From Desulfomicrobium macestii (lineage in GTDB: Bacteria > Desulfobacterota > Desulfovibrionia > Desulfovibrionales > Desulfomicrobiaceae), in the NCBI RefSeq assembly GCF_014873765.1, contig NZ_JADBGG010000004.1:124001-188000 (forward strand): DNA of 64,000 nt. The letters run 5' to 3'. The notes beneath the pieces were generated by a model that saw nothing but the letters and a program-made list of their open reading frames with translations, ran no database searches and was not told the DNA's origin. A program made the position numbers and the translations under genes. This document shows positions 1 through 64,000 of this stretch, one piece after another (the first letter of the stretch is position 1; the number at the start of each line of letters is the position of its first letter).

Positions 1-14
1 AGGTGCGCCTGTGA
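1..14 (+). CDS. 3' tail of an upstream gene (partial)
   Basis: Reading frame 3 runs from the window edge through three codons to a TGA at 12-14. This TGA overlaps the GTG start of the next gene in the GTGA arrangement that recurs throughout this locus, so it is probably the last few codons of another exopolysaccharide gene. Nothing can be said about its product. Confidence 0.4.
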
Positions 15-1504
15 GAATGATGCGTTATCTCATACGCAACTCGACGTTGCGCCTGGTGTCCTTTGGGGTGGGGATAGTCTTTGCCCTGTTTGTGACGCCG
101 GTCATAATAAATGCCATAGGCCAGGCCGCCTACGGTGTCTGGGCGCTGATCAGCGCCACGGTGGCCAACTATCTCCTGCTTGATTTCGGACTTTCCCAGG
201 CGGTTTCCAAATTCGTGGCAGCGGCCATTGCCCGTGAAGATCAGAAGGAAATAAATCGCATTTGTTCCACTGGGATCGCGCTGAACGTCATATCGTGCCT
301 TTTGTCATGCATTATTACAATTATACTGCTTTATTTAGGCAAGGACCATATCCCGCAGAGCGCTGATTTTGCCCAAGCGCAGACATATTTTGCCATCTAT
401 GCTGGTACATTTTCCCTGCTTTTCCTTTTTCGAACATGGAATGGGGTGCTGGCGGGCGAGATGCGCTGGACCCTGCTGGCCTTCATTTCCATGGTCAAGA
501 ACGTGATCGTGAGTCTGTCGGTCCTGATCTGGATATCCGGGGACAACGGCCTGATGTTTCTGTCCGTGGTCAATGGGGCGGGTTTTCTTCTGGAAGGCGT
601 AGCCTATTGGCTTTTTGCCCGGCGCGGCTTTTCGGTCAGCATCCGCTTCAAATATGTCGATTGGCGGCTGGGGGGAGAGCTTTTCCGGTTCGGGTTGACC
701 TCCCTGGTGGCTCAGGTGGGCCAGGCCATGCGCTTCAGGTCGCAGCCATACATCATCGTCAAGGCCATCGGCGCGGAAGGAGTTGCGGTTTTTTCCATCG
801 CAACCCAACTGATTTCCTATTTTACCAATCTGATTCGTAGCGCGTTCGGTATATTCATTCCCCATTTCAGCCGCCTTCAGGCTCAACACGATCACGATGG
901 GATTCGGCAATCCATGCTGAGCGCGTTATGGCTCAGTTATCGGGTTTCGGCCTATGTCGGGCTTTGTCTTGTTTTCTACGGCGGAGAGTTTGTCGAGCTG
1001 TGGCTTGGTCCCGAGTTTCGGGACGTGCAGCTTGTTCTTGTGCCCATGGCGATCGGGACAATATTCTCTACAAGTATAATACCTGCGCAAGAATTTCTCA
1101 TGGGTATTTCTCAACATAGAATAACTGCGATTTGCAATATCGGAGAGGGTATTTGCGTAGTTTTCGCTTCAATGATCTCAATGATGTACTTTGGAATTGT
1201 TGGGGTTGGGTGGTCATTTTTTTTCTGTTCTTTTATTTTTAGAGCATGCCTTCTTCCGTATTATGCGTTTCGGCAGGCAGATGCGCCTCTGTCGAGTTAT
1301 ATACAGTTGCTCGGATGCGTCGCGCTGACGCATGTCTTGCCTCAATGGATTTTCTGGATTTCGGTCAAGAATTACATGGGGCCGGGATATCTTTCCTTGT
1401 TTGCGATGTCGGTCATGCAGGGACTGGTAATCATTTTGGTGCAATACGGGCTCTTCCGTCTGGATCGCAGGTTGGTCGGGTTCGCGGACGCGGTGCGGAC
1501 ATGA
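11..1504 (+). CDS. Wzx-like polysaccharide flippase
   Basis: A 497-residue, almost wholly hydrophobic protein with about 12-14 predicted membrane helices, the size and pattern of the MATE/MOP-superfamily oligosaccharide flippases (Wzx/RfbX type). The N-terminus (LVSFGVGIVFALFVTPVIIN) and the later segment around residues 230-300 resemble polysaccharide biosynthesis C proteins. Its expected role is to move lipid-linked sugar repeat units across the inner membrane. The GTG at 11 overlaps the preceding TGA by GTGA, which favours this start, but in-frame ATGs at 17 and 20 are alternatives. It opens the run of glycosyltransferase genes in this window. Family is clear; the substrate cannot be read from sequence. 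Confidence 0.85.
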   Translation: MRMMRYLIRNSTLRLVSFGVGIVFALFVTPVIINAIGQAAYGVWALISATVANYLLLDFGLSQAVSKFVAAAIAREDQKEINRICSTGIALNVISCLLSCIITIILLYLGKDHIPQSADFAQAQTYFAIYAGTFSLLFLFRTWNGVLAGEMRWTLLAFISMVKNVIVSLSVLIWISGDNGLMFLSVVNGAGFLLEGVAYWLFARRGFSVSIRFKYVDWRLGGELFRFGLTSLVAQVGQAMRFRSQPYIIVKAIGAEGVAVFSIATQLISYFTNLIRSAFGIFIPHFSRLQAQHDHDGIRQSMLSALWLSYRVSAYVGLCLVFYGGEFVELWLGPEFRDVQLVLVPMAIGTIFSTSIIPAQEFLMGISQHRITAICNIGEGICVVFASMISMMYFGIVGVGWSFFFCSFIFRACLLPYYAFRQADAPLSSYIQLLGCVALTHVLPQWIFWISVKNYMGPGYLSLFAMSVMQGLVIILVQYGLFRLDRRLVGFADAVRT

Positions 1505-1559
1505 CGTGCATCCCCGTGGCGATCCCGCCTTCATCATTTGAGAGCGCATGGAGATGCGT

Positions 1560-2738
1560 ATGATCAAGGGTAGGAATTTTCTGGTTTTTTCCGACGACTG
1601 GGGGCGGCATCCGTTCAGTTGTCAGCACATCATGCAGCATTTCCTGCCGCATAACCGGGTGCTGTGGGTCAACACCATCGGCCTGCGCCTGCCCCGACTC
1701 AGTCTGTACGATGTGAAAAGGGCCGCCGGAAAAATTGCTTCGTGGACTTCAAATCCGCCGCAAGAAGCCCTGCCGGATAATCTACGGATTATTTCACCCG
1801 TCATGATTCCTTTCAACAACGTTTCTTCTGTTCGAAATTTCAATAGGTGGAATGTCGTTCGTACAGTCAGAAAATACATGGATGAATGGGATATTCGCAA
1901 TCCAATATTTCTTGCAACAGTACCGAATGCTTCAGAATATATTGGATATTTTGATGAATGTATTGTGTCGTATTATTGTGTTGATGATTTTACAATATGG
2001 CCTGGTATGAATTTGCCAGGTTTGGTTATGGAATTTGAAAAGAAACTTTTGGAAAAAGCTGATATTGTCATGGCGGTTTCCGATGAGCTTTATTCGGCGA
2101 AGAAAAGTGTTAATAAGAGCACCTTTCTGTTAACGCATGGAGTCGATGTCGATCATTTTTCCACGGCAACCGTTACGCAGAACCGTTTACTCTCTTTGGC
2201 GGATATTCAAGGTCCAATAATCGGTTTTTACGGACTTATCGACTCTCATCTAGATGTGGAAATTATTCGCATGCTGCTCGATTGGCGCGTTGATTGGACT
2301 GTTGTGCTCATCGGCACAAAACGCATCGATCTTGGCACTCTGGAATCAAGGCCGAACTTTCGCTGGTTGCCGGCCGTGCCCTATGAGCAATTGCCGCGCT
2401 ATTCGTCGGTTTTTGATGTGGCCATAATTCCCTACGTGGTGAATCAGCACACCAATACTGCAAATCCTCTCAAGCTCAGAGAGTATCTGGCGACAGGCAA
2501 ACCGATCGTGACCACGGCAATGGCGGAAGTTTTTCGTTTCAAGGAGCATCTGCGCATTGCGGCCAAGCCGGAAGATTTTGCGAGTGAGGTGGACAAGGCG
2601 TTGTCTGATGTCGTGGACCTTGAGACCAGGCGGGAGTGTTTGAAAGGTGATGCGTGGACGGACAAGGCGCAGATGGTCTCCGATTGGATTGAAGAGACTC
2701 TTTCGGCAAAAACTCAAGCCGCTGCGGGTGTCAAATGA
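1560..2738 (+). CDS. glycosyltransferase, exopolysaccharide type
   Basis: About 392 residues of GT-B fold glycosyltransferase. The N-terminal part (FSDDWGRHPFSCQHIMQ, then VLWVNTIG) and the C-terminal nucleotide-sugar part (PYVVNQHTNTANPLKLREYL followed by ATGKPIVTT) match the TuaH/GumK-like group often found in exopolysaccharide loci. I prefer the ATG at 1560 because a GGAG lies six bases before it; in-frame ATGs at 1548 and 1554 are possible and give up to 396 residues. The stretch 1860-2200 is visibly more AT-rich than its ends, which hints at mosaic origin. The stop overlaps the next start (ATGA). Donor and acceptor sugars are unknown. Confidence 0.8.
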   Translation: MIKGRNFLVFSDDWGRHPFSCQHIMQHFLPHNRVLWVNTIGLRLPRLSLYDVKRAAGKIASWTSNPPQEALPDNLRIISPVMIPFNNVSSVRNFNRWNVVRTVRKYMDEWDIRNPIFLATVPNASEYIGYFDECIVSYYCVDDFTIWPGMNLPGLVMEFEKKLLEKADIVMAVSDELYSAKKSVNKSTFLLTHGVDVDHFSTATVTQNRLLSLADIQGPIIGFYGLIDSHLDVEIIRMLLDWRVDWTVVLIGTKRIDLGTLESRPNFRWLPAVPYEQLPRYSSVFDVAIIPYVVNQHTNTANPLKLREYLATGKPIVTTAMAEVFRFKEHLRIAAKPEDFASEVDKALSDVVDLETRRECLKGDAWTDKAQMVSDWIEETLSAKTQAAAGVK

Positions 2739-3874
2739 GGCCGCGCGTGTTCATCAGTTTGGCCACCTCCAAATTGGGCGGGCCAGGGAAGGGACTGCTT
2801 CAGTTTCTGCGATCGGGCGGTTTTGAGCTTTGTGATCCCGTGCTCGTGGATTTTGTCACGGAATCAGGCTGTGAATCGGAGTTTGCACGAGTCATGCGTT
2901 TGTCGGGAGCCAATGTCGCCGAGCTTCGCCAGAATAAAAAATTTGACATGAACTTGGTGGATCAGGCGGAGAGCATCGTTAAAAGGGAAGGCTGTCAGAT
3001 ATTGCAGTCGCATGGATATAAAAGCCATGTACTGTGCGCTCTTTTGAAACGACGCGTACGACTTCCCTGGGTTGCTTTTGTTCACGGCTGGACTTCCGAA
3101 AACATGAAAATGCATTGCTACAGGATCGTTGAAATGGGTCTGGTGACGCTGGCAACACGAGTTGTCGCTGTTTCCGAAGCGCTGGGGAAAAGACTGCCGG
3201 GGATCGCGCAGCGCAAGATGACGGTGATTCCCAATGCCGTGGACCCGGCTGAACTCAATGATTCCAGCGGACGTGATGTGCGGCACGAATTGGGTATTTC
3301 CGGCGAAGCGCTGGTTGTTGGGGTGGTTGGAAGATTGAGTCCGGAGAAAGGGCAGATTTTTTTTCTCAAGGCCCTGGCTCGGACTCGCCAGCGTGTGCCC
3401 AATGCGGTGGGGATTCTTTTGGGTGACGGCCAGGACCGGGCCATGCTGGAGGCTGAGGCTGCCCGATGCGGGCTCGCGGGGGCGGTTTATTTTACAGGGC
3501 ATGTTTCAGGTTTGGGCGATTATTACCGGGCCATGGATCTCGTGGCCATGCCTTCCTTGAGCGAGGGCATGCCCAATGTGGCGCTGGAAGCCATGATCTT
3601 CGGAAAGCCGGTGGTCGCGAGCCGGGTGGGCGGAGTGCCCGAGGTGGTGGTTGAAGGCGAGACGGGCTTCATGGTCACGGCGGGTGATTCCGAGTCTTTG
3701 GCTGTGGCGCTCATTCGCATGCTGGAATCGCCGAGTCGCATGCAGGCCATGGGCGAAGCGGGGCGACGCCGCGCGCTCGATAATTTTTCACCAACGGCCA
3801 GAGTGGATCGTGTGCTGGAACTCTATAAAGAACTCCTCGTGGCGCAAACTCTTGAAGGAAACAAAAATGCGTAA
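2735..3874 (+). CDS. glycosyltransferase family 4
   Basis: A 379-residue GT4 (GT-B) glycosyltransferase. The conserved C-terminal nucleotide-sugar domain begins at VVGVVGRLSPEKGQ, and the donor-binding E-x7-E type motif is seen in EGMPNVALEAMIFGKPVVAS followed by VGGVPEVV. A capsular or exopolysaccharide sugar transfer on the cytoplasmic face of the inner membrane is expected. The ATG overlaps the preceding stop as ATGA, and the 3' end overlaps the next gene by eight bases, so translational coupling is likely in both directions. Sugar specificity is not predictable. Confidence 0.88.
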   Translation: MRPRVFISLATSKLGGPGKGLLQFLRSGGFELCDPVLVDFVTESGCESEFARVMRLSGANVAELRQNKKFDMNLVDQAESIVKREGCQILQSHGYKSHVLCALLKRRVRLPWVAFVHGWTSENMKMHCYRIVEMGLVTLATRVVAVSEALGKRLPGIAQRKMTVIPNAVDPAELNDSSGRDVRHELGISGEALVVGVVGRLSPEKGQIFFLKALARTRQRVPNAVGILLGDGQDRAMLEAEAARCGLAGAVYFTGHVSGLGDYYRAMDLVAMPSLSEGMPNVALEAMIFGKPVVASRVGGVPEVVVEGETGFMVTAGDSESLAVALIRMLESPSRMQAMGEAGRRRALDNFSPTARVDRVLELYKELLVAQTLEGNKNA

Positions 3875-4664
3875 TTTTTCTGAATTCAAACTGGCGATCC
3901 GGCGCCGTGAAACTCCATTTCATTCAAAGCTCCATGACGTCGCAAAGAAATTTATAGGGCTATCTGTCCCTGTTATTCCTGGGTTGCACAGGTTTTTGTA
4001 TCATGAATGGGCATTGAGAACTGCAATGTGGCATGATTTCTGGCGTGTCGTTTACTACGAGCCCATGTTCAAGTCGATGTGCAGGGAAGTCGGACCGGGA
4101 TTCAAGATGTATTATGGTGGAGATGGAGTCGCCCGTATCGCAGGGAAATTGAATATATACATAGGTTCAAATGTCACGATGTTCGACAACGTCAGCTTGG
4201 CTGGCCTCAAGATATTTGACGAGCCTGAGCTCAGGATCGGTGACAACACCTACATTGCTCCGAGATCAAGGTTTCTGATCGCCAAGAGCGTCGTCATCGG
4301 CAGTTGGGGGCTCATCGCATGCCGCATCGTCATGGACAACTCCGGACATCCCATCGCCAACGCGGCCGGAAGGATGACTTCCGGAGGCGGAAGTCCGTCT
4401 CGGAAAAGCGTCAGGCCGGTGAGTGTGGGTGATCTGTGCCTGCTTGGCGCCGGAACCTGTCTGTATCCCGGAGCGCGAGTCGGTGACGGGGTCGTGGCCA
4501 AGACCGGGACTCACGTGGCGGGTGAAATTCCTCCTTTCTGTCTTGTCGAGGGCAATCCGGGCCGCATTGTGGGCAAACTTCCCATTCCCGAAGAACTCAA
4601 GGAGCATTTTGGGGAGGATCGATACCGGATGTGGAAGGAGCAGCAGGCGGCTGTTGTCATTTAA
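3867..4664 (+). CDS. left-handed beta-helix acyltransferase
   Basis: About 265 residues. The C-terminal 150 residues carry hexapeptide repeats (IGSNVTMFDNVSL, IGDNTYIAPRSRFLIAKSV, and VGDLCLLGAGTCLYPGARVG) ending in the typical CLVEGNPGRIVGK strand, as in O-acetyltransferases of the WcaF/NodL class. It probably adds acetyl or a similar group to a sugar of the repeat unit. An open frame continues upstream to 3651, but that part lies over the preceding glycosyltransferase and is not genuine. The ATG at 3867 has GAAGGA eight bases ahead and is chosen. The N-terminal 100 residues are not hexapeptide and are uncharacterised. Confidence 0.82.
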   Translation: MRNFSEFKLAIRRRETPFHSKLHDVAKKFIGLSVPVIPGLHRFLYHEWALRTAMWHDFWRVVYYEPMFKSMCREVGPGFKMYYGGDGVARIAGKLNIYIGSNVTMFDNVSLAGLKIFDEPELRIGDNTYIAPRSRFLIAKSVVIGSWGLIACRIVMDNSGHPIANAAGRMTSGGGSPSRKSVRPVSVGDLCLLGAGTCLYPGARVGDGVVAKTGTHVAGEIPPFCLVEGNPGRIVGKLPIPEELKEHFGEDRYRMWKEQQAAVVI

Positions 4665-4723
4665 CATGAATTTTTCAACAGGCTTTCAGGTTTAATGCAC
4701 ACATAGCTAGGGGCTGATTATAT

Positions 4724-5296
4724 ATGATAAAGAAATTATTCCATGCAACTTTTCTCGTTATCGCAATAATTCCGTACGTCATATATCGGATTGGATCTTA
4801 TTTTGTCGGAAAAAACGGCGCATTTATAAGCATGTCGCAATTTTTATCTCTTTTTCCAGGATTTTTGGGTTCGTATATTCGTGGGGGGTTTTACCGTATT
4901 GCGATGAACGAGTGTCCGCAAAGCTGTGCTGTTGGATTTCTGACCACGTTTTCATCTCCGGATATCCGCATCGGCCACAATACGGCCTTCAGCACGGGCG
5001 CCAATATCGGCCGATGCCATATCGGGGCTGACTGCATGATCGGCACCTACGTCATGGTAACCGGCGGAAAGAACCAGCACCGTTTTGACTCCCGGGACAT
5101 CCCGATCCGGTTGCAGGGCGGGGAGTTCCAGCCCATTACCATTGGGCGGGACTGCTGGGTCGGCAACGGCGCCATCATCATGGCCGATCTGGGCGAGGGC
5201 TGCGTCATCGCGGCCGGCAGCGTGGTGACCAAGCCGATCCCGCCGTACAGCATCGCTGCCGGCGTTCCCGCCAAAGTCATCGGAGAGCGCCCGTGA
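4724..5296 (+). CDS. membrane-anchored hexapeptide acyltransferase
   Basis: A 190-residue protein with a hydrophobic N-terminal segment (residues 8-25) followed by left-handed beta-helix repeats (IRIGHNTAFSTGANIG, HIGADCMIGTYVMV, ITIGRDCWVGNGAIIM) and the canonical end VVTKPIPPYSIAAGVPAKVI. The likely catalytic histidine lies in GGKNQHRFDSRD. This is the serine-acetyltransferase-like/sugar O-acetyltransferase group. AGGGG precedes the ATG by about ten bases. The 59-base gap before it is the largest break so far in the locus and is AT-rich. The stop overlaps the next GTG (GTGA). Confidence 0.85.
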   Translation: MIKKLFHATFLVIAIIPYVIYRIGSYFVGKNGAFISMSQFLSLFPGFLGSYIRGGFYRIAMNECPQSCAVGFLTTFSSPDIRIGHNTAFSTGANIGRCHIGADCMIGTYVMVTGGKNQHRFDSRDIPIRLQGGEFQPITIGRDCWVGNGAIIMADLGEGCVIAAGSVVTKPIPPYSIAAGVPAKVIGERP

Positions 5297-6408
5297 AGCT
5301 CCATGTGATACAGTGCGTCGTCTCCCTGGCCCCCGGAGGGGCCGAGAGCCTGGCCTTGACCATTCTGGAGAAGGCGGACGTGTGGGGCTCGGTGTGCGGG
5401 CTGGTGCGCGGCACCGGCGCGCTGATCCCGGCCATCGAGGCCCAGGGGTTGCCCTGGCATGTGCTCTCGTCAAGTTCCCCCCGCCGTTTCCCGGTCTGGA
5501 AGGCTCTTGCGGGCGTGCTGCGCCGCGAGCGGGTCGATGTGGCGCACGTCCAGGCCGGCTATCTTCTCTCCTTCGTACTCCCGGCGGCGCTGCTGGCTGG
5601 TGTGCGCGTGGTGTACACCGAGCACGCCAAGCATTCCCTCGAACAGCAACCCATGCTGCGGCGCATGGTGCGCCTTTGCGCGCCGTTTGTGCACGCGGTC
5701 ACCTGCGTTTCGGAGAATTTGAAATCCTTCATGGTCGAACGCGTCGGCATCGATACGCGCAGGATTCAGGTCATCCCCAACGGGGTGGACCTGGGACGTT
5801 TCACGCAAGCGGCGCCAAGCCCTGAAACGCGCGGGCTTTTGCCCGAGAGCTGGGGAGGGCCGGACATCACGGTGTTCGGAAATGTGGCCCGGTTCAGCGA
5901 AGCCAAGGATCACCCCGGCCTGCTGCGGGCCTTTGACGAGGTCCGGCGCAGACATCCCGGCGTCCGTCTCCTGCTGGTGGGCGACGGCGAGACCCGGCCG
6001 GGCGTCGAATCCCTGATCAGCGAGCTTGGCCTTGGCGAATTCGTCCAATTGGCGGGCATGCGTCGGGACGTGCCGGCCCTGCTTGGCCTCATGGACGTCT
6101 TTGTTTTGTCCTCCATGCGCGAGGGCATGCCGATCTCGGTCCTGGAGGCCATGGCTGCGGGCTTGCCTGTGCTCACCACCGATGTCGGGGGGATCGGCGA
6201 GGTCGTGCAGGATGGCGTGACGGCCAGGGTTGTCGCACCTCGGGAGGTCACGGCCCTGGCCGGCGGGCTGGCATGGATGGTCGAGAACGCCGCTGCGCGC
6301 GCCGACATGGCGGCGCGGGGCAAGGCCCTGATTCATGGGCAATACGGGCATGAGCGGATGGTGGAGCGTTATGCAGAGCTGTATGCGGATGCGGGGAGGC
6401 GGCCATGA
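5293..6408 (+). CDS. glycosyltransferase family 4
   Basis: A 371-residue GT4 enzyme. The N-terminus (VVSLAPGGAESLALTIL) is the usual acceptor-side Rossmann start. The donor domain begins at VFGNVARFSEAKDHPGLL and has REGMPISVLEAMAAGLPVL followed by TTDVGGIGEVV. The GTG start overlaps the preceding TGA and the 3' end overlaps the next ATG as ATGA, so it sits inside a translationally coupled block. Predicted role: cytoplasmic transfer of one sugar of the exopolysaccharide repeat. The gene is clearly more GC-rich than the preceding acyltransferase. Confidence 0.88.
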   Translation: MKLHVIQCVVSLAPGGAESLALTILEKADVWGSVCGLVRGTGALIPAIEAQGLPWHVLSSSSPRRFPVWKALAGVLRRERVDVAHVQAGYLLSFVLPAALLAGVRVVYTEHAKHSLEQQPMLRRMVRLCAPFVHAVTCVSENLKSFMVERVGIDTRRIQVIPNGVDLGRFTQAAPSPETRGLLPESWGGPDITVFGNVARFSEAKDHPGLLRAFDEVRRRHPGVRLLLVGDGETRPGVESLISELGLGEFVQLAGMRRDVPALLGLMDVFVLSSMREGMPISVLEAMAAGLPVLTTDVGGIGEVVQDGVTARVVAPREVTALAGGLAWMVENAAARADMAARGKALIHGQYGHERMVERYAELYADAGRRP

Positions 6409-7724
6409 TAGGTCTAATGCGCCAGGCGATGCACTCCTTGCGCGGAAGCAGGCGCTATGCGCTCATGCGTGAAGGCGTCGCCCTGCAACGGCTGTCCGTG
6501 GAGGAATTGCGGCGGCGGCAACTGGCCCGGCTTGTCCAGGTGGTCGATCATGCCGTCCGCACGGTGCCGTTCTATCGCGATCTTTTTGACGAACTCGGCC
6601 TCAAGGCGAGCGACATCAGGACATTCGAGGATTTTGCCGGTCTGCCGACTCTTACCAAGCAGGATCTGCGCGAAAGCCTGCCGCGCATGCTTTCGTCCGC
6701 ATCCGATGCTTCCCGCCGCGTGGACAACGCCACCGGGGGGTCCACCGGGGAGCCTGTCAGATTTTATCAGGACATGGACGTGTTCGATGCCATGCAGGGC
6801 AGCTTCATGCTCGGGCTCACGTTCGCGGGATGGAAGCCCTCCGACATGATCGTCAACATTTGGGGCAATCCGAGGGATAAGGGGACTGCGCGGCCGTCGG
6901 TGGATTTGAAGCAATGGCTTTCAGGGTCCATGACCGTGAGCGCCTACCGCTACGGGCGCAAGGAGATGGATGATTGGCTGGAGGTTCTGGCGCGTTTTCG
7001 CAGGGTCTTCGTGTACGGCTATGTCTCCGTTTTGAGCGATTTGGCCGAACACATCCTGGCCTGCGGACGCAAGCCTTCGAGCGTGTGCGCGGTCATGACC
7101 TCGGCTGAGAAGCTCCATGACCATCAGCGCGCCCTCATCGCGCAGGCGTTCGGGTGCCGGGTCCATGACCAGTACGGGAGCAGGGAGGTGCCGTGCATCG
7201 CGGTGGAGTGCGAGCACGGCGGCATGCACCTTTTGACGCATTCGGCCTATGCCGAGTTCCTGCCCGAGCCGGGTTCGGAACTGAAGCGCCTGGTCGTGAC
7301 CGGCCTCACCAATCGGACCATGCCGCTACTGCGCTACGAGATCGGCGATTACGCGACCCCGCTCTCCCATGGCTGTTCCTGCGGCCGGGGTTTTCCCCTC
7401 ATTCGCATGGATATCGGCCGCATCTATGACTACATGCTCGCCGCAGGCGGCGGTAAGATTCACGGCGCATATTTTGTCAAGATCATCAAAGAGATAGAGG
7501 GCGTTCTTTCATTCCAGTTCAGGCAATCCGTGCCTGGGGAAGTGGAACTGCTGGTCAAATGCAAGGAGGGCGTGAGTGAAGCGTCCACGAGGCAGCTCAA
7601 TGCCCTGCCGCAATGCGTCGCACATGATCACGAGGGCGAGATCCGGCTGCGGGTCCGCTTTGTGGATGAAATCCCACGCACAATTGGTGGAAAACACAGG
7701 TATATCGTATGCGAGGTGCAGTGA
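6405..7724 (+). CDS. PaaK/CapK-like AMP-forming adenylating enzyme
   Basis: A 439-residue member of the phenylacetate-CoA ligase/coenzyme F390 synthetase superfamily. The phosphate-binding motif is visible as NATGGSTGEPVRFYQ (about residues 107-121), the aromatic adenine motif as DQYGSREV, and the hinge region as YEIGDYATPL. CapK-type relatives are common in capsule and exopolysaccharide clusters, where they are thought to activate a carboxylate (fatty, amino or aromatic acid) for attachment to the glycan; which acid is used here is unknown. ATGA overlap with the preceding gene and TGATG overlap with the next show that it belongs to the same operon. Confidence 0.82.
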   Translation: MIGLMRQAMHSLRGSRRYALMREGVALQRLSVEELRRRQLARLVQVVDHAVRTVPFYRDLFDELGLKASDIRTFEDFAGLPTLTKQDLRESLPRMLSSASDASRRVDNATGGSTGEPVRFYQDMDVFDAMQGSFMLGLTFAGWKPSDMIVNIWGNPRDKGTARPSVDLKQWLSGSMTVSAYRYGRKEMDDWLEVLARFRRVFVYGYVSVLSDLAEHILACGRKPSSVCAVMTSAEKLHDHQRALIAQAFGCRVHDQYGSREVPCIAVECEHGGMHLLTHSAYAEFLPEPGSELKRLVVTGLTNRTMPLLRYEIGDYATPLSHGCSCGRGFPLIRMDIGRIYDYMLAAGGGKIHGAYFVKIIKEIEGVLSFQFRQSVPGEVELLVKCKEGVSEASTRQLNALPQCVAHDHEGEIRLRVRFVDEIPRTIGGKHRYIVCEVQ

Positions 7725-8932
7725 TGTCGCGACCCGGAACAAGTTCCGTCATGTTTCACACCGTGGGAGTGCCCGACAGACGCTGGGCCTGGAATTTTCT
7801 CACGGTCCCCTGGCAGCTCTTCGACGCCCAACTCGGTGCGCTCAGGCGTTTCGGGTATCGCGCCGTTTTTCTGCGCGAGTACATGGACATCGCACTGGCC
7901 GGTCGCCTTGAGCAGGAGCGGGTCGTGTCCCTGACCTTTGACGACGGCTATCTGGACAACTGGGTCTTTGCCGCGCCTCTGCTGAAAAAGCACGGTTTTT
8001 GCGGCACGATTTTCGTCTCAACCGATTTTGTCGACCCCGCCGTCAAGCCCCGCCCCCAATTCGATCCGACGCGTCCGGAAAGCGCCCGGTTGCCAAGCGC
8101 CGGTTTTTTGTCCTGGAGCGAGATGCGCGCCCTGGAGCAGAGCGGAGTCATGGAGATCCAGTCCCACGGGATTACGCACACCTGGTATCCCTCAGGGCCG
8201 AAGATCGTGGATTTCCGGCATCCGGGCGATACATATTACTGGATGGACTGGAACGCCTGTCCCGAGGACAAGTGGGGCTATCTGAAGCTCAAATCCGATC
8301 CGGGCGTCTGGGGCGAGCCGGTTTATGAACACGCCAAGTCCATGGATGGTCCCGTTTTTCGTCCCGACGAGCGCGTTGGCCGGGCGCTGCGCGAAGTCGT
8401 GGCCTCGATGGGGAGATCATTTTTCGACGGGCCGGACTGGAGGCGTGATCTGCACGGCATGGCCGACGAAATGATGAAAGCCTGGAAGCAAACCAGCGTC
8501 GAGACGCATGATGAGTTCATGCTCCGGGTGCATGGGGAACTTGCGGATTCAAAGGCCGTTCTTGAAGACAACCTGCACAAGAAGATCGATTTCTTCTGCT
8601 GGCCCGGCGGCGGGTACACCGAGGAAGTGTTTGACGCGGCATCCGGGTATTATGTCGGCACCACGGTGGGGTCTCGGGAACGGCTCCGGCCGGCGGCCCT
8701 GGATGAGAACGGGTGTTTTCGTTTTTCCCGTGTGGGGCCTCCGGGAGTCGAGGGACGCATTGGGTTTCGTTATCTCGGGCCGTGGCTGCTGCCGCTGTTT
8801 CTGGAGGAGGTGCGGGGCGGAAGCCGCCTGGCGCGTCTCTTTCGGGGAGGCGGGAAGCTCACGGTCGAAAACTGGGAAAAAATGAAGATAGCCATGCTTG
8901 GGCGGGTGAGGGACGAATCGTGTCACGAATAA
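7724..8932 (+). CDS. polysaccharide deacetylase (NodB/CE4 fold)
   Basis: About 402 residues. Motif 1 TFDDGYLDN (the metal-binding and base aspartates) and motif 2 SHGITHTW (the two metal-binding histidines) of the CE4 NodB domain are intact, followed by a long C-terminal part of roughly 200 residues with a second aromatic-rich segment (FFCWPGGGYTEE). It would remove N- or O-acetyl groups from the glycan. No signal peptide is apparent, so it may act on lipid-linked or cytoplasmic intermediates. The ATG at 7724 overlaps the preceding TGA (TGATG) and has GAGGTG five bases upstream; an ATG at 7709 is less likely. Confidence 0.86.
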   Translation: MSRPGTSSVMFHTVGVPDRRWAWNFLTVPWQLFDAQLGALRRFGYRAVFLREYMDIALAGRLEQERVVSLTFDDGYLDNWVFAAPLLKKHGFCGTIFVSTDFVDPAVKPRPQFDPTRPESARLPSAGFLSWSEMRALEQSGVMEIQSHGITHTWYPSGPKIVDFRHPGDTYYWMDWNACPEDKWGYLKLKSDPGVWGEPVYEHAKSMDGPVFRPDERVGRALREVVASMGRSFFDGPDWRRDLHGMADEMMKAWKQTSVETHDEFMLRVHGELADSKAVLEDNLHKKIDFFCWPGGGYTEEVFDAASGYYVGTTVGSRERLRPAALDENGCFRFSRVGPPGVEGRIGFRYLGPWLLPLFLEEVRGGSRLARLFRGGGKLTVENWEKMKIAMLGRVRDESCHE

Positions 8933-11205
8933 TGGAAGGGAGAAAGCATGGCGGCTGCGTGGTGTATGGCCTGATGTTCTGGGCCGTGTTCGTCATCATG
9001 GGCATGTCCGCGCCGTCATCGTTTGCAACGGTGAATACGGGAGTGTTTTCCCCGCGAGGCATTGGCGGCGGGGGCGGAATGTACGTCATCTCCATCTCTC
9101 CATACGACGAGGGACTCATGTTTCTGGTCACCGACATGGGCGGCGCCTACCGCTCGGAAGACGGTGGCGAGCGGTGGGAGCTGATCCATTACACCCAGGG
9201 CTTTCGTTTCATGCAGTTCTCCACGCCCCCGGTGTTCTTCAAGGATCGCATCTATTGGCGGTCGGGGAAGAGCGCGCTGCGGGTCAGCACGGACCAGGGT
9301 CGCTCGTGGCCCAAAGTGGACGGCATGCCCTGGGGGAAGGACGCGATTCTGCATCTGACCGCGATTCCCGGCTCGCCGGATGTTCTTCTCGTCGGCACGA
9401 AGGGCGGGCTGTGGCGCACTGATGACGACTGCGCGACCTGGAAAAAGGTGCTGGACAGGCAGACATCCGAGACCGTCATCCTTGGCGAGGTCCTCTGCGC
9501 CATGGCGGACCCGGATGCTGTCGCGTGCAGCCGTGACCGGGGCCAGACGTGGACGACGTCTCCCGTGGTCGTCGACGGGCGGGCAATCAAGGGGCACCCT
9601 GCCATGGGGCTTGCTGGCGCGGTGTCGGACAAAGGTTCGCTCATGGTGGCCAGTCTGCACAAGTTCGGCATCATCCGCTCCACGGATCAAGGATCGAGCT
9701 GGGCCCTCGCGCATTCACCCTATGGGGGCGAAAATCATCTTGTCATGGCCCCCGGGCAGACTGATGTCGTCTATGCCGCCCAGACCGGATCAAACGTCAA
9801 CATCAACCTGCTTCGTTCCATTGACGGCGGCCAAAGCTGGAACCCGAGTTTCAGGATGGCCGATTTCGCCCGCAAATACGGCTGGAAGGCGAATGTGGAA
9901 CCGACCTGGATTCAGGACTCCCTGAAATGGAGTTATCTGATCTCGCCCAAGGGTTTTGCGGTCAATCCGCGAAAGCCCGAGGAAGCCTTTCTCGTTACGC
10001 AGGGCGAACTGTATCGCACCCGGGACGGAGGAGAGACATGGCATCCGCGCATGGCCACAGAGGTCGTCGTTGGGCCGGAGAAGTCGGCGCATTACCGGAG
10101 CATCGGGCTGGAGGTGACCAGCGCCTGGGGCTATCATTTCGACCCCCATAACCCGGCCAGACATTACATCACCTACACGGACATCGGATTCACCAGGTCG
10201 CCGGACAGCGGAAAAAGCTGGCAATGGACGGCGCAGGGTTCGCCCTGGAGGAACACGTTCTATGATCTGGTCAACGATCCGGATGTGCCGGACGTGCTGT
10301 ATGCGGCGGTGAGCGCCCGTCACGACATTCCGCACCATTCCAATCTTTCGGTTACCAAATCGGGATATCGGGGGCATCAGGGTGGGGTGGTCAGATCCAC
10401 GGACGGCGGCCTGAGCTGGCAGGTTCCCTATAAGCCGGGCAGTTCATCCGGACTGCCCAAACAGGTCTGCACCACCGTGACTCTCGATCCCGCGTCGCCT
10501 CCTGATCGGCGAACCCTCTATGCCGGTGTGTACGGGGAAGGCGATGATGACGAAGCGGGTGTGTACAAGTCCGTTGATGGAGGAACGTCGTGGGCAAAAA
10601 TTTCGCCGGGCCCGGGCGTTGCGCCAAATCTGCATATCTACCGGTTACGCGTGCATCCGAAGAGCGGAAATTTGTACTGCCTCATCACAGGGCTGCGCTC
10701 CAAGAATAATTTTTTCACGGTTCCGGGCGGCGTCTGGAAGTCGATGGATGGCGGCGAAACATGGAAGTCAATCAGTAGTGGCGTCAACCTTGTCTGGTGG
10801 ACCACGAATTTCGCCTGGGACCCTGAAAACGAAGACGTGATGTACGTCTCGGCCGGCTCTTCGGAAGGGCACTGGATGCAGGGCGGCATATACAAGACGA
10901 CGGACGGCGGAGACTCCTGGGCGCATGTCCTGACCGACGAGATGATTCAAAAAGCGGCCCGGGGGGAGAACTACGAGCAAACCATGGCTGTGGCCCTTCA
11001 TCCTCAAAATTCCCGGTTGGTTTATGCCGGTACTTCCAGGAACGGTTTGCTCTACAGCCAGGATGGCGGGGCGACTTGGCGGCATTATTCGGAATTTCCT
11101 GCTGCATCGGTGCAAAGCATTAATTTTGATCCTTCGGACATGACACGAATCATTGTAACGACCTTTGGACAGGGTGTGTTTGAAGGTCCCTATCTTCCGC
11201 AATGA
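8932..11205 (+). CDS. secreted BNR/Asp-box beta-propeller protein
   Basis: About 757 residues. An N-terminal hydrophobic segment ending near SAPSSFA looks like a signal peptide. The body contains about a dozen Asp-box turns of the form S/T-x-D-x-G-x-x-W, for example SEDGGERW, STDQGRSW, SRDRGQTW, SIDGGQSW, TRDGGETW, STDGGLSW, SVDGGTSW, SMDGGETW, TTDGGDSW and SQDGGATW. This spacing predicts one or two seven-bladed propellers, as in GH74 xyloglucanase, sortilin-type and photosystem HCF136-type proteins. I do not see proof of catalytic activity. The start at 8932 overlaps the preceding stop (TAATG); the open frame further upstream is overlap only. It could bind or trim the exopolysaccharide outside the inner membrane. 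Confidence 0.8.
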   Translation: MEGRKHGGCVVYGLMFWAVFVIMGMSAPSSFATVNTGVFSPRGIGGGGGMYVISISPYDEGLMFLVTDMGGAYRSEDGGERWELIHYTQGFRFMQFSTPPVFFKDRIYWRSGKSALRVSTDQGRSWPKVDGMPWGKDAILHLTAIPGSPDVLLVGTKGGLWRTDDDCATWKKVLDRQTSETVILGEVLCAMADPDAVACSRDRGQTWTTSPVVVDGRAIKGHPAMGLAGAVSDKGSLMVASLHKFGIIRSTDQGSSWALAHSPYGGENHLVMAPGQTDVVYAAQTGSNVNINLLRSIDGGQSWNPSFRMADFARKYGWKANVEPTWIQDSLKWSYLISPKGFAVNPRKPEEAFLVTQGELYRTRDGGETWHPRMATEVVVGPEKSAHYRSIGLEVTSAWGYHFDPHNPARHYITYTDIGFTRSPDSGKSWQWTAQGSPWRNTFYDLVNDPDVPDVLYAAVSARHDIPHHSNLSVTKSGYRGHQGGVVRSTDGGLSWQVPYKPGSSSGLPKQVCTTVTLDPASPPDRRTLYAGVYGEGDDDEAGVYKSVDGGTSWAKISPGPGVAPNLHIYRLRVHPKSGNLYCLITGLRSKNNFFTVPGGVWKSMDGGETWKSISSGVNLVWWTTNFAWDPENEDVMYVSAGSSEGHWMQGGIYKTTDGGDSWAHVLTDEMIQKAARGENYEQTMAVALHPQNSRLVYAGTSRNGLLYSQDGGATWRHYSEFPAASVQSINFDPSDMTRIIVTTFGQGVFEGPYLPQ

Positions 11206-11276
11206 GAGTAGGCAGGACATGACTTTACATGAAAGAGCTGGATTGAAAATTCATGTATGTATAGATCGAGGTGTAT

Positions 11277-13094
11277 ATGTCCTCATTTTTTAGTTGCTTC
11301 GGATGCAATGAAGAATGCTTGAATCAGGATTCTCTTTTTCATGATGTCGATGAAACATTGAATCCTTGCCGTACACGTACACTCTCAAGCTTCATAGGAA
11401 AGAATTTTCGCATCAGAATTGGAAAAACTCCTTCACCGGAAATGAAATATTCAATTTTTTATGAGAATTTGAAATGGAAGATATTCATAGTAGGGGATGT
11501 GGTTGATATTCCTTCGAATCATATTGAGATCATATCCGATGCTCTCAGCCGGGAATCATTTTATGAATTATCCAAATTCGAGGGCATGTATGGGATAATC
11601 GCAGTAAATAATATTGAAAATGAAGTGTTTGTATTGACCGACAGAAGAAGCCAGTATCCCATTTACTGGGGGATTGATTCCGGAAATTTATATATAGGGT
11701 CTGAGGTCTCGTCTTTTTGCAAGCTGGATGTGTTTAATGTCAGCAAGAAATGGATATGGGAATTTTTATATTACAATTTTTCAGTCTCAAACGTAAGTTT
11801 TCTAGAAGGTGTAAACAGAGCTTCTGCAGGCACGGTGATGAAGTTTTCGCTGCAAGATTCAATTGTGTACAAAATATTCACCTATGCATCGGAATTCAAG
11901 GTGCATACGCCGCTTCTCAAGAAAAAAAAGGCACTTGAAGCAGCCTTGGAAGTTTTTTCGGAAAGATTCCCTCTTTATTTTGAAAATACACAGATGGCAT
12001 GCCCCATCACAGCCGGTTGGGATGCACGGACAGTGCTGGGTTTCAAGCCGACCGGTGCGGACATGACAACTTACACCTACGGGATTCCCGGTACGTCGGA
12101 TCTGATCCGTGCGGCAAGAGTGGCCCGCAGCGCCGGAACGTTGCACAAGGAGGTTTTGTTTGATCAGGAATTCGTGGCCGGTTTGCCTGAACTTATGCTG
12201 GACACTGTTTATGTATCTTCCGGAACACAAGGGGTGAAACGGGCCACATTGCTGCACGTGTATCGCTCGATAACGCAAAATGGGACGAATTATCCGCTTA
12301 CCCTGAGTGGTGTTGCCTTGGGTGCGCTGCGTGGACATGCTGGATGGCATCCATTGACTTCTCCAGACGTGTACGACCTCTTTGAAGGCAAGACATCAGA
12401 ATTTCAAAATGGTTCATGGGGAGATATATTTGAAGATGACATTGGTGATTTTTCTGATCATATTATAGAAACTAATTGTTTACTTGCTGATAGATTTGGG
12501 AGTTTTACGTCCAGTGCCCATCATTTTTCATATAGCCTGTACATGATTGGTGCGAGATATTTTGGCGGGGAAATGAAAATCGCAGACAACTTCACCACGT
12601 GGCGAGTTCCTGCATACGATACGAAAATCATAGAGTACGGTTTCGCTTCGGAACTCAGCATGCTGAGCTATTCCCAGTTTTTGCCCGAGCATAGTCGCGG
12701 CTCGCGCTGCGAAATGGTCATGCAGTCCTATCTGCTGGCGAAAAAAGCTCCGCACCTTGCAAAAATACCCATTGTCAGCGCGCGTCCCGATTTTGTCCTG
12801 GGGGGAGATTTATTTCACTTCCTGTACAGGGTTAACCATAAGATTCGCAATACATTGAATAAAGAAATAAATCAGGTCCCGCTCGAAGATTGGGAGACAT
12901 GGCTGAATAAGGATTGTGGATCATGGATTGATGCGTTTTTTCACGGTCATGATCTTGAAATATCAAAATATGTTTCCAGGAAAAATTTGATGGAATTGCT
13001 CAGTGGAGACAAAAGTGGTCATATGTTTACGAAAATGTTTACTGTGGAGATAGTGCTGCGGCTTGTGAAGAATAGATGGGTTAAATTTTGGTAA
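11277..13094 (+). CDS. asparagine-synthetase-like ligase without glutaminase cysteine
   Basis: About 605 residues resembling glutamine-dependent asparagine synthetases: an N-terminal Ntn-like domain (FEGMYGIIAVNNIENEVFVL followed by TDRRSQYPIYW) and a C-terminal PP-loop synthetase domain with ITAGWDARTVLG in place of SGGxDS (D near residue 249). The catalytic Cys2 of true glutaminases is missing: the protein begins Met-Ser-Ser, so glutamine is unlikely to be the nitrogen donor. This is the state of beta-lactam synthetases and related ligases. GAGG five bases before the ATG at 11277 supports that start; a GTG at 11271 is possible. The gene is much more AT-rich than its neighbours. The product formed is unknown. 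Confidence 0.72.
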   Translation: MSSFFSCFGCNEECLNQDSLFHDVDETLNPCRTRTLSSFIGKNFRIRIGKTPSPEMKYSIFYENLKWKIFIVGDVVDIPSNHIEIISDALSRESFYELSKFEGMYGIIAVNNIENEVFVLTDRRSQYPIYWGIDSGNLYIGSEVSSFCKLDVFNVSKKWIWEFLYYNFSVSNVSFLEGVNRASAGTVMKFSLQDSIVYKIFTYASEFKVHTPLLKKKKALEAALEVFSERFPLYFENTQMACPITAGWDARTVLGFKPTGADMTTYTYGIPGTSDLIRAARVARSAGTLHKEVLFDQEFVAGLPELMLDTVYVSSGTQGVKRATLLHVYRSITQNGTNYPLTLSGVALGALRGHAGWHPLTSPDVYDLFEGKTSEFQNGSWGDIFEDDIGDFSDHIIETNCLLADRFGSFTSSAHHFSYSLYMIGARYFGGEMKIADNFTTWRVPAYDTKIIEYGFASELSMLSYSQFLPEHSRGSRCEMVMQSYLLAKKAPHLAKIPIVSARPDFVLGGDLFHFLYRVNHKIRNTLNKEINQVPLEDWETWLNKDCGSWIDAFFHGHDLEISKYVSRKNLMELLSGDKSGHMFTKMFTVEIVLRLVKNRWVKFW

Positions 13095-13135
13095 CATGCT
13101 GAAATTATCAGTTCTATACTGGTGAAGAGGGATCA

Positions 13136-13930
13136 ATGAGTGAAGTCAAGAAAGTATTATGGACTGGCGGGTGGGACTCGACATTCAGAGTGCTTTACCT
13201 TGTCGTGGTGGAAAAATGTCCTGTACAGACATACTATATAATTGATCCGTTCCGCTGGTCTCTTGTCCACGAGTTCAAGGCGATGAGCAACATCAAGCGT
13301 ACCTTGAAGCAAAAATATCCTGAATTGAGTGATCTTCTGTTGCCGACACTCTATTTTGACAAAACAGATGTGGGTGAAAATATGCATTTATCCGCATGTT
13401 ATGCAGGACTTAAAGAGAGACTGGGTGGACAATACGAGTGGTTGTCCATCTGGGCCGATCAATTCGGCCTGTCGGAAATTGAGCTGGTTATTGAACGTTC
13501 TGATTCTGTTGTCGGCTGCCGTTCCGTCATTGCAAATTATTTATCGAAAGATGAAAATGGATATCGCGTTATCGATTCAAAATTTAAAGGAACGCCTGTC
13601 TATGATCTTTTCCATTATTTTGTTTTCGCGATAACGGACATTTATAAAGTGGACATGCGAAGAATAGCGACAGAACACGATTTTGCGGACATACTGGATT
13701 TTTCATGGTTTTGTCACCGCCCAACATTTTTTTCCAAGCCGTGCGGAACATGTAATCCATGTAAGAATACGTATGTGAAGGGTCTTCAAGACAGGCTCGG
13801 CCCGTATGGAAGATGTATGTATTTTTTGAATTATTATTCAAATCCTAAAAATTATTTTGACAAGAATTCGCGCACGTTCTCTTTTCTCAAGTCCATGAAG
13901 AATTCTTTGGCAAGGAAGATAGCTTCATGA
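13136..13930 (+). CDS. QueC-like PP-loop ATPase
   Basis: A 264-residue protein starting with a PP-loop, VLWTGGWDSTFRVL, which fits the N-type ATP pyrophosphatase motif SGGxDS with a threonine for the first serine. Near the C-terminus C193, C203, C206 and C209 (in CHRPTFFSKPCGTCNPC) have the spacing of the zinc site of QueC, the 7-cyano-7-deazaguanine synthase. The rest is divergent, and no queD, queE or folE gene is nearby, so a queuosine role is unlikely. It probably adenylates a carboxylate for amide or nitrile formation on an unknown substrate. AGAGGG precedes the ATG. AT-rich like the gene before it, it was probably acquired together with it. Confidence 0.65.
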   Translation: MSEVKKVLWTGGWDSTFRVLYLVVVEKCPVQTYYIIDPFRWSLVHEFKAMSNIKRTLKQKYPELSDLLLPTLYFDKTDVGENMHLSACYAGLKERLGGQYEWLSIWADQFGLSEIELVIERSDSVVGCRSVIANYLSKDENGYRVIDSKFKGTPVYDLFHYFVFAITDIYKVDMRRIATEHDFADILDFSWFCHRPTFFSKPCGTCNPCKNTYVKGLQDRLGPYGRCMYFLNYYSNPKNYFDKNSRTFSFLKSMKNSLARKIAS

Positions 13931-13974
13931 ATAGTGCTCTTAAAATTAATCTCAATGTGTAGAATGGAGATACT

Positions 13975-15147
13975 GTGGGACGCGCACTCATCACTTCGGC
14001 CAGCACTCGTGTTGCCTACTGCATCTGCAAGAATTTAAGTCGCCATGGCATCCAGGCGGTCATGGCGGATTCCGATCCGCTCGCCATGTCATTCTGGTCG
14101 CGCCATGCCGCCGGCAGACATGTGTACGCTTCGCCCTTTGTGGATGAGGCCCGCTTTGTCGAAGACATTCTTCGGATCATCGACAAGGAGAAAATCGACG
14201 TTCTTATCCCTGTGCTGGAAGAAACCTATTTCGTGGCGCGTCATCGCGCCGTCCTTGCTCCTCATGTGCGCATCTTCATGGCGCAGTACAAGGATCTCAT
14301 CAGCCTGCACGACAAGCGCTCTCTCAAAAACATTGCGGAGCGTCTCGGGGTGAGCATGCCCCTGACCGTGGAACTCAAAGACGCAGTCACTTCAGGCTTG
14401 CCGCCCGATTTTCATTTTCCTGCCGTCCTCAAGCCCAAGCAGGGGGGGGGAGGGTGGTCGGTGATGGAAGTATCCAGCCAGTCCGCCTTGCGCATGATGG
14501 CCGGGCGGACTGACGTGCTCCCGGAACGCTATCTCGTTCAGGAAAAAATCGAAGGTCCTATTGCGGGAGTGGCCATGCTCTACCGCGACGGGGCCCTGGT
14601 CGCTGCGGACTCATATTGGACCGTGCAGACCTATCCCCACCCGTACGGCCAACCGACGGTCCGGGTCAGCCGGGATTTTCCCGATGCCACGGCGGCGATG
14701 AAGACCCTCCTTGATGATTTGCAATGGACCGGGCCGTGTCAGGCGGACTTTCTTCATGACGAGGTCCGGAACAAGAGTTTTCTCATCGACGTCAATCCGC
14801 GTTTTTGGGGTTCGGTCGGGCAGAGCATCGCCCGGGGCATAGATTTTCCCTACTACTATTACAAATGCGCCATGGGCGAGAATGACTTCAGTGCGCCCCT
14901 GAACCCGCCGGTGGTCGCCACGCGGTGGCTGGGCGGAGACATGATGCGAAAAGCCCATGCATTTTTATCCGGATCCAGCGCCGCGCGGCCGGACGCGGTG
15001 TTATCCGGATTCGCGGCCATGGATGATTTTGAGTTGCTCGATCCTTTTCCTCTGGCAGGCTGGGCCGCCTGCCAGGCCGCTCGCAAGGTGTGCAGCCTGG
15101 TCGGACGGGGTGCGCACCGGGAGGCTTTGGACGGGGTTTGGGAGTAA
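13975..15147 (+). CDS. ATP-grasp carboxylate-amine ligase-like protein
   Basis: A 390-residue ATP-grasp protein of the carbamoyl-phosphate-synthase/D-Ala-ligase superfamily. Visible parts: an N-terminal Rossmann pre-ATP-grasp region (RALITSASTRVAYCICKNL), the ATP lid FPAVLKPKQGGGGWSVMEV (residues about 149-167), ERYLVQEKIEGPIAGVAML, and the Mg-binding end FLIDVNPRFWGSVGQS. Such enzymes join a carboxylate to an amine or thiol through an acyl-phosphate. GTG start with GGAG five bases upstream. The glycine loop is encoded through nine consecutive G residues (14442-14450). With the two preceding ligase-like genes it forms a three-enzyme set; the substrate is unknown. Confidence 0.75.
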   Translation: MGRALITSASTRVAYCICKNLSRHGIQAVMADSDPLAMSFWSRHAAGRHVYASPFVDEARFVEDILRIIDKEKIDVLIPVLEETYFVARHRAVLAPHVRIFMAQYKDLISLHDKRSLKNIAERLGVSMPLTVELKDAVTSGLPPDFHFPAVLKPKQGGGGWSVMEVSSQSALRMMAGRTDVLPERYLVQEKIEGPIAGVAMLYRDGALVAADSYWTVQTYPHPYGQPTVRVSRDFPDATAAMKTLLDDLQWTGPCQADFLHDEVRNKSFLIDVNPRFWGSVGQSIARGIDFPYYYYKCAMGENDFSAPLNPPVVATRWLGGDMMRKAHAFLSGSSAARPDAVLSGFAAMDDFELLDPFPLAGWAACQAARKVCSLVGRGAHREALDGVWE

Positions 15148-15188
15148 GACAGACCTTTGGAACGTGAACATCGGATGAGGGGAGCTGA

Positions 15189-16022
15189 ATGGAACTCTTG
15201 AAGAATCAAAAGAATCTGATCATCTGGGTTGTTTTCCTAGCCGTTGCCGCCGGGGTCGTCTATTGGCCGATCGTCGTACCCATGGTCAGACAGTGGGCTG
15301 CCGACGACAACTACTCGCACGGCTTTCTTGTGCCTTTCATCGCCGGGTATCTGGTCTACATGCGCCGGGACGATCTCCTGAAGGCGGAGGTCAAGCCGGC
15401 CGAGTCCGGCATGGGTCTCATCCTCTTTGGGCTGGCCATGCTTCTTTTCGGCTGGCTGGGCACGGAATACTTCACCATGCGCGCCTCCCTGGTGGTCATC
15501 ATCGCGGGATCGGTGCTCTATATCCTGGGATGGAAGATTTTTGGGATTCTCCTTGCCCCTTTGGCCTATCTGCTGCTCATGATCCCGATTCCCTACATCA
15601 TCTATGACGCCGCCGCCTTTCCCCTGAAACTCTTTGTGACCAAGGTTTCGGTCCTGGCCCTCAAGGCCATGGGCATCGTCATCTGGCAGGAAGGCAACAT
15701 CCTCATGTTCCCAAGCATTACCCTTGAGGTGGCGGATGCCTGCAGCGGACTGCGCTCCATCATGTCCCTTTTGGCCCTGGGCACGGCGTACGCATTCGTG
15801 CTGCACTCCTCGGTCCGGGACCGGGTGGTGCTCATCGCCTCGACCCTGCCCATCGCGGTTTTCACCAACTGCCTGCGGGTCATCGCCACGGGGGTTCTGG
15901 CCCAATATTTCGGGGCGGCGGCAGCCGAGGGCTTTTTCCATGAATTCGCGGGATTCTTCGTCTTTTTCGCAGCGGTGGTCATGTTCGTGGCCCTGGGCGC
16001 AGCACTCAAGAGGTGGTCATGA
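15189..16022 (+). CDS. exosortase
   Basis: A 277-residue polytopic membrane protein with all three catalytic positions of exosortases: Cys185 in ADACSGLRS, Arg230 in TNCLRV and His251 in FFHEFAG. The N-terminal signature DDNYSHGFLVPFIAGYLVY is also typical. Exosortases are cysteine transpeptidases that cleave C-terminal PEP-CTERM-like sorting signals and pass the protein to the cell surface, usually in bacteria making exopolysaccharide. The exact subclass (XrtA, XrtD or other) cannot be fixed by eye. The gene begins at the ATG after GGGGAGCTGA, and its stop overlaps the epsI start as ATGA. Confidence 0.93.
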   Translation: MELLKNQKNLIIWVVFLAVAAGVVYWPIVVPMVRQWAADDNYSHGFLVPFIAGYLVYMRRDDLLKAEVKPAESGMGLILFGLAMLLFGWLGTEYFTMRASLVVIIAGSVLYILGWKIFGILLAPLAYLLLMIPIPYIIYDAAAFPLKLFVTKVSVLALKAMGIVIWQEGNILMFPSITLEVADACSGLRSIMSLLALGTAYAFVLHSSVRDRVVLIASTLPIAVFTNCLRVIATGVLAQYFGAAAAEGFFHEFAGFFVFFAAVVMFVALGAALKRWS

Positions 16023-16651
16023 ATATTCGCTTCCGTTTTATTTTCATCATGCTGCTTTTGGCCGGGGCCGGAACGTACATGGCGTTTCATCGCGATCTCG
16101 AAGTGCCCCCGGGGCGGCCCTTCGAGGAATTTCCGGCCAGCCATGCGGGCTGGCGCATGATCGGGCAGGCAAACCTGAGCAAAAACATCGTGAAGGTGCT
16201 GATGCCGACGGATTATCTCTCCCGGCGTTATGCCAGGGAGGATGGCTCGACCGTCGACATGTACCTGAGTTTTTTCGACGGCGGACCCGATTCGGGCAGG
16301 ATACACTCGCCCAAGCATTGCCTGCCGGGCGGCGGCTGGACGGAACTGTCCTCCAGGCACGTGACGTTGGATTTGGGCAGGGAAGCGGTAAATCTGGTCC
16401 AGGCCGTGTACGCCATGGGCAATAACCGGGAGGTCATCTACTACTGGTTCTCCATGCGCGGAAAGACCATGTCGGACGAGCTTTCCCTGAAACTTGCGGA
16501 GATTACAGGCTCCATGTTTCACCGTCGCCGGGATCAGAGCTTTATGAGGATTTCCGTGCAGGGAGATGGCGCCCAGGAGGAGGCGGAGCGACGGATCGAA
16601 GGTTTTCTGCGGGATTTCTATCCGGTCATTCGCGATTTTTTGCCTAACTAG
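16019..16651 (+). CDS. epsI: EpsI family protein (exosortase partner)
   Basis: A 210-residue protein with an N-terminal membrane anchor (residues about 5-20) and the EpsI/exosortase-C-terminal signature HSPKHCLPGGGW. EpsI-like domains are either fused to or encoded just behind exosortases and are thought to take part in processing or in exopolysaccharide export; the exact activity is not established. The ATG at 16019 overlaps the exosortase stop and has AGGTGG directly ahead; the GTG at 16013 is less likely. The pair is thus translationally coupled. Confidence 0.9.
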   Translation: MNIRFRFIFIMLLLAGAGTYMAFHRDLEVPPGRPFEEFPASHAGWRMIGQANLSKNIVKVLMPTDYLSRRYAREDGSTVDMYLSFFDGGPDSGRIHSPKHCLPGGGWTELSSRHVTLDLGREAVNLVQAVYAMGNNREVIYYWFSMRGKTMSDELSLKLAEITGSMFHRRRDQSFMRISVQGDGAQEEAERRIEGFLRDFYPVIRDFLPN

Positions 16652-16668
16652 AAATTTGTGGGGGACTC

Positions 16669-18768
16669 ATGAACATGGACATGTCGAGGCCTGCCGTGCC
16701 CGGAATCACATATCGCCTGTTCGCCGCGCTCCTTTTCATCCTGTGCGCGCTCACATTCTGCAATGGTTTGGCATGTGCAGAGCCCCTGGTCGGCGTATCG
16801 CCCTCGCAGGTCCTCGTCCTTTACAATGCGGATTGGCGAGAGCGGCATCCCCTTATCTCCGCTGCGCAGGATTCGCTGGCGGTCGCCGAGCACTATGCGC
16901 GGATGCATACCGATCCGGTCACCGGGGAGAGGCCCTACCTGCTGGGGCTGACGGGTGGCCGGTCGTCAGGAAACGTACTCTCCGGCGATCATCTTGAGGA
17001 GCGCAGCGCGGACAACGCTTGCGGTGTCCTGTATCGGTCCCGCGATTCCAAACGTGTCGAAAGCGGCTGCGAGATGCGCGACAGTCGCATGGTGGAGGTG
17101 GTCTTGCCCAAGACCGAAGTCCCGTGGAACCTCAGCACCCTCGGACTTGAAATCGAGTCCGACGAGAGATCAAGTCGCGCGCGTTTCAAGCTGGTCGAGA
17201 ACGGCGCAAGCCTTCATCCCGACAAGGTGCGGGTCCAGCAAGACGGGGACTGGCGAATCAGGGCCCTGGGCGGGCTCCTCATGGAGGGGGCGTTTACGGC
17301 CACGGCCCGGTGCGCGGACGCTCAGGGAGACGTTCACGAGTGGAGCGCCGAGTACAAAGACATTCTACAGGCGTCATGGAACGCCACGGGTCTTGACGGT
17401 ATTCGTGACGACCAAAATTACCTGGATCTGGTGGAGGCTCCGATCAAGGCGTTTCTGGAAGATCCCGCCAATGCCAGGCCCGACGGAACCCTGCTGAAGG
17501 ATCATGTCCTGTACATAGTTGTTTGTCATGGGCTGCCCCTCACCGTTGCGGCTCCGTACGGCATTGCCACCGGCGTCGGCCCGCAGTTGCGCGATTATGG
17601 ATCTGCGATTGATTTGTGTCAGCGACTCCAGCTCATGTACTACGATTTCGAGAGCCTGCACCAACGTAAGGTTCAGCCGATGCGCTTTGCTCCGGCTCCA
17701 AAGAAAAGCGCTTTCACGAATATTATATTCCGCACGCGAATGTCCATGCCGCTTCAGGGGGCGGATCTAAATCCTTTCGTGCACCCGGCGGCCTACCGCA
17801 AAGGCGGGAACAAGGCCGGGCTGGGTTCGCCTCGGTTCACATCCGCGCAGCGAGCCCTGCGCCCGGATCGTCACCTCTTTTTCGCCATGCGCATAGATGG
17901 ACAGACACCCCTTGAAGCCATGGAGCTGGTGGACCGGGCCGTCTATGCATCCAGGCATGCGGGTCCGGAGATGGGCATGCTCGCGGATGTGCCTCTCGTA
18001 AAAGCCCCGGAACGCGTCGGAGAGATCGGTGACCGGACTCCGGCCAAGCCGTTTTGGGACCTGGGATACAGGCATCTGTTCCAGCACCCCAAAGGCAGGG
18101 TCCGGCTTGACCTTTTCAAACTGGCCCCGGGGAGCGGATTCTTCAACTCAAGCCCTGTCTTCCTTCCCGGAGGGATTGCGGCCTTTGTCCAGTCGAATCA
18201 GGGCTGGAACATGAAGGATTCGCGATTCCACGAATTCTTGAGGCAAGGGGTGACGATGACGGCCGGTTCGGCTCGCGTCGACCCGCGCAAGACGCCCCAT
18301 ATTCACAGCCACAGTTTTTGGGACGAAGCGGTTTTTTATCCGGCCCTGCGTGAAGGCCGCCCTGTGGGCGAGATTCTGCTCAGCAATCAGGTCCATATGG
18401 GCTGGATCACCAGTTTTGTGGGCGATCCTCTGTACCGATTGCCGCCTGAACCGCAAAAGCCGGGCGGCCTGGTCGGTCTGACCTGGGACAAAAACGTGCG
18501 CGTGGCGCAGGCGCGCGATGCGGAGCGCGGCAAGGGATATCTGGTCATGGCGGATTTGGGGGCGAGCGCCCATGAACCCCGCCTGGCCCAGATGCGCCTT
18601 GGCCGCGTTGCAGCCGAGGAAAACGGGGCAAAGCATGTCTTCGAACGCTTTGCCTCCAGGCCCTGCGTGTTCGTCCCCAATCGGGAAGTGCGCAAGGGGG
18701 AACCGTGGCGGCTGGAATTGATGGATCCTTTCGGCAATACGGCAACGCTTGCGGGCAATCTGGAGTAG
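16669..18768 (+). CDS. TIGR03790-like secreted protein
   Basis: A 699-residue protein with a clear signal peptide (hydrophobic residues 17-36 ending at LACAEP). Segments VLVLYNADWRERHPLISA, DSLAVAEHYARM, VLYIVVCHGLPLTVA and LFFAMRIDGQTPLEAMELV match what I recall of family TIGR03790, proteins of unknown function restricted to bacteria with exosortase systems. A Cys286-His287 pair sits in the segment corresponding to the caspase/gingipain-like core, so a cysteine-peptidase-type fold is conceivable but not shown. The final part is a separate beta-rich domain. It lies between epsI and prsK on the same strand, consistent with an exosortase-associated role in the envelope. Confidence 0.7.
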   Translation: MNMDMSRPAVPGITYRLFAALLFILCALTFCNGLACAEPLVGVSPSQVLVLYNADWRERHPLISAAQDSLAVAEHYARMHTDPVTGERPYLLGLTGGRSSGNVLSGDHLEERSADNACGVLYRSRDSKRVESGCEMRDSRMVEVVLPKTEVPWNLSTLGLEIESDERSSRARFKLVENGASLHPDKVRVQQDGDWRIRALGGLLMEGAFTATARCADAQGDVHEWSAEYKDILQASWNATGLDGIRDDQNYLDLVEAPIKAFLEDPANARPDGTLLKDHVLYIVVCHGLPLTVAAPYGIATGVGPQLRDYGSAIDLCQRLQLMYYDFESLHQRKVQPMRFAPAPKKSAFTNIIFRTRMSMPLQGADLNPFVHPAAYRKGGNKAGLGSPRFTSAQRALRPDRHLFFAMRIDGQTPLEAMELVDRAVYASRHAGPEMGMLADVPLVKAPERVGEIGDRTPAKPFWDLGYRHLFQHPKGRVRLDLFKLAPGSGFFNSSPVFLPGGIAAFVQSNQGWNMKDSRFHEFLRQGVTMTAGSARVDPRKTPHIHSHSFWDEAVFYPALREGRPVGEILLSNQVHMGWITSFVGDPLYRLPPEPQKPGGLVGLTWDKNVRVAQARDAERGKGYLVMADLGASAHEPRLAQMRLGRVAAEENGAKHVFERFASRPCVFVPNREVRKGEPWRLELMDPFGNTATLAGNLE

Positions 18769-18782
18769 CTGGAGTAGCTTTA

Positions 18783-20837
18783 ATGACCCCTTCCTTCGTT
18801 TCCTTTCTGACAACCCTGTGTGCCGTCATCCTGGCCGTGGGATTTGCCGCGCGCATGCTGCTTGGCGTCATGCGCGCCGATCGGTCGCGGGCCTCGGGAG
18901 CCCTGGCCGTGGCGCTGGTGCTGTCTGCCGGACTGGAAGCGCTGGATCTCTTGACGCTCCTGTACCCCGAATCGGTACAGGCCTGGCGTATGGCCGGACT
19001 GCTGGTGGAAGGAGCCCTGGGGCCGGCCTGGATCTGGTTCACGGCCCTTTTTGCCCGCAACTACGAAGAAGGCAGGTTGCCCGGAACGCAGCGCGCGCTG
19101 ATCCTCCTGTCCTGCCTCATGATGCCCTGGGCCGGGTATCTGGCTGCGCAGGGTGCCTATTTTGCCCCGGATTTCGCGACCGAGGGTCTACTTTTTCTCC
19201 TTCCGGGAAGCTTTTATTTCTATATCGGTTTTGCCGTGTGCTGCGTCGCGGCCCTGCTCAACATCGAGGCCACGCTGGCGGCGGCCGTGCATCACCGTCG
19301 CTGGAAGATCAAATTCATTCTTCTGGGGGCCGTGAGCATTCTGGCCGCCTTGATCCTCTATTACAGTCAGAGCCTTTTGCATCGTTCCATCGACATGAGT
19401 CTGGCGGGCCTGCGCTCCCTGGCCTTGCTTCTAGGTACGGCCATGATGTGGTTTTCGGACCTGCGGCGTGGCCCCGAAGTACGGATCAGCTTTTCGAGGC
19501 GGTTGGCTTTCAAGTCCGTGGTCCTGGTCGCGGCCGGTCTGTATCTGGTCGGGCTGGGCTTGCTCGGCGAGGGTGCACGCCTTTTCGGAGACGATCTGGG
19601 CCGGGCCGTACTGTTGGTGGTCAGTTTTCTGGCCGGGCTCGGTCTTCTGGTCGTTTTTCTCTCGGACACGGTGCGCCGCAAGATCCGCCTTTTTCTGCAG
19701 ATGCACTTTTACGGCGAAAAGTATGATTACCGCATCCAGTGGGTGCAGTTCACCCAGCACCTGGCCTCGGCCCGCACCCAAAACGAGCTGCAGCAGGCGG
19801 CATTGTCGGCCTGCTGCGAAACCTTCGGTATCGTGGGTGCGGGGCTCTTTCTCTTCGATCATGACCGCAAGCTTTACCTGCCCGCCAGCCTGGTGGAGAT
19901 GGATTCTCACGAAGGTGGTTTCGGGGAAGACTCGGCTCTTGTGACGGAGCTTGAAACCCGGCGTTCCGTGCTGCGCGCGGTGGATGTGGACGACTCTTCG
20001 CCCTGGCTCGCGCGGGCCGGCTTTGCCATTCCCATTTTCCGCGAAGACGCGCTGGACGGGTTTGTGCTTCTGGGTCGGCCCATCAATCCACGGGAGGAGT
20101 ACGACGAGGAAGACTTCGAGCTGATGGACACCATGGCCCGGCACATCTCTTCGGCCCTTTTGAACATGCGTCTGCTGGACCAGTTGGCCAGGTCGAGGGA
20201 GATGGAGATCATGGGCAAGGTCTCGGCCTTTGTGCTTCATGATCTGAAGAATCATGTCTATACGCTCTCGCTCATGGCCGACAACGCGCAAAAACATATC
20301 GGCAATCCCGAATTTCAGAAGGACATGGTCGATTCCCTGGGGAGCACGGTAGGCAAGATGAAGATCCTCATCTCGCAACTTAAAGGTCTCCCCGACCGTC
20401 ACACCCTGAAGCGCGAGCCCGTGGGTCTTTTGTCCCTGGCAAGGGAATCCACCCGACCTCTGCCGCAGGAACGCCTTGATTTCCAGGGTCCGGACGTGCG
20501 GGTGATGATCGACAGCGCGGAGATGGGCAAGGTGATCCTGAATCTTTGCCTCAACGCACTGGAGGCGTCCACGGCGGGTCAATCCGTATCCGTCACGGTA
20601 GGGGATGAGCCCGAACCGTTTGTAAGGGTGACGGACCATGGTGTGGGCATTGCCAAGGAGTTCATGGCGGGCGGGCTCTTCGAACCTTTCAAGTCCACCA
20701 AGGCCAAGGGCATGGGCATCGGGCTGTATCAATGCAAGCAGATCGTCGAGGCCCACGGCGGGCGCATCGAAGTGCGCAGTGCGCCGAATGAGGGCTCTGA
20801 ATTTATTGTATGTATTGGTGACAGGCAGGTTTTGTGA
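18783..20837 (+). CDS. prsK: PEP-CTERM system histidine kinase PrsK
   Basis: About 684 residues in the PrsK architecture (TIGR02916): roughly eight membrane helices in residues 1-310, a GAF-like domain (about 340-460), the dimerisation domain with phospho-acceptor His486 in FVLHDLKNHVYTLSLM, and a HATPase core (LNLCLNALEAS, DHGVGI, KGMGIGLYQCKQIVEAHGG). PrsK is thought to phosphorylate PrsR, which controls exosortase-substrate genes. I take the ATG at 18783 (MTPSFVSFL); the frame is open back to 18705 but that stretch overlaps the preceding gene. It is followed by prsR after 126 bases. Confidence 0.92.
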   Translation: MTPSFVSFLTTLCAVILAVGFAARMLLGVMRADRSRASGALAVALVLSAGLEALDLLTLLYPESVQAWRMAGLLVEGALGPAWIWFTALFARNYEEGRLPGTQRALILLSCLMMPWAGYLAAQGAYFAPDFATEGLLFLLPGSFYFYIGFAVCCVAALLNIEATLAAAVHHRRWKIKFILLGAVSILAALILYYSQSLLHRSIDMSLAGLRSLALLLGTAMMWFSDLRRGPEVRISFSRRLAFKSVVLVAAGLYLVGLGLLGEGARLFGDDLGRAVLLVVSFLAGLGLLVVFLSDTVRRKIRLFLQMHFYGEKYDYRIQWVQFTQHLASARTQNELQQAALSACCETFGIVGAGLFLFDHDRKLYLPASLVEMDSHEGGFGEDSALVTELETRRSVLRAVDVDDSSPWLARAGFAIPIFREDALDGFVLLGRPINPREEYDEEDFELMDTMARHISSALLNMRLLDQLARSREMEIMGKVSAFVLHDLKNHVYTLSLMADNAQKHIGNPEFQKDMVDSLGSTVGKMKILISQLKGLPDRHTLKREPVGLLSLARESTRPLPQERLDFQGPDVRVMIDSAEMGKVILNLCLNALEASTAGQSVSVTVGDEPEPFVRVTDHGVGIAKEFMAGGLFEPFKSTKAKGMGIGLYQCKQIVEAHGGRIEVRSAPNEGSEFIVCIGDRQVL

Positions 20838-20963
20838 GCAATTTTTGCTTAGTAAGTATGGACTTGCGTTGTCGGTGTGTGTTATGTTTTCCGTAAACTT
20901 CTTTTTTTCTGCCGTAGCCTGAGATATTTTGCGGCCGAAAATTTCAGCGAGTGGGGTCAATAA
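20838..20963 (+). other. prsK-prsR spacer
   Basis: This 126-base AT-rich gap interrupts an otherwise tightly packed operon. No hairpin terminator or clear promoter is visible. It may simply be a long leader for prsR, whose TTG start suggests low translation. Confidence 0.3.
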
Positions 20964-22334
20964 TTGGAACATTTGCTTATCGTTGATGATAACGAGGACG
21001 TCCTGACCCAGCTCAAGTGGGGCCTTACCTCGGAATCTTACACACTTCACCTGGCCGCCAATGTCGACGAGGCGCTGGCTACCTTTCGTAAACTTCACCC
21101 CGGTGTCGTGACCCTGGACCTGGGCCTGCCTCCGCATGTCGAGTCTTCGGAAGAGGGGTTCAGGGGGCTGGTGGAGATGCTCAAGCTTGAGCCTTCAGCC
21201 AAGATCATTGTCGTCACCGGCAACGATGAGCGCGAGAATGCCTTGCAGGCAATCAAGCTTGGGGCCTTTGATTTTTTCCGCAAGCCCATTGATCTGGACG
21301 AACTGCGAGTCATCATCCGCCGCGCATTTCATTTGCATGCCATTGAGCGGGAAAGCGTGGTCCAGCAGGATGAAGCCGCCAGCGAGCTCAAAGACAACTG
21401 CGGAATTGTGGGCGCATGCGCGGCCATGCGCGGAGTGCTTGGCCTCATCGACAAGGTTGCCACTTCGGACGTGCCGATCCTCATTTCCGGTGAGAGCGGG
21501 ACGGGTAAGGAGCTGGTGGCCAGGGCCATTCATTCAAAGAGTCTGCGCAGGCACGGTCCCATGGTCTGCATCAACTGCGGAGCCATCCCCGAGAACCTGA
21601 TCGAATCCGAGTTGTTCGGCCATGAGAAAGGAGCCTTCACCGGCGCGGCTTCAATGGTGCGGGGCAAGGTCGAGTACGCCAGCGACGGAACACTCTTTCT
21701 GGACGAGATAGGGGAACTGCCCGTCAACCTGCAGGTCAAGCTGCTCAGATTCCTGCAGGAGATGGTCATTCAGCGAGTCGGGGGCAGGAAAGACATCCCC
21801 GTCAATGTGCGCATCATCGCGGCCACGAATATCGATATCGCCGCGGCCATAGCCCAGGGCCGTTTTCGGGAAGATCTGTATTACCGCATCGGCGTGGTCA
21901 ATATCCATCTTCCACCGCTGCGCGAGCGTGAAGATGACGTGCGCATCCTGGCCGAATATTTTCTGGATCGCATCGCCCGCGACCTGGGTAAGACCCTGGC
22001 CGGGTTCACGCCTGATGCCCTGGCCTGTCTCAACACCTACAGCTGGCCCGGCAACATCCGTGAGCTTGAAAACAAGCTGCGTCGCGCAGTGCTGCTCGCG
22101 GACTCGACCCTGCTCACGGCCGAGGAACTGGGCTTCGGGGAGAGTGACTACGCCCTGAACGGTCTCGGCCTGACGGACAAAACCCTGAAGGAAGCCCGCG
22201 CCATGCTTGAAAAGAAGATGGTTCTGGCGGCCCTTGCCAAGTACGAGGGCAACATCGTCAGGGCTTCCGAAGCGCTCGGGATCAGCCGTCCAACCATGTA
22301 CGACCTTTTGAAGAAGCACGAGATTAGCAATTAG
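20964..22334 (+). CDS. prsR: PEP-CTERM-box response regulator PrsR (sigma-54 activator)
   Basis: A 456-residue NtrC-type regulator matching PrsR (TIGR02915). Receiver domain with Asp52 (VVTLDLGLP); AAA+ sigma-54 interaction domain with Walker A GESGTGKE near residue 176 and the sigma-54 contact loop GAFTGA at 223-228; C-terminal Fis-type HTH (ASEALGISRPTMYDLLKKH). The start is TTG (MEHLLIVDDNED) preceded by GGGG at about ten bases; no upstream ATG fits. It should activate sigma-54 promoters, and a strong candidate lies 245 bases behind its own stop. Partner kinase: PrsK directly upstream. Confidence 0.92.
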   Translation: MEHLLIVDDNEDVLTQLKWGLTSESYTLHLAANVDEALATFRKLHPGVVTLDLGLPPHVESSEEGFRGLVEMLKLEPSAKIIVVTGNDERENALQAIKLGAFDFFRKPIDLDELRVIIRRAFHLHAIERESVVQQDEAASELKDNCGIVGACAAMRGVLGLIDKVATSDVPILISGESGTGKELVARAIHSKSLRRHGPMVCINCGAIPENLIESELFGHEKGAFTGAASMVRGKVEYASDGTLFLDEIGELPVNLQVKLLRFLQEMVIQRVGGRKDIPVNVRIIAATNIDIAAAIAQGRFREDLYYRIGVVNIHLPPLREREDDVRILAEYFLDRIARDLGKTLAGFTPDALACLNTYSWPGNIRELENKLRRAVLLADSTLLTAEELGFGESDYALNGLGLTDKTLKEARAMLEKKMVLAALAKYEGNIVRASEALGISRPTMYDLLKKHEISN

Positions 22335-22635
22335 AATATTTTTAATACCTCGTAACAAAAGGATTATTTTTGTGCAGTCGGGATGAGTCGTAGAAATTTT
22401 TTTTATGGAACAAGTATTCAAAGGAGTGATACAGGCTTTTTAAAAATGGCCCGTCATATATCCCGGTTATGCTGTGTGTGACGGATCAGGTTGTAACTCA
22501 TTTTTCTACAGCTCTGTTGGTTTTTTTATTTCTTTTTTATAATCAGGATGTTGTGAAATAATATTCCCGGGATCGTCTTGGCGTGATCGTTGCTTTGCCG
22601 ACGTATGCTGATCAGTTACGATTTCTGGTGGTTTC
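22335..22635 (+). promoter_or_regulatory. regulatory region with candidate activator site
   Basis: This 301-base AT-rich gap lies between prsR and the next kinase. It holds an inverted repeat CCGTCA (22451-22456) and TGACGG (22479-22484), about 100-130 bases upstream of the sigma-54 site at 22579. That is the normal distance for an enhancer-type activator site, although the 22-base space between arms is long. No terminator hairpin followed by a T-run is seen after prsR, so read-through is possible as well. Confidence 0.4.
22579..22594 (+). promoter_or_regulatory. sigma-54 promoter (-24/-12)
   Basis: The sequence TGGCGTGATCGTTGCT matches the sigma-54 consensus TGGCACGNNNNTTGCW at 14 of 16 positions, counting the free positions as matches, including the essential GG at -24 and GC at -12 with exact spacing. 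Transcription would begin near 22605, about 30 bases before the ATG at 22636. The preceding gene encodes a sigma-54 activator (PrsR), which makes direct control plausible. Confidence 0.78.
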
Positions 22636-24408
22636 ATGTTTGATGTAAAGAAGAAATATAATGAGAGTGTTGGCATGACAAAACGGTATGCGAAGCAAGA
22701 TCACCTCTTTGAGTTGAACAGCAGGGAAACGGTGGGCAGGGATGAGTGTTTCTCCCGCCGGATTCATGAGGCTGACAGTTCAAATGATGCGAGGGTGCTG
22801 AATGAGCTCAAAGCGCAGCAGAGCGCGTTGATGATGCAAAACGAAGAACTTCGAAGGGCTCTGGACAACCTTGAAAATAAATTGGCGGTCTATTCAGATT
22901 TTTATAATTATTCGCCCCAAGGCTTTATCAGCCTGGACGAGCAGGGCCGCGTCCGGGAGGTAAACCCCTGGGCGATCAGTCAATTGGGTGTGGAGAGAGA
23001 CGCGCTGGTCAATTCGTTTTTTGGGCAGCGTGTTGCCTCACAGGATATGGAAAAATTCAGGGTGTATCTTGATCTCGTTTTCAAAACAGGAGAGCGACAG
23101 AGTTGCGAGTTGATGCTCAAGCGGAAGAACATGCAGGATTTCCGGGTTAAAATAGACAGCGTCAAGTCTTCAAATAGTGGTCATATAGATTTTTACATGT
23201 CTCCTTTTACAGATATTGCCGACATAGCCAGTCAAAAAATTTCAAGTAATGTTTCTTATTGTGAAGCTGATGAAAAAATTCATCTAAGTTCAGATTTTAC
23301 TGAAGATTTCAAAAATAAATTTCAAATATTATTGCAGCAGTTTCACGCTGTATTGAGTGGTATTAGTGGGACTGTAATTGTTGTTTCTCCAGAAATGAAA
23401 GTTTTGTGGTCAAATATAATTAATGAGTTTGGAATAAATTCAAATATATCAGACAATGTTTTGAGATATTGCAATGATTTTGTTGGTAATTGTTCGGTGC
23501 TTTATGAAAAATCAGTTGTCATCGATTGTTTTAACACCGGAGAAAAAAAGTCTTGCATTGTTACGCATGGTGAATCTGTACTGGATATACGGGCGTTTCC
23601 TGTCAAGGAAAACAAAGATGTAATCAGTGTTCTTCTGCTGGTGTGCGATGTCACGGGAAAAATGGCGATCCAGGCGGACGCGCAGTATGCATGTCATCTT
23701 TTGTCGCTGGGGGAGCTAGCTGCAAGTGTCGCACATGAAATAAACAATCCGGTCAACGGAATAATCAATTACGGCCAAATATTGGTCAACGAATGCGACG
23801 CTGAAAGCATGGAGCATGATCTTGGGGCGCGCATCCTCAAAGAGGGGGAACGCATCGGCCGCCTCGTCAAATCCCTCCTGTCCTATGCGCACGAAAGACG
23901 AAAGGAAAAAAGGGCGACGCAGGTTGTGGACATTCTCGAGGAAACCCTGGCCCTGACCCAGGCCCAGATTCGCAAGGACGGCATCCAGCTTGTTCTCGAC
24001 TTCCCTGAAAGCCTTCCCAAGGTCATGGCAAATCTGCAGCAGGTTCAGCAGGGGTTCATCAACATCATCAGCAATGCGCGCTATGCATTGAACGAAAAGT
24101 ATCCGGGGTGGCATAAGAACAAATGTCTCGCGATCTCCGGCGAATTCGTCATGGTCGAAGGCTGCCCTTTTGTACGGGTGGCGTTTCTGGATCAGGGTGG
24201 AGGAATATCGGCCGAAAAGCTCTCGTTTCTGACCAAACCGTTTTTTTCCACCAAGCCTTTTGGCAAGGGGACCGGGCTTGGGCTCAGCATTACGCAGAAG
24301 ATCATCGATGATCACGGGGGGCATCTGCGGTTTGAGAGTGAAGAGGGGGAGTTTACCCGCGTTATAATAGATTTGCCGGTTCATCAAAAAGATGAAGGAA
24401 TATGTTAG
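22636..24408 (+). CDS. PAS-domain sensor histidine kinase
   Basis: A 590-residue soluble kinase: coiled-coil-like start (residues 50-85), a first PAS domain (about 90-190, YNYSPQGFISLDEQGRVREV), a second degenerate PAS (about 225-345), HisKA with His367 in LAASVAHEINNPVNGIINYG and a complete HATPase (NIISNARYAL, DQGGGISAEK, GKGTGLGLSITQKIIDDHGG). No membrane helices, so it senses a cytoplasmic signal. The first 1.1 kb are strikingly AT-rich whereas the kinase core from about 23850 has the GC level of the chromosome. Its stop overlaps the next start by seven bases, so the following regulator is its probable partner. A sigma-54 promoter lies just upstream. Confidence 0.88.
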   Translation: MFDVKKKYNESVGMTKRYAKQDHLFELNSRETVGRDECFSRRIHEADSSNDARVLNELKAQQSALMMQNEELRRALDNLENKLAVYSDFYNYSPQGFISLDEQGRVREVNPWAISQLGVERDALVNSFFGQRVASQDMEKFRVYLDLVFKTGERQSCELMLKRKNMQDFRVKIDSVKSSNSGHIDFYMSPFTDIADIASQKISSNVSYCEADEKIHLSSDFTEDFKNKFQILLQQFHAVLSGISGTVIVVSPEMKVLWSNIINEFGINSNISDNVLRYCNDFVGNCSVLYEKSVVIDCFNTGEKKSCIVTHGESVLDIRAFPVKENKDVISVLLLVCDVTGKMAIQADAQYACHLLSLGELAASVAHEINNPVNGIINYGQILVNECDAESMEHDLGARILKEGERIGRLVKSLLSYAHERRKEKRATQVVDILEETLALTQAQIRKDGIQLVLDFPESLPKVMANLQQVQQGFINIISNARYALNEKYPGWHKNKCLAISGEFVMVEGCPFVRVAFLDQGGGISAEKLSFLTKPFFSTKPFGKGTGLGLSITQKIIDDHGGHLRFESEEGEFTRVIIDLPVHQKDEGIC

Positions 24409-26126
24409 TGACCGGAAAAATTCTGATTCTCGATGACGAAGAGTCGATCAGGTTCACGCTTTCACGATTTTTGCGTGCGGCGGGTCATGCTGTGGTGACC
24501 GTTTCAAGTTGCGGTGACGCCTTGGCCAAAATTTCAGGAGACGGCTTTGATGTCGTGTTCGCGGACATAATCCTCGAAGACGGTACGGGAATCGACATCC
24601 TGCGTGAGATCAAGGCCAGGGGGCTGGGCTGTCCGGTGATCATGATCACCGGAGATCCGGGTATCGAGACCGTGACCGAAGCCATTCATCTGGGGGCCTT
24701 CGATTACATTCCAAAGCCCGTCAAGCAGGAAGCGCTCTTGAACGCCACCCGCCTGGCCTTGTCTTATAAAGCCGCCAACGATGAGAAGGAGAGATACCGC
24801 TCAAACCTTGAAGCGATCTTCAGGAGCGTCAGAGAGGCTATCCTCTCTGTGAACAACGAGTCCGTGCTGATCGAATTCAACGAGGCGGCCAGCGAAATGT
24901 GCGGGTTTTCCCAGGCCGACATCGGGAACCCAGTCAGCTTGTTGCCGCGAACGACCGACAACAGGTTCGAGACGATTCTGGCGGAAGCGCTGACGAGCGG
25001 CCAGCCCCGCGAAGAGGATCGCGTCGAGTGCAGTGCGGCGAGTGGAGTCCGCAAAGTGGTCAGCGCGAGGATCTATCCGCTGCTCAACACCCAGGGGCAA
25101 TCCACCGGAGTGGTGATGATGCTGCGTGACGACACGCATGTGTCCAATCTGGAAATGAAGCTGAGGGAGTACGGGCAGTTTCACCGCATCATCGGCAAGA
25201 GCGAGCCGATGCAGAAGGTCTACGCCCCGATAAAGACGCTGGCCGGAGTTCAGACCACGGTCCTGATCACCGGCGAAAGCGGTACGGGCAAGGAGCTTGT
25301 CGCCGAAGCCCTGCACATGGCCGGAGATCTCAGCGATAAGCCCCTGGTCAAGGTGAACTGCTCGGCTTTGCCCGAGAGCCTGCTTGAAAGCGAACTCTTC
25401 GGTCACGTCAAGGGGGCGTTCACGGGCGCGATCAAGGACAGCGAAGGGCGCTTTCAAAAAGCAAATGGCGGAACAATCTTTTTTGACGAGATTGGGGACC
25501 TCTCGCCGATGGTGCAGCTCAAACTTTTGCGCGTCCTGGAAGAGCGCGAGTTTGAACGGGTTGGCAGCTCCGCGACCGTGAAGGCCAACGTGCGCGTCAT
25601 CGCGGCGACAAACAAGAACCTCCTGGAGCAGGTCAGCCAGGGAATTCTACGGGAGGACCTCTATTACCGGCTCAAAGTGGTCGAGATCAAGCTGCCTCCT
25701 TTGCGCACCCGGACTGAGGACATCCCCCTCCTTGTCGATCATTTTTGCGAACGGTTCAACGTGAAGTTCAAAAAGAACATCAAATCCGTGTCATCCGATG
25801 TTTTTCAGGCTTTCCTCAAATATTCATGGCCAGGCAACGTGCGCGAGCTTGAGCATACCATGGAGCATGCCTTTGTCCTTTGTAACAAGAGCGTCATCAC
25901 GTATGACGATTTGCCCACGGATTTTATGAAGTTGGCAGGAGTGCGACGCTCCCGCCCCGAGGCTCAGAGTGACGATGCGGGCGCGGTTCTTGCGGCTCTG
26001 AACAACACCGACTGGAACAAGGCGAAAGCTGCCCGGCTGCTTGGGATAGACCGGGTGACCCTGTACCGCAAAATCAAGAGATATGGTCTTGTCCGAGAAG
26101 CTTCGGGTGCAAAACTGTTGCGTTAG
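24402..26126 (+). CDS. sigma-54-dependent response regulator (REC-PAS-AAA-HTH)
   Basis: A 574-residue NtrC-family activator with an inserted PAS domain. Receiver with Asp55 (FADIILEDG), PAS at about 130-255 (AIFRSVREAILSVNNESVLI), AAA+ domain with Walker A GESGTGKE at 291-298 and GAFTGA at 338-343, and Fis-type HTH (AARLLGIDRVTLYRKIKRYG). The ATG is preceded by GAAGGA and overlaps the kinase stop, so kinase and regulator are co-translated. Its target promoters are not identifiable here. Two sigma-54 activators so close together suggest a regulatory relay. Confidence 0.9.
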   Translation: MLVTGKILILDDEESIRFTLSRFLRAAGHAVVTVSSCGDALAKISGDGFDVVFADIILEDGTGIDILREIKARGLGCPVIMITGDPGIETVTEAIHLGAFDYIPKPVKQEALLNATRLALSYKAANDEKERYRSNLEAIFRSVREAILSVNNESVLIEFNEAASEMCGFSQADIGNPVSLLPRTTDNRFETILAEALTSGQPREEDRVECSAASGVRKVVSARIYPLLNTQGQSTGVVMMLRDDTHVSNLEMKLREYGQFHRIIGKSEPMQKVYAPIKTLAGVQTTVLITGESGTGKELVAEALHMAGDLSDKPLVKVNCSALPESLLESELFGHVKGAFTGAIKDSEGRFQKANGGTIFFDEIGDLSPMVQLKLLRVLEEREFERVGSSATVKANVRVIAATNKNLLEQVSQGILREDLYYRLKVVEIKLPPLRTRTEDIPLLVDHFCERFNVKFKKNIKSVSSDVFQAFLKYSWPGNVRELEHTMEHAFVLCNKSVITYDDLPTDFMKLAGVRRSRPEAQSDDAGAVLAALNNTDWNKAKAARLLGIDRVTLYRKIKRYGLVREASGAKLLR

Positions 26127-26390
26127 TGACACCTTTTTTGCCTGCAACGATTTTGTTGCATGCAACACGCTTTTTTTGCCATTTTTCTCCCCGCATCCAT
26201 TTTTTATCAAAAAGTTCAATTATTCTATAGTAATGAAAATATTCTGGCGGCATCGTTCTGTTGGTATGAATATTGTATTGACTTTGCTTGGTGGTTTCCA
26301 GGCAGTGCGGGCTCGAATGCGGACCCGGGCTTTGTGTTGCGACAATATTTTTTACAAGAATATCTTCATGAATTTTCGTTTGAAATAGCC
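26127..26390. other. AT-rich spacer with TGCAAC repeats
   Basis: A short hairpin TGCAAC (26143-26148), loop gatttt, GTTGCA (26155-26160) is followed by another TGCAAC (26161-26166) and, four bases later, seven T residues. It may act as a weak terminator after the sigma-54 regulator. The rest of this 264-base gap shows no convincing promoter. The reading frame of the next gene is open back to 26160 but without coding character or ribosome site. Confidence 0.35.
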
Positions 26391-26801
26391 ATGAATGCAA
26401 ACATACTTGTCATTGATGACGAAGAATCAATTCGATTCACATTCTATAAATTTCTTGCCGATAAAGGAAACCATGTCTGCACGTCAAAAAATTTATTGGA
26501 ATCACTGTCTAAAATGAATGAGACAGTTTATGATCTTATAATTGTTGATATTATTTTAAGCGATGGATGTGGATTAGATGTTTTGAAAAAAATTGATCGA
26601 AATGAAGTTGAAACTCAGGTGATAATAATGACGGCTTATCCAACACTTGAAACAATTGATATGAGCTTCAAAATGCATGCTGCAGATTATATTATAAAGC
26701 CGATACGACAGAGTGAACTTATTTCTTCCGTAAGCAACATAATACAGAAAAAAATATCTTTGCGTAAAAAGAATATTAAAAATAATGAGATTTGTGCTTA
26801 A
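26391..26801 (+). CDS. single-domain response regulator
   Basis: A 136-residue stand-alone receiver domain. The acidic pocket D9-D10, phospho-acceptor Asp53 (LIIVDIILSDG), the Thr/Ser switch (IIMTAYP) and the conserved lysine (YIIKPIRQ) are all present. The first 16 residues (NILVIDDEESIRFTF) closely parallel those of the sigma-54 regulator just upstream, which suggests duplication of its receiver. Without an output domain it could act as a phosphate sink or relay for the PAS kinase. The gene is very AT-rich and its ATG has no obvious ribosome site, so the exact start is less sure. Confidence 0.78.
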   Translation: MNANILVIDDEESIRFTFYKFLADKGNHVCTSKNLLESLSKMNETVYDLIIVDIILSDGCGLDVLKKIDRNEVETQVIIMTAYPTLETIDMSFKMHAADYIIKPIRQSELISSVSNIIQKKISLRKKNIKNNEICA

Positions 26802-26880
26802 TTACGACACTGCAATAAGTCGCAAAAGAATCTGAGTGTCATTCCTGACGCGCTTGCAAAGAGTCGTGGATGAACCTGAT

Positions 26881-27102
26881 TGTCATTCCCGCGAAGGCGG
26901 GAAACCATTCTTTTCAGATAGTTAGAAAGGCGTAGATCCCCTTCTTCAAGGGGATGACGACTTTTTGCAGGCGGATCATTCCCGCGAACGTGTGCCAGCA
27001 TGGGTAGGCGGGGCATGTCGGGCAATGGCGCGAAATCCATTTTTTTCAGGTGGTTAAAAATTATGAATCCTTTTCTTCAAGGGAATTCATAAATTTTTAC
27101 AG
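26881..27102. repeat. two degenerate palindromic repeat units
   Basis: Two imperfect copies of one unit lie in tandem. Copy A begins CATTCCCGCGAA at 26884 and copy B has the same 12 bases at 26977. In both this is followed by GAAA(T)CCATT..TTTCAG and by a second hairpin part containing TTCTTCAAGGG. Copy A contains perfect stems TTCCCGC/GCGGGAA (26886-26903) and ATCCCCTT/AAGGGGAT (26936-26955). A third weak trace, GTCATTCCTGACGCG, starts at 26838. This is the look of a dispersed REP/MITE-like element, now decaying. Confidence 0.65.
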
Positions 27103-27240
27103 TGGTATCTTCATTTTTTTACACTTTTTGTTCGACGCGAGACCTGCCTTTCTTTGCCGGTATCGAAAAACAGGGCGCTAGGCTCTTCAGTTTCATCCCG
27201 CTTCTTCCCCCTGCGCGCAAGAGATGCTATTCAGGGAATC
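27103..27240 (+). other. leader region of the HD-GYP gene
   Basis: Apart from an open frame that runs into the HD-GYP gene, this stretch shows no separate gene. AGGGA lies five bases before the ATG at 27241. No strong promoter hexamers are recognised. Confidence 0.3.
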
Positions 27241-29052
27241 ATGAAGCTTCTTCTAGCCCTGATTCCCATCTTCGCCGTCCTGGCATTCTTCCATCCGTCG
27301 CCGGAAGTCCGCGCCTCCGAGTCGGACAGGCCCGTGGTGCTGGTGATCCATTCCTACGCTGCCGACTATTCCTGGACCAGGGACATGCACGCCGGGATCG
27401 TCTCGGTCCTCGATGCTCCTGATGTGCGGGCGCGCTGGCGCGTGGAGTACATGGATGCCAAGCACCACGACTCGCCCGCGTACCAGGCCCGGCTCCTGGA
27501 ACTCTTTCGGGAGAAGTACGGCCGGGACCGCTTCGACGGGGTCATCCTGACCGACGACCACGCCCTGGACTTCGTGGCCATGCACCGGGGCGAACTGTTC
27601 CCCGGCACGCCCATGGTGGCCTGCGGCATCAACGACCTCAAGTCCGTCCCGCCGGGGGCCCGGGACATGAACATCATCATCGAGAGCCTGGCGCATCTCG
27701 AAACCCTGGAGGCGGCCCTGCGGCAGAATCCGGGCACGCGCAAGGTCTTCGTCATGATCGACGGCACCCTCACGGGCAAATCCATCCTGCGGGAATTCCT
27801 GGAGCAGACCCGCGAGCTGGCCGGGCGTGTGGAGATCGAGGTCGTGCCGCCCATGACCCGGGACGGGCTCGTCCGCTTCGCGGCGGAGCGCGGGCAGGGG
27901 GAGCTTCTCTACCTGCTGGTCTATTTCCAGGACGCGGCGGGGCAGGTCTTCACGGCCGAGGAGATCCCGCGCGTCGTGGCCGCCGCCTCTCCCGTGCCGG
28001 TGTATGCGGCCTGGGATTTTCAGCTGGGCTTTGGTGTTGTCGGGGGCTGCGTGACCAGCGCCTTCGGGCATGGGCAGAAGGCCGCCCGCACCCTGCTGGA
28101 CCGCCTGGCCGGAAAGAACCCTCCGGCCGCGTACAGCGGGCTCGCGGGCGTCAACCGGCACACCTACGACTACGCCGCCCTGGAGCGCTTCGGCATCCAG
28201 TCATCCCTGCTGCCCGGGGATGCGCTGGTGCTGAACCGTCCCCTGTCGTACTTTGAACAGCACCGCTCGGTCATCCTCTCGGCCCTGGCGGTCATCGCCA
28301 TCCTCGGCGTGATCATCGCGCTGCTGGTCATGAACGTGCTCAAGCAGCGCAGGATCAACCACGGCAACCGGGAGATCATGAATCTCAATCGGGAGATGAT
28401 CGAGACCCAGCGCGAACTGCTCTCCACCCTGGGCGAGGTCATCGAGACCAGGTCCCAGGAGACGGCCTACCACGTGCGCAGGGTGGCCGCCTATTCGGCC
28501 CTGCTGGGCGAAAAGTACGGCCTCTCCGAGGAGGACATCCTGCTGCTGGAAGCGGCTGCGCCCATGCACGACATAGGCAAGATCGGCATCCCTGACGCCA
28601 TCCTCAACAAGCCCGGCAAGCTCGATGACGAGGAATTCGAAAGCATCAAGCACCACACCGTCATTGGCCAGCGCATCCTGCACACCTCGGACCGCAGGCT
28701 CATGGCCGAGGCCCGAAACATCGCCCTGCAGCATCACGAGCGCTGGGACGGCACGGGCTATCCATGCGGCCTCAAAGGCGAGGAGATCAGCCTGCCGGCC
28801 CGCATCTGCGCCCTGGCCGACGTTTACGACGCCCTGTCCCTGGACCGCGTCTACAAGGAGGCCTGGCCCAGGGAAAAGGTGCTGGAATTTATTCGGCGCG
28901 AACGAGGCGGCATGTTCGACCCCAGGATCGTTGATCTCTTCTTCGAGAATCTGGACGAGATCGAAGCCATCAGGTACCGCCTTTCGGACGCGGCGGCCCG
29001 GCCAAGGGAAATGGACATCTCGGCCAAGGTGGAGTGTCCGGGGCAGGACTAG
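27241..29052 (+). CDS. periplasmic-binding-domain sensor with HD-GYP output
   Basis: About 603 residues: signal peptide (residues 1-26, LLLALIPIFAVLAFF), a periplasmic ABC-type substrate-binding-like domain (about 30-330, PVVLVIHSYAADYSWTRDM; the PF04392-like class), one membrane helix (about 345-367, ILSALAVIAILGVIIALLVM), a short coiled coil, and an HD-GYP domain with His443-Asp444 (APMHDIGKIG) and GYP at 506-508 (WDGTGYPCG). HD-GYP domains hydrolyse cyclic di-GMP, so this is a receptor that would lower c-di-GMP on binding a ligand. The frame is open back to 27154, but the signal peptide fixes the start. The ligand is unknown; the following genes handle glycerophosphodiesters. Confidence 0.87.
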   Translation: MKLLLALIPIFAVLAFFHPSPEVRASESDRPVVLVIHSYAADYSWTRDMHAGIVSVLDAPDVRARWRVEYMDAKHHDSPAYQARLLELFREKYGRDRFDGVILTDDHALDFVAMHRGELFPGTPMVACGINDLKSVPPGARDMNIIIESLAHLETLEAALRQNPGTRKVFVMIDGTLTGKSILREFLEQTRELAGRVEIEVVPPMTRDGLVRFAAERGQGELLYLLVYFQDAAGQVFTAEEIPRVVAAASPVPVYAAWDFQLGFGVVGGCVTSAFGHGQKAARTLLDRLAGKNPPAAYSGLAGVNRHTYDYAALERFGIQSSLLPGDALVLNRPLSYFEQHRSVILSALAVIAILGVIIALLVMNVLKQRRINHGNREIMNLNREMIETQRELLSTLGEVIETRSQETAYHVRRVAAYSALLGEKYGLSEEDILLLEAAAPMHDIGKIGIPDAILNKPGKLDDEEFESIKHHTVIGQRILHTSDRRLMAEARNIALQHHERWDGTGYPCGLKGEEISLPARICALADVYDALSLDRVYKEAWPREKVLEFIRRERGGMFDPRIVDLFFENLDEIEAIRYRLSDAAARPREMDISAKVECPGQD

Positions 29053-29109
29053 GGCAATCGTCCGGTCCGCAATTCTTGCCTCCCGCCGTCCCCCCAACGG
29101 AGCACACAC

Positions 29110-29970
29110 ATGACCAATCTTTCCTCCGCGCCCAAGGTCTGGGCGCATCGGGGCGCGCGCAGCGCGGCCCCCGAGAACACCATGGCCGCGGCCCGTGCCG
29201 CCCTGGAGCAGGGCGCCTTCGGCTGGGAGCTGGACGTGCACGTCACCCTCGATGGTGTAGTCATTGTCACCCACGATCACGGCCTGCGCCGCGTGACGGA
29301 CATTGCCCTTCGGCCGGACATGCCCGTGCGGGCGTCGCATGTGGTGGACCGGCTGACCCTGGCCCAGATCCGTGAGCTCGATGCCGGGAGCTGGTTCGCC
29401 CGGCGCGATCCCTTTGGCACCGTGGCGTCCGGCGAGGTCGGCCCGGAGCGGCTGGCGTCCTACGCGGGCGAGAAGATCCCCACCCTGGCCGAGGCCCTGG
29501 ACTGGACCAGCGAGAGCGGCCTTGCCGTGAACGTCGAGATCAAGGACATGCTCGGCGGTGATGATGACGGCCTGGTGCGTGAGGTTGTGGGGCTGATCCG
29601 CGCATCCGGGATTGCGCGGCGGGTGCTGGTCTCGTCCTTTCGGCAGAACTCCCTGGAGTTGTTCCGCAAGCTGTGTCCGGAAGTGCCCGTGGGTCTGCTC
29701 CTGGACGAAAAGGCCATGGCCGCGTCCACGCAGGATATAGTCGCGAGGCTGCAAGGCCTGGGGGCCGTGGCGTTGCATCCGTCCATCAAGGGCCTTTTTC
29801 CGGGCCGCATCGCGGCTTTTCGCGAGGCCGGATTCGAGGTCAACGTCTACACCGTGAACCGTGAAGAAGACATGCTCCGGCTGGCTCGCGAGGGCGCGAC
29901 CGGAATAATCACCGATTTTCCGGCCCGGGCCCTGGCCGCGCTGGAAGCATTCAAGCAGGAGGAAAAATGA
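29110..29970 (+). CDS. ugpQ: glycerophosphodiester phosphodiesterase
   Basis: A 286-residue GDPD-family enzyme. The catalytic start VWAHRGARSAAPENT (His13, Arg14), the metal-binding E-x-D in WELDVHVTLDG, and the second histidine in VIVTHDHGLRRVTD are intact, as is the C-terminal VNVYTVNREEDM. It hydrolyses glycerophosphodiesters to sn-glycerol 3-phosphate and an alcohol. No signal peptide, so cytoplasmic like UgpQ. Its product is the substrate of GlpD, encoded convergently nearby. The stop overlaps the next start (ATGA). Confidence 0.9.
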   Translation: MTNLSSAPKVWAHRGARSAAPENTMAAARAALEQGAFGWELDVHVTLDGVVIVTHDHGLRRVTDIALRPDMPVRASHVVDRLTLAQIRELDAGSWFARRDPFGTVASGEVGPERLASYAGEKIPTLAEALDWTSESGLAVNVEIKDMLGGDDDGLVREVVGLIRASGIARRVLVSSFRQNSLELFRKLCPEVPVGLLLDEKAMAASTQDIVARLQGLGAVALHPSIKGLFPGRIAAFREAGFEVNVYTVNREEDMLRLAREGATGIITDFPARALAALEAFKQEEK

Positions 29971-30626
29971 ATCTGACCAAGCGGCCCAAGGCCGTCTTCT
30001 GGGATATCGACGGCACGCTTATCACCACCGAGGGCCTGCACTACGAAGTCATCCGCGACTGGTGCGCGGCCCGAGGGTACATCTTGACCGAGGCCGCCAA
30101 CGACGAACTGCTCGGCAAGACCATGCCGGAGAAGTGGGCCATTCTTGAGAGCCGCCTGCCCGCCGGACTGACCGAGGAGGATTTCAGGGCGGACTGCGCC
30201 CGCGCCTACATGGCGGGACTGCGGGCCGAGATGATGCGCCCCGGTCCCGTGGCGGCGGTAAGGCGCCTGCATGAGCTGGGCGTCACGCAGGCGGCCGTGT
30301 CCAACGGCGAGGCCCCCGTCATCGAGGCCAATCTGCGCGCTCTGGGACTCTGGGATTTGATGGCGTTCACGGTCTGCGGCAACGATGTGCCCAGCGGCAA
30401 GCCCGCGCCGGACCCCTATCTTGAGGCCGCCAGACGCGCCGGGTGCGCCCCGGACGACTGCATGGCCGTGGAGGATTCGATAGTGGGCGTGACCTCGGCC
30501 GCCGGTGGCGGTTTGATCACCCTCGCCTGGCCGGAAGCGGTCCCGGGAGTTCAGGCCGACATGCCCGGAGCGACCCTCGTGGTGCTGGAGGATTCCGATT
30601 TTCCCTGGACCCTTTTTGAAAATTGA
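29967..30626 (+). CDS. HAD-superfamily phosphatase/phosphoglucomutase-like
   Basis: A 219-residue HAD hydrolase with motif I FWDIDGTL (nucleophile Asp13, acid/base Asp15), motif II VSNGEAP, motif III lysine in PSGKPAPDPYLEAA and motif IV AVEDSIVGVTSA. The cap type fits the beta-phosphoglucomutase/phosphoglycolate phosphatase/GPP-like subgroup. Coupled by ATGA to the glycerophosphodiesterase, it may dephosphorylate a sugar or glycerol phosphate; the true substrate is uncertain. A strong hairpin terminator follows. Confidence 0.85.
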   Translation: MNLTKRPKAVFWDIDGTLITTEGLHYEVIRDWCAARGYILTEAANDELLGKTMPEKWAILESRLPAGLTEEDFRADCARAYMAGLRAEMMRPGPVAAVRRLHELGVTQAAVSNGEAPVIEANLRALGLWDLMAFTVCGNDVPSGKPAPDPYLEAARRAGCAPDDCMAVEDSIVGVTSAAGGGLITLAWPEAVPGVQADMPGATLVVLEDSDFPWTLFEN

Positions 30627-30656
30627 CCCGCTGATTCTAGATTGAACGTGTCGGAT

Positions 30657-30689
30657 CGCGGCGGGCCTCATGCCCGCCGCGACCGTTTT
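30657..30689 (+). terminator. rho-independent terminator
   Basis: A perfect 10-bp stem CGCGGCGGGC (30657-30666)/GCCCGCCGCG (30672-30681) with a five-base loop is followed by ACCGTTTT. It ends the plus-strand phosphodiesterase-HAD operon and touches the stop codon of the convergent glpD. Confidence 0.85.
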
Positions 30690-32248
30690 CAGCCTGCCAG
30701 ATACGTCCTCGCCAGCTCCCGAAAGGAGCTGACCTGCTCCTCGATCCAATCCTTGCCCAGGTCCAGTTCCCGGGCCATGATTTCAGCCACGTCCCTGGCG
30801 ATGACCATGCTCACGGCCGCGTCCAGGATCAGCGCGCGCGTGCGGTGACGCAGCACGTCGGACAGGGTTCGGGCCCATTCGCGGCGCACGGCCCAGACCA
30901 CCTCGGCGCGCAGGTAGGGAAGTTTGTAGTGCAGGGGCTTGCCCAGATCCGGGTCGCGGCGGATCATCTCGCGGATTTCCTCGATGTCGCTGCCGTAGAC
31001 CGAGAGGTGATCCCGGGGATCAAGTCCGTTCATCCAGCCGTGCAGGGGCAGGTTCTCGGTCTTGCAGGAGTGGGCGGGGAGGCCCGCGAAGCGCGCGGCC
31101 TGGTTCACCGTGTCTTCGCCCATCTTGCGGTACGTGGTCCACTTGCCGCCGGCGATGGTCACCAGGCCGCCCTGGGAGATGGTCAGATGATGATCGCGGG
31201 ACAGGGACGAGGTCCGACCTTCGCCCTCGGCCCTGATCAGCGGCCGGATGCCCGCGAAGACGCTCAGGATGTCGCTGCGCTTCGGGTCGCGGGTCAGGTA
31301 GCGCCCGGCGTGTTCGAGCAGGAAGGTGATTTCCTCCTCCATGGGCCGGGGTTCGTGGTTCGGGCCGTCCAGGGCCACGTCGGTGGTCCCGACCAGCACG
31401 CGTCCGTGCCAGGGCACCAGAAAGATGACTCGGCCGTCGTCCGTGTGCGGGACCATGATGGCCGTGTCTCCGGGGGAGAATGATTTGTCGAGCACCAGAT
31501 GGATGCCCTGGGACGGGGCGATCAGTTTGGGCGCGGCCGCGTCGTCCATGCGCAGGATGTCGTCGACGAACACGCCTGTCGCGTTGATGACGACCTTTGC
31601 CCGCAACCGCCGGGTTTTGCCTGTCAGGGAGTCCCGGGCCTCCACGCCGCCGATCTGGCCTTCATCGTCCTTGAGGAGCGCGGTCACGGCCATGTGGTTG
31701 ACCGGCAGTCCGCCGAGATCCTGCATGGTCTTGGCCAGGGTGATGGCCAGGCGGGAGTCGTCGAACTGGCCGTCATAGTAGATGACTCCGCCGCGCAGGT
31801 CCGTGGGTTCGAGGTTGGGGATCATGTTCAGGGTTTTCGAGCGCGACAGGATGCGCGAACGGCCGAAACCGAGCTTTCCGGCCAGCATGTCGTAGAGTTT
31901 CAGGCCCACGCCGTAGAAGGGGCGCTCCCACCATTTGTAGTCCGGCACGACAAAGGCCTGGTTGTAGACCAGATGGGGGGCGTTTCGGAGCAGCACGCCG
32001 CGTTCGTGCAGGGCGTCCATGACCAGGGCCACGTTGCCCTGCTGCAGGTAGCGCACGCCGCCGTGCACCAGCTTGGTGGAGCGGCTGGAAGTGCCTTGCG
32101 AGAAATCGTGCGCTTCAAGGAGCAGCGTCCTGTAGCCCCTGCTGGCCGCGTCCACGCCGCAGCCAAGGCCCGTGGCGCCGCCGCCGATGATGATCATGTC
32201 CCAGGTGGTGTCGGTATCGAGTCGGTCAAGAATATCGGATCTGAGCAT
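30689..32248 (-). CDS. glpD: aerobic-type glycerol-3-phosphate dehydrogenase
   Basis: About 519 residues. FAD-binding Rossmann motif IIIGGGATGLGCGVDAASRG at the N-terminus, then the GlpD signature TSSRSTKLVHGGVRYLQQGN, and the family's C-terminal domain. It oxidises sn-glycerol 3-phosphate to dihydroxyacetone phosphate and passes electrons to the quinone pool at the inner membrane. I chose the ATG at 32248 (MLRSDILDRL) because GGAGG lies five bases before it; a start at 32287 would add 13 residues without a ribosome site. It stands alone on the minus strand, convergent with the phosphodiesterase that makes its substrate and divergent from metX. Confidence 0.94.
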   Translation of the reverse strand: MLRSDILDRLDTDTTWDMIIIGGGATGLGCGVDAASRGYRTLLLEAHDFSQGTSSRSTKLVHGGVRYLQQGNVALVMDALHERGVLLRNAPHLVYNQAFVVPDYKWWERPFYGVGLKLYDMLAGKLGFGRSRILSRSKTLNMIPNLEPTDLRGGVIYYDGQFDDSRLAITLAKTMQDLGGLPVNHMAVTALLKDDEGQIGGVEARDSLTGKTRRLRAKVVINATGVFVDDILRMDDAAAPKLIAPSQGIHLVLDKSFSPGDTAIMVPHTDDGRVIFLVPWHGRVLVGTTDVALDGPNHEPRPMEEEITFLLEHAGRYLTRDPKRSDILSVFAGIRPLIRAEGEGRTSSLSRDHHLTISQGGLVTIAGGKWTTYRKMGEDTVNQAARFAGLPAHSCKTENLPLHGWMNGLDPRDHLSVYGSDIEEIREMIRRDPDLGKPLHYKLPYLRAEVVWAVRREWARTLSDVLRHRTRALILDAAVSMVIARDVAEIMARELDLGKDWIEEQVSSFRELARTYLAG

Positions 32249-32336
32249 GGCTGCCTCCAGGATGTTGTCGCTTGTGCGGGGTTGCATATCACGTCGTCGC
32301 CGGGAGGGCCAGAACGTCGGGAGGGTTGCATGGGCC

Positions 32337-32365
32337 TTGACCTTCGCGCCGGGGCTTCATAGATG
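32337..32365 (+). promoter_or_regulatory. possible sigma-70 promoter of metX
   Basis: TTGACC (32337-32342), a 17-base spacer and TAGATG (32360-32365) lie 31 bases before the metX ATG. The -35 is good and the -10 is weak. No S-adenosylmethionine riboswitch is recognised in this 109-base glpD-metX gap. Confidence 0.35.
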
Positions 32366-32396
32366 CTAGGCTCTTGCCTTAATCACGGAGATTTCA

Positions 32397-33530
32397 ATGA
32401 CCCAGCCATCTGTCGGCACTGTACAGTCCAAATCGTTCACTTTCGCCCATCCCCCGACGCCCATGGTCCTGGACAGCGGGGTGGAGCTCGGGCCAGTATC
32501 CCTGGCCTACGAAACGTACGGGACCCTGAACGCGGAGCGGTCCAACGCCGTGCTCGTCTGTCACGCCCTGACCGGCGACGCCCACGTGGCCGGTTATCAC
32601 GCCGGAGACGACAAGCCCGGCTGGTGGGAGCATTACGTGGGCCCGGGCAAACCCATCGACACGGACCGGTATTTCGTGGTCTGCTCCAACGTCATCGGCA
32701 GCTGCATGGGTTCCTGCGGGCCGTCCTCCATCAATCCGGCCACGGGGCGCTACTGGGGTCTCGATTTTCCGCTGGTGACCATCCCCGACATGGTCCGCGC
32801 CCAGCGCGAGCTGCTTCGGCACCTCGGCATCGACCACCTTCTGGCCGTGACCGGGGGCTCCCTCGGGGGCATGCAGACTCTGCAGTGGGCGGCGGCCTAT
32901 CCGGAGATGATGGACGGCATCCTGGCCCTGGCCACCACCAGCCGCCATTCTCCCCAGGCCATCGCCTTCAACGAGGTGGCCCGGCAGTCCATCATGAGCG
33001 ATCCCAACTGGAAGAACGGCGACTACTACGACGGCGTGCGCCCGGACCTGGGTCTGGCCGTGGCGCGCATGATCGGGCACATCACCTATCTTTCGGACGA
33101 GTCCATGCACGTGAAGTTTGGCCGCGAGCTGCGCAAAGGCTCTTTTGCCTTCAACTTCGAGGGCGATTTTCAGGTCGAAAGCTACCTGCATCACCAGGGC
33201 AAAAAATTCGTGGAGCGCTTCGACGCCAACGCCTTTCTCTACGTGACCAAGGCCGCGGACTATTTCGATCTTGACCTTGCAAACCCGGACAGCCCGGCCC
33301 GCCGCGCCCTGGCCGCGACACAGGCGCGTTTTCAGCTGGTGTCCTTCACCTCCGACTGGCTGTATCCGACCTACCAGAGCCGGCAGATCGTCGATGTGCT
33401 CAAGGCCCTGGGCAAGGATGTGAGTTTTTGCGAGATCACCGCGCCTTGGGGGCACGACGCGTTCCTGTTGCCGGACGAGCGGCTTGAAACAGTTGTCAGG
33501 GGTTTTCTGGGAGGTTTGCATGGATGCTGA
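32397..33530 (+). CDS. metX: homoserine O-acyltransferase
   Basis: A 377-residue alpha/beta-hydrolase of the MetX family. N-terminal signature LAYETYGTL and CHALTGDAHV, nucleophile elbow GGSLGGMQ with Ser155, and the C-terminal acid/histidine part around SDWLYPTYQS and WGHDAFLL. It transfers an acyl group, normally acetyl, from CoA to homoserine, the first committed step of methionine synthesis; some MetX enzymes use succinyl-CoA and I cannot tell which here. It overlaps metW by 11 bases and is followed by a sulfhydrylase gene, so activation and direct sulfide incorporation are encoded together. Confidence 0.93.
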   Translation: MTQPSVGTVQSKSFTFAHPPTPMVLDSGVELGPVSLAYETYGTLNAERSNAVLVCHALTGDAHVAGYHAGDDKPGWWEHYVGPGKPIDTDRYFVVCSNVIGSCMGSCGPSSINPATGRYWGLDFPLVTIPDMVRAQRELLRHLGIDHLLAVTGGSLGGMQTLQWAAAYPEMMDGILALATTSRHSPQAIAFNEVARQSIMSDPNWKNGDYYDGVRPDLGLAVARMIGHITYLSDESMHVKFGRELRKGSFAFNFEGDFQVESYLHHQGKKFVERFDANAFLYVTKAADYFDLDLANPDSPARRALAATQARFQLVSFTSDWLYPTYQSRQIVDVLKALGKDVSFCEITAPWGHDAFLLPDERLETVVRGFLGGLHGC

Positions 33531-34149
33531 GCAATGCCGGGATCTGCCGGAACTGCGTTTCGACCTGCGCATAGTGGCCTCCTGGATCGAGCCGGGCAGC
33601 CGGGTGCTCGATCTTGGCTGCGCCGACGGAAAACTGCTGCGCGTGCTGCGGGACACCAAGGATGTCGTCGGTCTGGGTATCGAGCACGACGAGGACGAGG
33701 TGGTGTCGTGCATCGCGCAGGGCCTGTCCGTGATCCACGGGGACATCAACAGGGAGCTGGCCGGGTTTCCCGACAACGCCTTCGACTATGTCGTGGTTTC
33801 CCAGACCCTGCAGCAGGCCTATGAACCGACGGCCCTCCTGCAGCAGCTACTTCGGGTCGGCCGCCGGGGCATCGTCAGTTTTCCCAATTTCTGCTGCCTG
33901 CCGATCCGGTTGCAGATGGCCTTTTCGGGGCATGTTCCGGTCACGCCCGAGCTGCCCTATCAGTGGTACAACACGCCGAACATCCGGGTGCTGAGCCTTG
34001 AGGATTTCAGGGCCTATTCGCGGGCCGTGCCCTTCGCCATCACGCGCTCCCTGGCCGTGAACCCGTCCGGGGATGGAGGCATGCGCGAGGTCCGTTTCTG
34101 GCCCAATTTGCTGGCTTCGTACGGAATTTTCATGATAACCGCCGCATAA
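33520..34149 (+). CDS. metW: methionine biosynthesis protein MetW
   Basis: About 209 residues with a class I methyltransferase-like Rossmann core (GSRVLDLGCADGKLL), the MetW marker segments VSQTLQQAYEP and GRRGIVSFPNF, and the typical PYQWYNTPNIR motif. MetW is found with MetX in many proteobacteria and is thought to be needed for, or to stimulate, homoserine acyltransferase. GGGAGG precedes the ATG at 33520; the frame open back to 33484 lies inside metX. The 11-base overlap with metX supports coupled expression and complex formation. Confidence 0.92.
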   Translation: MDAEQCRDLPELRFDLRIVASWIEPGSRVLDLGCADGKLLRVLRDTKDVVGLGIEHDEDEVVSCIAQGLSVIHGDINRELAGFPDNAFDYVVVSQTLQQAYEPTALLQQLLRVGRRGIVSFPNFCCLPIRLQMAFSGHVPVTPELPYQWYNTPNIRVLSLEDFRAYSRAVPFAITRSLAVNPSGDGGMREVRFWPNLLASYGIFMITAA

Positions 34150-34186
34150 ACAGCTTTTTCCGGCTCGGGTCCGGACAGGAGGAACC

Positions 34187-35455
34187 ATGCAACGATTTGA
34201 AACCAAGGCCCTGCACGGTGGCTACACTCCCGACGCCACGGGTTCGCGCGCCGTCCCGGTGCACCGCACTTCGGCCTATCTGTTCAAGGATGCCGGGCAT
34301 GCGGCCGACCTGTTCGCCCTGCGTCAGGCGGGCAACATCTACACCCGTCTCGGGGGGCCGACCCAGGAGGTCCTGGAGACCCGCCTGGCTCAGCTCGAAG
34401 GCGGCAAGGCCGCCCTGGCCCTGGCCTCGGGCACGGCGGCCATCCATTACACGGTCATCAACATCTGCCGCCAGGGCGACGAACTCGTTTCGTCCTCGAC
34501 CCTCTACGGCGGCACGCACACCATGTTCGCCGCCATCCTGCCCGACGCCGGGATCACTACCCGGTTCGTCGACATCCACAATCCGGATGCCGTGCGCGCG
34601 GCCATAAACGAACGCACCCGGCTCATCTTCACCGAAGTCATCGGCAATCCGGCCCTGGACGTGGCCAACATAGAGGCCCTGTCCGCCATTGCCCACGAGC
34701 ACGGGTTGCCGCTGGTGGTGGACGCGACTTTTACTACTCCCTACCTGTTCCGGCCCCTGGAGTACGGGGCGGACATTGTCGTGCATTCGCTCACCAAATG
34801 GATCGGCGGGCACGGCACGGCCATCGGAGGCGCGGTCATCGACGGGGGCGGCTTCGATTGGACCGACCCGAAGTTCGCCCTCTACAACGAGCCGGACTCT
34901 TCCTACCACGGCATGCGCTACGCCCATGATCTCGGCGAGATGAATCATCTGGCCTTCATTCTGCGCATGCGCCTGGTGCCGCTCAGAAATCTTGGCGCGT
35001 GCCTCTCGCCCGACAACTGCTGGATCTTCCTGCAGGGCCTCGAAACCCTGGCCCTGCGCATGGAGAGGCACAGCGAGAACGCGTTGCAGGTGGCCGAATT
35101 TCTGGCCGGGCACCCGAAGGTGTCCTGGGTGCGCTATCCCGGCCTGCCGGGCGACCCTTCCTACGATCTGGCCCGGACCATGTTCCCGCGCGGGTTCGGC
35201 GGCATGGTCGTGTTCGGGGTCAAGGGCGGGCTCGAGGCGGGGCGGGATTTCATCGGCCGCCTGGGCATGGTTTCGCATCTGGCCAACGTCGGCGATGCCA
35301 AGAGCCTGGCCATCCATCCGGCCAGCACCACCCACTCCCAGCTCTCGGAAGAGGAGCAGGCCGCAGGGGGCATCACCCCGGATCTGGTCCGCTTTTCCGT
35401 CGGGATCGAGCACATCGACGACATCCTGGCCGACCTGGATCAGGCGCTGGAATGA
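34187..35455 (+). CDS. metY: O-acylhomoserine sulfhydrylase (Cys/Met PLP family)
   Basis: A 422-residue PLP enzyme of the Cys/Met-metabolism family. The PLP lysine is Lys204 in VHSLTKWIGGHGTAIGG; other family blocks are IYTRLGGPTQEVLETRLAQL, ALASGTAA and HPASTTHSQL. The length and the VHSLTKWIGGHG region fit O-acetylhomoserine aminocarboxypropyltransferase, which makes homocysteine from O-acetylhomoserine and sulfide. Placement behind metX-metW supports this over methionine gamma-lyase. AGGAGG lies directly upstream of the ATG. Direct sulfhydrylation suits an organism with abundant sulfide. Confidence 0.88.
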   Translation: MQRFETKALHGGYTPDATGSRAVPVHRTSAYLFKDAGHAADLFALRQAGNIYTRLGGPTQEVLETRLAQLEGGKAALALASGTAAIHYTVINICRQGDELVSSSTLYGGTHTMFAAILPDAGITTRFVDIHNPDAVRAAINERTRLIFTEVIGNPALDVANIEALSAIAHEHGLPLVVDATFTTPYLFRPLEYGADIVVHSLTKWIGGHGTAIGGAVIDGGGFDWTDPKFALYNEPDSSYHGMRYAHDLGEMNHLAFILRMRLVPLRNLGACLSPDNCWIFLQGLETLALRMERHSENALQVAEFLAGHPKVSWVRYPGLPGDPSYDLARTMFPRGFGGMVVFGVKGGLEAGRDFIGRLGMVSHLANVGDAKSLAIHPASTTHSQLSEEEQAAGGITPDLVRFSVGIEHIDDILADLDQALE

Positions 35456-35774
35456 TCGGAAGGCGCCATTGAGGCAGACGAAGCGAGGTCAAGCGCGAGA
35501 GAATCCCGGACAGGGCAAGGGTGCTTGTTTCCGGCGCGTGCGTGTTTCTTTTTGATACAATAGCGGGATTTGATCTGTTCGATTTGGAAACAGGCGTGTC
35601 CGCATGCATGGACTTCGCTGGCGCGCGAGGCGTCCGAAATGCGCCGGAAAGTCAGGCGCTGGGCCATGTTTGGAAAAGGGCGCGATTTTGGCCGCATTCT
35701 TGTATGATGGGCTAAGGACTTTTGCACGTATGTTCCATCCACCGAACATGGACTTTCAACCCAGAGGAGACTGT
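35456..35774 (+). other. gap between metY and the DUF4242 gene
   Basis: These 319 bases contain only short open frames without coding character. TATGAT at 35703-35708 could be a -10 element for the next gene, but the matching -35 is poor. No hairpin terminator is seen after metY. Confidence 0.3.
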
Positions 35775-36050
35775 ATGCCGAAGTACATCATCGAGCGCGA
35801 GATCCCCGGCGCGGGCAGCATGTCCGCCGAAACCCTGCAAGGCATTTCCAAGCATTCCTGCGGAGTGCTGCAGGAGATGGGGCCGTCCATCCAGTGGGTC
35901 GAGAGCTTCGTGACGCCGGACAAGATCTACTGCGTGTACATCGCCCCCAGTGAGGAGGCCGTGCGCGAGCACGCCACCAAGGGCGGCTTCCCGGCCAACA
36001 GCGTGAGCGAAGTCAAGACCATCATCGACCCGACCACGTCCGAGGGATAG
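35775..36050 (+). CDS. DUF4242 family small protein
   Basis: A 91-residue protein (PKYIIEREIPGAGSMSAETL onward) that matches the DUF4242 ferredoxin-like-fold family, members of which have been described as nickel-binding. Features are an N-terminal beta strand, a helix with SCGVLQEMG, and the segment WVESFVTPDKIYCVYIAPSE followed by EEAVREHATKGGFP. AGAGGAGA precedes the ATG at 35775; the open frame back to 35604 has no start signal. It is monocistronic and ends before a strong terminator. Function is unknown. Confidence 0.75.
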   Translation: MPKYIIEREIPGAGSMSAETLQGISKHSCGVLQEMGPSIQWVESFVTPDKIYCVYIAPSEEAVREHATKGGFPANSVSEVKTIIDPTTSEG

Positions 36051-36082
36051 GCGCGAGACCGGACGAGAGTTTGAGATTGCAA

Positions 36083-36123
36083 AAAAATGGCCTGACGGTG
36101 TGATGCACCGTCAGGCCATTTTT
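36083..36123. terminator. bidirectional terminator
   Basis: A perfect 18-bp stem (36083-36100 with 36106-36123; core ATGGCCTGACGGTG) and loop TGATG, flanked by an A-run on the left and T-run on the right. It serves the DUF4242 gene on the plus strand and the TRAP operon arriving on the minus strand. Confidence 0.93.
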
Positions 36124-36144
36124 AGTTCGCTGTCGGTCGCTGCC

Positions 36145-37431
36145 TCAGCGGATGAGCTGGAGCAGCCCCAGGGATATGGACGGGAAGTTGCTGACAAGGA
36201 GCAGCGCCGCCAGTTCGGCCAGGAAGAAGGGGATGATCCTGCGGCTGATGCGTTCCAGGGAGGTGCCGTACTCTCGCACTATGCCCTGGGCCACGAACAG
36301 GTTCACCGCCATGGGTGGAGTGATCATGCCGATGGAGGTGTTGACCACGATGATGATGCCCAGATGCAGCGGGTCCAGGCCGATGGTCTTGGCGATGGGC
36401 AGCAGGATTGGGGCCATGAGAAGGATGATTGCCTGGGTTTCCAGAAATATGCCCAGGAAGAGGAGCAGGATATTGATCAGGGTCAGGATCAGGAACGGTT
36501 CGCTGGTCAGTCCTAGCATCGTCGTGGCGATGAGTTGCGAGATGCGTCCCACGTTGATGAGCCAGGAAAAGGACTGCGAGGTGGCGATGACGAAGAAGAC
36601 CATGGCCGAGCTGATGCCGGCCTTGACGATGACCGTGCGCAGGGTGCCCAAGTCCATTTCCCGGTATACCAGGACGCTGACCAGCAGGCTGTAGGCCGTG
36701 GCCACGGCGCCGGCTTCCGTGGGTGTGAATACTCCGCCGTAAATGCCGCCGAGGATGATGGCGGGCATGATCAGGGCCAGGCTTGCGTCGGCAAAGGCGG
36801 TCACGATTTCGCGGCCGGACACGGGGTTTTCCAAAGGGATGTTCAGCTTTGCCGCTACGCCCCACACGCAGGCACATAGAACCAAGGCCAGGAACAGGCC
36901 GGGTATGATGCCGGCCAGGAAGAGATCTCCGATGGAAACTCCGGCTACGACGCCGTAGGTGATCATGGGTATGGACGGCGGAATGATGACTCCCAGCGTG
37001 CCGCTGGCCGCACAGACGGCGGCGGCGAAATCCGGGGGGTACTTCTTCTTGATCATGGACGGTGCCATGATGCCGCCGATGGCCGCCACGGTGGCCGGGT
37101 TGGAGCCGCTGATGGCCCCGAAGAAGGCCGAGGCGACGACGGTGATGAGCCCCAATCCGCCGCGCAGGGAGCCGACCAGGGTCGAGGCCAGGCGCACCAG
37201 GCGCCGCGAGATGCCGCCGTGCTCCATGACGCCGCCGGCCAGCATGAAAAAGGGGATGGCCATGAAGGGGAAGGAATCCACTGCCGTGAACATGCGCTGC
37301 CCGATGACTATGGGATTGGTCGGCAGGCTGGTGACCAGCATGCCTGCGATGGAGGCGAAGCCGATGCACACGGCGATGGGCACGCCCAGGCAGAGCAGCA
37401 CGAAGAGGGTCAAAAACATTGCGACGCCCAT
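36145..37431 (-). CDS. dctM: TRAP transporter large permease (DctM)
   Basis: A 428-residue polytopic membrane protein of the DctM/YiaN family, with about 12 helices. Family features: start MGVAMFLTLFVLLCLGVPIAV, the segment ISGSNPATVAAIGGIMAPSM, and TEAGAVATAYSLLV. It forms the ion-driven transport channel of a tripartite TRAP importer with the adjacent small permease and binding protein. The ATG directly follows the small permease stop. The operon ends at the terminator about 20 bases behind its stop. Substrate predicted from context: a four-carbon sugar acid. Confidence 0.93.
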   Translation of the reverse strand: MGVAMFLTLFVLLCLGVPIAVCIGFASIAGMLVTSLPTNPIVIGQRMFTAVDSFPFMAIPFFMLAGGVMEHGGISRRLVRLASTLVGSLRGGLGLITVVASAFFGAISGSNPATVAAIGGIMAPSMIKKKYPPDFAAAVCAASGTLGVIIPPSIPMITYGVVAGVSIGDLFLAGIIPGLFLALVLCACVWGVAAKLNIPLENPVSGREIVTAFADASLALIMPAIILGGIYGGVFTPTEAGAVATAYSLLVSVLVYREMDLGTLRTVIVKAGISSAMVFFVIATSQSFSWLINVGRISQLIATTMLGLTSEPFLILTLINILLLFLGIFLETQAIILLMAPILLPIAKTIGLDPLHLGIIIVVNTSIGMITPPMAVNLFVAQGIVREYGTSLERISRRIIPFFLAELAALLLVSNFPSISLGLLQLIR

Positions 37432-37908
37432 TTACGCCTCCTTCCCGGACTGTTTCCAGTCGATGACGAAGGCTTCGATGGCCCGCCACGCCATGAGCAC
37501 CATGCCCAGGGGCACGGCCGCATAAGGGATCCAGATGGGAATCCACAATGAAGGCGAAGTCTGTCCCGAGGACATCTGATTGGCGATGATCCGGGACAGA
37601 AACCAGGTAATGACGCCGCAGAAGGTCAAAACGATAAGCAGGCGCAGGATCTTGAAAAAGGCTACGACAGCCGGGTGGGTGAACTGATCGGTGATGAAGG
37701 TCACGCCGATGTGCGCGCCGCGTTTCATGGCCAGGGACATGCCGATGTAGGCTAGGTAAACCATGATGTACCGGGCCAGTTCCTCGCCCCAGAACATGGG
37801 GAAAAGCCCGGTGTAGCGGGCCAGGGTGGCCAGCAGGACCACCACGACCATGGCCGGCAGCAGCACCAGCATGGCGTATTCCTCGATGTTGTCCAGGATG
37901 TTGCGCAC
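37432..37908 (-). CDS. dctQ: TRAP transporter small permease (DctQ)
   Basis: About 158 residues with four membrane helices (YAMLVLLPAMVVVVLLATL, ELARYIMVYLAYIGMSLAM, and two more near ILRLLIVLTFCGVITWFL and AAVPLGMVLMAWRAIEA), the standard DctQ plan. The start is GTG at 37908, five bases after a perfect AAGGAGG; the frame is open further upstream to 38214, but that part overlaps the binding-protein gene. It is the membrane partner of DctM. Confidence 0.88.
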   Translation of the reverse strand: MRNILDNIEEYAMLVLLPAMVVVVLLATLARYTGLFPMFWGEELARYIMVYLAYIGMSLAMKRGAHIGVTFITDQFTHPAVVAFFKILRLLIVLTFCGVITWFLSRIIANQMSSGQTSPSLWIPIWIPYAAVPLGMVLMAWRAIEAFVIDWKQSGKEA

Positions 37909-37964
37909 GCGGACCTCCTTGTTGTGGAAAAATGGGGAGCGGCCGAAGACCGCTCCCCCGCATG

Positions 37965-38948
37965 TTACTTCTGAGCGTCGATGAGGCTCTGGATGGCGTC
38001 CTTGCCGATGGTTCCCTCGAACTCCTTGTAGACGGAGGCGACGGCTTCCTTCCAGACCTTCTTGTCGGGCTCGGTCACGTTCATGCCGCGGGACTTGAGG
38101 GTCTCGGCCAGCTTCGTGTCCATCTCGCGGCTGTAGTTGCGCTCCCAGTCGCGGGCTTCGGCGGCGGCTTCCATGAAGATTGCGCGCTGCGCTTCGGTCA
38201 GCTTTTCTTCCCACACGGTCTTGTTGATCAGCAGAATGGCTGGGGAATAGAAGTGGCCGGAAAGGGCCAGCTGGTTCTGGACTTCATAGAACTTGGAGGT
38301 CTCGATGATGACCAGGGGGTTCTCCTGACCGTCCACGGTTTTCTGCTGCATTGCGGTGAACAGTTCGCCGAAGGGCATGGGCGTGGGGTAGGCGCCAAGC
38401 GCACGGAACGTGGCCAGGTGCACCGGGTTTTCCATCAGGCGGATCTTGAGGCCCTTGGCGTCCTCTGGGTTGACCACGGGGCGCTGGGAGTTGGTCAGGT
38501 GGCGGAATCCGTTTTCCCAGATGGACAGGCCGACGATGTTCTGGCCCAACAGGGAGTCGAGGATACGCTTGCCTTCGGGGCCGTCCATCCAGGCATAGGC
38601 CTTTTCACGGTCCTGGATGATGAAGGGCAAGTCGAAGATCATGAAATCCTTGGTGAAGTTGCCCAGGGGGCCGGTGGAACTGAGCGTCATTTCCAGGGTT
38701 CCCAGGGACACTCCTTCCACGGCGTCGCGCTCGGAGCCGAGCTGCGCGGAGTGATAGATTTCCAGGCTCAAATCGCCGTTGGTGCGCTCCTTGAGCAGCT
38801 TGTCCAGCATCTCCAAGCCCTTGTAGTAGTGCGAAGACGGATCAAGGGTGATGGACACCCGCAGCACCATTTTCTCGGCCTGGACGGGCGCTGCGAACAG
38901 AACGCAGACGATGGCCGCCAGGGCCCAACACATTGCCTTTTTCATCAT
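37965..38948 (-). CDS. dctP: TRAP transporter substrate-binding protein (DctP)
   Basis: About 327 residues with a signal peptide (MMKKAMCWALAAIVCVLFAA, cleavage near PVQAEK) and the DctP family body: YYKGLEMLDKLLKERTNGDL, FGELFTAMQQKTVDGQENPL, and the conserved binding arginine region GLKIRLMENP. GGAGG lies shortly before the ATG at 38948. It captures the substrate in the periplasm and delivers it to DctQM. TRAP binding proteins beside PdxA2 and DUF1537 genes are known to bind four-carbon acid sugars. Confidence 0.92.
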   Translation of the reverse strand: MMKKAMCWALAAIVCVLFAAPVQAEKMVLRVSITLDPSSHYYKGLEMLDKLLKERTNGDLSLEIYHSAQLGSERDAVEGVSLGTLEMTLSSTGPLGNFTKDFMIFDLPFIIQDREKAYAWMDGPEGKRILDSLLGQNIVGLSIWENGFRHLTNSQRPVVNPEDAKGLKIRLMENPVHLATFRALGAYPTPMPFGELFTAMQQKTVDGQENPLVIIETSKFYEVQNQLALSGHFYSPAILLINKTVWEEKLTEAQRAIFMEAAAEARDWERNYSREMDTKLAETLKSRGMNVTEPDKKVWKEAVASVYKEFEGTIGKDAIQSLIDAQK

Positions 38949-39032
38949 GACTCCTCCGTGAAGTATCGCTTGACGCGGGGTTATATACGCCACGCCCCGA
39001 CATGGGGCGGACAAGGCTCGCTTGCGGGGCGA
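38949..39032 (-). promoter_or_regulatory. pdxA-dctP spacer with hairpin
   Basis: This 84-base gap contains a stem CGCCCC (38993-38998)/GGGGCG (39004-39009) without a T-run and, on the minus strand downstream of it, an AT-rich TATATAA stretch that could be a -10 element for dctP. The transport genes may therefore have extra expression relative to the enzymes. Confidence 0.3.
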
Positions 39033-40037
39033 TTAGCCCAGGTTCTTCCGGAAACGCGGCGCGTAGAGGGTGGCCAGCCGGATGGCCTCCACCATGCTCA
39101 CGCTGCTGGCCTGTCCCTTGCCCGCGATGTCGAAGGCCGTGCCGTGGTCCACGGACGTGCGCAGGAAGGGCATGCCCAGGGTCAGGGAAATGGTCCGCTC
39201 AAAATCGACCATCTTGGTCGCAATGTGCCCCTGGTCGTGGTAGAGCGACAGGACCGCGTCCCACGCACCCTTGAGGGCGAAATGGAAGACCGAGTCGGCG
39301 GGCCGGGGGCCGTCCACGCGGTAGCCCTCGGCCTGGGCCTGGGCGATGGCCGGCTCCATCTCGCGCACCTCTTCGTCGCCGAAGAGGCCGTGTTCGCCGC
39401 AGTGCGGGTTCAGGCCGGCCACGGCCAGGGACGGGTCGTCCACGCCCAGGAGCTTCAGGGCGTCAGTGCAGCGTTTGATGTAGTTGTAAAGGCGCTCCCG
39501 GGTTACGGCCTTGCAGGCGTCGGCCAGGGATAGGTGGCGGGTCAGAAAGAAGACGCGCAGGTCGTGCACCTGGAACATGGTCAGGGGGTCGGTGCTGCCG
39601 CTCAGGTCGGCCAGGATCTCGGTGTGGCCGATGTAGTCGATATGTGCGGCCTTGAGGGCTTCCTTGTTGATGGGCGTGGTGGCCAGGGCGTCCACGCGGC
39701 CGTCCATGGCCAGCTTCACGGACAGGGCGATGCAGTCGAAGGCGGCCTGCCCGCACATGGCCTGGACCTGGCCGTAGCGCAGGGCGCCGAGGTCCACGTT
39801 GTCCAGATGGATCAGGTTGACGACGCCCTCACGGACATCGGAGCAGGACTCGTCGATGCGGTGCAGGGGCGGTTCGACGCCCATGAGCCTGGCGGCTTGG
39901 CGCAGTGTTGGTTCGTGGCCTATGACGACAAGCCGGGCGTTTTCGAGGATGCCCGGAGAAACGGCTGCCGTGGCGATGATTTCAGGGCCGATGCCGGCCG
40001 GATCGCCCATTGGAACGCAAATGACTGGTTTCGACAT
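39033..40037 (-). CDS. PdxA-family 4-phosphate dehydrogenase (PdxA2-like)
   Basis: About 334 residues of the PdxA family: start [37 protein letters not shown], then the metal-binding histidines in [14 protein letters not shown] and LYHDQGHIA. PdxA itself makes vitamin B6, but next to a DUF1537 kinase and a TRAP importer the family (PdxA2) is known to oxidise D-threonate or D-erythronate 4-phosphate and decarboxylate it to dihydroxyacetone phosphate. The start at 40037 has GAGGT upstream and overlaps the kinase 3' end; the frame open to 40133 is not needed. B6 function cannot be fully ruled out by sequence. Confidence 0.85.
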
Positions 40038-40047
40038 TATATGACCT

Positions 40048-41370
40048 CTATGTGGTTGTGAGTTTGGTTCGGGTGGAAATTTTGGTTTTGAGGTATCGCA
40101 CGCATTGCACAAGGCTCTGGGTATCCCCAACAAATCCGCCTTTGGTGACGATGGGCAGATCGTGGCAGGAGCCTTGAACCAAGCGGCCGTATACGGCCAG
40201 CGGCAATACCTCGTCGCGTACGCTGAAGCCTACTGCGCCCAGATGGCGGGCGACGGACAATGTCACCTCGCCGCCGGAGGTGTACAGACCACCGATACGC
40301 GAGTTCGAGTCGCCCAGCAGAGTGGCGCTGATTTCGGCCAGGCCGGAGTTAATGCGGCTGGACACTTCGTGCAGGGTCAGACGGCTTTGTTTGGCGAGTT
40401 CATTCAGCACATAAACGTCTTCGCGGCGCTCCACCGTGTACACGCCCAGGACCTGCGCCGTGTCGGCGTGGTCGAGAAGGAAGCGTACGGCGCGTGAAAT
40501 TTCTTCGGCACGGGTCTCTTCGAGGATGAGCCTGCGGCAGTCGATTCGCGTCAGAGCGCAGGGCTCGGCCAGGCGCAGGGCCTCGATCTGGCGGCAGGTC
40601 AGGTCCGAGGCGCTGCCGATGGTCAGCAGCACGGCGTCCTCCAGGGTGCGCCGGGTGCCGACCCCGCGCGCTTCGGCCAGGGCCGAGGTGAAGGGTCCGG
40701 GGTCTGCGGAGAGGATGGGAAAGTCGAGTTGTGCCAAGCCTGCGGCGATGGTCGCGATGTCAGCGTCGGTCACGGCATCGGCCACGAGGATGCGTGCGCC
40801 TTCGCTGCGCCTGGTAATGACGGCGTGAGCGATGGCGTCTGGTCCGGCCATGACCGTGGACAGATCCAGGCGGTTGATGGGCAGGGCGGTCTGCTCCGCG
40901 ATGATGCTTGCCGGCCTGGAGGAGTGCACGGGCGTGGCAGGATCGTTGGCGATGGCCGTCTTTTCCAGCGGCACGCCGTTGACGATGAGATAGCCGCCCA
41001 CGGCAATGCGCCCAGAGGCTGGAAAGACCGGGACCACCACGGCCAGGGCTTCGTCGCCCATGGCTTCGAGGGCCGCCTCGATCTCGGCGCCGACGTTGCC
41101 GCGCAGGGTGCTGTCGATGCGCTTTGTGACTACCTTGGGCCGTAGGGGCATGAACGCGGAAACGGCGGCGTGTACGGCCTCGCGGGCTGCGGAGGCCGGA
41201 ATCAGGCGGCTGTCCGTGCTGACGCAGATCGCGTCGAATTCTGTGGAACGAATGGACATGAAACCTTCCAGCCCCAGGCTGGTCAGGACTTTCAGTCCCT
41301 TGCCGGCGAGTAGGGCGCCCGCCGCATTGGCGCCGGTCAGATCGTCGGCGATGATGGCCACTTCGCACAT
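40048..41370 (-). CDS. four-carbon acid sugar kinase (DUF1537)
   Basis: A 440-residue member of the DUF1537/OtnK-DtnK family. N-terminal substrate domain with [29 protein letters not shown] and [21 protein letters not shown]-terminal ATP-binding domain with [20 protein letters not shown]. These kinases phosphorylate D-threonate, L-threonate, D-erythronate or related acids at O4. The position normally acidic in GANDTG is Ala-Ala here, a possible specificity change. GGAGG lies before the ATG. It overlaps or abuts pdxA2 and follows the DeoR gene, forming one operon with the TRAP genes. Confidence 0.88.
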
Positions 41371-41383
41371 ATTTCCTCCGCCT

Positions 41384-42169
41384 TCAGTTTCCGGACCCGA
41401 AATTCACTCCGTCGGCCAGTCGCAGTTTTGCTCCGGCGGCACTGACGGCTTCACGGTGTTCTCCAGCCAGCTCCGCGTCCGTGACAATACAGGAAAAATC
41501 TGCCAGCCCGGCCACGCGCCAGGTGCTGTACACGCCGTATTTGCTTGAGTCGGCTAGCAGGATCCTCTGTTCGGCGCTTTGCATCATGCGCCGCTTGAGG
41601 TGCTGCTTGACGGCCGTGGTCGTGGCCACGCCGTGAGCGGCGTCCCAGACGTTGGTTCCGATGAAGGCCTGGGCCGCGTTGACCGAGGCCAGAAAGGACA
41701 TGGCCGCCTCGCCGACGTGGGCACCGGTGATGCGTTCGACGAAGCCGCCTGTGGTGTGCACGGTGACGGTGGGGGACTGGGACAGGATGAGGGCGATCTG
41801 CAGGTCGGTGGTGACGACGGTGAGATGGCGGTTGCGCAGGAGGAGGGCGAGTTCGAGGGTCGTGGTCCCGGCGTCGAGGATGATGCAGCTGTTGTCCTCG
41901 ACCATTTTCTCGGCAATCCGGGCGATGGCGCGCTTGGCCCCCAGGCAGGACACCTTCTTGCTCTCGTAGGGCAGGTCCTCGTGCAGGAAGCTCGGGGGCA
42001 CCGCCCCGCCGTGGGTTACCTGGATTCGGCGTTGCTCCTCCAGGAGGCGCAGGTCCCGGCGGATGGTCATGGCCGAGACGCCGTACTGGCGGGCCAGGGC
42101 TTCGGTGTTGGCGCTGCCCTGGGTCAGGATGTGTTCCAGGATGTGTTTGCGGCGGTCGGCTGGCAACAT
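41384..42169 (-). CDS. DeoR/GlpR-family transcriptional regulator
   Basis: A 261-residue DeoR-family repressor. N-terminal winged HTH (RKHILEHILTQGSANTEALA, YGVSAMTIRRDLRLLEEQRR) with the DeoR signature RRDL, and a C-terminal sugar-phosphate sensing domain (ILDAGTTTLELALLL, VTTDLQIALIL). It probably represses the acid-sugar operon and responds to a phosphorylated intermediate. It is the first gene of the operon, preceded by three exact 14-bp repeats that are good operator candidates. GGAG lies 13 bases before the ATG. Confidence 0.92.
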   Translation of the reverse strand: MLPADRRKHILEHILTQGSANTEALARQYGVSAMTIRRDLRLLEEQRRIQVTHGGAVPPSFLHEDLPYESKKVSCLGAKRAIARIAEKMVEDNSCIILDAGTTTLELALLLRNRHLTVVTTDLQIALILSQSPTVTVHTTGGFVERITGAHVGEAAMSFLASVNAAQAFIGTNVWDAAHGVATTTAVKQHLKRRMMQSAEQRILLADSSKYGVYSTWRVAGLADFSCIVTDAELAGEHREAVSAAGAKLRLADGVNFGSGN

Positions 42170-42503
42170 GGCGGTATTCTCCGTGAGTGTGCCTTGTTAT
42201 TTTTTGTTCAATTTTCATACGAAAATGTTTCTGTCAATACGAATATAACAAAAAATAACATAATTCTAACAAAAAATAACATCTGTCTGGAATCAAAGGA
42301 CTGCCCGCCGTTTTCATCGGGATTTTCGCGACATGACAGTCACCGCGAAGCGTCATGACACCGGGGATGGGCGCTTTCCTGGCTCAAAACCGGGAAAGGC
42401 GGCCCGGCAACGCCCGGGTTCGAATGTAAATTACGGTAAAATTTCACTCAGCCGCCTCAAGTTTGCGTCCCATCCGCCGATTCCATCTCAAGCAGGAGGT
42501 AAC
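42170..42503. promoter_or_regulatory. divergent regulatory region of the acid-sugar operon
   Basis: This 334-base gap separates the DeoR operon (minus) from the coiled-coil gene (plus). The half next to deoR is AT-rich and carries the 14-bp repeats. The half from about 42300 is GC-rich and includes a GGTTCGAAT word that looks like a tRNA T-loop but does not belong to a tRNA. No other element is recognised. Confidence 0.4.
42195..42281. promoter_or_regulatory. three 14-bp DeoR operator candidates
   Basis: AACAAAAAATAACA occurs exactly at 42247-42260 and 42268-42281 (21 bp apart, two helical turns) and once inverted at 42195-42208. The set begins 26 bases upstream of the regulator start. DeoR-family repressors commonly bind several separated direct or inverted repeats and loop DNA, so autoregulation of this operon is likely. 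Confidence 0.75.
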
Positions 42504-42965
42504 ATGGACATCACATTCATTCTTTCCCAGGCCACGCAGGCCACGGCCGGGACGGGCGTTGAATCGTCATCGAAGGCATCGGCCGTAGCCGTCTCTTCCG
42601 GAGGCGATGCGGTCACGATTTCGGAGGAGGGCCAGGCCCTGGCGGCGGCCATGACCGCCTCAGGTCAAGCCTATACGTCGGAAACTGCGGATTCCGGGGA
42701 ATCGGAAGACGGTTCCTCCAGTTCGTCCACGCTGGAGACGCTGAAAAAGCTCATCGAGCAACTGGAAAAGGAGATCGAGGAGATCGAGGCGTCGGAACTG
42801 TCTGAAGAGGAGAAGGATAGTAAATTGAGCTCACTGCGCACTGCCTTGGTCCAGACCCAACTCGAATACGCCCAGGCCTTGCAGGAGGAAAACGGGACGG
42901 CCGGCGGAACGCTGCTGTCCGCTCTCGGCTCCAAGGCGGAAGGCTTTGCCGGCAGTCTGACCTGA
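42504..42965 (+). CDS. coiled-coil protein, possibly FlxA-like
   Basis: A 153-residue protein without recognised catalytic domain. Residues 1-60 are rich in Ala, Ser and Thr; residues 60-78 are a Ser/Glu/Asp-rich linker; residues 78-130 form a strong coiled coil (LKKLIEQLEKEIEEIEASEL, then KLSSLRTALVQTQLEYAQAL). The coiled coil resembles FlxA-like proteins linked to flagellar regulons in some bacteria, but this is only a weak similarity. No signal peptide or membrane segment. GCAGGAGGT precedes the ATG at 42504, an excellent ribosome site, so it is surely expressed. It stands alone between divergent and convergent neighbours. Confidence 0.6.
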   Translation: MDITFILSQATQATAGTGVESSSKASAVAVSSGGDAVTISEEGQALAAAMTASGQAYTSETADSGESEDGSSSSSTLETLKKLIEQLEKEIEEIEASELSEEEKDSKLSSLRTALVQTQLEYAQALQEENGTAGGTLLSALGSKAEGFAGSLT

Positions 42966-43074
42966 CCCTGGCGTCTACGGATTTCCGGCCATGAAGATTA
43001 TTCTGCGCGAAAATCAGTCGCCCCGCCCATGACAGCCGCAAGGCCATCAGCGTACAGCCTTTCCCGGGCGCGAT

Positions 43075-44037
43075 TCACGATTCCGCCAGCAGATTGACGA
43101 TGAGCCGAATGAGCAGGTCCTTGTTCCTCGGGAGGCTTTCGGCCACGAGCAGGGCCAGGGCGGTCAGGGCCGTGTCGCCCATGCGCAGGGCCATTTCCTC
43201 CTGCTGCAGGTAGAGCAGGAACAGGAAGGAGCCGATGCGCTTGTTGCCGTCTGCGAAGGGGTGGTCTTTGATGACGAAATACAGGAGGTGGGCGGCCTTT
43301 TCCTCCCGGCTGGCGTACAAGGCCTCTCCGAACATGGTCTGCTCGATGTTGCCGAGGATGCCGGGCAGGGCACCGTCACGCTCCTGCCCGAAAAGCTGGG
43401 TGGCCTCACCCCTCGCGAACAGATCGGCCTTCAGCCCCGCGATGGCGGCCCTGGCCCTGTCGCACTCCAGAACGCCCCGGGCAGGGCTGCATCCCTCGGG
43501 CATGGGCACCCGGTCTTCATCGTATTGCAGGAGCAGCCGCCAGGTCTTGGCATATCGCGCGATCAGGGCGACCACGGCCTGGCCGGTGTCGTCCACCAGC
43601 GCGTTGGCCGCAAGGGTCCGCGACATGAGGTCGAGGGCGGCCTGCGCCTCTTCCAGCCCGCGTTCGCCAAGCCGCTGGCGGTTCAGGGAATACCCTTTGA
43701 GCAGATGGTCCTTGAGCACGGACGAGGCCCATTGCCGGAAGCGCACGCCTTGAGGGGATTTGACCCGGTATCCGACGGAAATGATGACATCAAGATTGTA
43801 ATGCTCGGTTTGGTATTTTTTTCCATCTGCCGCAGTTTGTGCAAAAAGTGCACATACTGCTTGTCTGTCCAGCTCTCCGTCCTGGAAAACGTTGCGGACA
43901 TGTCGGGTGATGACGGACCGTTCCCGGCCAAAAAGTTCCGCCATCTGGGCCTGGGTCAGCCACACGGTCTCTCCGTCCAGCGTGACCTGCACCGCCGTGG
44001 TCGCTTCAGGGTCTTCGTAAATGATGATTTCTGTCAT
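43075..44037 (-). CDS. RhuM-Fic fusion protein
   Basis: About 320 residues. The N-terminal part (GETVWLTQAQMAELFGRERS through YRVKSPQGVRFRQWASSVL) is the RhuM/KilA-N-like domain; the C-terminal part has the Fic AMP-transferase motif HPFADGNKRIG with His259, a complete HxFxDGNKRxG. Fic enzymes transfer AMP or other nucleotide phosphates to protein hydroxyls. RhuM-Fic proteins are frequent in accessory regions and behave like toxins or effectors, but the target is unknown. GGAG lies eight bases before the ATG at 44037; a start at 44064 is possible. No inhibitory antitoxin motif of the S/TxxxE(G/N) form is obvious in the neighbours. Confidence 0.85.
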   Translation of the reverse strand: MTEIIIYEDPEATTAVQVTLDGETVWLTQAQMAELFGRERSVITRHVRNVFQDGELDRQAVCALFAQTAADGKKYQTEHYNLDVIISVGYRVKSPQGVRFRQWASSVLKDHLLKGYSLNRQRLGERGLEEAQAALDLMSRTLAANALVDDTGQAVVALIARYAKTWRLLLQYDEDRVPMPEGCSPARGVLECDRARAAIAGLKADLFARGEATQLFGQERDGALPGILGNIEQTMFGEALYASREEKAAHLLYFVIKDHPFADGNKRIGSFLFLLYLQQEEMALRMGDTALTALALLVAESLPRNKDLLIRLIVNLLAES

Positions 44038-44425
44038 GGGCCAATCTCCGTGTAAGGTAGTCATGGGGTGACGTTCGAATTTTAGATCGCTGAATTGTTT
44101 TGAGAAGTTCCGCGTGCTGCCGTGGCGTGCTGCAAGTTTTCGGAGTCATGGCGTGGACCGGCTGGAATTTGGAATCCAATTCCTCGTGCTGAAGTGCCAG
44201 GCCCTCTGAAGTGTCATAATGGCTTGGTATCATGGCGTAACGTGATCCTCAATACAGCCTGGTAAGCAAGGTGGATACGTGCAGATCACTACCAGAGTAC
44301 AAACAGCGCTACGCTTTCTCCCACCTCCATCCCGCCATCTCCATTTCCCCCTGGCGGGGATGGACGCGCGGCGCGGCCACATGTAGGACTATTTAATGAA
44401 ATCACAGATCATTTCAGGGGGAAAC
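44038..44425. other. 388-base gap with hairpin upstream of the phosphofructokinase
   Basis: No gene is supported here. Two structures are visible: a near-palindrome GGAATTTGGAATCCAATTCC at 44164-44183, and a stem CATCCCGCCA (44328-44337) with TGGCGGGGATG (44352-44362, one bulged G) about 65 bases before the phosphofructokinase start. The latter could be a leader hairpin. Promoter hexamers are not convincing. Confidence 0.4.
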
Positions 44426-45529
44426 ATGGCTTTGAAACGTGTGGGAATTCTGACCGGCGGGGGAGACTGCTCCGGGCTCAACGCCGTGATCCGGGCCGTG
44501 ACCCGGACAGCCATCATCCAGTACGGGGCCGAGGTGGTGGGCCTGGAGGACGGCTTCGACGGTCTTGTCTTCAATCGGACCATGCCACTGACCACCAGAA
44601 GCACCAAGGACATCCTGACCCTGGGCGGAACGATCCTCGGGACCACCAACAAGGGCAACCCCTTCGCCTACCGCGAGTTCGACGACAGGGGTGAGATCGT
44701 GGTCCGTGACCTCTCGGCCCAGGCCATGGCGACCTTCCGCTCCCTGGAGTTGGACTGTCTCTTCGTGGTCGGCGGCGAGGGTACCCTGGAGCTGGGATAC
44801 AAGTTCCAGCAGATGGGCATGCCCGTGGTCGGCATACCGAAGACCATAGACAACGACCTTTTCGGCACGGACTACACCTTCGGCTTCCAGACCGCCGTGC
44901 AGGTGGCCTGCGACGCCATGGACCGGCTGCACACCACGGGCCGCAGCCACGACCGGGTCATGATCCTTGAAGTCATGGGCCGCAATGCAGGATGGATTGC
45001 CCTGGAGGCGGGCCTTGCCGGGGGAGCGCACATCATCCTCATTCCGGAGATTCCCTACAACCTGGACAATGTCGTGACCAAGATCCGGCATCGCATTCGC
45101 GGCAAGAGCCCGTTCAGCATCATCATGGTGGCCGAGGGCGCCAGGGAGGAGGGCGGCGAACGCATCACCCAGGGCACGGCCGGGACCAGACTGCAGGGCG
45201 TGGAGCAGCTGGGCGGCATCGGATTCCATCTGGCCAACCAGATTCGCGAACGCATTCCGCTGGAAGTACGCACCACGGTGCTGGGCCATATCCAGCGCGG
45301 CGGCTCTCCCACGGCCTTCGACCGGGTGCTGGGCACTCGGCTGGGCGCGGCGGCGGTGGACGCGGCCGCGCGCGGGGATTTCGGCACCATGGTGGCCCTC
45401 AAAACCCCGGACATCGTGCTGGTGCCCCTCTCGGAACTGGCCGGATTGTGCCGCACCGTGCCCGTGGACCATCAGCTCCTCCGCGCGGCCGAGGCCACGG
45501 GCGTAAACCTGGGGCGCGGGGCCATGTAG
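44426..45529 (+). CDS. pfkA: 6-phosphofructokinase
   Basis: About 367 residues of the PfkA superfamily: VGILTGGGDCSGLNAVIRAV, GTDYTFGFQTAVQVACDAMD, VMILEVMGRNAGWIALEAGL, and IQRGGSPTAFDR. It phosphorylates fructose 6-phosphate in glycolysis. The phosphoryl-donor positions are mixed: glycine at the position of E. coli Gly104 (GGEGT, G119), but lysine at the position of Gly124 (PKTIDND, K139), and Glu118 for the usual Asp103. Glycine at 104 favours ATP; lysine at 124 is common in PPi-using and group III enzymes. The ATG at 44426 has GGGGGA just ahead, better than the ATG at 44396. Confidence 0.9.
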   Translation: MALKRVGILTGGGDCSGLNAVIRAVTRTAIIQYGAEVVGLEDGFDGLVFNRTMPLTTRSTKDILTLGGTILGTTNKGNPFAYREFDDRGEIVVRDLSAQAMATFRSLELDCLFVVGGEGTLELGYKFQQMGMPVVGIPKTIDNDLFGTDYTFGFQTAVQVACDAMDRLHTTGRSHDRVMILEVMGRNAGWIALEAGLAGGAHIILIPEIPYNLDNVVTKIRHRIRGKSPFSIIMVAEGAREEGGERITQGTAGTRLQGVEQLGGIGFHLANQIRERIPLEVRTTVLGHIQRGGSPTAFDRVLGTRLGAAAVDAAARGDFGTMVALKTPDIVLVPLSELAGLCRTVPVDHQLLRAAEATGVNLGRGAM

Positions 45530-45556
45530 CGGGCCATCGCCGACAAGGAGGACATC

Positions 45557-45928
45557 ATGACCGGCAAGACAGACCCCCGTGTCCTTTTCGCTGCGGAACG
45601 TACCCTCTTCGCCTGGAACCGGACAGGCATCTCCCTCATGGCCTTCGGCTTCGTGGTCGAGCGCTTCGGCCTCTACATGCAACTCCTCGGCGTGCAGGGC
45701 GTGCTCGGGGCCCAGCGTCACCTGTCCTTCGTCGGCGGCATCGGGTTCATTCTCCTGGGCGCCTTCATCGAGATCTATTCGGTGCTGCAGCACAGGCACT
45801 TCCTGGACACGCTGCACGAGATGGACATCCCCGCTGGCTACAACACCAAGGCCGCCATGGCCATCAACGCCGTGGTGGGGTTCATGGGTGTCATGCTGTG
45901 TCTGTATCTCGTGCTCGGTGTGCTCTGA
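45557..45928 (+). CDS. DUF202/YidH-family membrane protein
   Basis: A 123-residue protein with the DUF202 signature RTLFAWNRTGISLMAFGFVV and three membrane helices (about 23-45, 56-75, 100-120). YidH/YidG-type proteins are small inner-membrane proteins of unknown function. AAGGAGG-like sequence (CAAGGAGGAC) precedes the ATG. It lies 27 bases behind the phosphofructokinase and is probably co-transcribed. Nine bases separate it from the convergent Fe-S gene, with no terminator visible. Confidence 0.85.
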   Translation: MTGKTDPRVLFAAERTLFAWNRTGISLMAFGFVVERFGLYMQLLGVQGVLGAQRHLSFVGGIGFILLGAFIEIYSVLQHRHFLDTLHEMDIPAGYNTKAAMAINAVVGFMGVMLCLYLVLGVL

Positions 45929-45937
45929 AGTGGTCTC

Positions 45938-47221
45938 CTAAACCGGGAATTTGCGCACCAGGTATTCCATGAACCGCGATTTGACCTGATCCGTGGCCAT
46001 GATCTGCTTCACGGGCGGCAGTTTCAGGATGACGCCCAGCACGGCGGCCAGGGCGCGGTGGTTCCAGAGTACGCGATTGTCGAAGAAGAGGTGCTGGAGC
46101 TTGCCGCGCTCCAGGGCCATGACCACGGTGCGGTGCACGGAATTGAGTGGGGTGATGACCCGCTTCTCCCTGGATTTGAGCAGCAGGGCATTTTCCGGAC
46201 AGGCGCGTACGCAGACGCCGCAGCCCAGACAGATGTTTTCGTCCACGCGGGCTTTTTTGCGTTTCGGCTGCTTCGGGTCGTTGGCCGAGACGATGCTCAT
46301 GGCTTCGACCGGACAGGCGGCCGCGCACTTGCCGCAGCCGTTGCAGGCGCTCTCGTCCACAACGGGCAGGAAGTTGGTGGTATGCACGGGGTGGAGGTTG
46401 CCGAACTTGCGGGCCGCGATCATGGCCTCGCAGCAGCACCCGCAGCAGTTGCAGATGAAGTTGACCCGCTCGCGCACGTTCTCCCCGAACTGAACCAGCC
46501 CGTGCTCCTGGGCCTGGTCCAGGAGGTCCAGGCACTCGGCAGTGTCCACGGGCCGGGCGTGGCCGTGACGGGCCAGGGCGGCGGCCGAGGTGTTGAAGGT
46601 CATGCAGATGTCCTTGGGGGCTTCGCAGTCGCGGCCTACATGCTCCATCTTGTGCCTGCAGTAGCAGGTGCTGATGGCCCGGTGGCTGGCCGTGCGGATG
46701 ACCTCGCTGGCCCGCTCGTAATCCAGCACGTGCACGGCGTTCTCGCGTGAGAGCATGGGTTCCTGCACGAAGACGCGGCCAAGCTGGGTCTCGCCGTCCA
46801 CGAACAGGGCCTTGATGAAGTCTTCCTCCACGTTCAGGTACTGGTAGAAGAGTTCGCCCAGGGCCTTCTGGTCGATGTCGCCGCGCGTGCGCATCATGGA
46901 AAATTCGAAGAATCCGGCCATGGGCGGCGGCAGGACATAGGTCGTCTGCCCGTCCTCTCCTTCGATGTCCACGAGCATGGCCCGTCCGGCCAGGTCATCC
47001 AGAATGTTCCGGGTCCGGGCCAGATCCATTTTCCAGATTTCGGCGGCCTTTTCCGCCATGAAGGGCTTGATGGGCAGCACGGCGATGAGTTCGGCTTCAC
47101 GCTCAGAGAAAAGTATCTTCAGGATCCTGTACAGGGACTCGGAGGGTGGAGCGCCCTGGGGGCAGCGGTTCAGCCGGTCGGTCAGTTCGGAATAGCCTGA
47201 GCGGTGCGAATGATGAGACAT
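45938..47221 (-). CDS. winged-helix Fe-S protein with two 4Fe-4S clusters
   Basis: A 427-residue protein. Residues 1-110 look like a winged-helix-type domain (SLYRILKILFSEREAELIAV, IWKMDLARTRNILDDLAGRA). A central region has scattered cysteines (ISTCYCRHKMEH, DICMTF) and a cysteine-dense stretch FICNCCGCCCEAM. Two ferredoxin motifs follow: CNGCGKCAAACP and CLGCGVCVRACP. The C-terminus is uncharacterised. Proteins of this type are frequent in anaerobic Desulfobacterota but lack a firmly assigned function; electron transfer coupled to sensing is plausible. GGAGGAG precedes the ATG. Confidence 0.8.
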   Translation of the reverse strand: MSHHSHRSGYSELTDRLNRCPQGAPPSESLYRILKILFSEREAELIAVLPIKPFMAEKAAEIWKMDLARTRNILDDLAGRAMLVDIEGEDGQTTYVLPPPMAGFFEFSMMRTRGDIDQKALGELFYQYLNVEEDFIKALFVDGETQLGRVFVQEPMLSRENAVHVLDYERASEVIRTASHRAISTCYCRHKMEHVGRDCEAPKDICMTFNTSAAALARHGHARPVDTAECLDLLDQAQEHGLVQFGENVRERVNFICNCCGCCCEAMIAARKFGNLHPVHTTNFLPVVDESACNGCGKCAAACPVEAMSIVSANDPKQPKRKKARVDENICLGCGVCVRACPENALLLKSREKRVITPLNSVHRTVVMALERGKLQHLFFDNRVLWNHRALAAVLGVILKLPPVKQIMATDQVKSRFMEYLVRKFPV

Positions 47222-47361
47222 TTCTCCTCCTTCTCTTTTTTGGGAGGATCATAGGCCTGTCCTGGACGTGAATAAAGGAAAAATGTGGCGATTGTGGCCT
47301 TTAAATGCCAAGGCCGCCTGGAAAACGAGCGTCAGCGGATTTTTGCATCAGGTCCCGTCTC

Positions 47362-47390
47362 TTGTGACTTTGCCGCTTGTGTCATACAAT
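47362..47390 (+). promoter_or_regulatory. sigma-70 promoter placing the start at the ATG
   Basis: TTGTGA (47362-47367), a 17-base spacer, and TACAAT (47385-47390). Transcription would begin about seven bases further, at 47397-47398, which is the A of the ATG of the next gene. No ribosome site exists in between, so the transcript may be leaderless. Confidence 0.5.
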
Positions 47391-47397
47391 TTGCGTT

Positions 47398-48252
47398 ATG
47401 TTTTCCAATTCATTTAAAATAATACTCTTTTTTCTCTGTATGTGCATGCCCTTCGAGGCCGGAGCGACAACTCGCGATGAAGTGATCTGGATGCACGCCG
47501 ATTTTCCGCCCCTGCGCATCATCGACGGCCCGTACGCGGGGCAGGGGATTTCGGACATGATCCACGAACTGATGGGCCGGGAACTACCCGATCTCAGGCA
47601 CTCCGTAATCACCGCCAACCTGAGCCGAACCCTGAACTGGATGGAGAGTGGGCGAAACGTTCTGGCTGTGGGAATCATTCCAAATCCGCAGCGCGATCGG
47701 GTCATGCAATATTCCGTTCCCTGCGTGCTGGTGCCGCCGGTCTGCCTTGTGGTCAGAGCCGGGGAACAGGAAGCCCTGGGCCTTGGAGGGCACGTCAGCC
47801 TGCGCGATTTCATTGCCCGCAAGCGCCTGGGCGTGGCGGCGGCCAGGTCTTACGGTCCGGAGCTTGATTCCGTCCTGCTTTCGTCGCCCGATCTGTCTCG
47901 CGTAGTCGTCACCAAGGGCTCGAATCTTTTTGAAAGCTTGCTTGAGATGCTTCTTCTCGGGCGGGTGGACGGGGTGCTCGCCTACCCTTTCGAGGCGGTG
48001 TACGGCGCACGGATGAAGGGCAAGGAGGATATGATCTCCATAGCCCCGCTGCGAGAGAGCATGGTCCCCGTGCAGGGGCGCATAGCTGCTCCCCGCACAG
48101 CTTGGGGCACGGCCATGATCGGGCGAGTCAATGAGATCCTGCTCCGGCATCGGGGTTCGAATGGATACAGACAGGCCTTTGAGCGCTGGCTGGCGCCCGG
48201 GATCATCGAGGATTATAGAATCATGTATGACGATTTCTTGATGTCGCGCTGA
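47398..48252 (+). CDS. periplasmic solute-binding-like protein (TIGR02285-like)
   Basis: About 284 residues with a signal peptide (KIILFFLCMCMPFEAGA). The mature part begins VIWMHADFPPLRIIDGPYAG and follows the bacterial extracellular solute-binding family 3 pattern; the wording of the start resembles the TIGR02285 family of conserved periplasmic proteins. No transporter permease is nearby, so it may be a sensor or orphan receptor. A GTG at 47377 would give a longer form but removes the signal peptide from the N-terminus, so the ATG at 47398 is preferred despite lacking a ribosome site. Confidence 0.75.
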   Translation: MFSNSFKIILFFLCMCMPFEAGATTRDEVIWMHADFPPLRIIDGPYAGQGISDMIHELMGRELPDLRHSVITANLSRTLNWMESGRNVLAVGIIPNPQRDRVMQYSVPCVLVPPVCLVVRAGEQEALGLGGHVSLRDFIARKRLGVAAARSYGPELDSVLLSSPDLSRVVVTKGSNLFESLLEMLLLGRVDGVLAYPFEAVYGARMKGKEDMISIAPLRESMVPVQGRIAAPRTAWGTAMIGRVNEILLRHRGSNGYRQAFERWLAPGIIEDYRIMYDDFLMSR

Positions 48253-48274
48253 GCGTGAGCGCCTTTCGGGTTTT

Positions 48275-49240
48275 CTAGTACCAGTACCCCCACCAGCCGC
48301 CCCGGGGGTGTTGGCGAACTCGGATATGCGGAAATTCGGGTGGTTCGAAGGCATAGCCGTCGGACCAGGGGGCGTGACGACCGCGTTGCAGGTCCAGGAG
48401 ACGCTGGACGCGTTCCCGCGTGGTCGGGTGGGTGCGCAGCCATGACGGTTCGGGCAGGCCTTGTCCGGGAAAGAATATGCGGCGCAGAAAGCCGTTTTCG
48501 ATTTTTTCCAGCTTGACCAGGGCGGAGGCCATGCCTTGCGGGTCGTCAGTCAGCTGGGCCGCTGTCAGATCCGCATCGAATTCGCGGGTGCGGGAGAGTC
48601 CGAGCTGGGCGAGCAGGTTCACTTGCGGGGCCAGCGCCAGCAGAATGAGCGGCCACCAGTGCACTTCTCCGCCGGCCAGGGCCTGGGGCAGGGACAGAAC
48701 GATGAGGACGAGGCCCACGAAGCTCATGGCCGAGGTGAGACGCGAAATGACGTCGGCCAGGCTCATGACGAACAGGTCGCCATGGGCGATGTGCGCGGTC
48801 TCGTGAGCCAGGACGGCCACGAGTTCGCGCGGCGAGAGGGTGCGCAGCAGGCCGTCGGTCACGGCGACGGCCGAGGCGTCCCGGCGGCCCACGGCGAAGG
48901 CGTTGACCATGGGGCTCGGCACCCACCACAGGCTTGGCGCGGCCGGCAGTCCGGCCCGGGCGGCCAGGGCGGCCAGGGCCTGGTGGTATTCGGGGGCCTG
49001 GGCCGGAGAAACGGGCCTGGCTCCGTACATCTTGAGCACCCAGCGGGCCGAGAGCTGCGGCGAGAAGAGCAGCAGGAAGGCGCCCCAGACAAGAAGGAAC
49101 CACAGCCCGTCGGGCCCCCAGAGCATCCAGCCGACAAAACCTGCGTAGCCCGTCATGAGGCCAAGCAGAAGCAGGGTCTGCAGGCGGTTCAGGCCGCGGT
49201 GGGAAGAGAAGCGTATAGGGTCGATGGCTGTCTGGTGCAT
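48275..49240 (-). CDS. M48 family zinc metalloprotease (HtpX-like)
   Basis: About 321 residues with two N-terminal membrane helices (LLLLGLMTGYAGFVGWMLW, LWFLLVWGAFLLLF), the zinc motif HETAH in AVLAHETAHIAHGDL, two further hydrophobic segments, and the third zinc ligand in SRTREFDADLTAAQL. This is the HtpX/Ste24-like membrane protease group that degrades misfolded membrane proteins. A C-terminal Trp/Gly/Tyr-rich tail (PRGGWWGYWY) is unusual. GGAG six bases before the ATG at 49240 supports that start over 49267. Confidence 0.9.
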   Translation of the reverse strand: MHQTAIDPIRFSSHRGLNRLQTLLLLGLMTGYAGFVGWMLWGPDGLWFLLVWGAFLLLFSPQLSARWVLKMYGARPVSPAQAPEYHQALAALAARAGLPAAPSLWWVPSPMVNAFAVGRRDASAVAVTDGLLRTLSPRELVAVLAHETAHIAHGDLFVMSLADVISRLTSAMSFVGLVLIVLSLPQALAGGEVHWWPLILLALAPQVNLLAQLGLSRTREFDADLTAAQLTDDPQGMASALVKLEKIENGFLRRIFFPGQGLPEPSWLRTHPTTRERVQRLLDLQRGRHAPWSDGYAFEPPEFPHIRVRQHPRGGWWGYWY

Positions 49241-49364
49241 GTCCGGCTCCGGTGACTTTGGTTGCATGGCGAAAAATGCCGACCGCCCTCAAATAAGCAC
49301 GATCCTCCGCCGGGCAACACGCGGCGGCCCTGGACGCGCCGGGGTCGGTACGCATTGGTCCGGA

Positions 49365-50351
49365 TCATGCGACCTGGATCACGACCTTACCCACGGCCCG
49401 TCCGCTGTCCAGGAAATCATGGGCCTTTGCGATGTCCTCCAGGGAAAAAGTCCTGTCCAGATGCGGCCTGAGCTTGCCGCCGTGTGCAAGGGCGGCGGCC
49501 TGAGCCATGATCTCGCCGTGGCGTTCGCGGCCCTGGCCGGTGATGAGTGGCAGGAGCATGAAGACCACCGACAGAGTCAGGGCCTTGGCGTGCAGGGGGG
49601 ACAGGTCGTGGGTAGAGCGGGTGTTGGTGGAGACGACCACCCCGCCCGGCCCGGCCGCCAGGAACGACGCGTCGAGGTTGGTTCCGCCCACGGTGTCGAA
49701 GACGACGTCGAAGCCGCGCCTGCCGGTAAGTCTTGCGACATACTCCTCGGGCTTCTCCTCGCGGTAGTTGATGATCTCGTCCGCGCCCAGGGACCGGGCC
49801 AGCTCGCCCTTAGTCGCCGAGGACACGGTCGCGGCCACGCGCGCTCCGCAGGATTTGGCCAGCTGCACGGCCACATGTCCCACCCCGCCCGTGCCTGCAT
49901 GGATCAGTACGAACTGTCCGGCTTTGATCCGGGCCCGGTCGAAGAGCGCGTCCCAGGCCGTGATGGTCACCAGCGGCAGCGCCGCCGCCTGCGTCATGGT
50001 CAGGTTCGCCGGTTTGAGGGCCATCAGCCTCGCGTCGGCCAGCATGTATTCAGCCAGGGCGCCGGGCATGTCCGCAAGGCCTCCCGCGCAGCCGAAGACC
50101 TCATCGCCGGGCCTAAAGCCGCTCACGCCTTCGCCCACGGCCTCGACCGTCCCGGCCACGTCCATGCCCAGAATGGCGGGCAGCGCCGGGGCGAAGACCG
50201 GTTTCATCTTCCGGATCTTGATATCGATGGGATTCACGCTGGTCGCGGCCACGCGCACCAGCACATGACCGGGTTTGACTGCGGGAACGTCGGTATCCGC
50301 CAGTCGAAAATCGGGCGTATCCCCGTATGTTTGCAAGAGTTGCGCTTTCAT
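49365..50351 (-). CDS. NADPH-dependent quinone-oxidoreductase-like enzyme
   Basis: About 328 residues of the zinc-free medium-chain dehydrogenase family (quinone oxidoreductase type). N-terminal GroES-like domain (VKPGHVLVRVAATSVNPIDI, ILGMDVAGTVEAVGEGV) and Rossmann domain with FVLIHAGTGGVGHVAVQLAK. No structural-zinc cysteine cluster. It would reduce quinones or alpha,beta-unsaturated carbonyls with NADPH; substrate unknown. GGAGG lies just before the ATG at 50351. Minus strand, separate from both neighbours. Confidence 0.9.
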   Translation of the reverse strand: MKAQLLQTYGDTPDFRLADTDVPAVKPGHVLVRVAATSVNPIDIKIRKMKPVFAPALPAILGMDVAGTVEAVGEGVSGFRPGDEVFGCAGGLADMPGALAEYMLADARLMALKPANLTMTQAAALPLVTITAWDALFDRARIKAGQFVLIHAGTGGVGHVAVQLAKSCGARVAATVSSATKGELARSLGADEIINYREEKPEEYVARLTGRRGFDVVFDTVGGTNLDASFLAAGPGGVVVSTNTRSTHDLSPLHAKALTLSVVFMLLPLITGQGRERHGEIMAQAAALAHGGKLRPHLDRTFSLEDIAKAHDFLDSGRAVGKVVIQVA

Positions 50352-50511
50352 GTTTTCCTCCATGGAACGTGTTGAGGAGACACTACCTCCAAGAGCGGGT
50401 TTGATGAACTGAAATTTTTGTTTTCACGGGAATCCGCATTTTTGATGCGTCATGAAATTGTGCTTCAGGCGGACCACACCGGAATTGTTTGTTTCCGGTG
50501 GACGCTCGCGG

Positions 50512-50685
50512 TCAGTGCAGCCGGGCCAGCAGAAATCCGAGCCCCAGGGCCAGGGCGATCCAGATCAATGTCTTGCATGCCGAAGTCGCGCTGCCCGCGA
50601 AGCATTGCGCTTCGGGTCGGGTCAGGATGCTGTCTTCGGGGATCAGGAAATAGCGCAGAATGCCTGCCAGTCGAGTCATGTCCAT
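50512..50685 (-). CDS. small single-pass membrane protein (57 aa)
   Basis: A 57-residue ORF whose reality is supported by a textbook ribosome site, AAGGAGG five bases before the ATG. The protein starts MDMTRLAGILRYFLIPEDSI and ends in one membrane helix (LIWIALALGLGFLLARL). I recognise no family. It is divergent from the LysR gene at 50788, which may control it. Confidence 0.6.
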   Translation of the reverse strand: MDMTRLAGILRYFLIPEDSILTRPEAQCFAGSATSACKTLIWIALALGLGFLLARLH

Positions 50686-50787
50686 GAGGTCCTCCTTGGT
50701 TGATGCGTGCTGAGGTACCACCGGACATTGTTTTCAATCCAATGTGATTATGTGATGATGCCGTTCTGATTTCGTTATGGAGAAAAC

Positions 50788-51678
50788 ATGGATTTGCACC
50801 ATCTGCGGACTTTTGTGGCCGTGGCTGAAGAGAATAATCTGACCCGCGCGGCCGAGCGCCTTTTTGTCAGTCAGCCGGCGGTCAGCAGCCACATCAAGGC
50901 GCTGGAGGGGGAGCTTGGCGTTGTTCTCTTTCATCGCACGCCCAAAGGCATGATCCTGTCCCGGGAAGGCGAGAAACTTCTGGGCCGCGTCCGGCGCATC
51001 CTCGATGATGCCGAGTCGCTGCTCGGCGCGGCCAGGAACATGAGCGGCGATTTGAACGGCCAGATTACCCTCGGTATCAACACGGACTCGGTCTTCATTC
51101 GGCTGGTCGAGATTTCGGCGCTGATGCGTAGGGATTATCCGGGCATCACCATGTCCCTGGTCAATTCCAATTCCTGGGAGATCGTGCGCGATGTGCGTCG
51201 GGGTGTGCTGGATGCGGGATTCGCGTATGGCGAGATTTCGGAAGAGGGCCTGCTGGCGACGGTCTTGGCCCGGGTTCCCTTTCGCGTCGTGGGTCCGGCC
51301 GCATGGGCCGCGCGGCTGGAGAGCGCCGGATGGCCGGAGATCGCGGCCATGCCCTGGGTCTGGATGGCCCATAATTGTCCTTTCCTGGACATCCTGGACC
51401 GAAAATTCTCCGAGTTTGGGCAGCACCCGCAGAAACGCATCGAGGCCGATCACGAGAGCATTCTGCGCGCCCTGGTCCTTGCCGGAGAAGGCGTGACCCT
51501 CATGCGCGAGGACGAGGCGCTTGTCGGCCGGGAGCGCGGGCAGTTCGCCGTCTGGCCAGGAGAACGGCTGGGCCTGCCATTGTCCTTTGTGTGCCGGGAA
51601 GCCAGGAAGGTCGAGCCTGTTTTGGGGGCCGTGCGGGATGTTGTGGCGTCGGTTTGGGAATGCGCCAGTTGTCCCTAA
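50788..51678 (+). CDS. LysR-family transcriptional regulator
   Basis: A 296-residue LysR regulator: HTH at residues 1-60 (MDLHHLRTFVAVAEENNLTR, AAERLFVSQPAVSSHIKALE) and a periplasmic-binding-type effector domain (GQITLGINTDSVFIRLVEIS). LysR proteins often control the divergent neighbour, here the 57-residue membrane protein and perhaps the quinone oxidoreductase behind it. The effector is unknown. A run of ten C residues (51703-51712) follows its stop. Confidence 0.92.
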   Translation: MDLHHLRTFVAVAEENNLTRAAERLFVSQPAVSSHIKALEGELGVVLFHRTPKGMILSREGEKLLGRVRRILDDAESLLGAARNMSGDLNGQITLGINTDSVFIRLVEISALMRRDYPGITMSLVNSNSWEIVRDVRRGVLDAGFAYGEISEEGLLATVLARVPFRVVGPAAWAARLESAGWPEIAAMPWVWMAHNCPFLDILDRKFSEFGQHPQKRIEADHESILRALVLAGEGVTLMREDEALVGRERGQFAVWPGERLGLPLSFVCREARKVEPVLGAVRDVVASVWECASCP

Positions 51679-51723
51679 GGCCTGTCCAAGGGGGAATACC
51701 GGCCCCCCCCCCTTCGTCGCAGC

Positions 51724-52248
51724 TTAGAGAGCGTCTGTGGACGATGTCAGCGTCACTCGCGGGGCCAGGCCGTTTAAGGCGATGTTGTGAATCATTTCGC
51801 TGACCGTGGTGCAGCAGTCCGCCAAGATGGAGATCTTGTATTTTTCCGCCGACTTTGAAAGTGCAGTGTGCGTAACGCAGTTCTGGGTCATCATCCCGCA
51901 CAAGAGTATTTCCTCGATCTTTTCCTCATCAAGCATATTTTCAAGATTGGTCTCAAGAAAGCTGTCCGCGAATTTTTTGATGACGATTTTTGCGTCTTGC
52001 GCGACTTCAAGAATGCTGGGATGCAAGGCGACGCCATGCGTTCCCGCATTGAAGAAGGGCGCGGCTCCTGCTTTGCCGCTTGCGACGTGCTGAACGAGGA
52101 TGACCGGGATGTCGTTTGAGATTGCCTTTTTGATGGCATTCTGAACGTTGGTCAGCGTGGTTTCGGTGTTCCACAGGGGAAATTTTCCTTCGGGAAAGTA
52201 GTCGTTTTGCAGGTCGATGACGACGAGCGCGCGATTTGCTTTTTTCAT
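51724..52248 (-). CDS. isochorismatase-family cysteine hydrolase
   Basis: A 174-residue cysteine hydrolase with the triad visible: Asp in ALVVIDLQNDYF, Lys in the middle strand region near KFADSFLE, and Cys in GMMTQNCVTHTAL. Family members cleave nicotinamide, isochorismate, N-carbamoylsarcosine or ureidoacrylate; the substrate here cannot be assigned. Codon use is more AT-rich (many AAA, ATT, GAA) than in neighbours, suggesting recent transfer. AAGGAGT precedes the ATG by about seven bases. Confidence 0.87.
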   Translation of the reverse strand: MKKANRALVVIDLQNDYFPEGKFPLWNTETTLTNVQNAIKKAISNDIPVILVQHVASGKAGAAPFFNAGTHGVALHPSILEVAQDAKIVIKKFADSFLETNLENMLDEEKIEEILLCGMMTQNCVTHTALSKSAEKYKISILADCCTTVSEMIHNIALNGLAPRVTLTSSTDAL

Positions 52249-52286
52249 GTTTGACTCCTTGATGCGTATTTATTGTCGCTCTACCA

Positions 52287-52326
52287 AACAAAAGCTTTCC
52301 CGCAACTGTGCGGGAAAGCTTTTGTT
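52287..52326 (-). terminator. terminator of the acyl-CoA synthetase gene
   Basis: A perfect 17-bp stem AACAAAAGCTTTCCCGC/GCGGGAAAGCTTTTGTT with a six-base loop, about 22 bases beyond the synthetase stop. Its A/T-rich ends serve both strands; on the minus strand it ends the synthetase transcript just before the cysteine hydrolase gene. Confidence 0.85.
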
Positions 52327-52348
52327 ATCCGCGTTTCGGGGCCGCCGA

Positions 52349-53974
52349 TTATTCCTCGCCGTCCTTCAGATACATTTCGCGCATGGTCACCTTGCTGATC
52401 TTGCCGACGCTGGTCTTGGCGATGGCCTCGACCAGGCGGGCCTTGAGCAGGATGGCTTCCTTGGGCAGCACGCCTTTGTCCACGAAGCTCTTTACATGCT
52501 GGGCGATCTCCTTTTCTTGCGGGGTCGCGCCTTTCTTCGGCACGACCAGGGCCAGCGGAGTCTCGCCCCAGCGCAGGTCCGGCTTGCCGATGACAGCAGC
52601 CTCGGCCACGTCCGGGTGTTGAAGGATGATGTCTTCGAGTTCCAGCGAACTGATCCATTCCCCGCCGACCTTGATCACGTCCTTGGTGCGATCCGTGATG
52701 CGCAGGCTGCCTTCGGCACTGCGGCAGGCCACGTCGCCCGTGTTCAGCCAGCCGTCGGTCCACAGCTTTTTCGAATTGCTCTCGTCCTTGAGGTAGGACG
52801 CCGTGAGCCAGGGCGCGCGAACCTGCAGGGCGCCGGGGGTCTTGTCGTCACTTGGCACTTCTGCCCCGTTGTCGTCCACCAGACGCAGCCGGACCATGGG
52901 CAGGGCCTTGCCCGTCCGTGTTCGCAGCGCGATCTGGGTTTCGCGATCGAGTTGCAGTTCCGCGTCCGAGAGATGGGCCAGGCTCAGGATGGGGCAGGTC
53001 TCGGACATGCCGTAGCCGGTGAAGACGTCGACACCACGGTCCAGGGCCGCCGCGCAGATGGCCTTGGGCATGGCCGCGCCGCCAATGACCACTTTCCAGC
53101 CCGACAGGTCGAACTTCGCGCATTTGGGGTCCGAGAGGAGCATGTGCAGGATGGTCGGCACGCAGTGGCTGAAGGTGACCTTCTCCGTGGCGATGAGCCG
53201 CGCCAGGACTTCGGGGATGTATCTGCCCGGATAGACCTGCTTCACCCCGAGCATGGTGGCCATGTACGGAATGCCCCAGGCATGGACATGGAACATGGGC
53301 GTTATGGGCATGTACACGTCTTCGCGGTGAAAGCGGCCCTGGGTGGCGTTGGATCCCAGCGCCGCGACTCCGGCCAGGGTGTGCAGGACAAGCTGGCGGT
53401 GACTGAAGAACACGCCCTTGGGCAGGCCCGTGGTGCCCGTGGTGTAGAAGGTCGTGGCCCGGGTGTTCTCGTCGAAGTCCGGGAAGTCTTCCAGGGGCTC
53501 GGACGCGGCCAGCAGCGCCTCGTATTCGCCAGCCAGGGGCAGCGAGGTGGCCGGAGTCTCCTCCGTGTCCGAGAGCAGGATGAACTTTTCCACGGTGTCC
53601 AGGCGGCCCCGGATTTGCTCCAGCAGGGGCAGGAAGTCGGAATTGACGAGAATGACGTCATCCTCGGCGTGGCCGATGGTGTAGACCATCTGTTCGGGCG
53701 AGAGACGGATGTTGATGGTGTGCAGGACAGCGCCGATCATGGGAATGGCGAAGTAGCATTCCAGGTAGCGGTGGCTGTCGTAGTCCATGACGGCCACGGT
53801 GTCGCCGGGTTTCACGCCTTGGGCAGTGAGCATGGCGGCCAGGCGCGCCACGCGCTCCCGGAACTGCGCATAGGTGAAGCGCAGGGTTCCGGCATATGTG
53901 ATCTCCTGATCGGGATTGTCCTGCAGGGGGGCCTGGAGGATGTTCTTGATGAGGAGTTGCTGATTCTGGTTCAT
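52349..53974 (-). CDS. acyl-CoA synthetase (AMP-forming)
   Basis: A 541-residue ANL-superfamily ligase: P-loop-like [17 protein letters not shown], adenine motif [11 protein letters not shown], hinge [19 protein letters not shown] and the C-terminal catalytic lysine region [16 protein letters not shown]. It adenylates a fatty acid and transfers it to CoA. The overall sequence fits medium/long-chain fatty-acid-CoA ligases. AGAAGGA lies before the ATG. It is a single-gene unit ended by a strong terminator. Confidence 0.9.
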
Positions 53975-54018
53975 GGATATCCTTCTGAGCTGTGTTGTTA
54001 TGAAGAGAGATGTGTTCG

Positions 54019-55236
54019 CTACATGCCCGCTATGGGCAGTGCGTGAAGGTTCTCCCCGAAGGGAACGGTTTCGGGGCCGAGGTGCAGGACTATTCCGCGC
54101 AGAAATTTTTCGGGGCAGGACTGGGCCAGAAGGCGCAACCCTTTGAAGTCGGATGACGCAGGCGTGGCGGAAGCCTTGATTTCCACTCCGACAATGCGGC
54201 CGGACGGGTCTTCCAGGATGAGGTCGACTTCCTGGCCCGTGTGGGACCTGAAATGGCTCAATGTCGCCCTGGTTTCAGACCATGTCGCGTGCTTGGCCAT
54301 CTCGCAAACGACATGGTTCTCCAGGAGATGTCCGAAAGCCTGGCGATCGAGGGTGAAACGGTCGGAGTTCAGCCCGGCCAGATGGGCGGCCAGGCCCGTG
54401 TCGGTGAATATGAGCTTGGACGCCTTGGTGACCCGCTTGCCGATGTTCACGGCCCATGCAGGCAATTCGCGGATGAGGAACGTGGCTTCCAGCAGGGCCA
54501 TGTAGCGCTTGAGCGTGGTCTGGGGGATGGTCAGGCCGCGGGAGATGTCGGCATAGGACAGAAGCTGGCCGGTGCGCGAGGCCAGGAGCTGGAGCAGACG
54601 AGGCATGGCCGCGAGGTCCTGGATGCTCGAAAGGTCGCGTATGTCCCGTTCGACAATGGTGGTTACGTATGCGGAAAACCAGGCCTGCCTGCGTCTCTCG
54701 GTGCTTCGGGCCAAGGCTTCGGGGTATCCGCCCGTGAGCACGGCGCTCATGACGTCGGTATCCGTCGGTGCGGGCCAGGCCAACTCCGGGGTGAACAGGG
54801 CATCCACGAGATTGATGGTCGAACCCGAGATTTCGGCCCGGGACAGAGGCCACAGGTCGAATATCTCCATGCGTCCGGCCAGGGAGTCGGAGACGCGCAA
54901 ACCGGCCATGATGTCGGAGGAGCCGGTCAGGATGAAGCGGCCGGGACTGCGATCCCGATCAACAGACTCCTTGATTGCGGGCAGGAGGCCAGGAGCTTTC
55001 TGGATTTCGTCGATGACAACCCGCTTTGCGATGCCGGCGATAAAGCCCGACGGATCGCTCTGGGCCGCCGCGAGGGCAAGGGCATTGTCCAAGGTGACAT
55101 ACTCGGACGAAATGTGATCCGGCATGATGTCGCGAACGAGGGTTGTCTTGCCGGTCTGCCGTGCTCCCCGGATGAGGATTACCGGTGTGTCTGATAATGC
55201 TTCCAGTATGTTGGCTGAGATGTGACGTGTGTACAT
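54019..55236 (-). CDS. AAA ATPase with DUF4143 domain
   Basis: About 405 residues (417 if the in-frame start at 55272 is used). N-terminal AAA_14 domain with Walker A RGARQTGKTTLV and Walker B RVVIDEIQKAP, followed by SRPGRFILTGSSDIM-type sensor sequence; C-terminal DUF4143 nuclease-like domain (TGQEVDLILEDPSGRIVGVE, then KASATPAS) with the D/E-x-K pattern of PD-(D/E)XK nucleases. These proteins are widespread in archaea and bacteria with unknown function, and often lie in mobile or defence-like regions. No ribosome site is seen before the ATG at 55236, so the start is uncertain. Its promoter region contains three phased palindromes. Confidence 0.85.
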   Translation of the reverse strand: MYTRHISANILEALSDTPVILIRGARQTGKTTLVRDIMPDHISSEYVTLDNALALAAAQSDPSGFIAGIAKRVVIDEIQKAPGLLPAIKESVDRDRSPGRFILTGSSDIMAGLRVSDSLAGRMEIFDLWPLSRAEISGSTINLVDALFTPELAWPAPTDTDVMSAVLTGGYPEALARSTERRRQAWFSAYVTTIVERDIRDLSSIQDLAAMPRLLQLLASRTGQLLSYADISRGLTIPQTTLKRYMALLEATFLIRELPAWAVNIGKRVTKASKLIFTDTGLAAHLAGLNSDRFTLDRQAFGHLLENHVVCEMAKHATWSETRATLSHFRSHTGQEVDLILEDPSGRIVGVEIKASATPASSDFKGLRLLAQSCPEKFLRGIVLHLGPETVPFGENLHALPIAGM

Positions 55237-55252
55237 GGAGGTTTGAATACCG

Positions 55253-55319
55253 GTTACATGGTTGAAAATCAACCGTTACATGGTTGAAAATCATCCATGC
55301 GATGGTTGATTTTCAACCA
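55253..55319. repeat. three palindromic sites at 22-bp intervals
   Basis: GGTTGAAAATCAACC at 55260-55274, the near-copy GGTTGAAAATCATCC at 55282-55296, and GGTTGATTTTCAACC (the first site in reverse) at 55304-55318. Site starts are exactly 22 bp apart. The first two lie in a 19-bp direct repeat GTTACATGGTTGAAAATCA (55253 and 55275). They sit directly upstream of, or over, the start of the AAA-DUF4143 gene and are likely protein-binding sites. Confidence 0.8.
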
Positions 55320-55467
55320 CTTTGTGGACGATTTTCGCGCATGACCTCGGTATGTCATGCGCGATCCGATGCTCCGATGACGTATGCCGTTTTGTTTCGG
55401 ACTGGACCTTAGGGCAGTGCGGACATATCAGTATGTTCCGATTCACGTTCACGACAAGGAGGTCGCC

Positions 55468-56172
55468 ATGTCCATGTATTCCAAGTTTGCCGCCTGGTAC
55501 GACCGCATCTTTCCCTTCAGCCCCGGCGTTTACGCCTTCCTGACCCACCATCTTGGCGATCGGGGTGGGCCGGTCCTGGATCTTGGCTGCGGCACGGGCG
55601 ACTACTGCGCTGCCTTCACCCGCGACGGCGTGCGGGCCGTGGGCGTCGACCTCGATTCCGCGATGATCTCCCAGGCCCGGGCCCGTGGACCGGAGACCGA
55701 ATTTCATGTCCTGGACATGACGGAGTTTCCGACGCTCGGCGGGCCCTGGAACATGATCTATTCCATCGGCAATACCGCCGCACACCTGCCAGGGGGCCGC
55801 TTCTGGTCGTGCGTGGAAAACGTGGGCGAGCGGCTTCTGCCCGACGGAGTGTGGATCGTGCAGGTCATGAACTGGGACTACGTCCTGGGCCTGCCTGCTT
55901 TCAACTTTCCGGCCAAGGTCATGGAGGGGGCGGTCTTTCATCGCGCCTACGAAGACATCACCCCGGAAGGATTGACTTTTCATACCGGCCTCGACATCGA
56001 GGGACAGCGGGTCTTCGACGATCAGGTGCGGCTGTATCCACTGTCCTCGGCCCAGATGGTGGCCGGGCATGAAGCGCGCGGATTTCATCTGGTCGAGCAT
56101 GTGTCCGACTACTCCGGCAGCGGCTTTGACCCCGAGGTTTTTTCAGCCAGCATCTTCGTATTCAAACGATAA
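55468..56172 (+). CDS. SAM-dependent class I methyltransferase
   Basis: About 234 residues with motif I VLDLGCGTGDYCAAF, motif II AVGVDLDSAMI and the post-motif FHVLDMTEFP, typical of the Methyltransf_11/25 group. The acceptor substrate is unknown. A perfect AAGGAGG lies six bases before the ATG at 55468; the frame is open to 55384 but has no start signal there. It is followed after 11 bases by the Crp/Fnr regulator and is probably co-transcribed. Confidence 0.88.
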   Translation: MSMYSKFAAWYDRIFPFSPGVYAFLTHHLGDRGGPVLDLGCGTGDYCAAFTRDGVRAVGVDLDSAMISQARARGPETEFHVLDMTEFPTLGGPWNMIYSIGNTAAHLPGGRFWSCVENVGERLLPDGVWIVQVMNWDYVLGLPAFNFPAKVMEGAVFHRAYEDITPEGLTFHTGLDIEGQRVFDDQVRLYPLSSAQMVAGHEARGFHLVEHVSDYSGSGFDPEVFSASIFVFKR

Positions 56173-56183
56173 GGACACGTTGC

Positions 56184-56867
56184 ATGGATTTCATGACCGC
56201 CATGGGGCAGAGCACGCTCTTCAAGGGGCTTGGCCCGGAGGAACTCGCGCAGCTGGAGCGCATCAGCGAGCCACGCCACTACGACAAGGGAGACCTGCTC
56301 TTTGGCGAGGGCAAGGAAGGGGTTGGATTTTACGTAGTGCTGTCCGGCCAGGTGAAGGTTTTCAAGATGTCCTTCGATGGCCGGGAACAGATTCTGCACA
56401 TTCTCGGGCCCGGCGACCCGCTGGGCGAGGTGCCTGTCTTTGCCGGAATGAACTATCCGGCCAATGCCCAGGCCCTGAGCAAATCGGCCCTCTATTTCTT
56501 TCCCCGCCAAAAACTCATCGAACTCTACCGCGAGAGCCCGTCCCTGGCCATGAACATGCTGGCCGTGCTGTCGCGCCGCCTGCGGGAATTCACGGTCCTC
56601 ATCGAGAATTTGTCCCTGAAGGAAATCCCCCAGCGTCTGGCCACGTACCTCGTGCACCAGCAGTCCCTGAAGCCCGTCTCGGCCCGGGTCAAGCTCAGCG
56701 TGACCAAGGGCGTGCTCTCCAATATCCTGGGCACGTCCCAGGAGACCCTCTCACGCGTGCTCGGCAAGCTGAGCCAGGAAGGCCTCATCGAGGTCCAGGG
56801 CAAGGAGATCACCATCCTGGACATGGAACGGCTCCGTTCCCTGGCGGAGGGGGAGACGAGAATGTAG
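56184..56867 (+). CDS. Crp/Fnr-family transcriptional regulator
   Basis: A 227-residue regulator: N-terminal cyclic-nucleotide-binding-like beta roll (FGEGKEGVGFYVVLSGQVKV, GDPLGEVPVFAG), dimerisation helix (LAMNMLAVLSRRLREFTVLI) and C-terminal HTH (LSNILGTSQETLSRVLGKLS). The recognition helix with SQETLSR is of the Crp/Fnr type. No N-terminal cysteine cluster as in Fnr, so oxygen sensing through Fe-S is unlikely; HcpR-like or heme/other effector types are possible. In Desulfovibrionales several such regulators control nitrosative-stress genes. Confidence 0.9.
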   Translation: MDFMTAMGQSTLFKGLGPEELAQLERISEPRHYDKGDLLFGEGKEGVGFYVVLSGQVKVFKMSFDGREQILHILGPGDPLGEVPVFAGMNYPANAQALSKSALYFFPRQKLIELYRESPSLAMNMLAVLSRRLREFTVLIENLSLKEIPQRLATYLVHQQSLKPVSARVKLSVTKGVLSNILGTSQETLSRVLGKLSQEGLIEVQGKEITILDMERLRSLAEGETRM

Positions 56868-56947
56868 GGCGGGACAGGTTCCCTGTTCATGTATTTCAAC
56901 CGGTGCCAGGGAACGGATTCAATTCAGATCTGAGGAGATTGACAGGT

Positions 56948-56965
56948 CGTACGTTAATACGTACG
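56948..56965. promoter_or_regulatory. toxin-antitoxin operator palindrome
   Basis: CGTACGT, centre TAAT, ACGTACG: a perfect 7-bp-arm palindrome 23 bases before the antitoxin ATG. Its layout, GTAC-containing arms around a TTAAT centre, resembles the E. coli yefM operator as I remember it. Autorepression by the YefM-YoeB complex is expected. Confidence 0.65.
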
Positions 56966-56988
56966 TTTTGTCGACAAAAGGGGGAATT

Positions 56989-57231
56989 ATGACGATACTC
57001 AATGCAACGGAAGCACGTTCCAGACTGTACAGTCTGATCGATGATGCGGCGCTGACCCACAAACCGGTCGTGATCAAGGGAAAGAGGGCGAGCGCTGTCC
57101 TGGTGTCCGAAGAGGACTGGAACGCCATCACCGAGACCCTGCATCTTCTGTCCGTTCCGGGTATGCGCGAGTCCATCATCCAGGGCATGGCGACGGGCGT
57201 CGAGGAGTGCGACAAGGAACTCGACTGGTGA
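56989..57231 (+). CDS. yefM: antitoxin, Phd/YefM family
   Basis: An 80-residue protein with the Phd/YefM N-terminal DNA-binding fold (ILNATEARSRLYSLIDDAAL, then PVVIKGKRASAVLVSEEDW) and a flexible acidic C-terminus that would neutralise the toxin. AGGGGG lies just before the ATG at 56989. It overlaps the toxin GTG as GTGA, the usual coupling for such pairs, and the upstream palindrome is the probable operator. Confidence 0.9.
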   Translation: MTILNATEARSRLYSLIDDAALTHKPVVIKGKRASAVLVSEEDWNAITETLHLLSVPGMRESIIQGMATGVEECDKELDW

Positions 57232-57491
57232 CGTGGGAACTGCGCTTCACCGGTCACGCCGGCAAGGACGCGAAAAAGCTGGCCTCGTCGGGACTCAAAC
57301 CCAAGGCCCAGGAACTCCTGGAAATCCTTCGAAACAACCCTTTCCAGAACCCGCCGCCCTATGAAAAGCTGGTCGGGGATCTCTCAGGCGCGTATTCGCG
57401 GCGCATCAACATCCAGCACCGCCTTGTCTACCAGGTTCTCACGGAGCAACGGGTGGTCAAGGTGCTTCGCATGTGGACGCACTACGAGTGA
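57228..57491 (+). CDS. yoeB: toxin, YoeB/Txe family mRNA interferase
   Basis: An 87-residue RelE-superfamily toxin. Positions equivalent to the YoeB active site are intact: Glu46 (PYEKL), Arg65 (QHRLVY) and the C-terminal His85-Tyr86 pair (WTHYE). YoeB cuts mRNA in the ribosomal A site. The GTG at 57228 overlaps the antitoxin stop; the frame open to 57207 lies in the antitoxin. The intact residues suggest an active toxin. Confidence 0.92.
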   Translation: MTWELRFTGHAGKDAKKLASSGLKPKAQELLEILRNNPFQNPPPYEKLVGDLSGAYSRRINIQHRLVYQVLTEQRVVKVLRMWTHYE

Positions 57492-57508
57492 GGTCCAGCC
57501 CGCCTGGG

Positions 57509-58492
57509 CTATAGCCCCTTCTTCGGATCGAAATCCTGCCCCAACGCCGCGGGCGCGGTGATGGGCCAACTGCCCGAGAATCGTCCGAGGAAGGGGTAGC
57601 GGCGCATCATGTCCTGAACAAAGCCGATCCGGCCGAGGTTCACGGCCAGAAGGGTCAGGATCATCATGGGGAAGGGCGCCACCTGGAAGACCTGGGCCGG
57701 GATGGAGGGAAAGATGTCCTGCAGGTAGATGCCCGAGACCTGAAGCGCCGCGAAGAAATAGGCGCCGATGGCCGCCCGCACCGGGTGCCAGCCGCCGAAG
57801 ATGACGATGGCCAGGGCAATCCAGCCCGCGCCTTCGCAGCCCTGGGGGCGTCCCCAGCCCGGCTTCACGGCCAGGGAGTAGGCCGCTCCCGCAAGTCCCA
57901 CCAACGCGCCGCCGACAAGACAGGCCATGAGCCTTGAGAGCCTCACCCGGATGCCGCGCCCAAAAGCCGCCCGGGGAGACTCGCCCACGGCGCGCAGCCG
58001 CATTCCGGCACTGGTCTTGTACATCCACCACCAACACAGCGCGATGGCTGCCAGACTGATGCTCACCATCGGCGACTGCCGTCCGAGCAAAAGGTCCAGC
58101 AGCGGCGTGTCGGAAAGGCCGGGAAAGCCCCAGTAGCCAAGGCTCGGGCCGGGCTGCCGGGAGTAGGAATGACCCAGGAAATAAGCCAGGTCGCGGGTCA
58201 AAAGGGTCAGGATGAACCCCACGGCCAGCTGCGATTGCCCAAGGTAGATGTTGGTCAGGCCGAGCACCGACGCCACCAGCGCCCCCACGGCCATGCCGCC
58301 GAGAGCACCGATCCAGGCGCTGCCAGTGATCGAGGCCAGGGCGAAGGAGGCCATGGCGGAGAGGATTATGGTCCCGTCGAGGGACAGGTTGATGACCCCT
58401 GCCTTCTCGGTGATGGTCTCGCCCAGGGTGGCCAGGACCAGCGGTGCTCCGGCCAGGAGAATGCCGGCCATGATGAGTGCGAATTCCTGCAT
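57509..58492 (-). CDS. BMP-type ABC transporter permease 2
   Basis: About 327 residues, around nine membrane helices, of the BPD_transp_2 family. The start (MQEFALIMAGILLAGAPLVL) and TLGETITEKAGVINLSLDGT fit the second permease of nucleoside/simple-sugar importers (YufQ/NupQ-like). GGGAGGG lies seven bases before the ATG, which overlaps the stop of the first permease gene by one base (TGATG). It is the last gene of the operon; 17 bases separate it from the convergent yoeB, with no terminator visible. Confidence 0.9.
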   Translation of the reverse strand: MQEFALIMAGILLAGAPLVLATLGETITEKAGVINLSLDGTIILSAMASFALASITGSAWIGALGGMAVGALVASVLGLTNIYLGQSQLAVGFILTLLTRDLAYFLGHSYSRQPGPSLGYWGFPGLSDTPLLDLLLGRQSPMVSISLAAIALCWWWMYKTSAGMRLRAVGESPRAAFGRGIRVRLSRLMACLVGGALVGLAGAAYSLAVKPGWGRPQGCEGAGWIALAIVIFGGWHPVRAAIGAYFFAALQVSGIYLQDIFPSIPAQVFQVAPFPMMILTLLAVNLGRIGFVQDMMRRYPFLGRFSGSWPITAPAALGQDFDPKKGL

Positions 58493-59532
58493 CAGCGTCC
58501 CTCCCGGCGACGGGTTGCGTAGGTGCGAATGCCCTGGGTGACGAAGACCGACAGGACCATGAGCCCCTGGATGACGCCGCTTAGGGATGAGTCCAGGCCA
58601 AGCTGTAGGGGAAGCTGGATCGAACCCACGTTCAGCACGGCGAAAAAGAAGCAGATGAAGGGCACCGGCAAGATCCGAAAACCCGCCATCATGCCGATCA
58701 AAAGGGCCGTGTAGCCGTAGCCGGAGGAGATGCTCGGCAGCAGGCGATGATAGACACCCAGCACCTGCACCGCCCCGGCCAGTCCGCCCAGGGCTCCGCA
58801 CAGGGCAAAGGCCTGCAGCATGCGCAGGCGTGGGCTCAGGTCGAAGAGGCGGGCGGCCTTGGGGTTCTGCCCCACGGCACGCAGCCCCAGTCCCCACTGC
58901 GTGCGCAGGAGCAGGAGCGCCACCAGCAGGAACGCCGCGCAGGCGACGCCAAGCGCCGTCCAGCTGACGGCGAGGGAGCCTATGCGCTCAAGCCACAGGG
59001 AGAGATGCAGTGTCTCGGTTCCGCTCATGGAGGCCATTCCGGGCCGCTTCCAGGGACCGAAGATGAGCCAGATGGCCAGCCCCATGGCCACGAAGTTGAG
59101 CCCGAGACCGGAAAAAATTTCGTGCACCCTGCCGTGGGTTTTGAGCAGCCCGGCCAGAAGCGCCCAGAGCGCGCCTCCAAGCATGCCCGCTCCAAGGGCC
59201 AGGGCGATGTGCCAGGGTCCGCCCTGATCGACAGGCATGAGCACGCCGGTGCAGAAGATGGCCCCCAGCACGATCTGTCCTTCGATGCCGATGTTCCACA
59301 ATCTGGCCGTGAACGGGATGAGCAGGCCCATGGAGCAGAGCAGCAGCGGGACAAAGACCGTCAGCACCTGCCCGAACTTGGACGCGGAGCCGAGGCCGCC
59401 CATGAACAGGATGCGCAGGGTCTCAAGGGGCGGCGCGCCGGAAGGCAGGGCCACGAGCACGGTCAGGGCCAGCGCCATGGTCAGCGCGACGGCGATCCAG
59501 AGCAGTTGGTGCAGCCACGAGCTATGCGACAT
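58492..59532 (-). CDS. BMP-type ABC transporter permease 1
   Basis: About 346 residues with eight to ten membrane helices. The segments GLLIPFTARLWNIGIEGQIV, IFSGLGLNFVAMGLAIWLIF and GLRAVGQNPKAARLFDLSPR mark the first permease of nucleoside-type importers (YufP/NupP-like). The ATG at 59532 has GGAG seven bases upstream and overlaps the ATPase 3' end by 11 bases; the longer frame to 59571 is not required. It forms the channel together with permease 2. Confidence 0.9.
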   Translation of the reverse strand: MSHSSWLHQLLWIAVALTMALALTVLVALPSGAPPLETLRILFMGGLGSASKFGQVLTVFVPLLLCSMGLLIPFTARLWNIGIEGQIVLGAIFCTGVLMPVDQGGPWHIALALGAGMLGGALWALLAGLLKTHGRVHEIFSGLGLNFVAMGLAIWLIFGPWKRPGMASMSGTETLHLSLWLERIGSLAVSWTALGVACAAFLLVALLLLRTQWGLGLRAVGQNPKAARLFDLSPRLRMLQAFALCGALGGLAGAVQVLGVYHRLLPSISSGYGYTALLIGMMAGFRILPVPFICFFFAVLNVGSIQLPLQLGLDSSLSGVIQGLMVLSVFVTQGIRTYATRRREGR

Positions 59533-60988
59533 GAGCGCTCTCCGGTTTTTTTCCGGCCATGAGGGCGCCAAGAATCTCGACGCTCGCGTTCAAGCGCGGC
59601 ACGTCGGCCACCAGCGTACGATCGAAAAAGACCAGCACGCGGTGGCTGTGTTCGATGACCTCGTCCAGATCGGGTGAAAAGAAGAACAGGGTCGCGCCGG
59701 AGTCGCAGCGTCCGCGCAGATGCTCCCAGACCTGACGGGCCGATCCGGCATCCAGGCCCCTGGTGGGGTGCTCCATGAGCAGCAGCGGGGCGTCGTCGGG
59801 AATGAGGGAGAGAAGCAGGCGCTGCTGGTTTCCGCCGGACAGGTCCTTGGCCGGGGTGTCCGGGTGGGCGCGCAGGTCGAAGCGCTCCACGCATTGCGAC
59901 TGGTGAAATTCTTCCAGCCTCGTGGCGTGTTCCGGGAAGGCGAGCAGGATGTGGTCGCGGATGGACAGGTCCGGGAAGAGGGCCTGGCTCATGCGGTCCG
60001 CAGGCACGAAATGCACGCCTTCGTGGCGCAATGTCTTGAAATTCGTACGGGTGTGCCCGACTTCATTGAGAACGAGACGCCCCGAGGGCATGCGGTCCAG
60101 GCCGCACAGTCCGCGCAGGAAAAGCTCCTGGCCGCTGCCGTCGAGGCCGGCCAGACCGATGATTTCGCCGGGGGCGGCCGAAAGGTTCAGGGGGCCCAGG
60201 TGGTATTTGGGTCCGGCGAATATCGCCTCTTCCAATTTTACCCGACTGCTCTGTCCCGTTTCGGGCAAGGCGCTGTCCACGGATTGCGTGGCGGCATCGC
60301 CGAACATGCGTCGGACCAGCTCCTTGGAGTCGTAGGGGGGCGTGAGCCGCGCCTCCAGGCGTCCCTGGCGCATGACGAAGATGGCGTCGGCCATTTCCAG
60401 TGCCTCGGAGAGCTTGTGCGTGACCAGGATGACGGTGTGTCCTTCCTGACGGGCCAGTCGGGCCAGGAGGTCGAAGAGGCCGCGCTTTTGTTCCGGGGTG
60501 ATGCCGGTGGTCGGCTCGTCGAGAATGAGCGTCGTGGCTCCGAGGTCGAGCAGCCGCAGCAGCTCAAGCAGCTGGCGTTCGCCCACGGTCATGGAGGCCA
60601 CTGGTTCTTCGGGTAGGAAGCACACGCCCAGATGGTTGGAAAGCTCGCCCAGCCGGTCCACGACCTGCGTTCTGGTCCGGGGCGGACCGCTGAGGCGGAA
60701 GTTTTCCCAGACCGGCAGAGCGGGGAAATCCAGCGGATCCTGGTAGAGCATGCCCACGCCCAGGCGCGCGGCCGTGGCCGGGGTGAGGCCCGGGTGGACC
60801 TCGCCGCGCATGGATATGGTGCCGGAGTCGGGCACGGTGTGGCCGGCAAGGATGCGCATGAGCGTGCTCTTGCCGGCCCCGTTTTCACCCACCAGGGCGT
60901 AGATGCGGCCGGGTTCGAGGGTCAGGCTGATGGAGTCGTTGGCCCGAACCCGGCCGTAGTGCTTGCTGATGTCTTGCAGAACGATCAT
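59522..60988 (-). CDS. ABC transporter ATPase (two tandem domains)
   Basis: A 488-residue protein with two ABC domains. The first is complete: Walker A GENGAGKST, signature MTVGERQLLEL, Walker B TLILDEPTTG. The second lacks a proper Walker A (GLDGSGQELF) but retains the signature DLSGGNQQRLLL and a degenerate Walker B (PLLLMEHPTRG). This asymmetry is normal for RbsA/YufO-type importers. It energises uptake by the two permeases. One base separates it from the binding-protein stop; no clear ribosome site, so coupling is likely. Confidence 0.92.
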   Translation of the reverse strand: MIVLQDISKHYGRVRANDSISLTLEPGRIYALVGENGAGKSTLMRILAGHTVPDSGTISMRGEVHPGLTPATAARLGVGMLYQDPLDFPALPVWENFRLSGPPRTRTQVVDRLGELSNHLGVCFLPEEPVASMTVGERQLLELLRLLDLGATTLILDEPTTGITPEQKRGLFDLLARLARQEGHTVILVTHKLSEALEMADAIFVMRQGRLEARLTPPYDSKELVRRMFGDAATQSVDSALPETGQSSRVKLEEAIFAGPKYHLGPLNLSAAPGEIIGLAGLDGSGQELFLRGLCGLDRMPSGRLVLNEVGHTRTNFKTLRHEGVHFVPADRMSQALFPDLSIRDHILLAFPEHATRLEEFHQSQCVERFDLRAHPDTPAKDLSGGNQQRLLLSLIPDDAPLLLMEHPTRGLDAGSARQVWEHLRGRCDSGATLFFFSPDLDEVIEHSHRVLVFFDRTLVADVPRLNASVEILGALMAGKKPESAHVA

Positions 60989-60989
60989 G

Positions 60990-62159
60990 TCATTTTGCGC
61001 TGGACTGGCCTTCCATGCCCTGCAGCAGCTGCTGCAGCGCCCAGATCTGTTCGTCCGTGGCCGCGTCGCCGTCTTTGAGGAAGGGGGTGCCGTCCTGGTA
61101 GTTCAAGGGGCCGCTGAAGAGGTTGATCTTGTGTGCGCCAAGGTCCGCGACGAAGGCGTCAAGCAGGGCCTTGTTCTCGGCGGACAGGCCCTCGCCGACC
61201 ATGAAGCCGATGGTGGACTTGTCGTGATCGTTGATGTCGGCCCAATGGGGAGCGTCCCACTGGAAGTCCTGCTTCCATGTGCCGTCCTGCACGGCCGTGG
61301 CCTGACGCAGGAAGGAGGGGCCCCAGTTGAAGTAGGGCACGCCAATGCAGGTCGGGCCCTGGCCTTCGCAGGCATGGGCGTAGTCGTAGGGGATGGCCCA
61401 GGCGTCGCGGCCCTGGTCGCGCTTCTGGCGCGCCACGGTCACGGCCTCGGGGGTGTCGATACCGGAGATGACGACATCATACCCGCCGTCGAAGAAGGAG
61501 CCAGCGACCTGGGCGGGATCCGTGGTCACACCGGGGATGTTGAACCAGAAGCCGATCCAGCTGACCTTGAACTTGAGATCCTCGGCCTTCTTCCCCAGGA
61601 CTTCGGTCCAGGCATAGCGGGCGCCCAGAAAGGCGGAGGCGGCCAGACGGCGGGTCTCTTCGTTGATCAGTGGTCCAAGGTAGGCGATCTTGCCCGTCTT
61701 GGAGGTCAGGGCGGCGCTGAAGCCGGCCATCATCTTGCCATACTCCATGCGCCCGAACAGGTTGCCCAGGTTGGCCGGGGCCTTGCCGGTAATGACGTCG
61801 TCGCCGGAGACGTGGACGAAGGTCTTGTCAGGGTGCAGGCTCGCGGCTTCGCGGATGCCGTCCTTCATGTCGTCGGAACCGGCGATGATCAGGTCCGCGC
61901 CCTTTTCTACCAGATCATCGACCACCTGCGGGATGGTCAGGCCGGGGCGGTCGGCGGGATTGACCTTGTCCAGATAGATGAGCTTCGTGCCGGGCAGTTT
62001 TTCCTCGACGTATTTGCCGCCTTCGTACTGGGCCTGGCTGTAACCCTTGTCGTTGTAGGGGCCGACCAGGATGAGGCCGATGGTGAGGTCCTTGGCCATG
62101 GCCGCGGACGGACAGAACATCAGGGTCATAAGACCAAGGGAGACCAGAAAACGCTTCAT
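60990..62159 (-). CDS. BMP-family (nucleoside-like) lipoprotein/periplasmic binding protein
   Basis: About 389 residues with a signal peptide (MKRFLVSLGLMTLMFCPSAA, cleaved near AMAKD) and the BMP/PnrA family body: LILVGPYNDKGYSQAQYEGG, the IIAGSDDMKDGIREAA segment, and VSGDDVITGKAPANLGNLFG. The cysteine in MFCPSAA is not in a clean lipobox, so it may be soluble. BMP proteins bind purine nucleosides or related ligands. GGAGG lies before the ATG at 62159. The frame is open to 62513 but the signal peptide fixes the start. First gene of a four-gene importer operon, divergent from the corrinoid protein. Confidence 0.9.
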   Translation of the reverse strand: MKRFLVSLGLMTLMFCPSAAMAKDLTIGLILVGPYNDKGYSQAQYEGGKYVEEKLPGTKLIYLDKVNPADRPGLTIPQVVDDLVEKGADLIIAGSDDMKDGIREAASLHPDKTFVHVSGDDVITGKAPANLGNLFGRMEYGKMMAGFSAALTSKTGKIAYLGPLINEETRRLAASAFLGARYAWTEVLGKKAEDLKFKVSWIGFWFNIPGVTTDPAQVAGSFFDGGYDVVISGIDTPEAVTVARQKRDQGRDAWAIPYDYAHACEGQGPTCIGVPYFNWGPSFLRQATAVQDGTWKQDFQWDAPHWADINDHDKSTIGFMVGEGLSAENKALLDAFVADLGAHKINLFSGPLNYQDGTPFLKDGDAATDEQIWALQQLLQGMEGQSSAK

Positions 62160-62442
62160 GTTTTCCTCCGGAGGTGATGGGCGTGGAGAGCACGCGCCGG
62201 GATGTGGCATCCGCGAAACGCGGTGTTTGCGGAAGCCGGGTAAAATAGGGGGATGTGTCGGAAAAGTAAATCCCGACTTTGCCACCATGGGCCGCGAAGT
62301 CAACAAGAGGATGCCGCGTGGGCTCGCGGAGACCCGAATAGTGTGTGACAACCGGGGCGATGGCGTAGGACACGTTGCCAAGACCGTGAGAGTGTGGTGA
62401 GATGTCAAAGAATGTGTTGTCCGGATTTGCAAGGGAGCGGTC
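62160..62442. promoter_or_regulatory. divergent region between importer and corrinoid genes
   Basis: These 283 bases contain two short hairpins in the importer leader: GGCGTG with CACGCGCC (about 62180-62198) and CCGCG-AAA-CGCGG (62211-62223). Neither has the boxes of a cobalamin or purine riboswitch. On the plus strand TTGCCA and TGAGAT, 17 bases apart near 62370-62402, could be a weak promoter. Shared control of importer and corrinoid genes is plausible. Confidence 0.35.
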
Positions 62443-63126
62443 ATGACTGAAGAGAGGTGCGTCAATCTGGAATTGCGCCGTGAGATCCTGTATTCGCTGA
62501 TGCTTGAAGCCAAGCGTGAGGAGGCTCTGCGGCTGTTGCTCGACCACGCGGGCGTACACGGTTTCCAGTCGGCGGTCAGCGCTCTGCTCGAACCGGTACT
62601 GGAGAAGGCGGGAGAAGCCTGGCACCGGGAGAACCTGTCCCTGGCCCAGGGCTATGTGGCCGGGAAGATCGCCGAGGATCTGTTGGTGGCCGCCGCCGAA
62701 TCCGGTGGAGATCTGCCTTTGGACGTCAAGGGTCCGGTGGTCATCGGCAATGTGGAGGACGACTATCATTCGCTGGGGCGCAAGATGGTCGCCGTTTTCC
62801 TGCGTGCCGCCGGGTGGAAGGTCGTCGATCTGGGCAACGACGTGGTGCCGGGGGATTTTGTCGACGCAGCCCTTGCGAACGGCGCGAGGGTCATCGGGGT
62901 TTCGGCCATGATGCTGACCACGGCCGAGAACATTCGCGCCCTGCGGACCGAGATCGACGCCCGTGGACTTGGCGGCAGGATTCAACTGGCGGTGGGTGGC
63001 GCGGTGTTCAAGCTGCGGCCCGAACTGATGCTGGAGGTCGGCGGCGACGGCACCGCCCCCAGCGCCATCCAGGCTCCTGAACTCTTCGAGCGGCTTTGGG
63101 CCCAAAGCCTAGCGGAGGACAAATGA
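62443..63126 (+). CDS. corrinoid-binding protein (MtaC/MtbC-like)
   Basis: A 227-residue protein with a helical cap domain (residues 1-95) and a B12-binding Rossmann domain. The cobalt-ligand signature D-x-H-x-x-G is intact as Asp107, His109, Gly112 in NVEDDYHSLGRKM, followed by WKVVDLGNDVVPGDFVDAA and GVSAMMLTTAENI. Such proteins carry a methyl group on the corrinoid between two methyltransferases. GGGAG precedes the ATG. The stop overlaps the next gene (ATGA), a URO-D-type methyltransferase, as expected for a methyl-transfer pair. Confidence 0.92.
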   Translation: MTEERCVNLELRREILYSLMLEAKREEALRLLLDHAGVHGFQSAVSALLEPVLEKAGEAWHRENLSLAQGYVAGKIAEDLLVAAAESGGDLPLDVKGPVVIGNVEDDYHSLGRKMVAVFLRAAGWKVVDLGNDVVPGDFVDAALANGARVIGVSAMMLTTAENIRALRTEIDARGLGGRIQLAVGGAVFKLRPELMLEVGGDGTAPSAIQAPELFERLWAQSLAEDK

Positions 63127-64000
63127 CCGGCATGGAGCGCGTGCTTTGCGCGCTGCACGGGAAACCCGCCGACCGCCGGGCCTTCACGTTGGCCTTGAGC
63201 CTTTACGGCGCCAGACTTTCCGGGTGCCCTACACAAGAATACTATTCCGACCCGAAGCGTTATCTGGAAGGGCAGCGTAAGGTTGTGCGCCTCATCGATC
63301 CGGACATCGTGTTCGCCCCTTTTGCCCTGCCCTTCGAGGCGCTGGCCTATGGAGGGGAAGGGGTCTGGCTGGATAATTTTCCGCCCAACGTGCGCAAGCC
63401 CCCCTTTCGCGAACATGAGACGCCCGAGCCGTTGGGTGACGGGTTGCTTTGCGCTCCGGGCGTGTCCTATCTGGTCGAGTCAACGCGCCTCCTGGCCCTT
63501 GAGTTCGGGCCGTCGAAACCTGTCTGCGCCGTGGCCACGGCCCCCGTCGACCTTCCGGCCATGCTGCTGGGCATCGAGGCCTGGCTTGAGACGCTGCTTT
63601 TCGACCCTGAGCGTGCCGCGCGGCTGATGGATTTGGCCGAGGAACATTTTCTGCGCCTGACCGGAGCCTTTTTCGCGGCCGGCGCCGCCTTCGTGGCGAT
63701 TCCGGTCATGTTCGCCAATTTGCGTCTGGTCACTCCGGCCCTGCTCGAAGACGCCGTCCTTCCCGCCCTGGCCCGGGCTTTCGGCCAGGCTGCGGGACCG
63801 CTCGTCCACCATCACGGCGGCAACCGCATCCTCGATCATCTCCAGCGTTTCTCCAGTCTGCCGAACGTGGCCGGCTTCCTGCTCGATCCGCGCGACAGCC
63901 TGCCCCAGGCCCGCGATATTATTGGCCCTGGGCGACTTGTGCTCGGCAACATGAATGGCCCTGGCCTGGCGCGCATGCAGCCGGACAAGGCGTATGCATC
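63123..64000 (+). CDS. URO-D-family corrinoid methyltransferase (partial)
   Basis: The frame opens at the ATG at 63123 and stays open to the window edge (292 codons; 3' end missing). The start MTGMERVLCALHGKPADRRA and the later GVSYLVESTRLLALEFG and GPLVHHHGGNRILDHLQRFS match the uroporphyrinogen-decarboxylase-like methyltransferases MtaA/MtbA/CmuA, which move methyl groups between corrinoid proteins and thiols or other acceptors. A true uroporphyrinogen decarboxylase is unlikely because of the coupling to a corrinoid protein. The metal-binding C-terminal part may lie beyond the window. Confidence 0.85.
   Translation, partial: MTGMERVLCALHGKPADRRAFTLALSLYGARLSGCPTQEYYSDPKRYLEGQRKVVRLIDPDIVFAPFALPFEALAYGGEGVWLDNFPPNVRKPPFREHETPEPLGDGLLCAPGVSYLVESTRLLALEFGPSKPVCAVATAPVDLPAMLLGIEAWLETLLFDPERAARLMDLAEEHFLRLTGAFFAAGAAFVAIPVMFANLRLVTPALLEDAVLPALARAFGQAAGPLVHHHGGNRILDHLQRFSSLPNVAGFLLDPRDSLPQARDIIGPGRLVLGNMNGPGLARMQPDKAYA

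Follow-up and report, generated by a model that had tools for sequence, protein, structure and literature searches.

A probably imported pair of asparagine-synthetase-like and QueC-like genes in an XrtA exosortase locus of Desulfomicrobium macestii

Introduction

Beta-lactam synthetase, built on the two-domain plan of the asparagine synthetases (AsnS), no longer has Cys1 and draws on an amine of its own substrate. WbpG and the other N-acetyl sugar amidotransferases have an ammonia supply of the HisH/HisF type. These amidotransferases are PP-loop enzymes of surface-polysaccharide loci that form cluster 5 of PF06508 and carry the cysteine pattern CxxC(x)6CxC (PMC13329287). Canonical QueC (PF06508) is 7-cyano-7-deazaguanine synthase, in which the VPxRN and YxQxHxxE motifs are conserved or needed (PMC13329287). 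Relatives of QueC have repeatedly been reused for conjugation (PMC13279940, PMC13329287), and the QueC scaffold recurs in Cap9 of type IV CBASS and in QatC of the Qat system, the latter having lost the deazaguanine-recognition residues.

In Porphyromonas gingivalis, the linking sugar used in protein sorting is aminoacylated through the deacetylase VimE and the aminoacyl transferase VimA, and owes its uronamide to WbpS, an AsnB-type enzyme of the eps_aminotran_1 family (TIGR03108). The authors of this Wbp/Vim pathway suggested that the scheme also applies to exosortase loci, among them that of Desulfovibrio vulgaris (PMC7468200).

Here we describe an exosortase locus of Desulfomicrobium macestii in which homologues of several of these enzymes adjoin. 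The window is the whole stretch of DNA that was analysed, 64,000 nucleotides of contig NZ_JADBGG010000004.1 (positions 124,001 to 188,000).

Results

Architecture of the locus

Genes for an AsnS-like, a QueC-like and an ATP-grasp protein, all open reading frames, are consecutive on one strand upstream of the XrtA exosortase gene, with intergenic gaps of 41 bp (AsnS-like/QueC-like), 44 bp (QueC-like/ATP-grasp) and 41 bp (ATP-grasp/exosortase). An earlier, sequence-only reading had described three ATP-dependent enzymes in a row between a beta-propeller gene and the exosortase, and this is what the locus contains, at 11271–15147:

6405–7724, plus strand: CapK/PaaK-like AMP-forming ligase; the nearest NCBIfam family is DVU_1553 (137 bits, below the cut-off of 300)
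7709–8932, plus strand: polysaccharide deacetylase (PF01522); the XrtA deacetylase upstream of the window is another CE4-type protein
8932–11205, plus strand: secreted BNR/sortilin-like beta-propeller (Pfam/NCBIfam)
11271–13094, plus strand: AsnS-like protein, asparagine-synthetase homologue by sequence, 607 aa; both domains, no N-terminal Cys nucleophile, PP-loop TAGWDAR, GC 0.43
13136–13930, plus strand: QueC-like protein, divergent PP-loop protein, 264 aa; TGGWDST loop, C-x9-C-x2-C-x2-C zinc motif, no YPDC, GC 0.41
13975–15147, plus strand: predicted ATP-grasp ligase, PRK06849/PRK12767-like, 390 aa; resident gene of the locus, GC 0.595
15189–16022, plus strand: exosortase A (TIGR03109, 214.9 bits, cut-off 208)
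16013–16651, plus strand: EpsI-type exosortase partner (TIGR02914, DUF3485)
18780–22334, plus strand: histidine kinase and regulator of the XrtA system, which we take from family knowledge to be of the PrsK and PrsR types; conserved in related loci

Together with the exosortase, an XrtA-type deacetylase (TIGR03006, 388.8 bits, cut-off 276.2) and a FemAB protein (TIGR03019, 369.4 bits, cut-off 260.35), both encoded 5–7 kb upstream of the window, classify this as an XrtA exosortase locus by family match, and the proposed exosortase/exopolysaccharide (EPS) setting stands. As in the Wbp/Vim system, protein sorting is accompanied by a CE4 deacetylase, a FemAB/VimA-type transferase and an AsnS homologue, whereas the QueC-like and CapK proteins lie outside the described pathway. 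Although VimE/VimA-like genes are present just outside the window, no WbpS-type AsnB is encoded on the contig of the locus; the nearest WbpS-like genes are in three other genomes (G198, G204 and G226), all below the family cut-off.

The arrangement of the three genes recurs in two more genomes from this genus, with identities of 94% and about 80%, and is therefore no assembly accident. A promoter and terminator scan gave no more sites than shuffled sequences.

The AsnS-like protein

Matches of the AsnS-like protein in Pfam and NCBIfam are weak only. Profile comparison with the four canonical AsnB proteins of its own genome (hhalign; 99% probability, E 1e-17, 532 columns spanning both domains) assigns it to the asparagine-synthetase superfamily as a two-domain homologue over its full length. 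The N-terminal Cys nucleophile (MCG), present in all four AsnB proteins, is missing from the AsnS-like protein and its five pair relatives, so that the window protein is no ordinary glutamine-dependent synthetase. Motif comparison shows further losses: the PP-loop reads TAGWDAR instead of SGGxDS, without the serines; the GDGGDEL loop is divergent; the YNGEIYN loop is lost; and the catalytic Lys has no clear equivalent. With catalytic motifs lost at several sites, the protein may be inactive. In the distant AsnS-like proteins of the six genomes that carry them, the frame is full-length and the motifs TxGxDxR and YFGGE are conserved. The predicted structure is a poor model (pLDDT 44).

Two assignments were rejected. 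An ordinary glutamine-dependent amidotransferase is ruled out by the absent Cys1 and the divergent synthetase motifs, and WbpS by a score of 21.1 bits against the TIGR03108 cut-off of 816.9. Beta-lactam synthetase is likewise an asparagine-synthetase homologue without glutaminase, but it is remote in sequence and belongs to an antibiotic cluster rather than an EPS locus.

The QueC-like protein and its family

The QueC-like protein of the window has no match in Pfam or NCBIfam, including the N-acetyl sugar amidotransferase families, for which the rest of its family gave no match either; the cysteine pattern of the WbpG group also differs from its own. PF06508 is matched at E <= 0.01 by 41 of 45 family members, and the family aligns with canonical QueC at E 9e-8 (hhalign). 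A sequence search of the PDB gave nothing significant. The predicted structure (pLDDT 90) matches the Cap9-CdnD complex best (Cap9, Z 11.8), followed by YcfA (10.3) and B. subtilis QueC (9.8); QatC (9.4) is also among the close matches (VIA-align).

Besides the fold, the QueC-like protein shares with QueC the C-terminal Lys, a four-cysteine zinc motif (45/45 family members, with a variable first gap that is x9 in the window protein) and the PP-loop, which reads [ST]-[GS]-G-x-D-S in 44/45 members (a motif that itself served in part to find them). In contrast, none of the 45 has the Y-x-D motif for binding 7-carboxy-7-deazaguanine, as against all six canonical QueC proteins of the order ([YH]xD[CG]). 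VPxRN and YxQxHxxE are also lost, their aligned columns not being conserved, so the two-step chemistry of QueC may be gone; the family has marks of its own in QY-x-W and R-x-S. A role in queuosine synthesis is ruled out by the EPS setting, the missing deazaguanine-binding motif and a separate canonical queC, which adjoins queE and queF on another contig (C9). By homology and motif, the AsnS-like and QueC-like proteins are both classed as homologues of N-type PP-loop ATPases.

Single-sequence scans of genome contigs returned no relatives, a profile being needed; a plasmid search gave no match and a sequence-only phylum sample returned the genome itself only. One profile scan yielded 264 confirmed relatives in many bacterial phyla and one archaeal bin. 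The genes are often in polysaccharide loci, sometimes as two to four tandem copies, although several lie elsewhere, and most are without an AsnS-like neighbour. Neighbours were tallied with a codon-composition filter, because some first-listed neighbours in high-GC loci were spurious antisense ORFs. The commonest across phyla are glycosyltransferases, flippases and TupA-type ATP-grasp ligases, with ten TupA genes within 3 kb and two farther away. The open-licence papers found do not describe this family, either in exopolysaccharide or capsule loci or otherwise, and none of the clusters described in a 2026 PF06508 survey bears its signature.

An imported pair beside a resident ligase

The third protein is placed in the ATP-grasp superfamily by a match to ATP-grasp_3 (Pfam, 25.8 bits, cut-off 23.2) and an IDVNPR motif, its domain carrying the predicted acidic metal residues. 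All three superfamily assignments of the sequence-only reading are thus upheld, through Pfam for this protein, hhalign for the AsnS-like protein, and hhalign, PF06508 matches and fold for the QueC-like protein.

The joint action proposed for the three, and for the CapK-like enzyme with them, fared less well. The AsnS-like and QueC-like genes have a GC content of 0.43 and 0.41 (GC3 0.44 and 0.43), whereas the other genes from GT3 (5293) to PrsR range from 0.57 to 0.67 (GC3 0.70–0.81), in a locus of about 0.60. When 247 genomes of the order were searched with the window AsnS-like protein alone, its clade was found in six, all scoring at least 132 bits; the next best hit reached 43 bits. In all six, a QueC-like gene adjoins or is one gene away, and QueC-like genes were found in eight of the 247 genomes. 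The two remain linked despite altered order and orientation (window, L018, L019 and L021). In Salimicrobium (L102) and an unclassified bacterium (L054), too, AsnS-like genes without glutaminase are direct neighbours of QueC-like genes.

The ATP-grasp gene is present without the pair in the loci of three genomes (G209, G313 and G323), and in G313 and G323 it directly follows the beta-propeller gene, with the pair missing between. G217 has the pair and an ATP-grasp remnant of 25 aa, while G364 and G422 have both in one locus. Composition and relatives together split the trio into an imported pair and a resident ATP-grasp gene, and rule it out as a single unit; the AsnS-like and QueC-like genes form an AT-rich two-gene cassette that was probably acquired horizontally. 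The sequence-only reading had named rarity as neighbours in relatives as grounds for refutation; this applies to the trio, contiguous in only three genomes of one genus, but not to the pair, which is together in all six genomes of the AsnS-like clade. The CapK-like gene occurs in related loci with or without the pair.

Discussion

We tentatively favour the reading that the imported pair is an ATP-dependent, carboxylate-activating system that would furnish a glycan or linking-sugar precursor with an amide-type group. This retains the general idea of ATP-driven C–N bond formation in the sequence-only reading, which is supported, the reaction itself being inferred. The missing glutaminase cysteine, the lost deazaguanine-binding motif and the VimE/VimA-like genes had escaped that reading. 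The cassette (11271–13930) probably entered the locus behind the beta-propeller gene and ahead of the ATP-grasp gene, which is resident. Given their exclusive linkage, the two proteins may act in one step or in consecutive steps, the QueC-like protein most likely adenylating a carboxylate and the AsnS-like protein, because its glutaminase is lost, presumably taking nitrogen from an amine or free ammonia in place of glutamine. The result would be a sugar, either a uronic acid or an amino sugar, that bears a nitrogen substituent in amide or related linkage and belongs to the glycan or to the exosortase linking sugar. The pair may thereby fill or extend the role of WbpS in a VimE/VimA-like locus, a suggestion drawn from few genomes, and the ATP-grasp ligase would probably contribute an amide bond of its own to that glycan.

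It is a rather doubtful extension that the QueC-like proteins represent an unnamed, widespread QueC-derived family that serves the synthesis of cell-surface glycans rather than tRNA/DNA modification or phage defence, and which here, with a glutaminase-free AsnS homologue, would make a two-enzyme system for a new nitrogen linkage on the sugar joined to exosortase-processed proteins. With such a family, the QueC scaffold would have more uses than those already known. The presence or absence of the cassette in otherwise similar XrtA loci offers a clean comparison, in which relatives are expected to differ by one chemical group.

A single pathway of all three ligases, in which every enzyme in succession activates a carboxylate of its own and a decoration with several amides results, is distinctly improbable: the contiguity on one strand with short gaps, which three genomes of the genus share, and the common locus in G364 and G422 speak for it, but the ATP-grasp gene has a resident composition, occurs without the pair in three genomes and is only a remnant in G217, where the pair persists. 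The QueC-like protein might instead work as a nitrile or amide synthetase on free ammonia, like QueC, yielding a carboxamide or cyano group, with the AsnS-like protein as inactive partner or scaffold. The retained fold, PP-loop, Lys and Zn site, the degraded catalytic motifs of the AsnS-like protein and the many QueC-like genes without such a neighbour are consistent with this, yet we consider it quite unlikely given the loss of VPxRN and YxQxHxxE and the motifs that distant AsnS-like proteins still conserve in a full-length frame.

Conjugation of 7-carboxy-7-deazaguanine to a protein or glycan amine by a Cap9/QatC-type ligase would fit the best structural match, the queC, queE and queF genes of the host and the repeated reuse of QueC relatives as conjugating enzymes (PMC13279940, PMC13329287). 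It is very improbable, however, as the Y and D that stack on and read deazaguanine in Cap9 and QueC are missing from all 45 members, and no CD-NTase, QatA or QatD family was found (Pfam, NCBIfam) among the proteins of the adjoining genes, namely the beta-propeller, AsnS-like, ATP-grasp and exosortase genes, in an EPS setting unlike those of Cap9 and QatC. Lastly, the products of the cassette could have a target with no connection to the exosortase, the cassette itself being a serotype-like glycan variation or accident island, as its AT-rich imported composition, patchy occurrence (8/247 genomes) and the mosaic gene order of the relatives' loci might suggest; this too is unlikely, since all six pair genomes, despite the rarity of the family in the order, carry the pair in one locus type, with CapK, the deacetylase and the same glycosyltransferases.

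Locus and gene neighbourhood

The locus is a canonical XrtA/PEP-CTERM exopolysaccharide locus, since genes for an XrtA-type outer-membrane protein (TIGR03016), a deacetylase (TIGR03006) and a FemAB protein (TIGR03019), all above cut-off, lie just upstream of the window in the same locus. The exosortase exceeds the XrtA model cut-off (214.9 bits versus 208), and the genome (G000:C4:124001-188000 for the window) is 4.5 Mb in size. Three genes lie in a row, as the sequence-only reading described; they are on the + strand, separated by 41-44 bp, and are followed by the exosortase and EpsI:

8932-11205, secreted BNR/sortilin-like beta-propeller protein
11271-13094, + strand, asparagine synthetase homologue (AsnS-like)
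13136-13930, + strand, QueC-like protein
13975-15147, + strand, ATP-grasp protein
16669-18768, large protein encoded between EpsI and a sensor kinase; it matches TIGR03790 weakly (48 bits against a cut-off of 67) and is kept in the relatives' loci L016-L018

Upstream of the window, a type III secretion-type secretin, SctC (L224:6904-9225, - strand; 507 bits, above cut-off), adjoins the exopolysaccharide locus.

A pair rather than a trio

The three genes are contiguous in the window, but the proposal that they form one unit is not supported, since the composition of the AsnS-like and QueC-like genes deviates, the ATP-grasp gene also occurs in such loci without the pair, and one genome, G217, retains only a remnant of it. 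The AsnS-like and QueC-like genes have GC contents of 0.428 and 0.410, whereas the ATP-grasp gene has 0.595 and the rest of the GT3-PrsR stretch has genes of 0.57-0.67. This low GC holds for the trio-bearing members of the window's genus. The AsnS-like gene of G217, G364 and G422 matches its own locus in composition.

Loci of this kind also carry the ATP-grasp gene, which encodes an ordinary PRK06849/PRK12767-like ligase, in G209, G313, G323, G364 and G422. In G313 and G323 it lies directly 3' of the beta-propeller gene (about 10 and 50 bp), which is the layout expected without the pair. The exopolysaccharide loci of these two genomes carry two ATP-grasp paralogues near one another (L170:8957-13539, L173:8644-13327), about 50% and 33-35% identical to that of the window. 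In G217 the last 25 codons, encoding a C-terminus 84% identical, persist beside the exosortase (L018:5226-5300) as a recombination scar; UDP-GlcNAc-epimerase-like, glycosyltransferase-like and flippase-like genes now stand there.

With the window AsnS-like protein as sole query, six of the 247 genomes of the order scored at least 132 bits and the next 43 bits. All six carry the QueC-like gene, found in eight of the 247, and it is adjacent except in G217, where the beta-propeller gene intervenes. Between groups of the six, AsnS-like identity is only about 25% and gene arrangement varies, and thus the linkage has persisted through much divergence.

Motif losses in both PP-loop proteins

The AsnS-like protein matches the Pfam asparagine synthetase model weakly, and a five-member profile aligns over both domains with the four canonical AsnB proteins of the same genome (E 1e-17). 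It lacks the N-terminal cysteine, present as MCG in those four, has TAGWDAR as its PP-loop sequence and retains neither the YNGEIYN nor the GDGGDEL loop. Judged from these losses, the glutaminase is dead and synthetase activity is uncertain.

No direct family match was found for the window QueC-like protein; PF06508 is matched by 41 of 45 relatives, and the family aligns with canonical QueC of the order (hhalign, E 9e-8). The predicted structure is good (pLDDT 90), with Cap9 (Z 11.8, 3.7 A over 167 residues), YcfA and QueC as best fold matches. Compared with six canonical QueC proteins of the order, the 45 members keep four cysteines (45/45), the PP-loop and the C-terminal lysine (44/45 each), share QY-x-W (42/45) and WFCH (36/45) as family-specific marks, and lack YxDC throughout (0/45), although gathering members partly through TGG[WF]DS and GxQYEWL patterns inflates the conservation of those and leaves the YxDC loss unaffected. 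The VPxRN and YxQxHxxE positions are unconserved. The Tyr and Asp of YxDC hold the deazaguanine in Cap9 and QueC (PMC13279940; PMC13329287), so that 7-carboxy-7-deazaguanine is probably not the substrate, as has likewise been suggested for QatC. The canonical queC of the host lies elsewhere in the genome, adjoining queE and queF.

A possible role in glycan synthesis

The analysis establishes the homology, motif losses, linkage, deviant composition and locus type of the pair. Both PP-loop proteins would activate a carboxylate with ATP and hand it to nitrogen during synthesis of the glycan or a linking sugar. Among models with experimental support, the Porphyromonas gingivalis Wbp/Vim pathway comes closest: there, a deacetylase exposes an amine, VimA attaches an amino acid and the uronic acid is amidated by WbpS, a scheme that its authors proposed to extend to exosortase loci (PMC7468200). 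VimE/VimA-like genes are also present in the window locus, whereas the genome's four Asn_synthase matches are all on other contigs; the pair may therefore take, or extend, the place of WbpS. Each superfamily is already known; the literature searched gives no description of the AsnS-like/QueC-like pairing, a glutaminase-free AsnS in such a role or a QueC-like family of glycan loci.

The QueC-like family beyond the order

A profile scan of 84,980 genomes returned 264 QueC-like relatives, the best 80 of which span many phyla. Many of the genes are solitary, in unrelated surroundings; conspicuous among 199 neighbours within two genes are glycosyltransferases, flippases and TupA-type ATP-grasp proteins (8). 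Across 67 less-redundant loci, which are not fully independent, 10 TupA genes lay within 3 kb of a QueC-like gene and 2 farther (near bases 35%; naive p 0.0009), and 5 AsnS-like genes within 3 kb and 2 farther (p 0.06). Where an AsnS-like gene directly adjoins, Cys1 is absent in L054 and L102 and kept in L064. TupA-type neighbours (PF14305) within 3 kb occur in L044, L078, L035, L096, L036 and L088, and recur in Bacteroidota, Gammaproteobacteria, Synergistales and one actinobacterium.

Tandem arrays of three or four QueC-like copies (L050:3004-6530, L035:1880-4324, L046:8018-10783, L058:9962-12245) hold copies only 36-70% identical to one another, some nearer to a copy in another locus than to their neighbours (third of L058 and second of L085, 54%), as if each had its own substrate. 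Seven viral contigs in IMG/VR (L175-L181) encode distant relatives (27-37% identity), and one member lies in a contig binned as Bathyarchaeota (L031:5061-5885).
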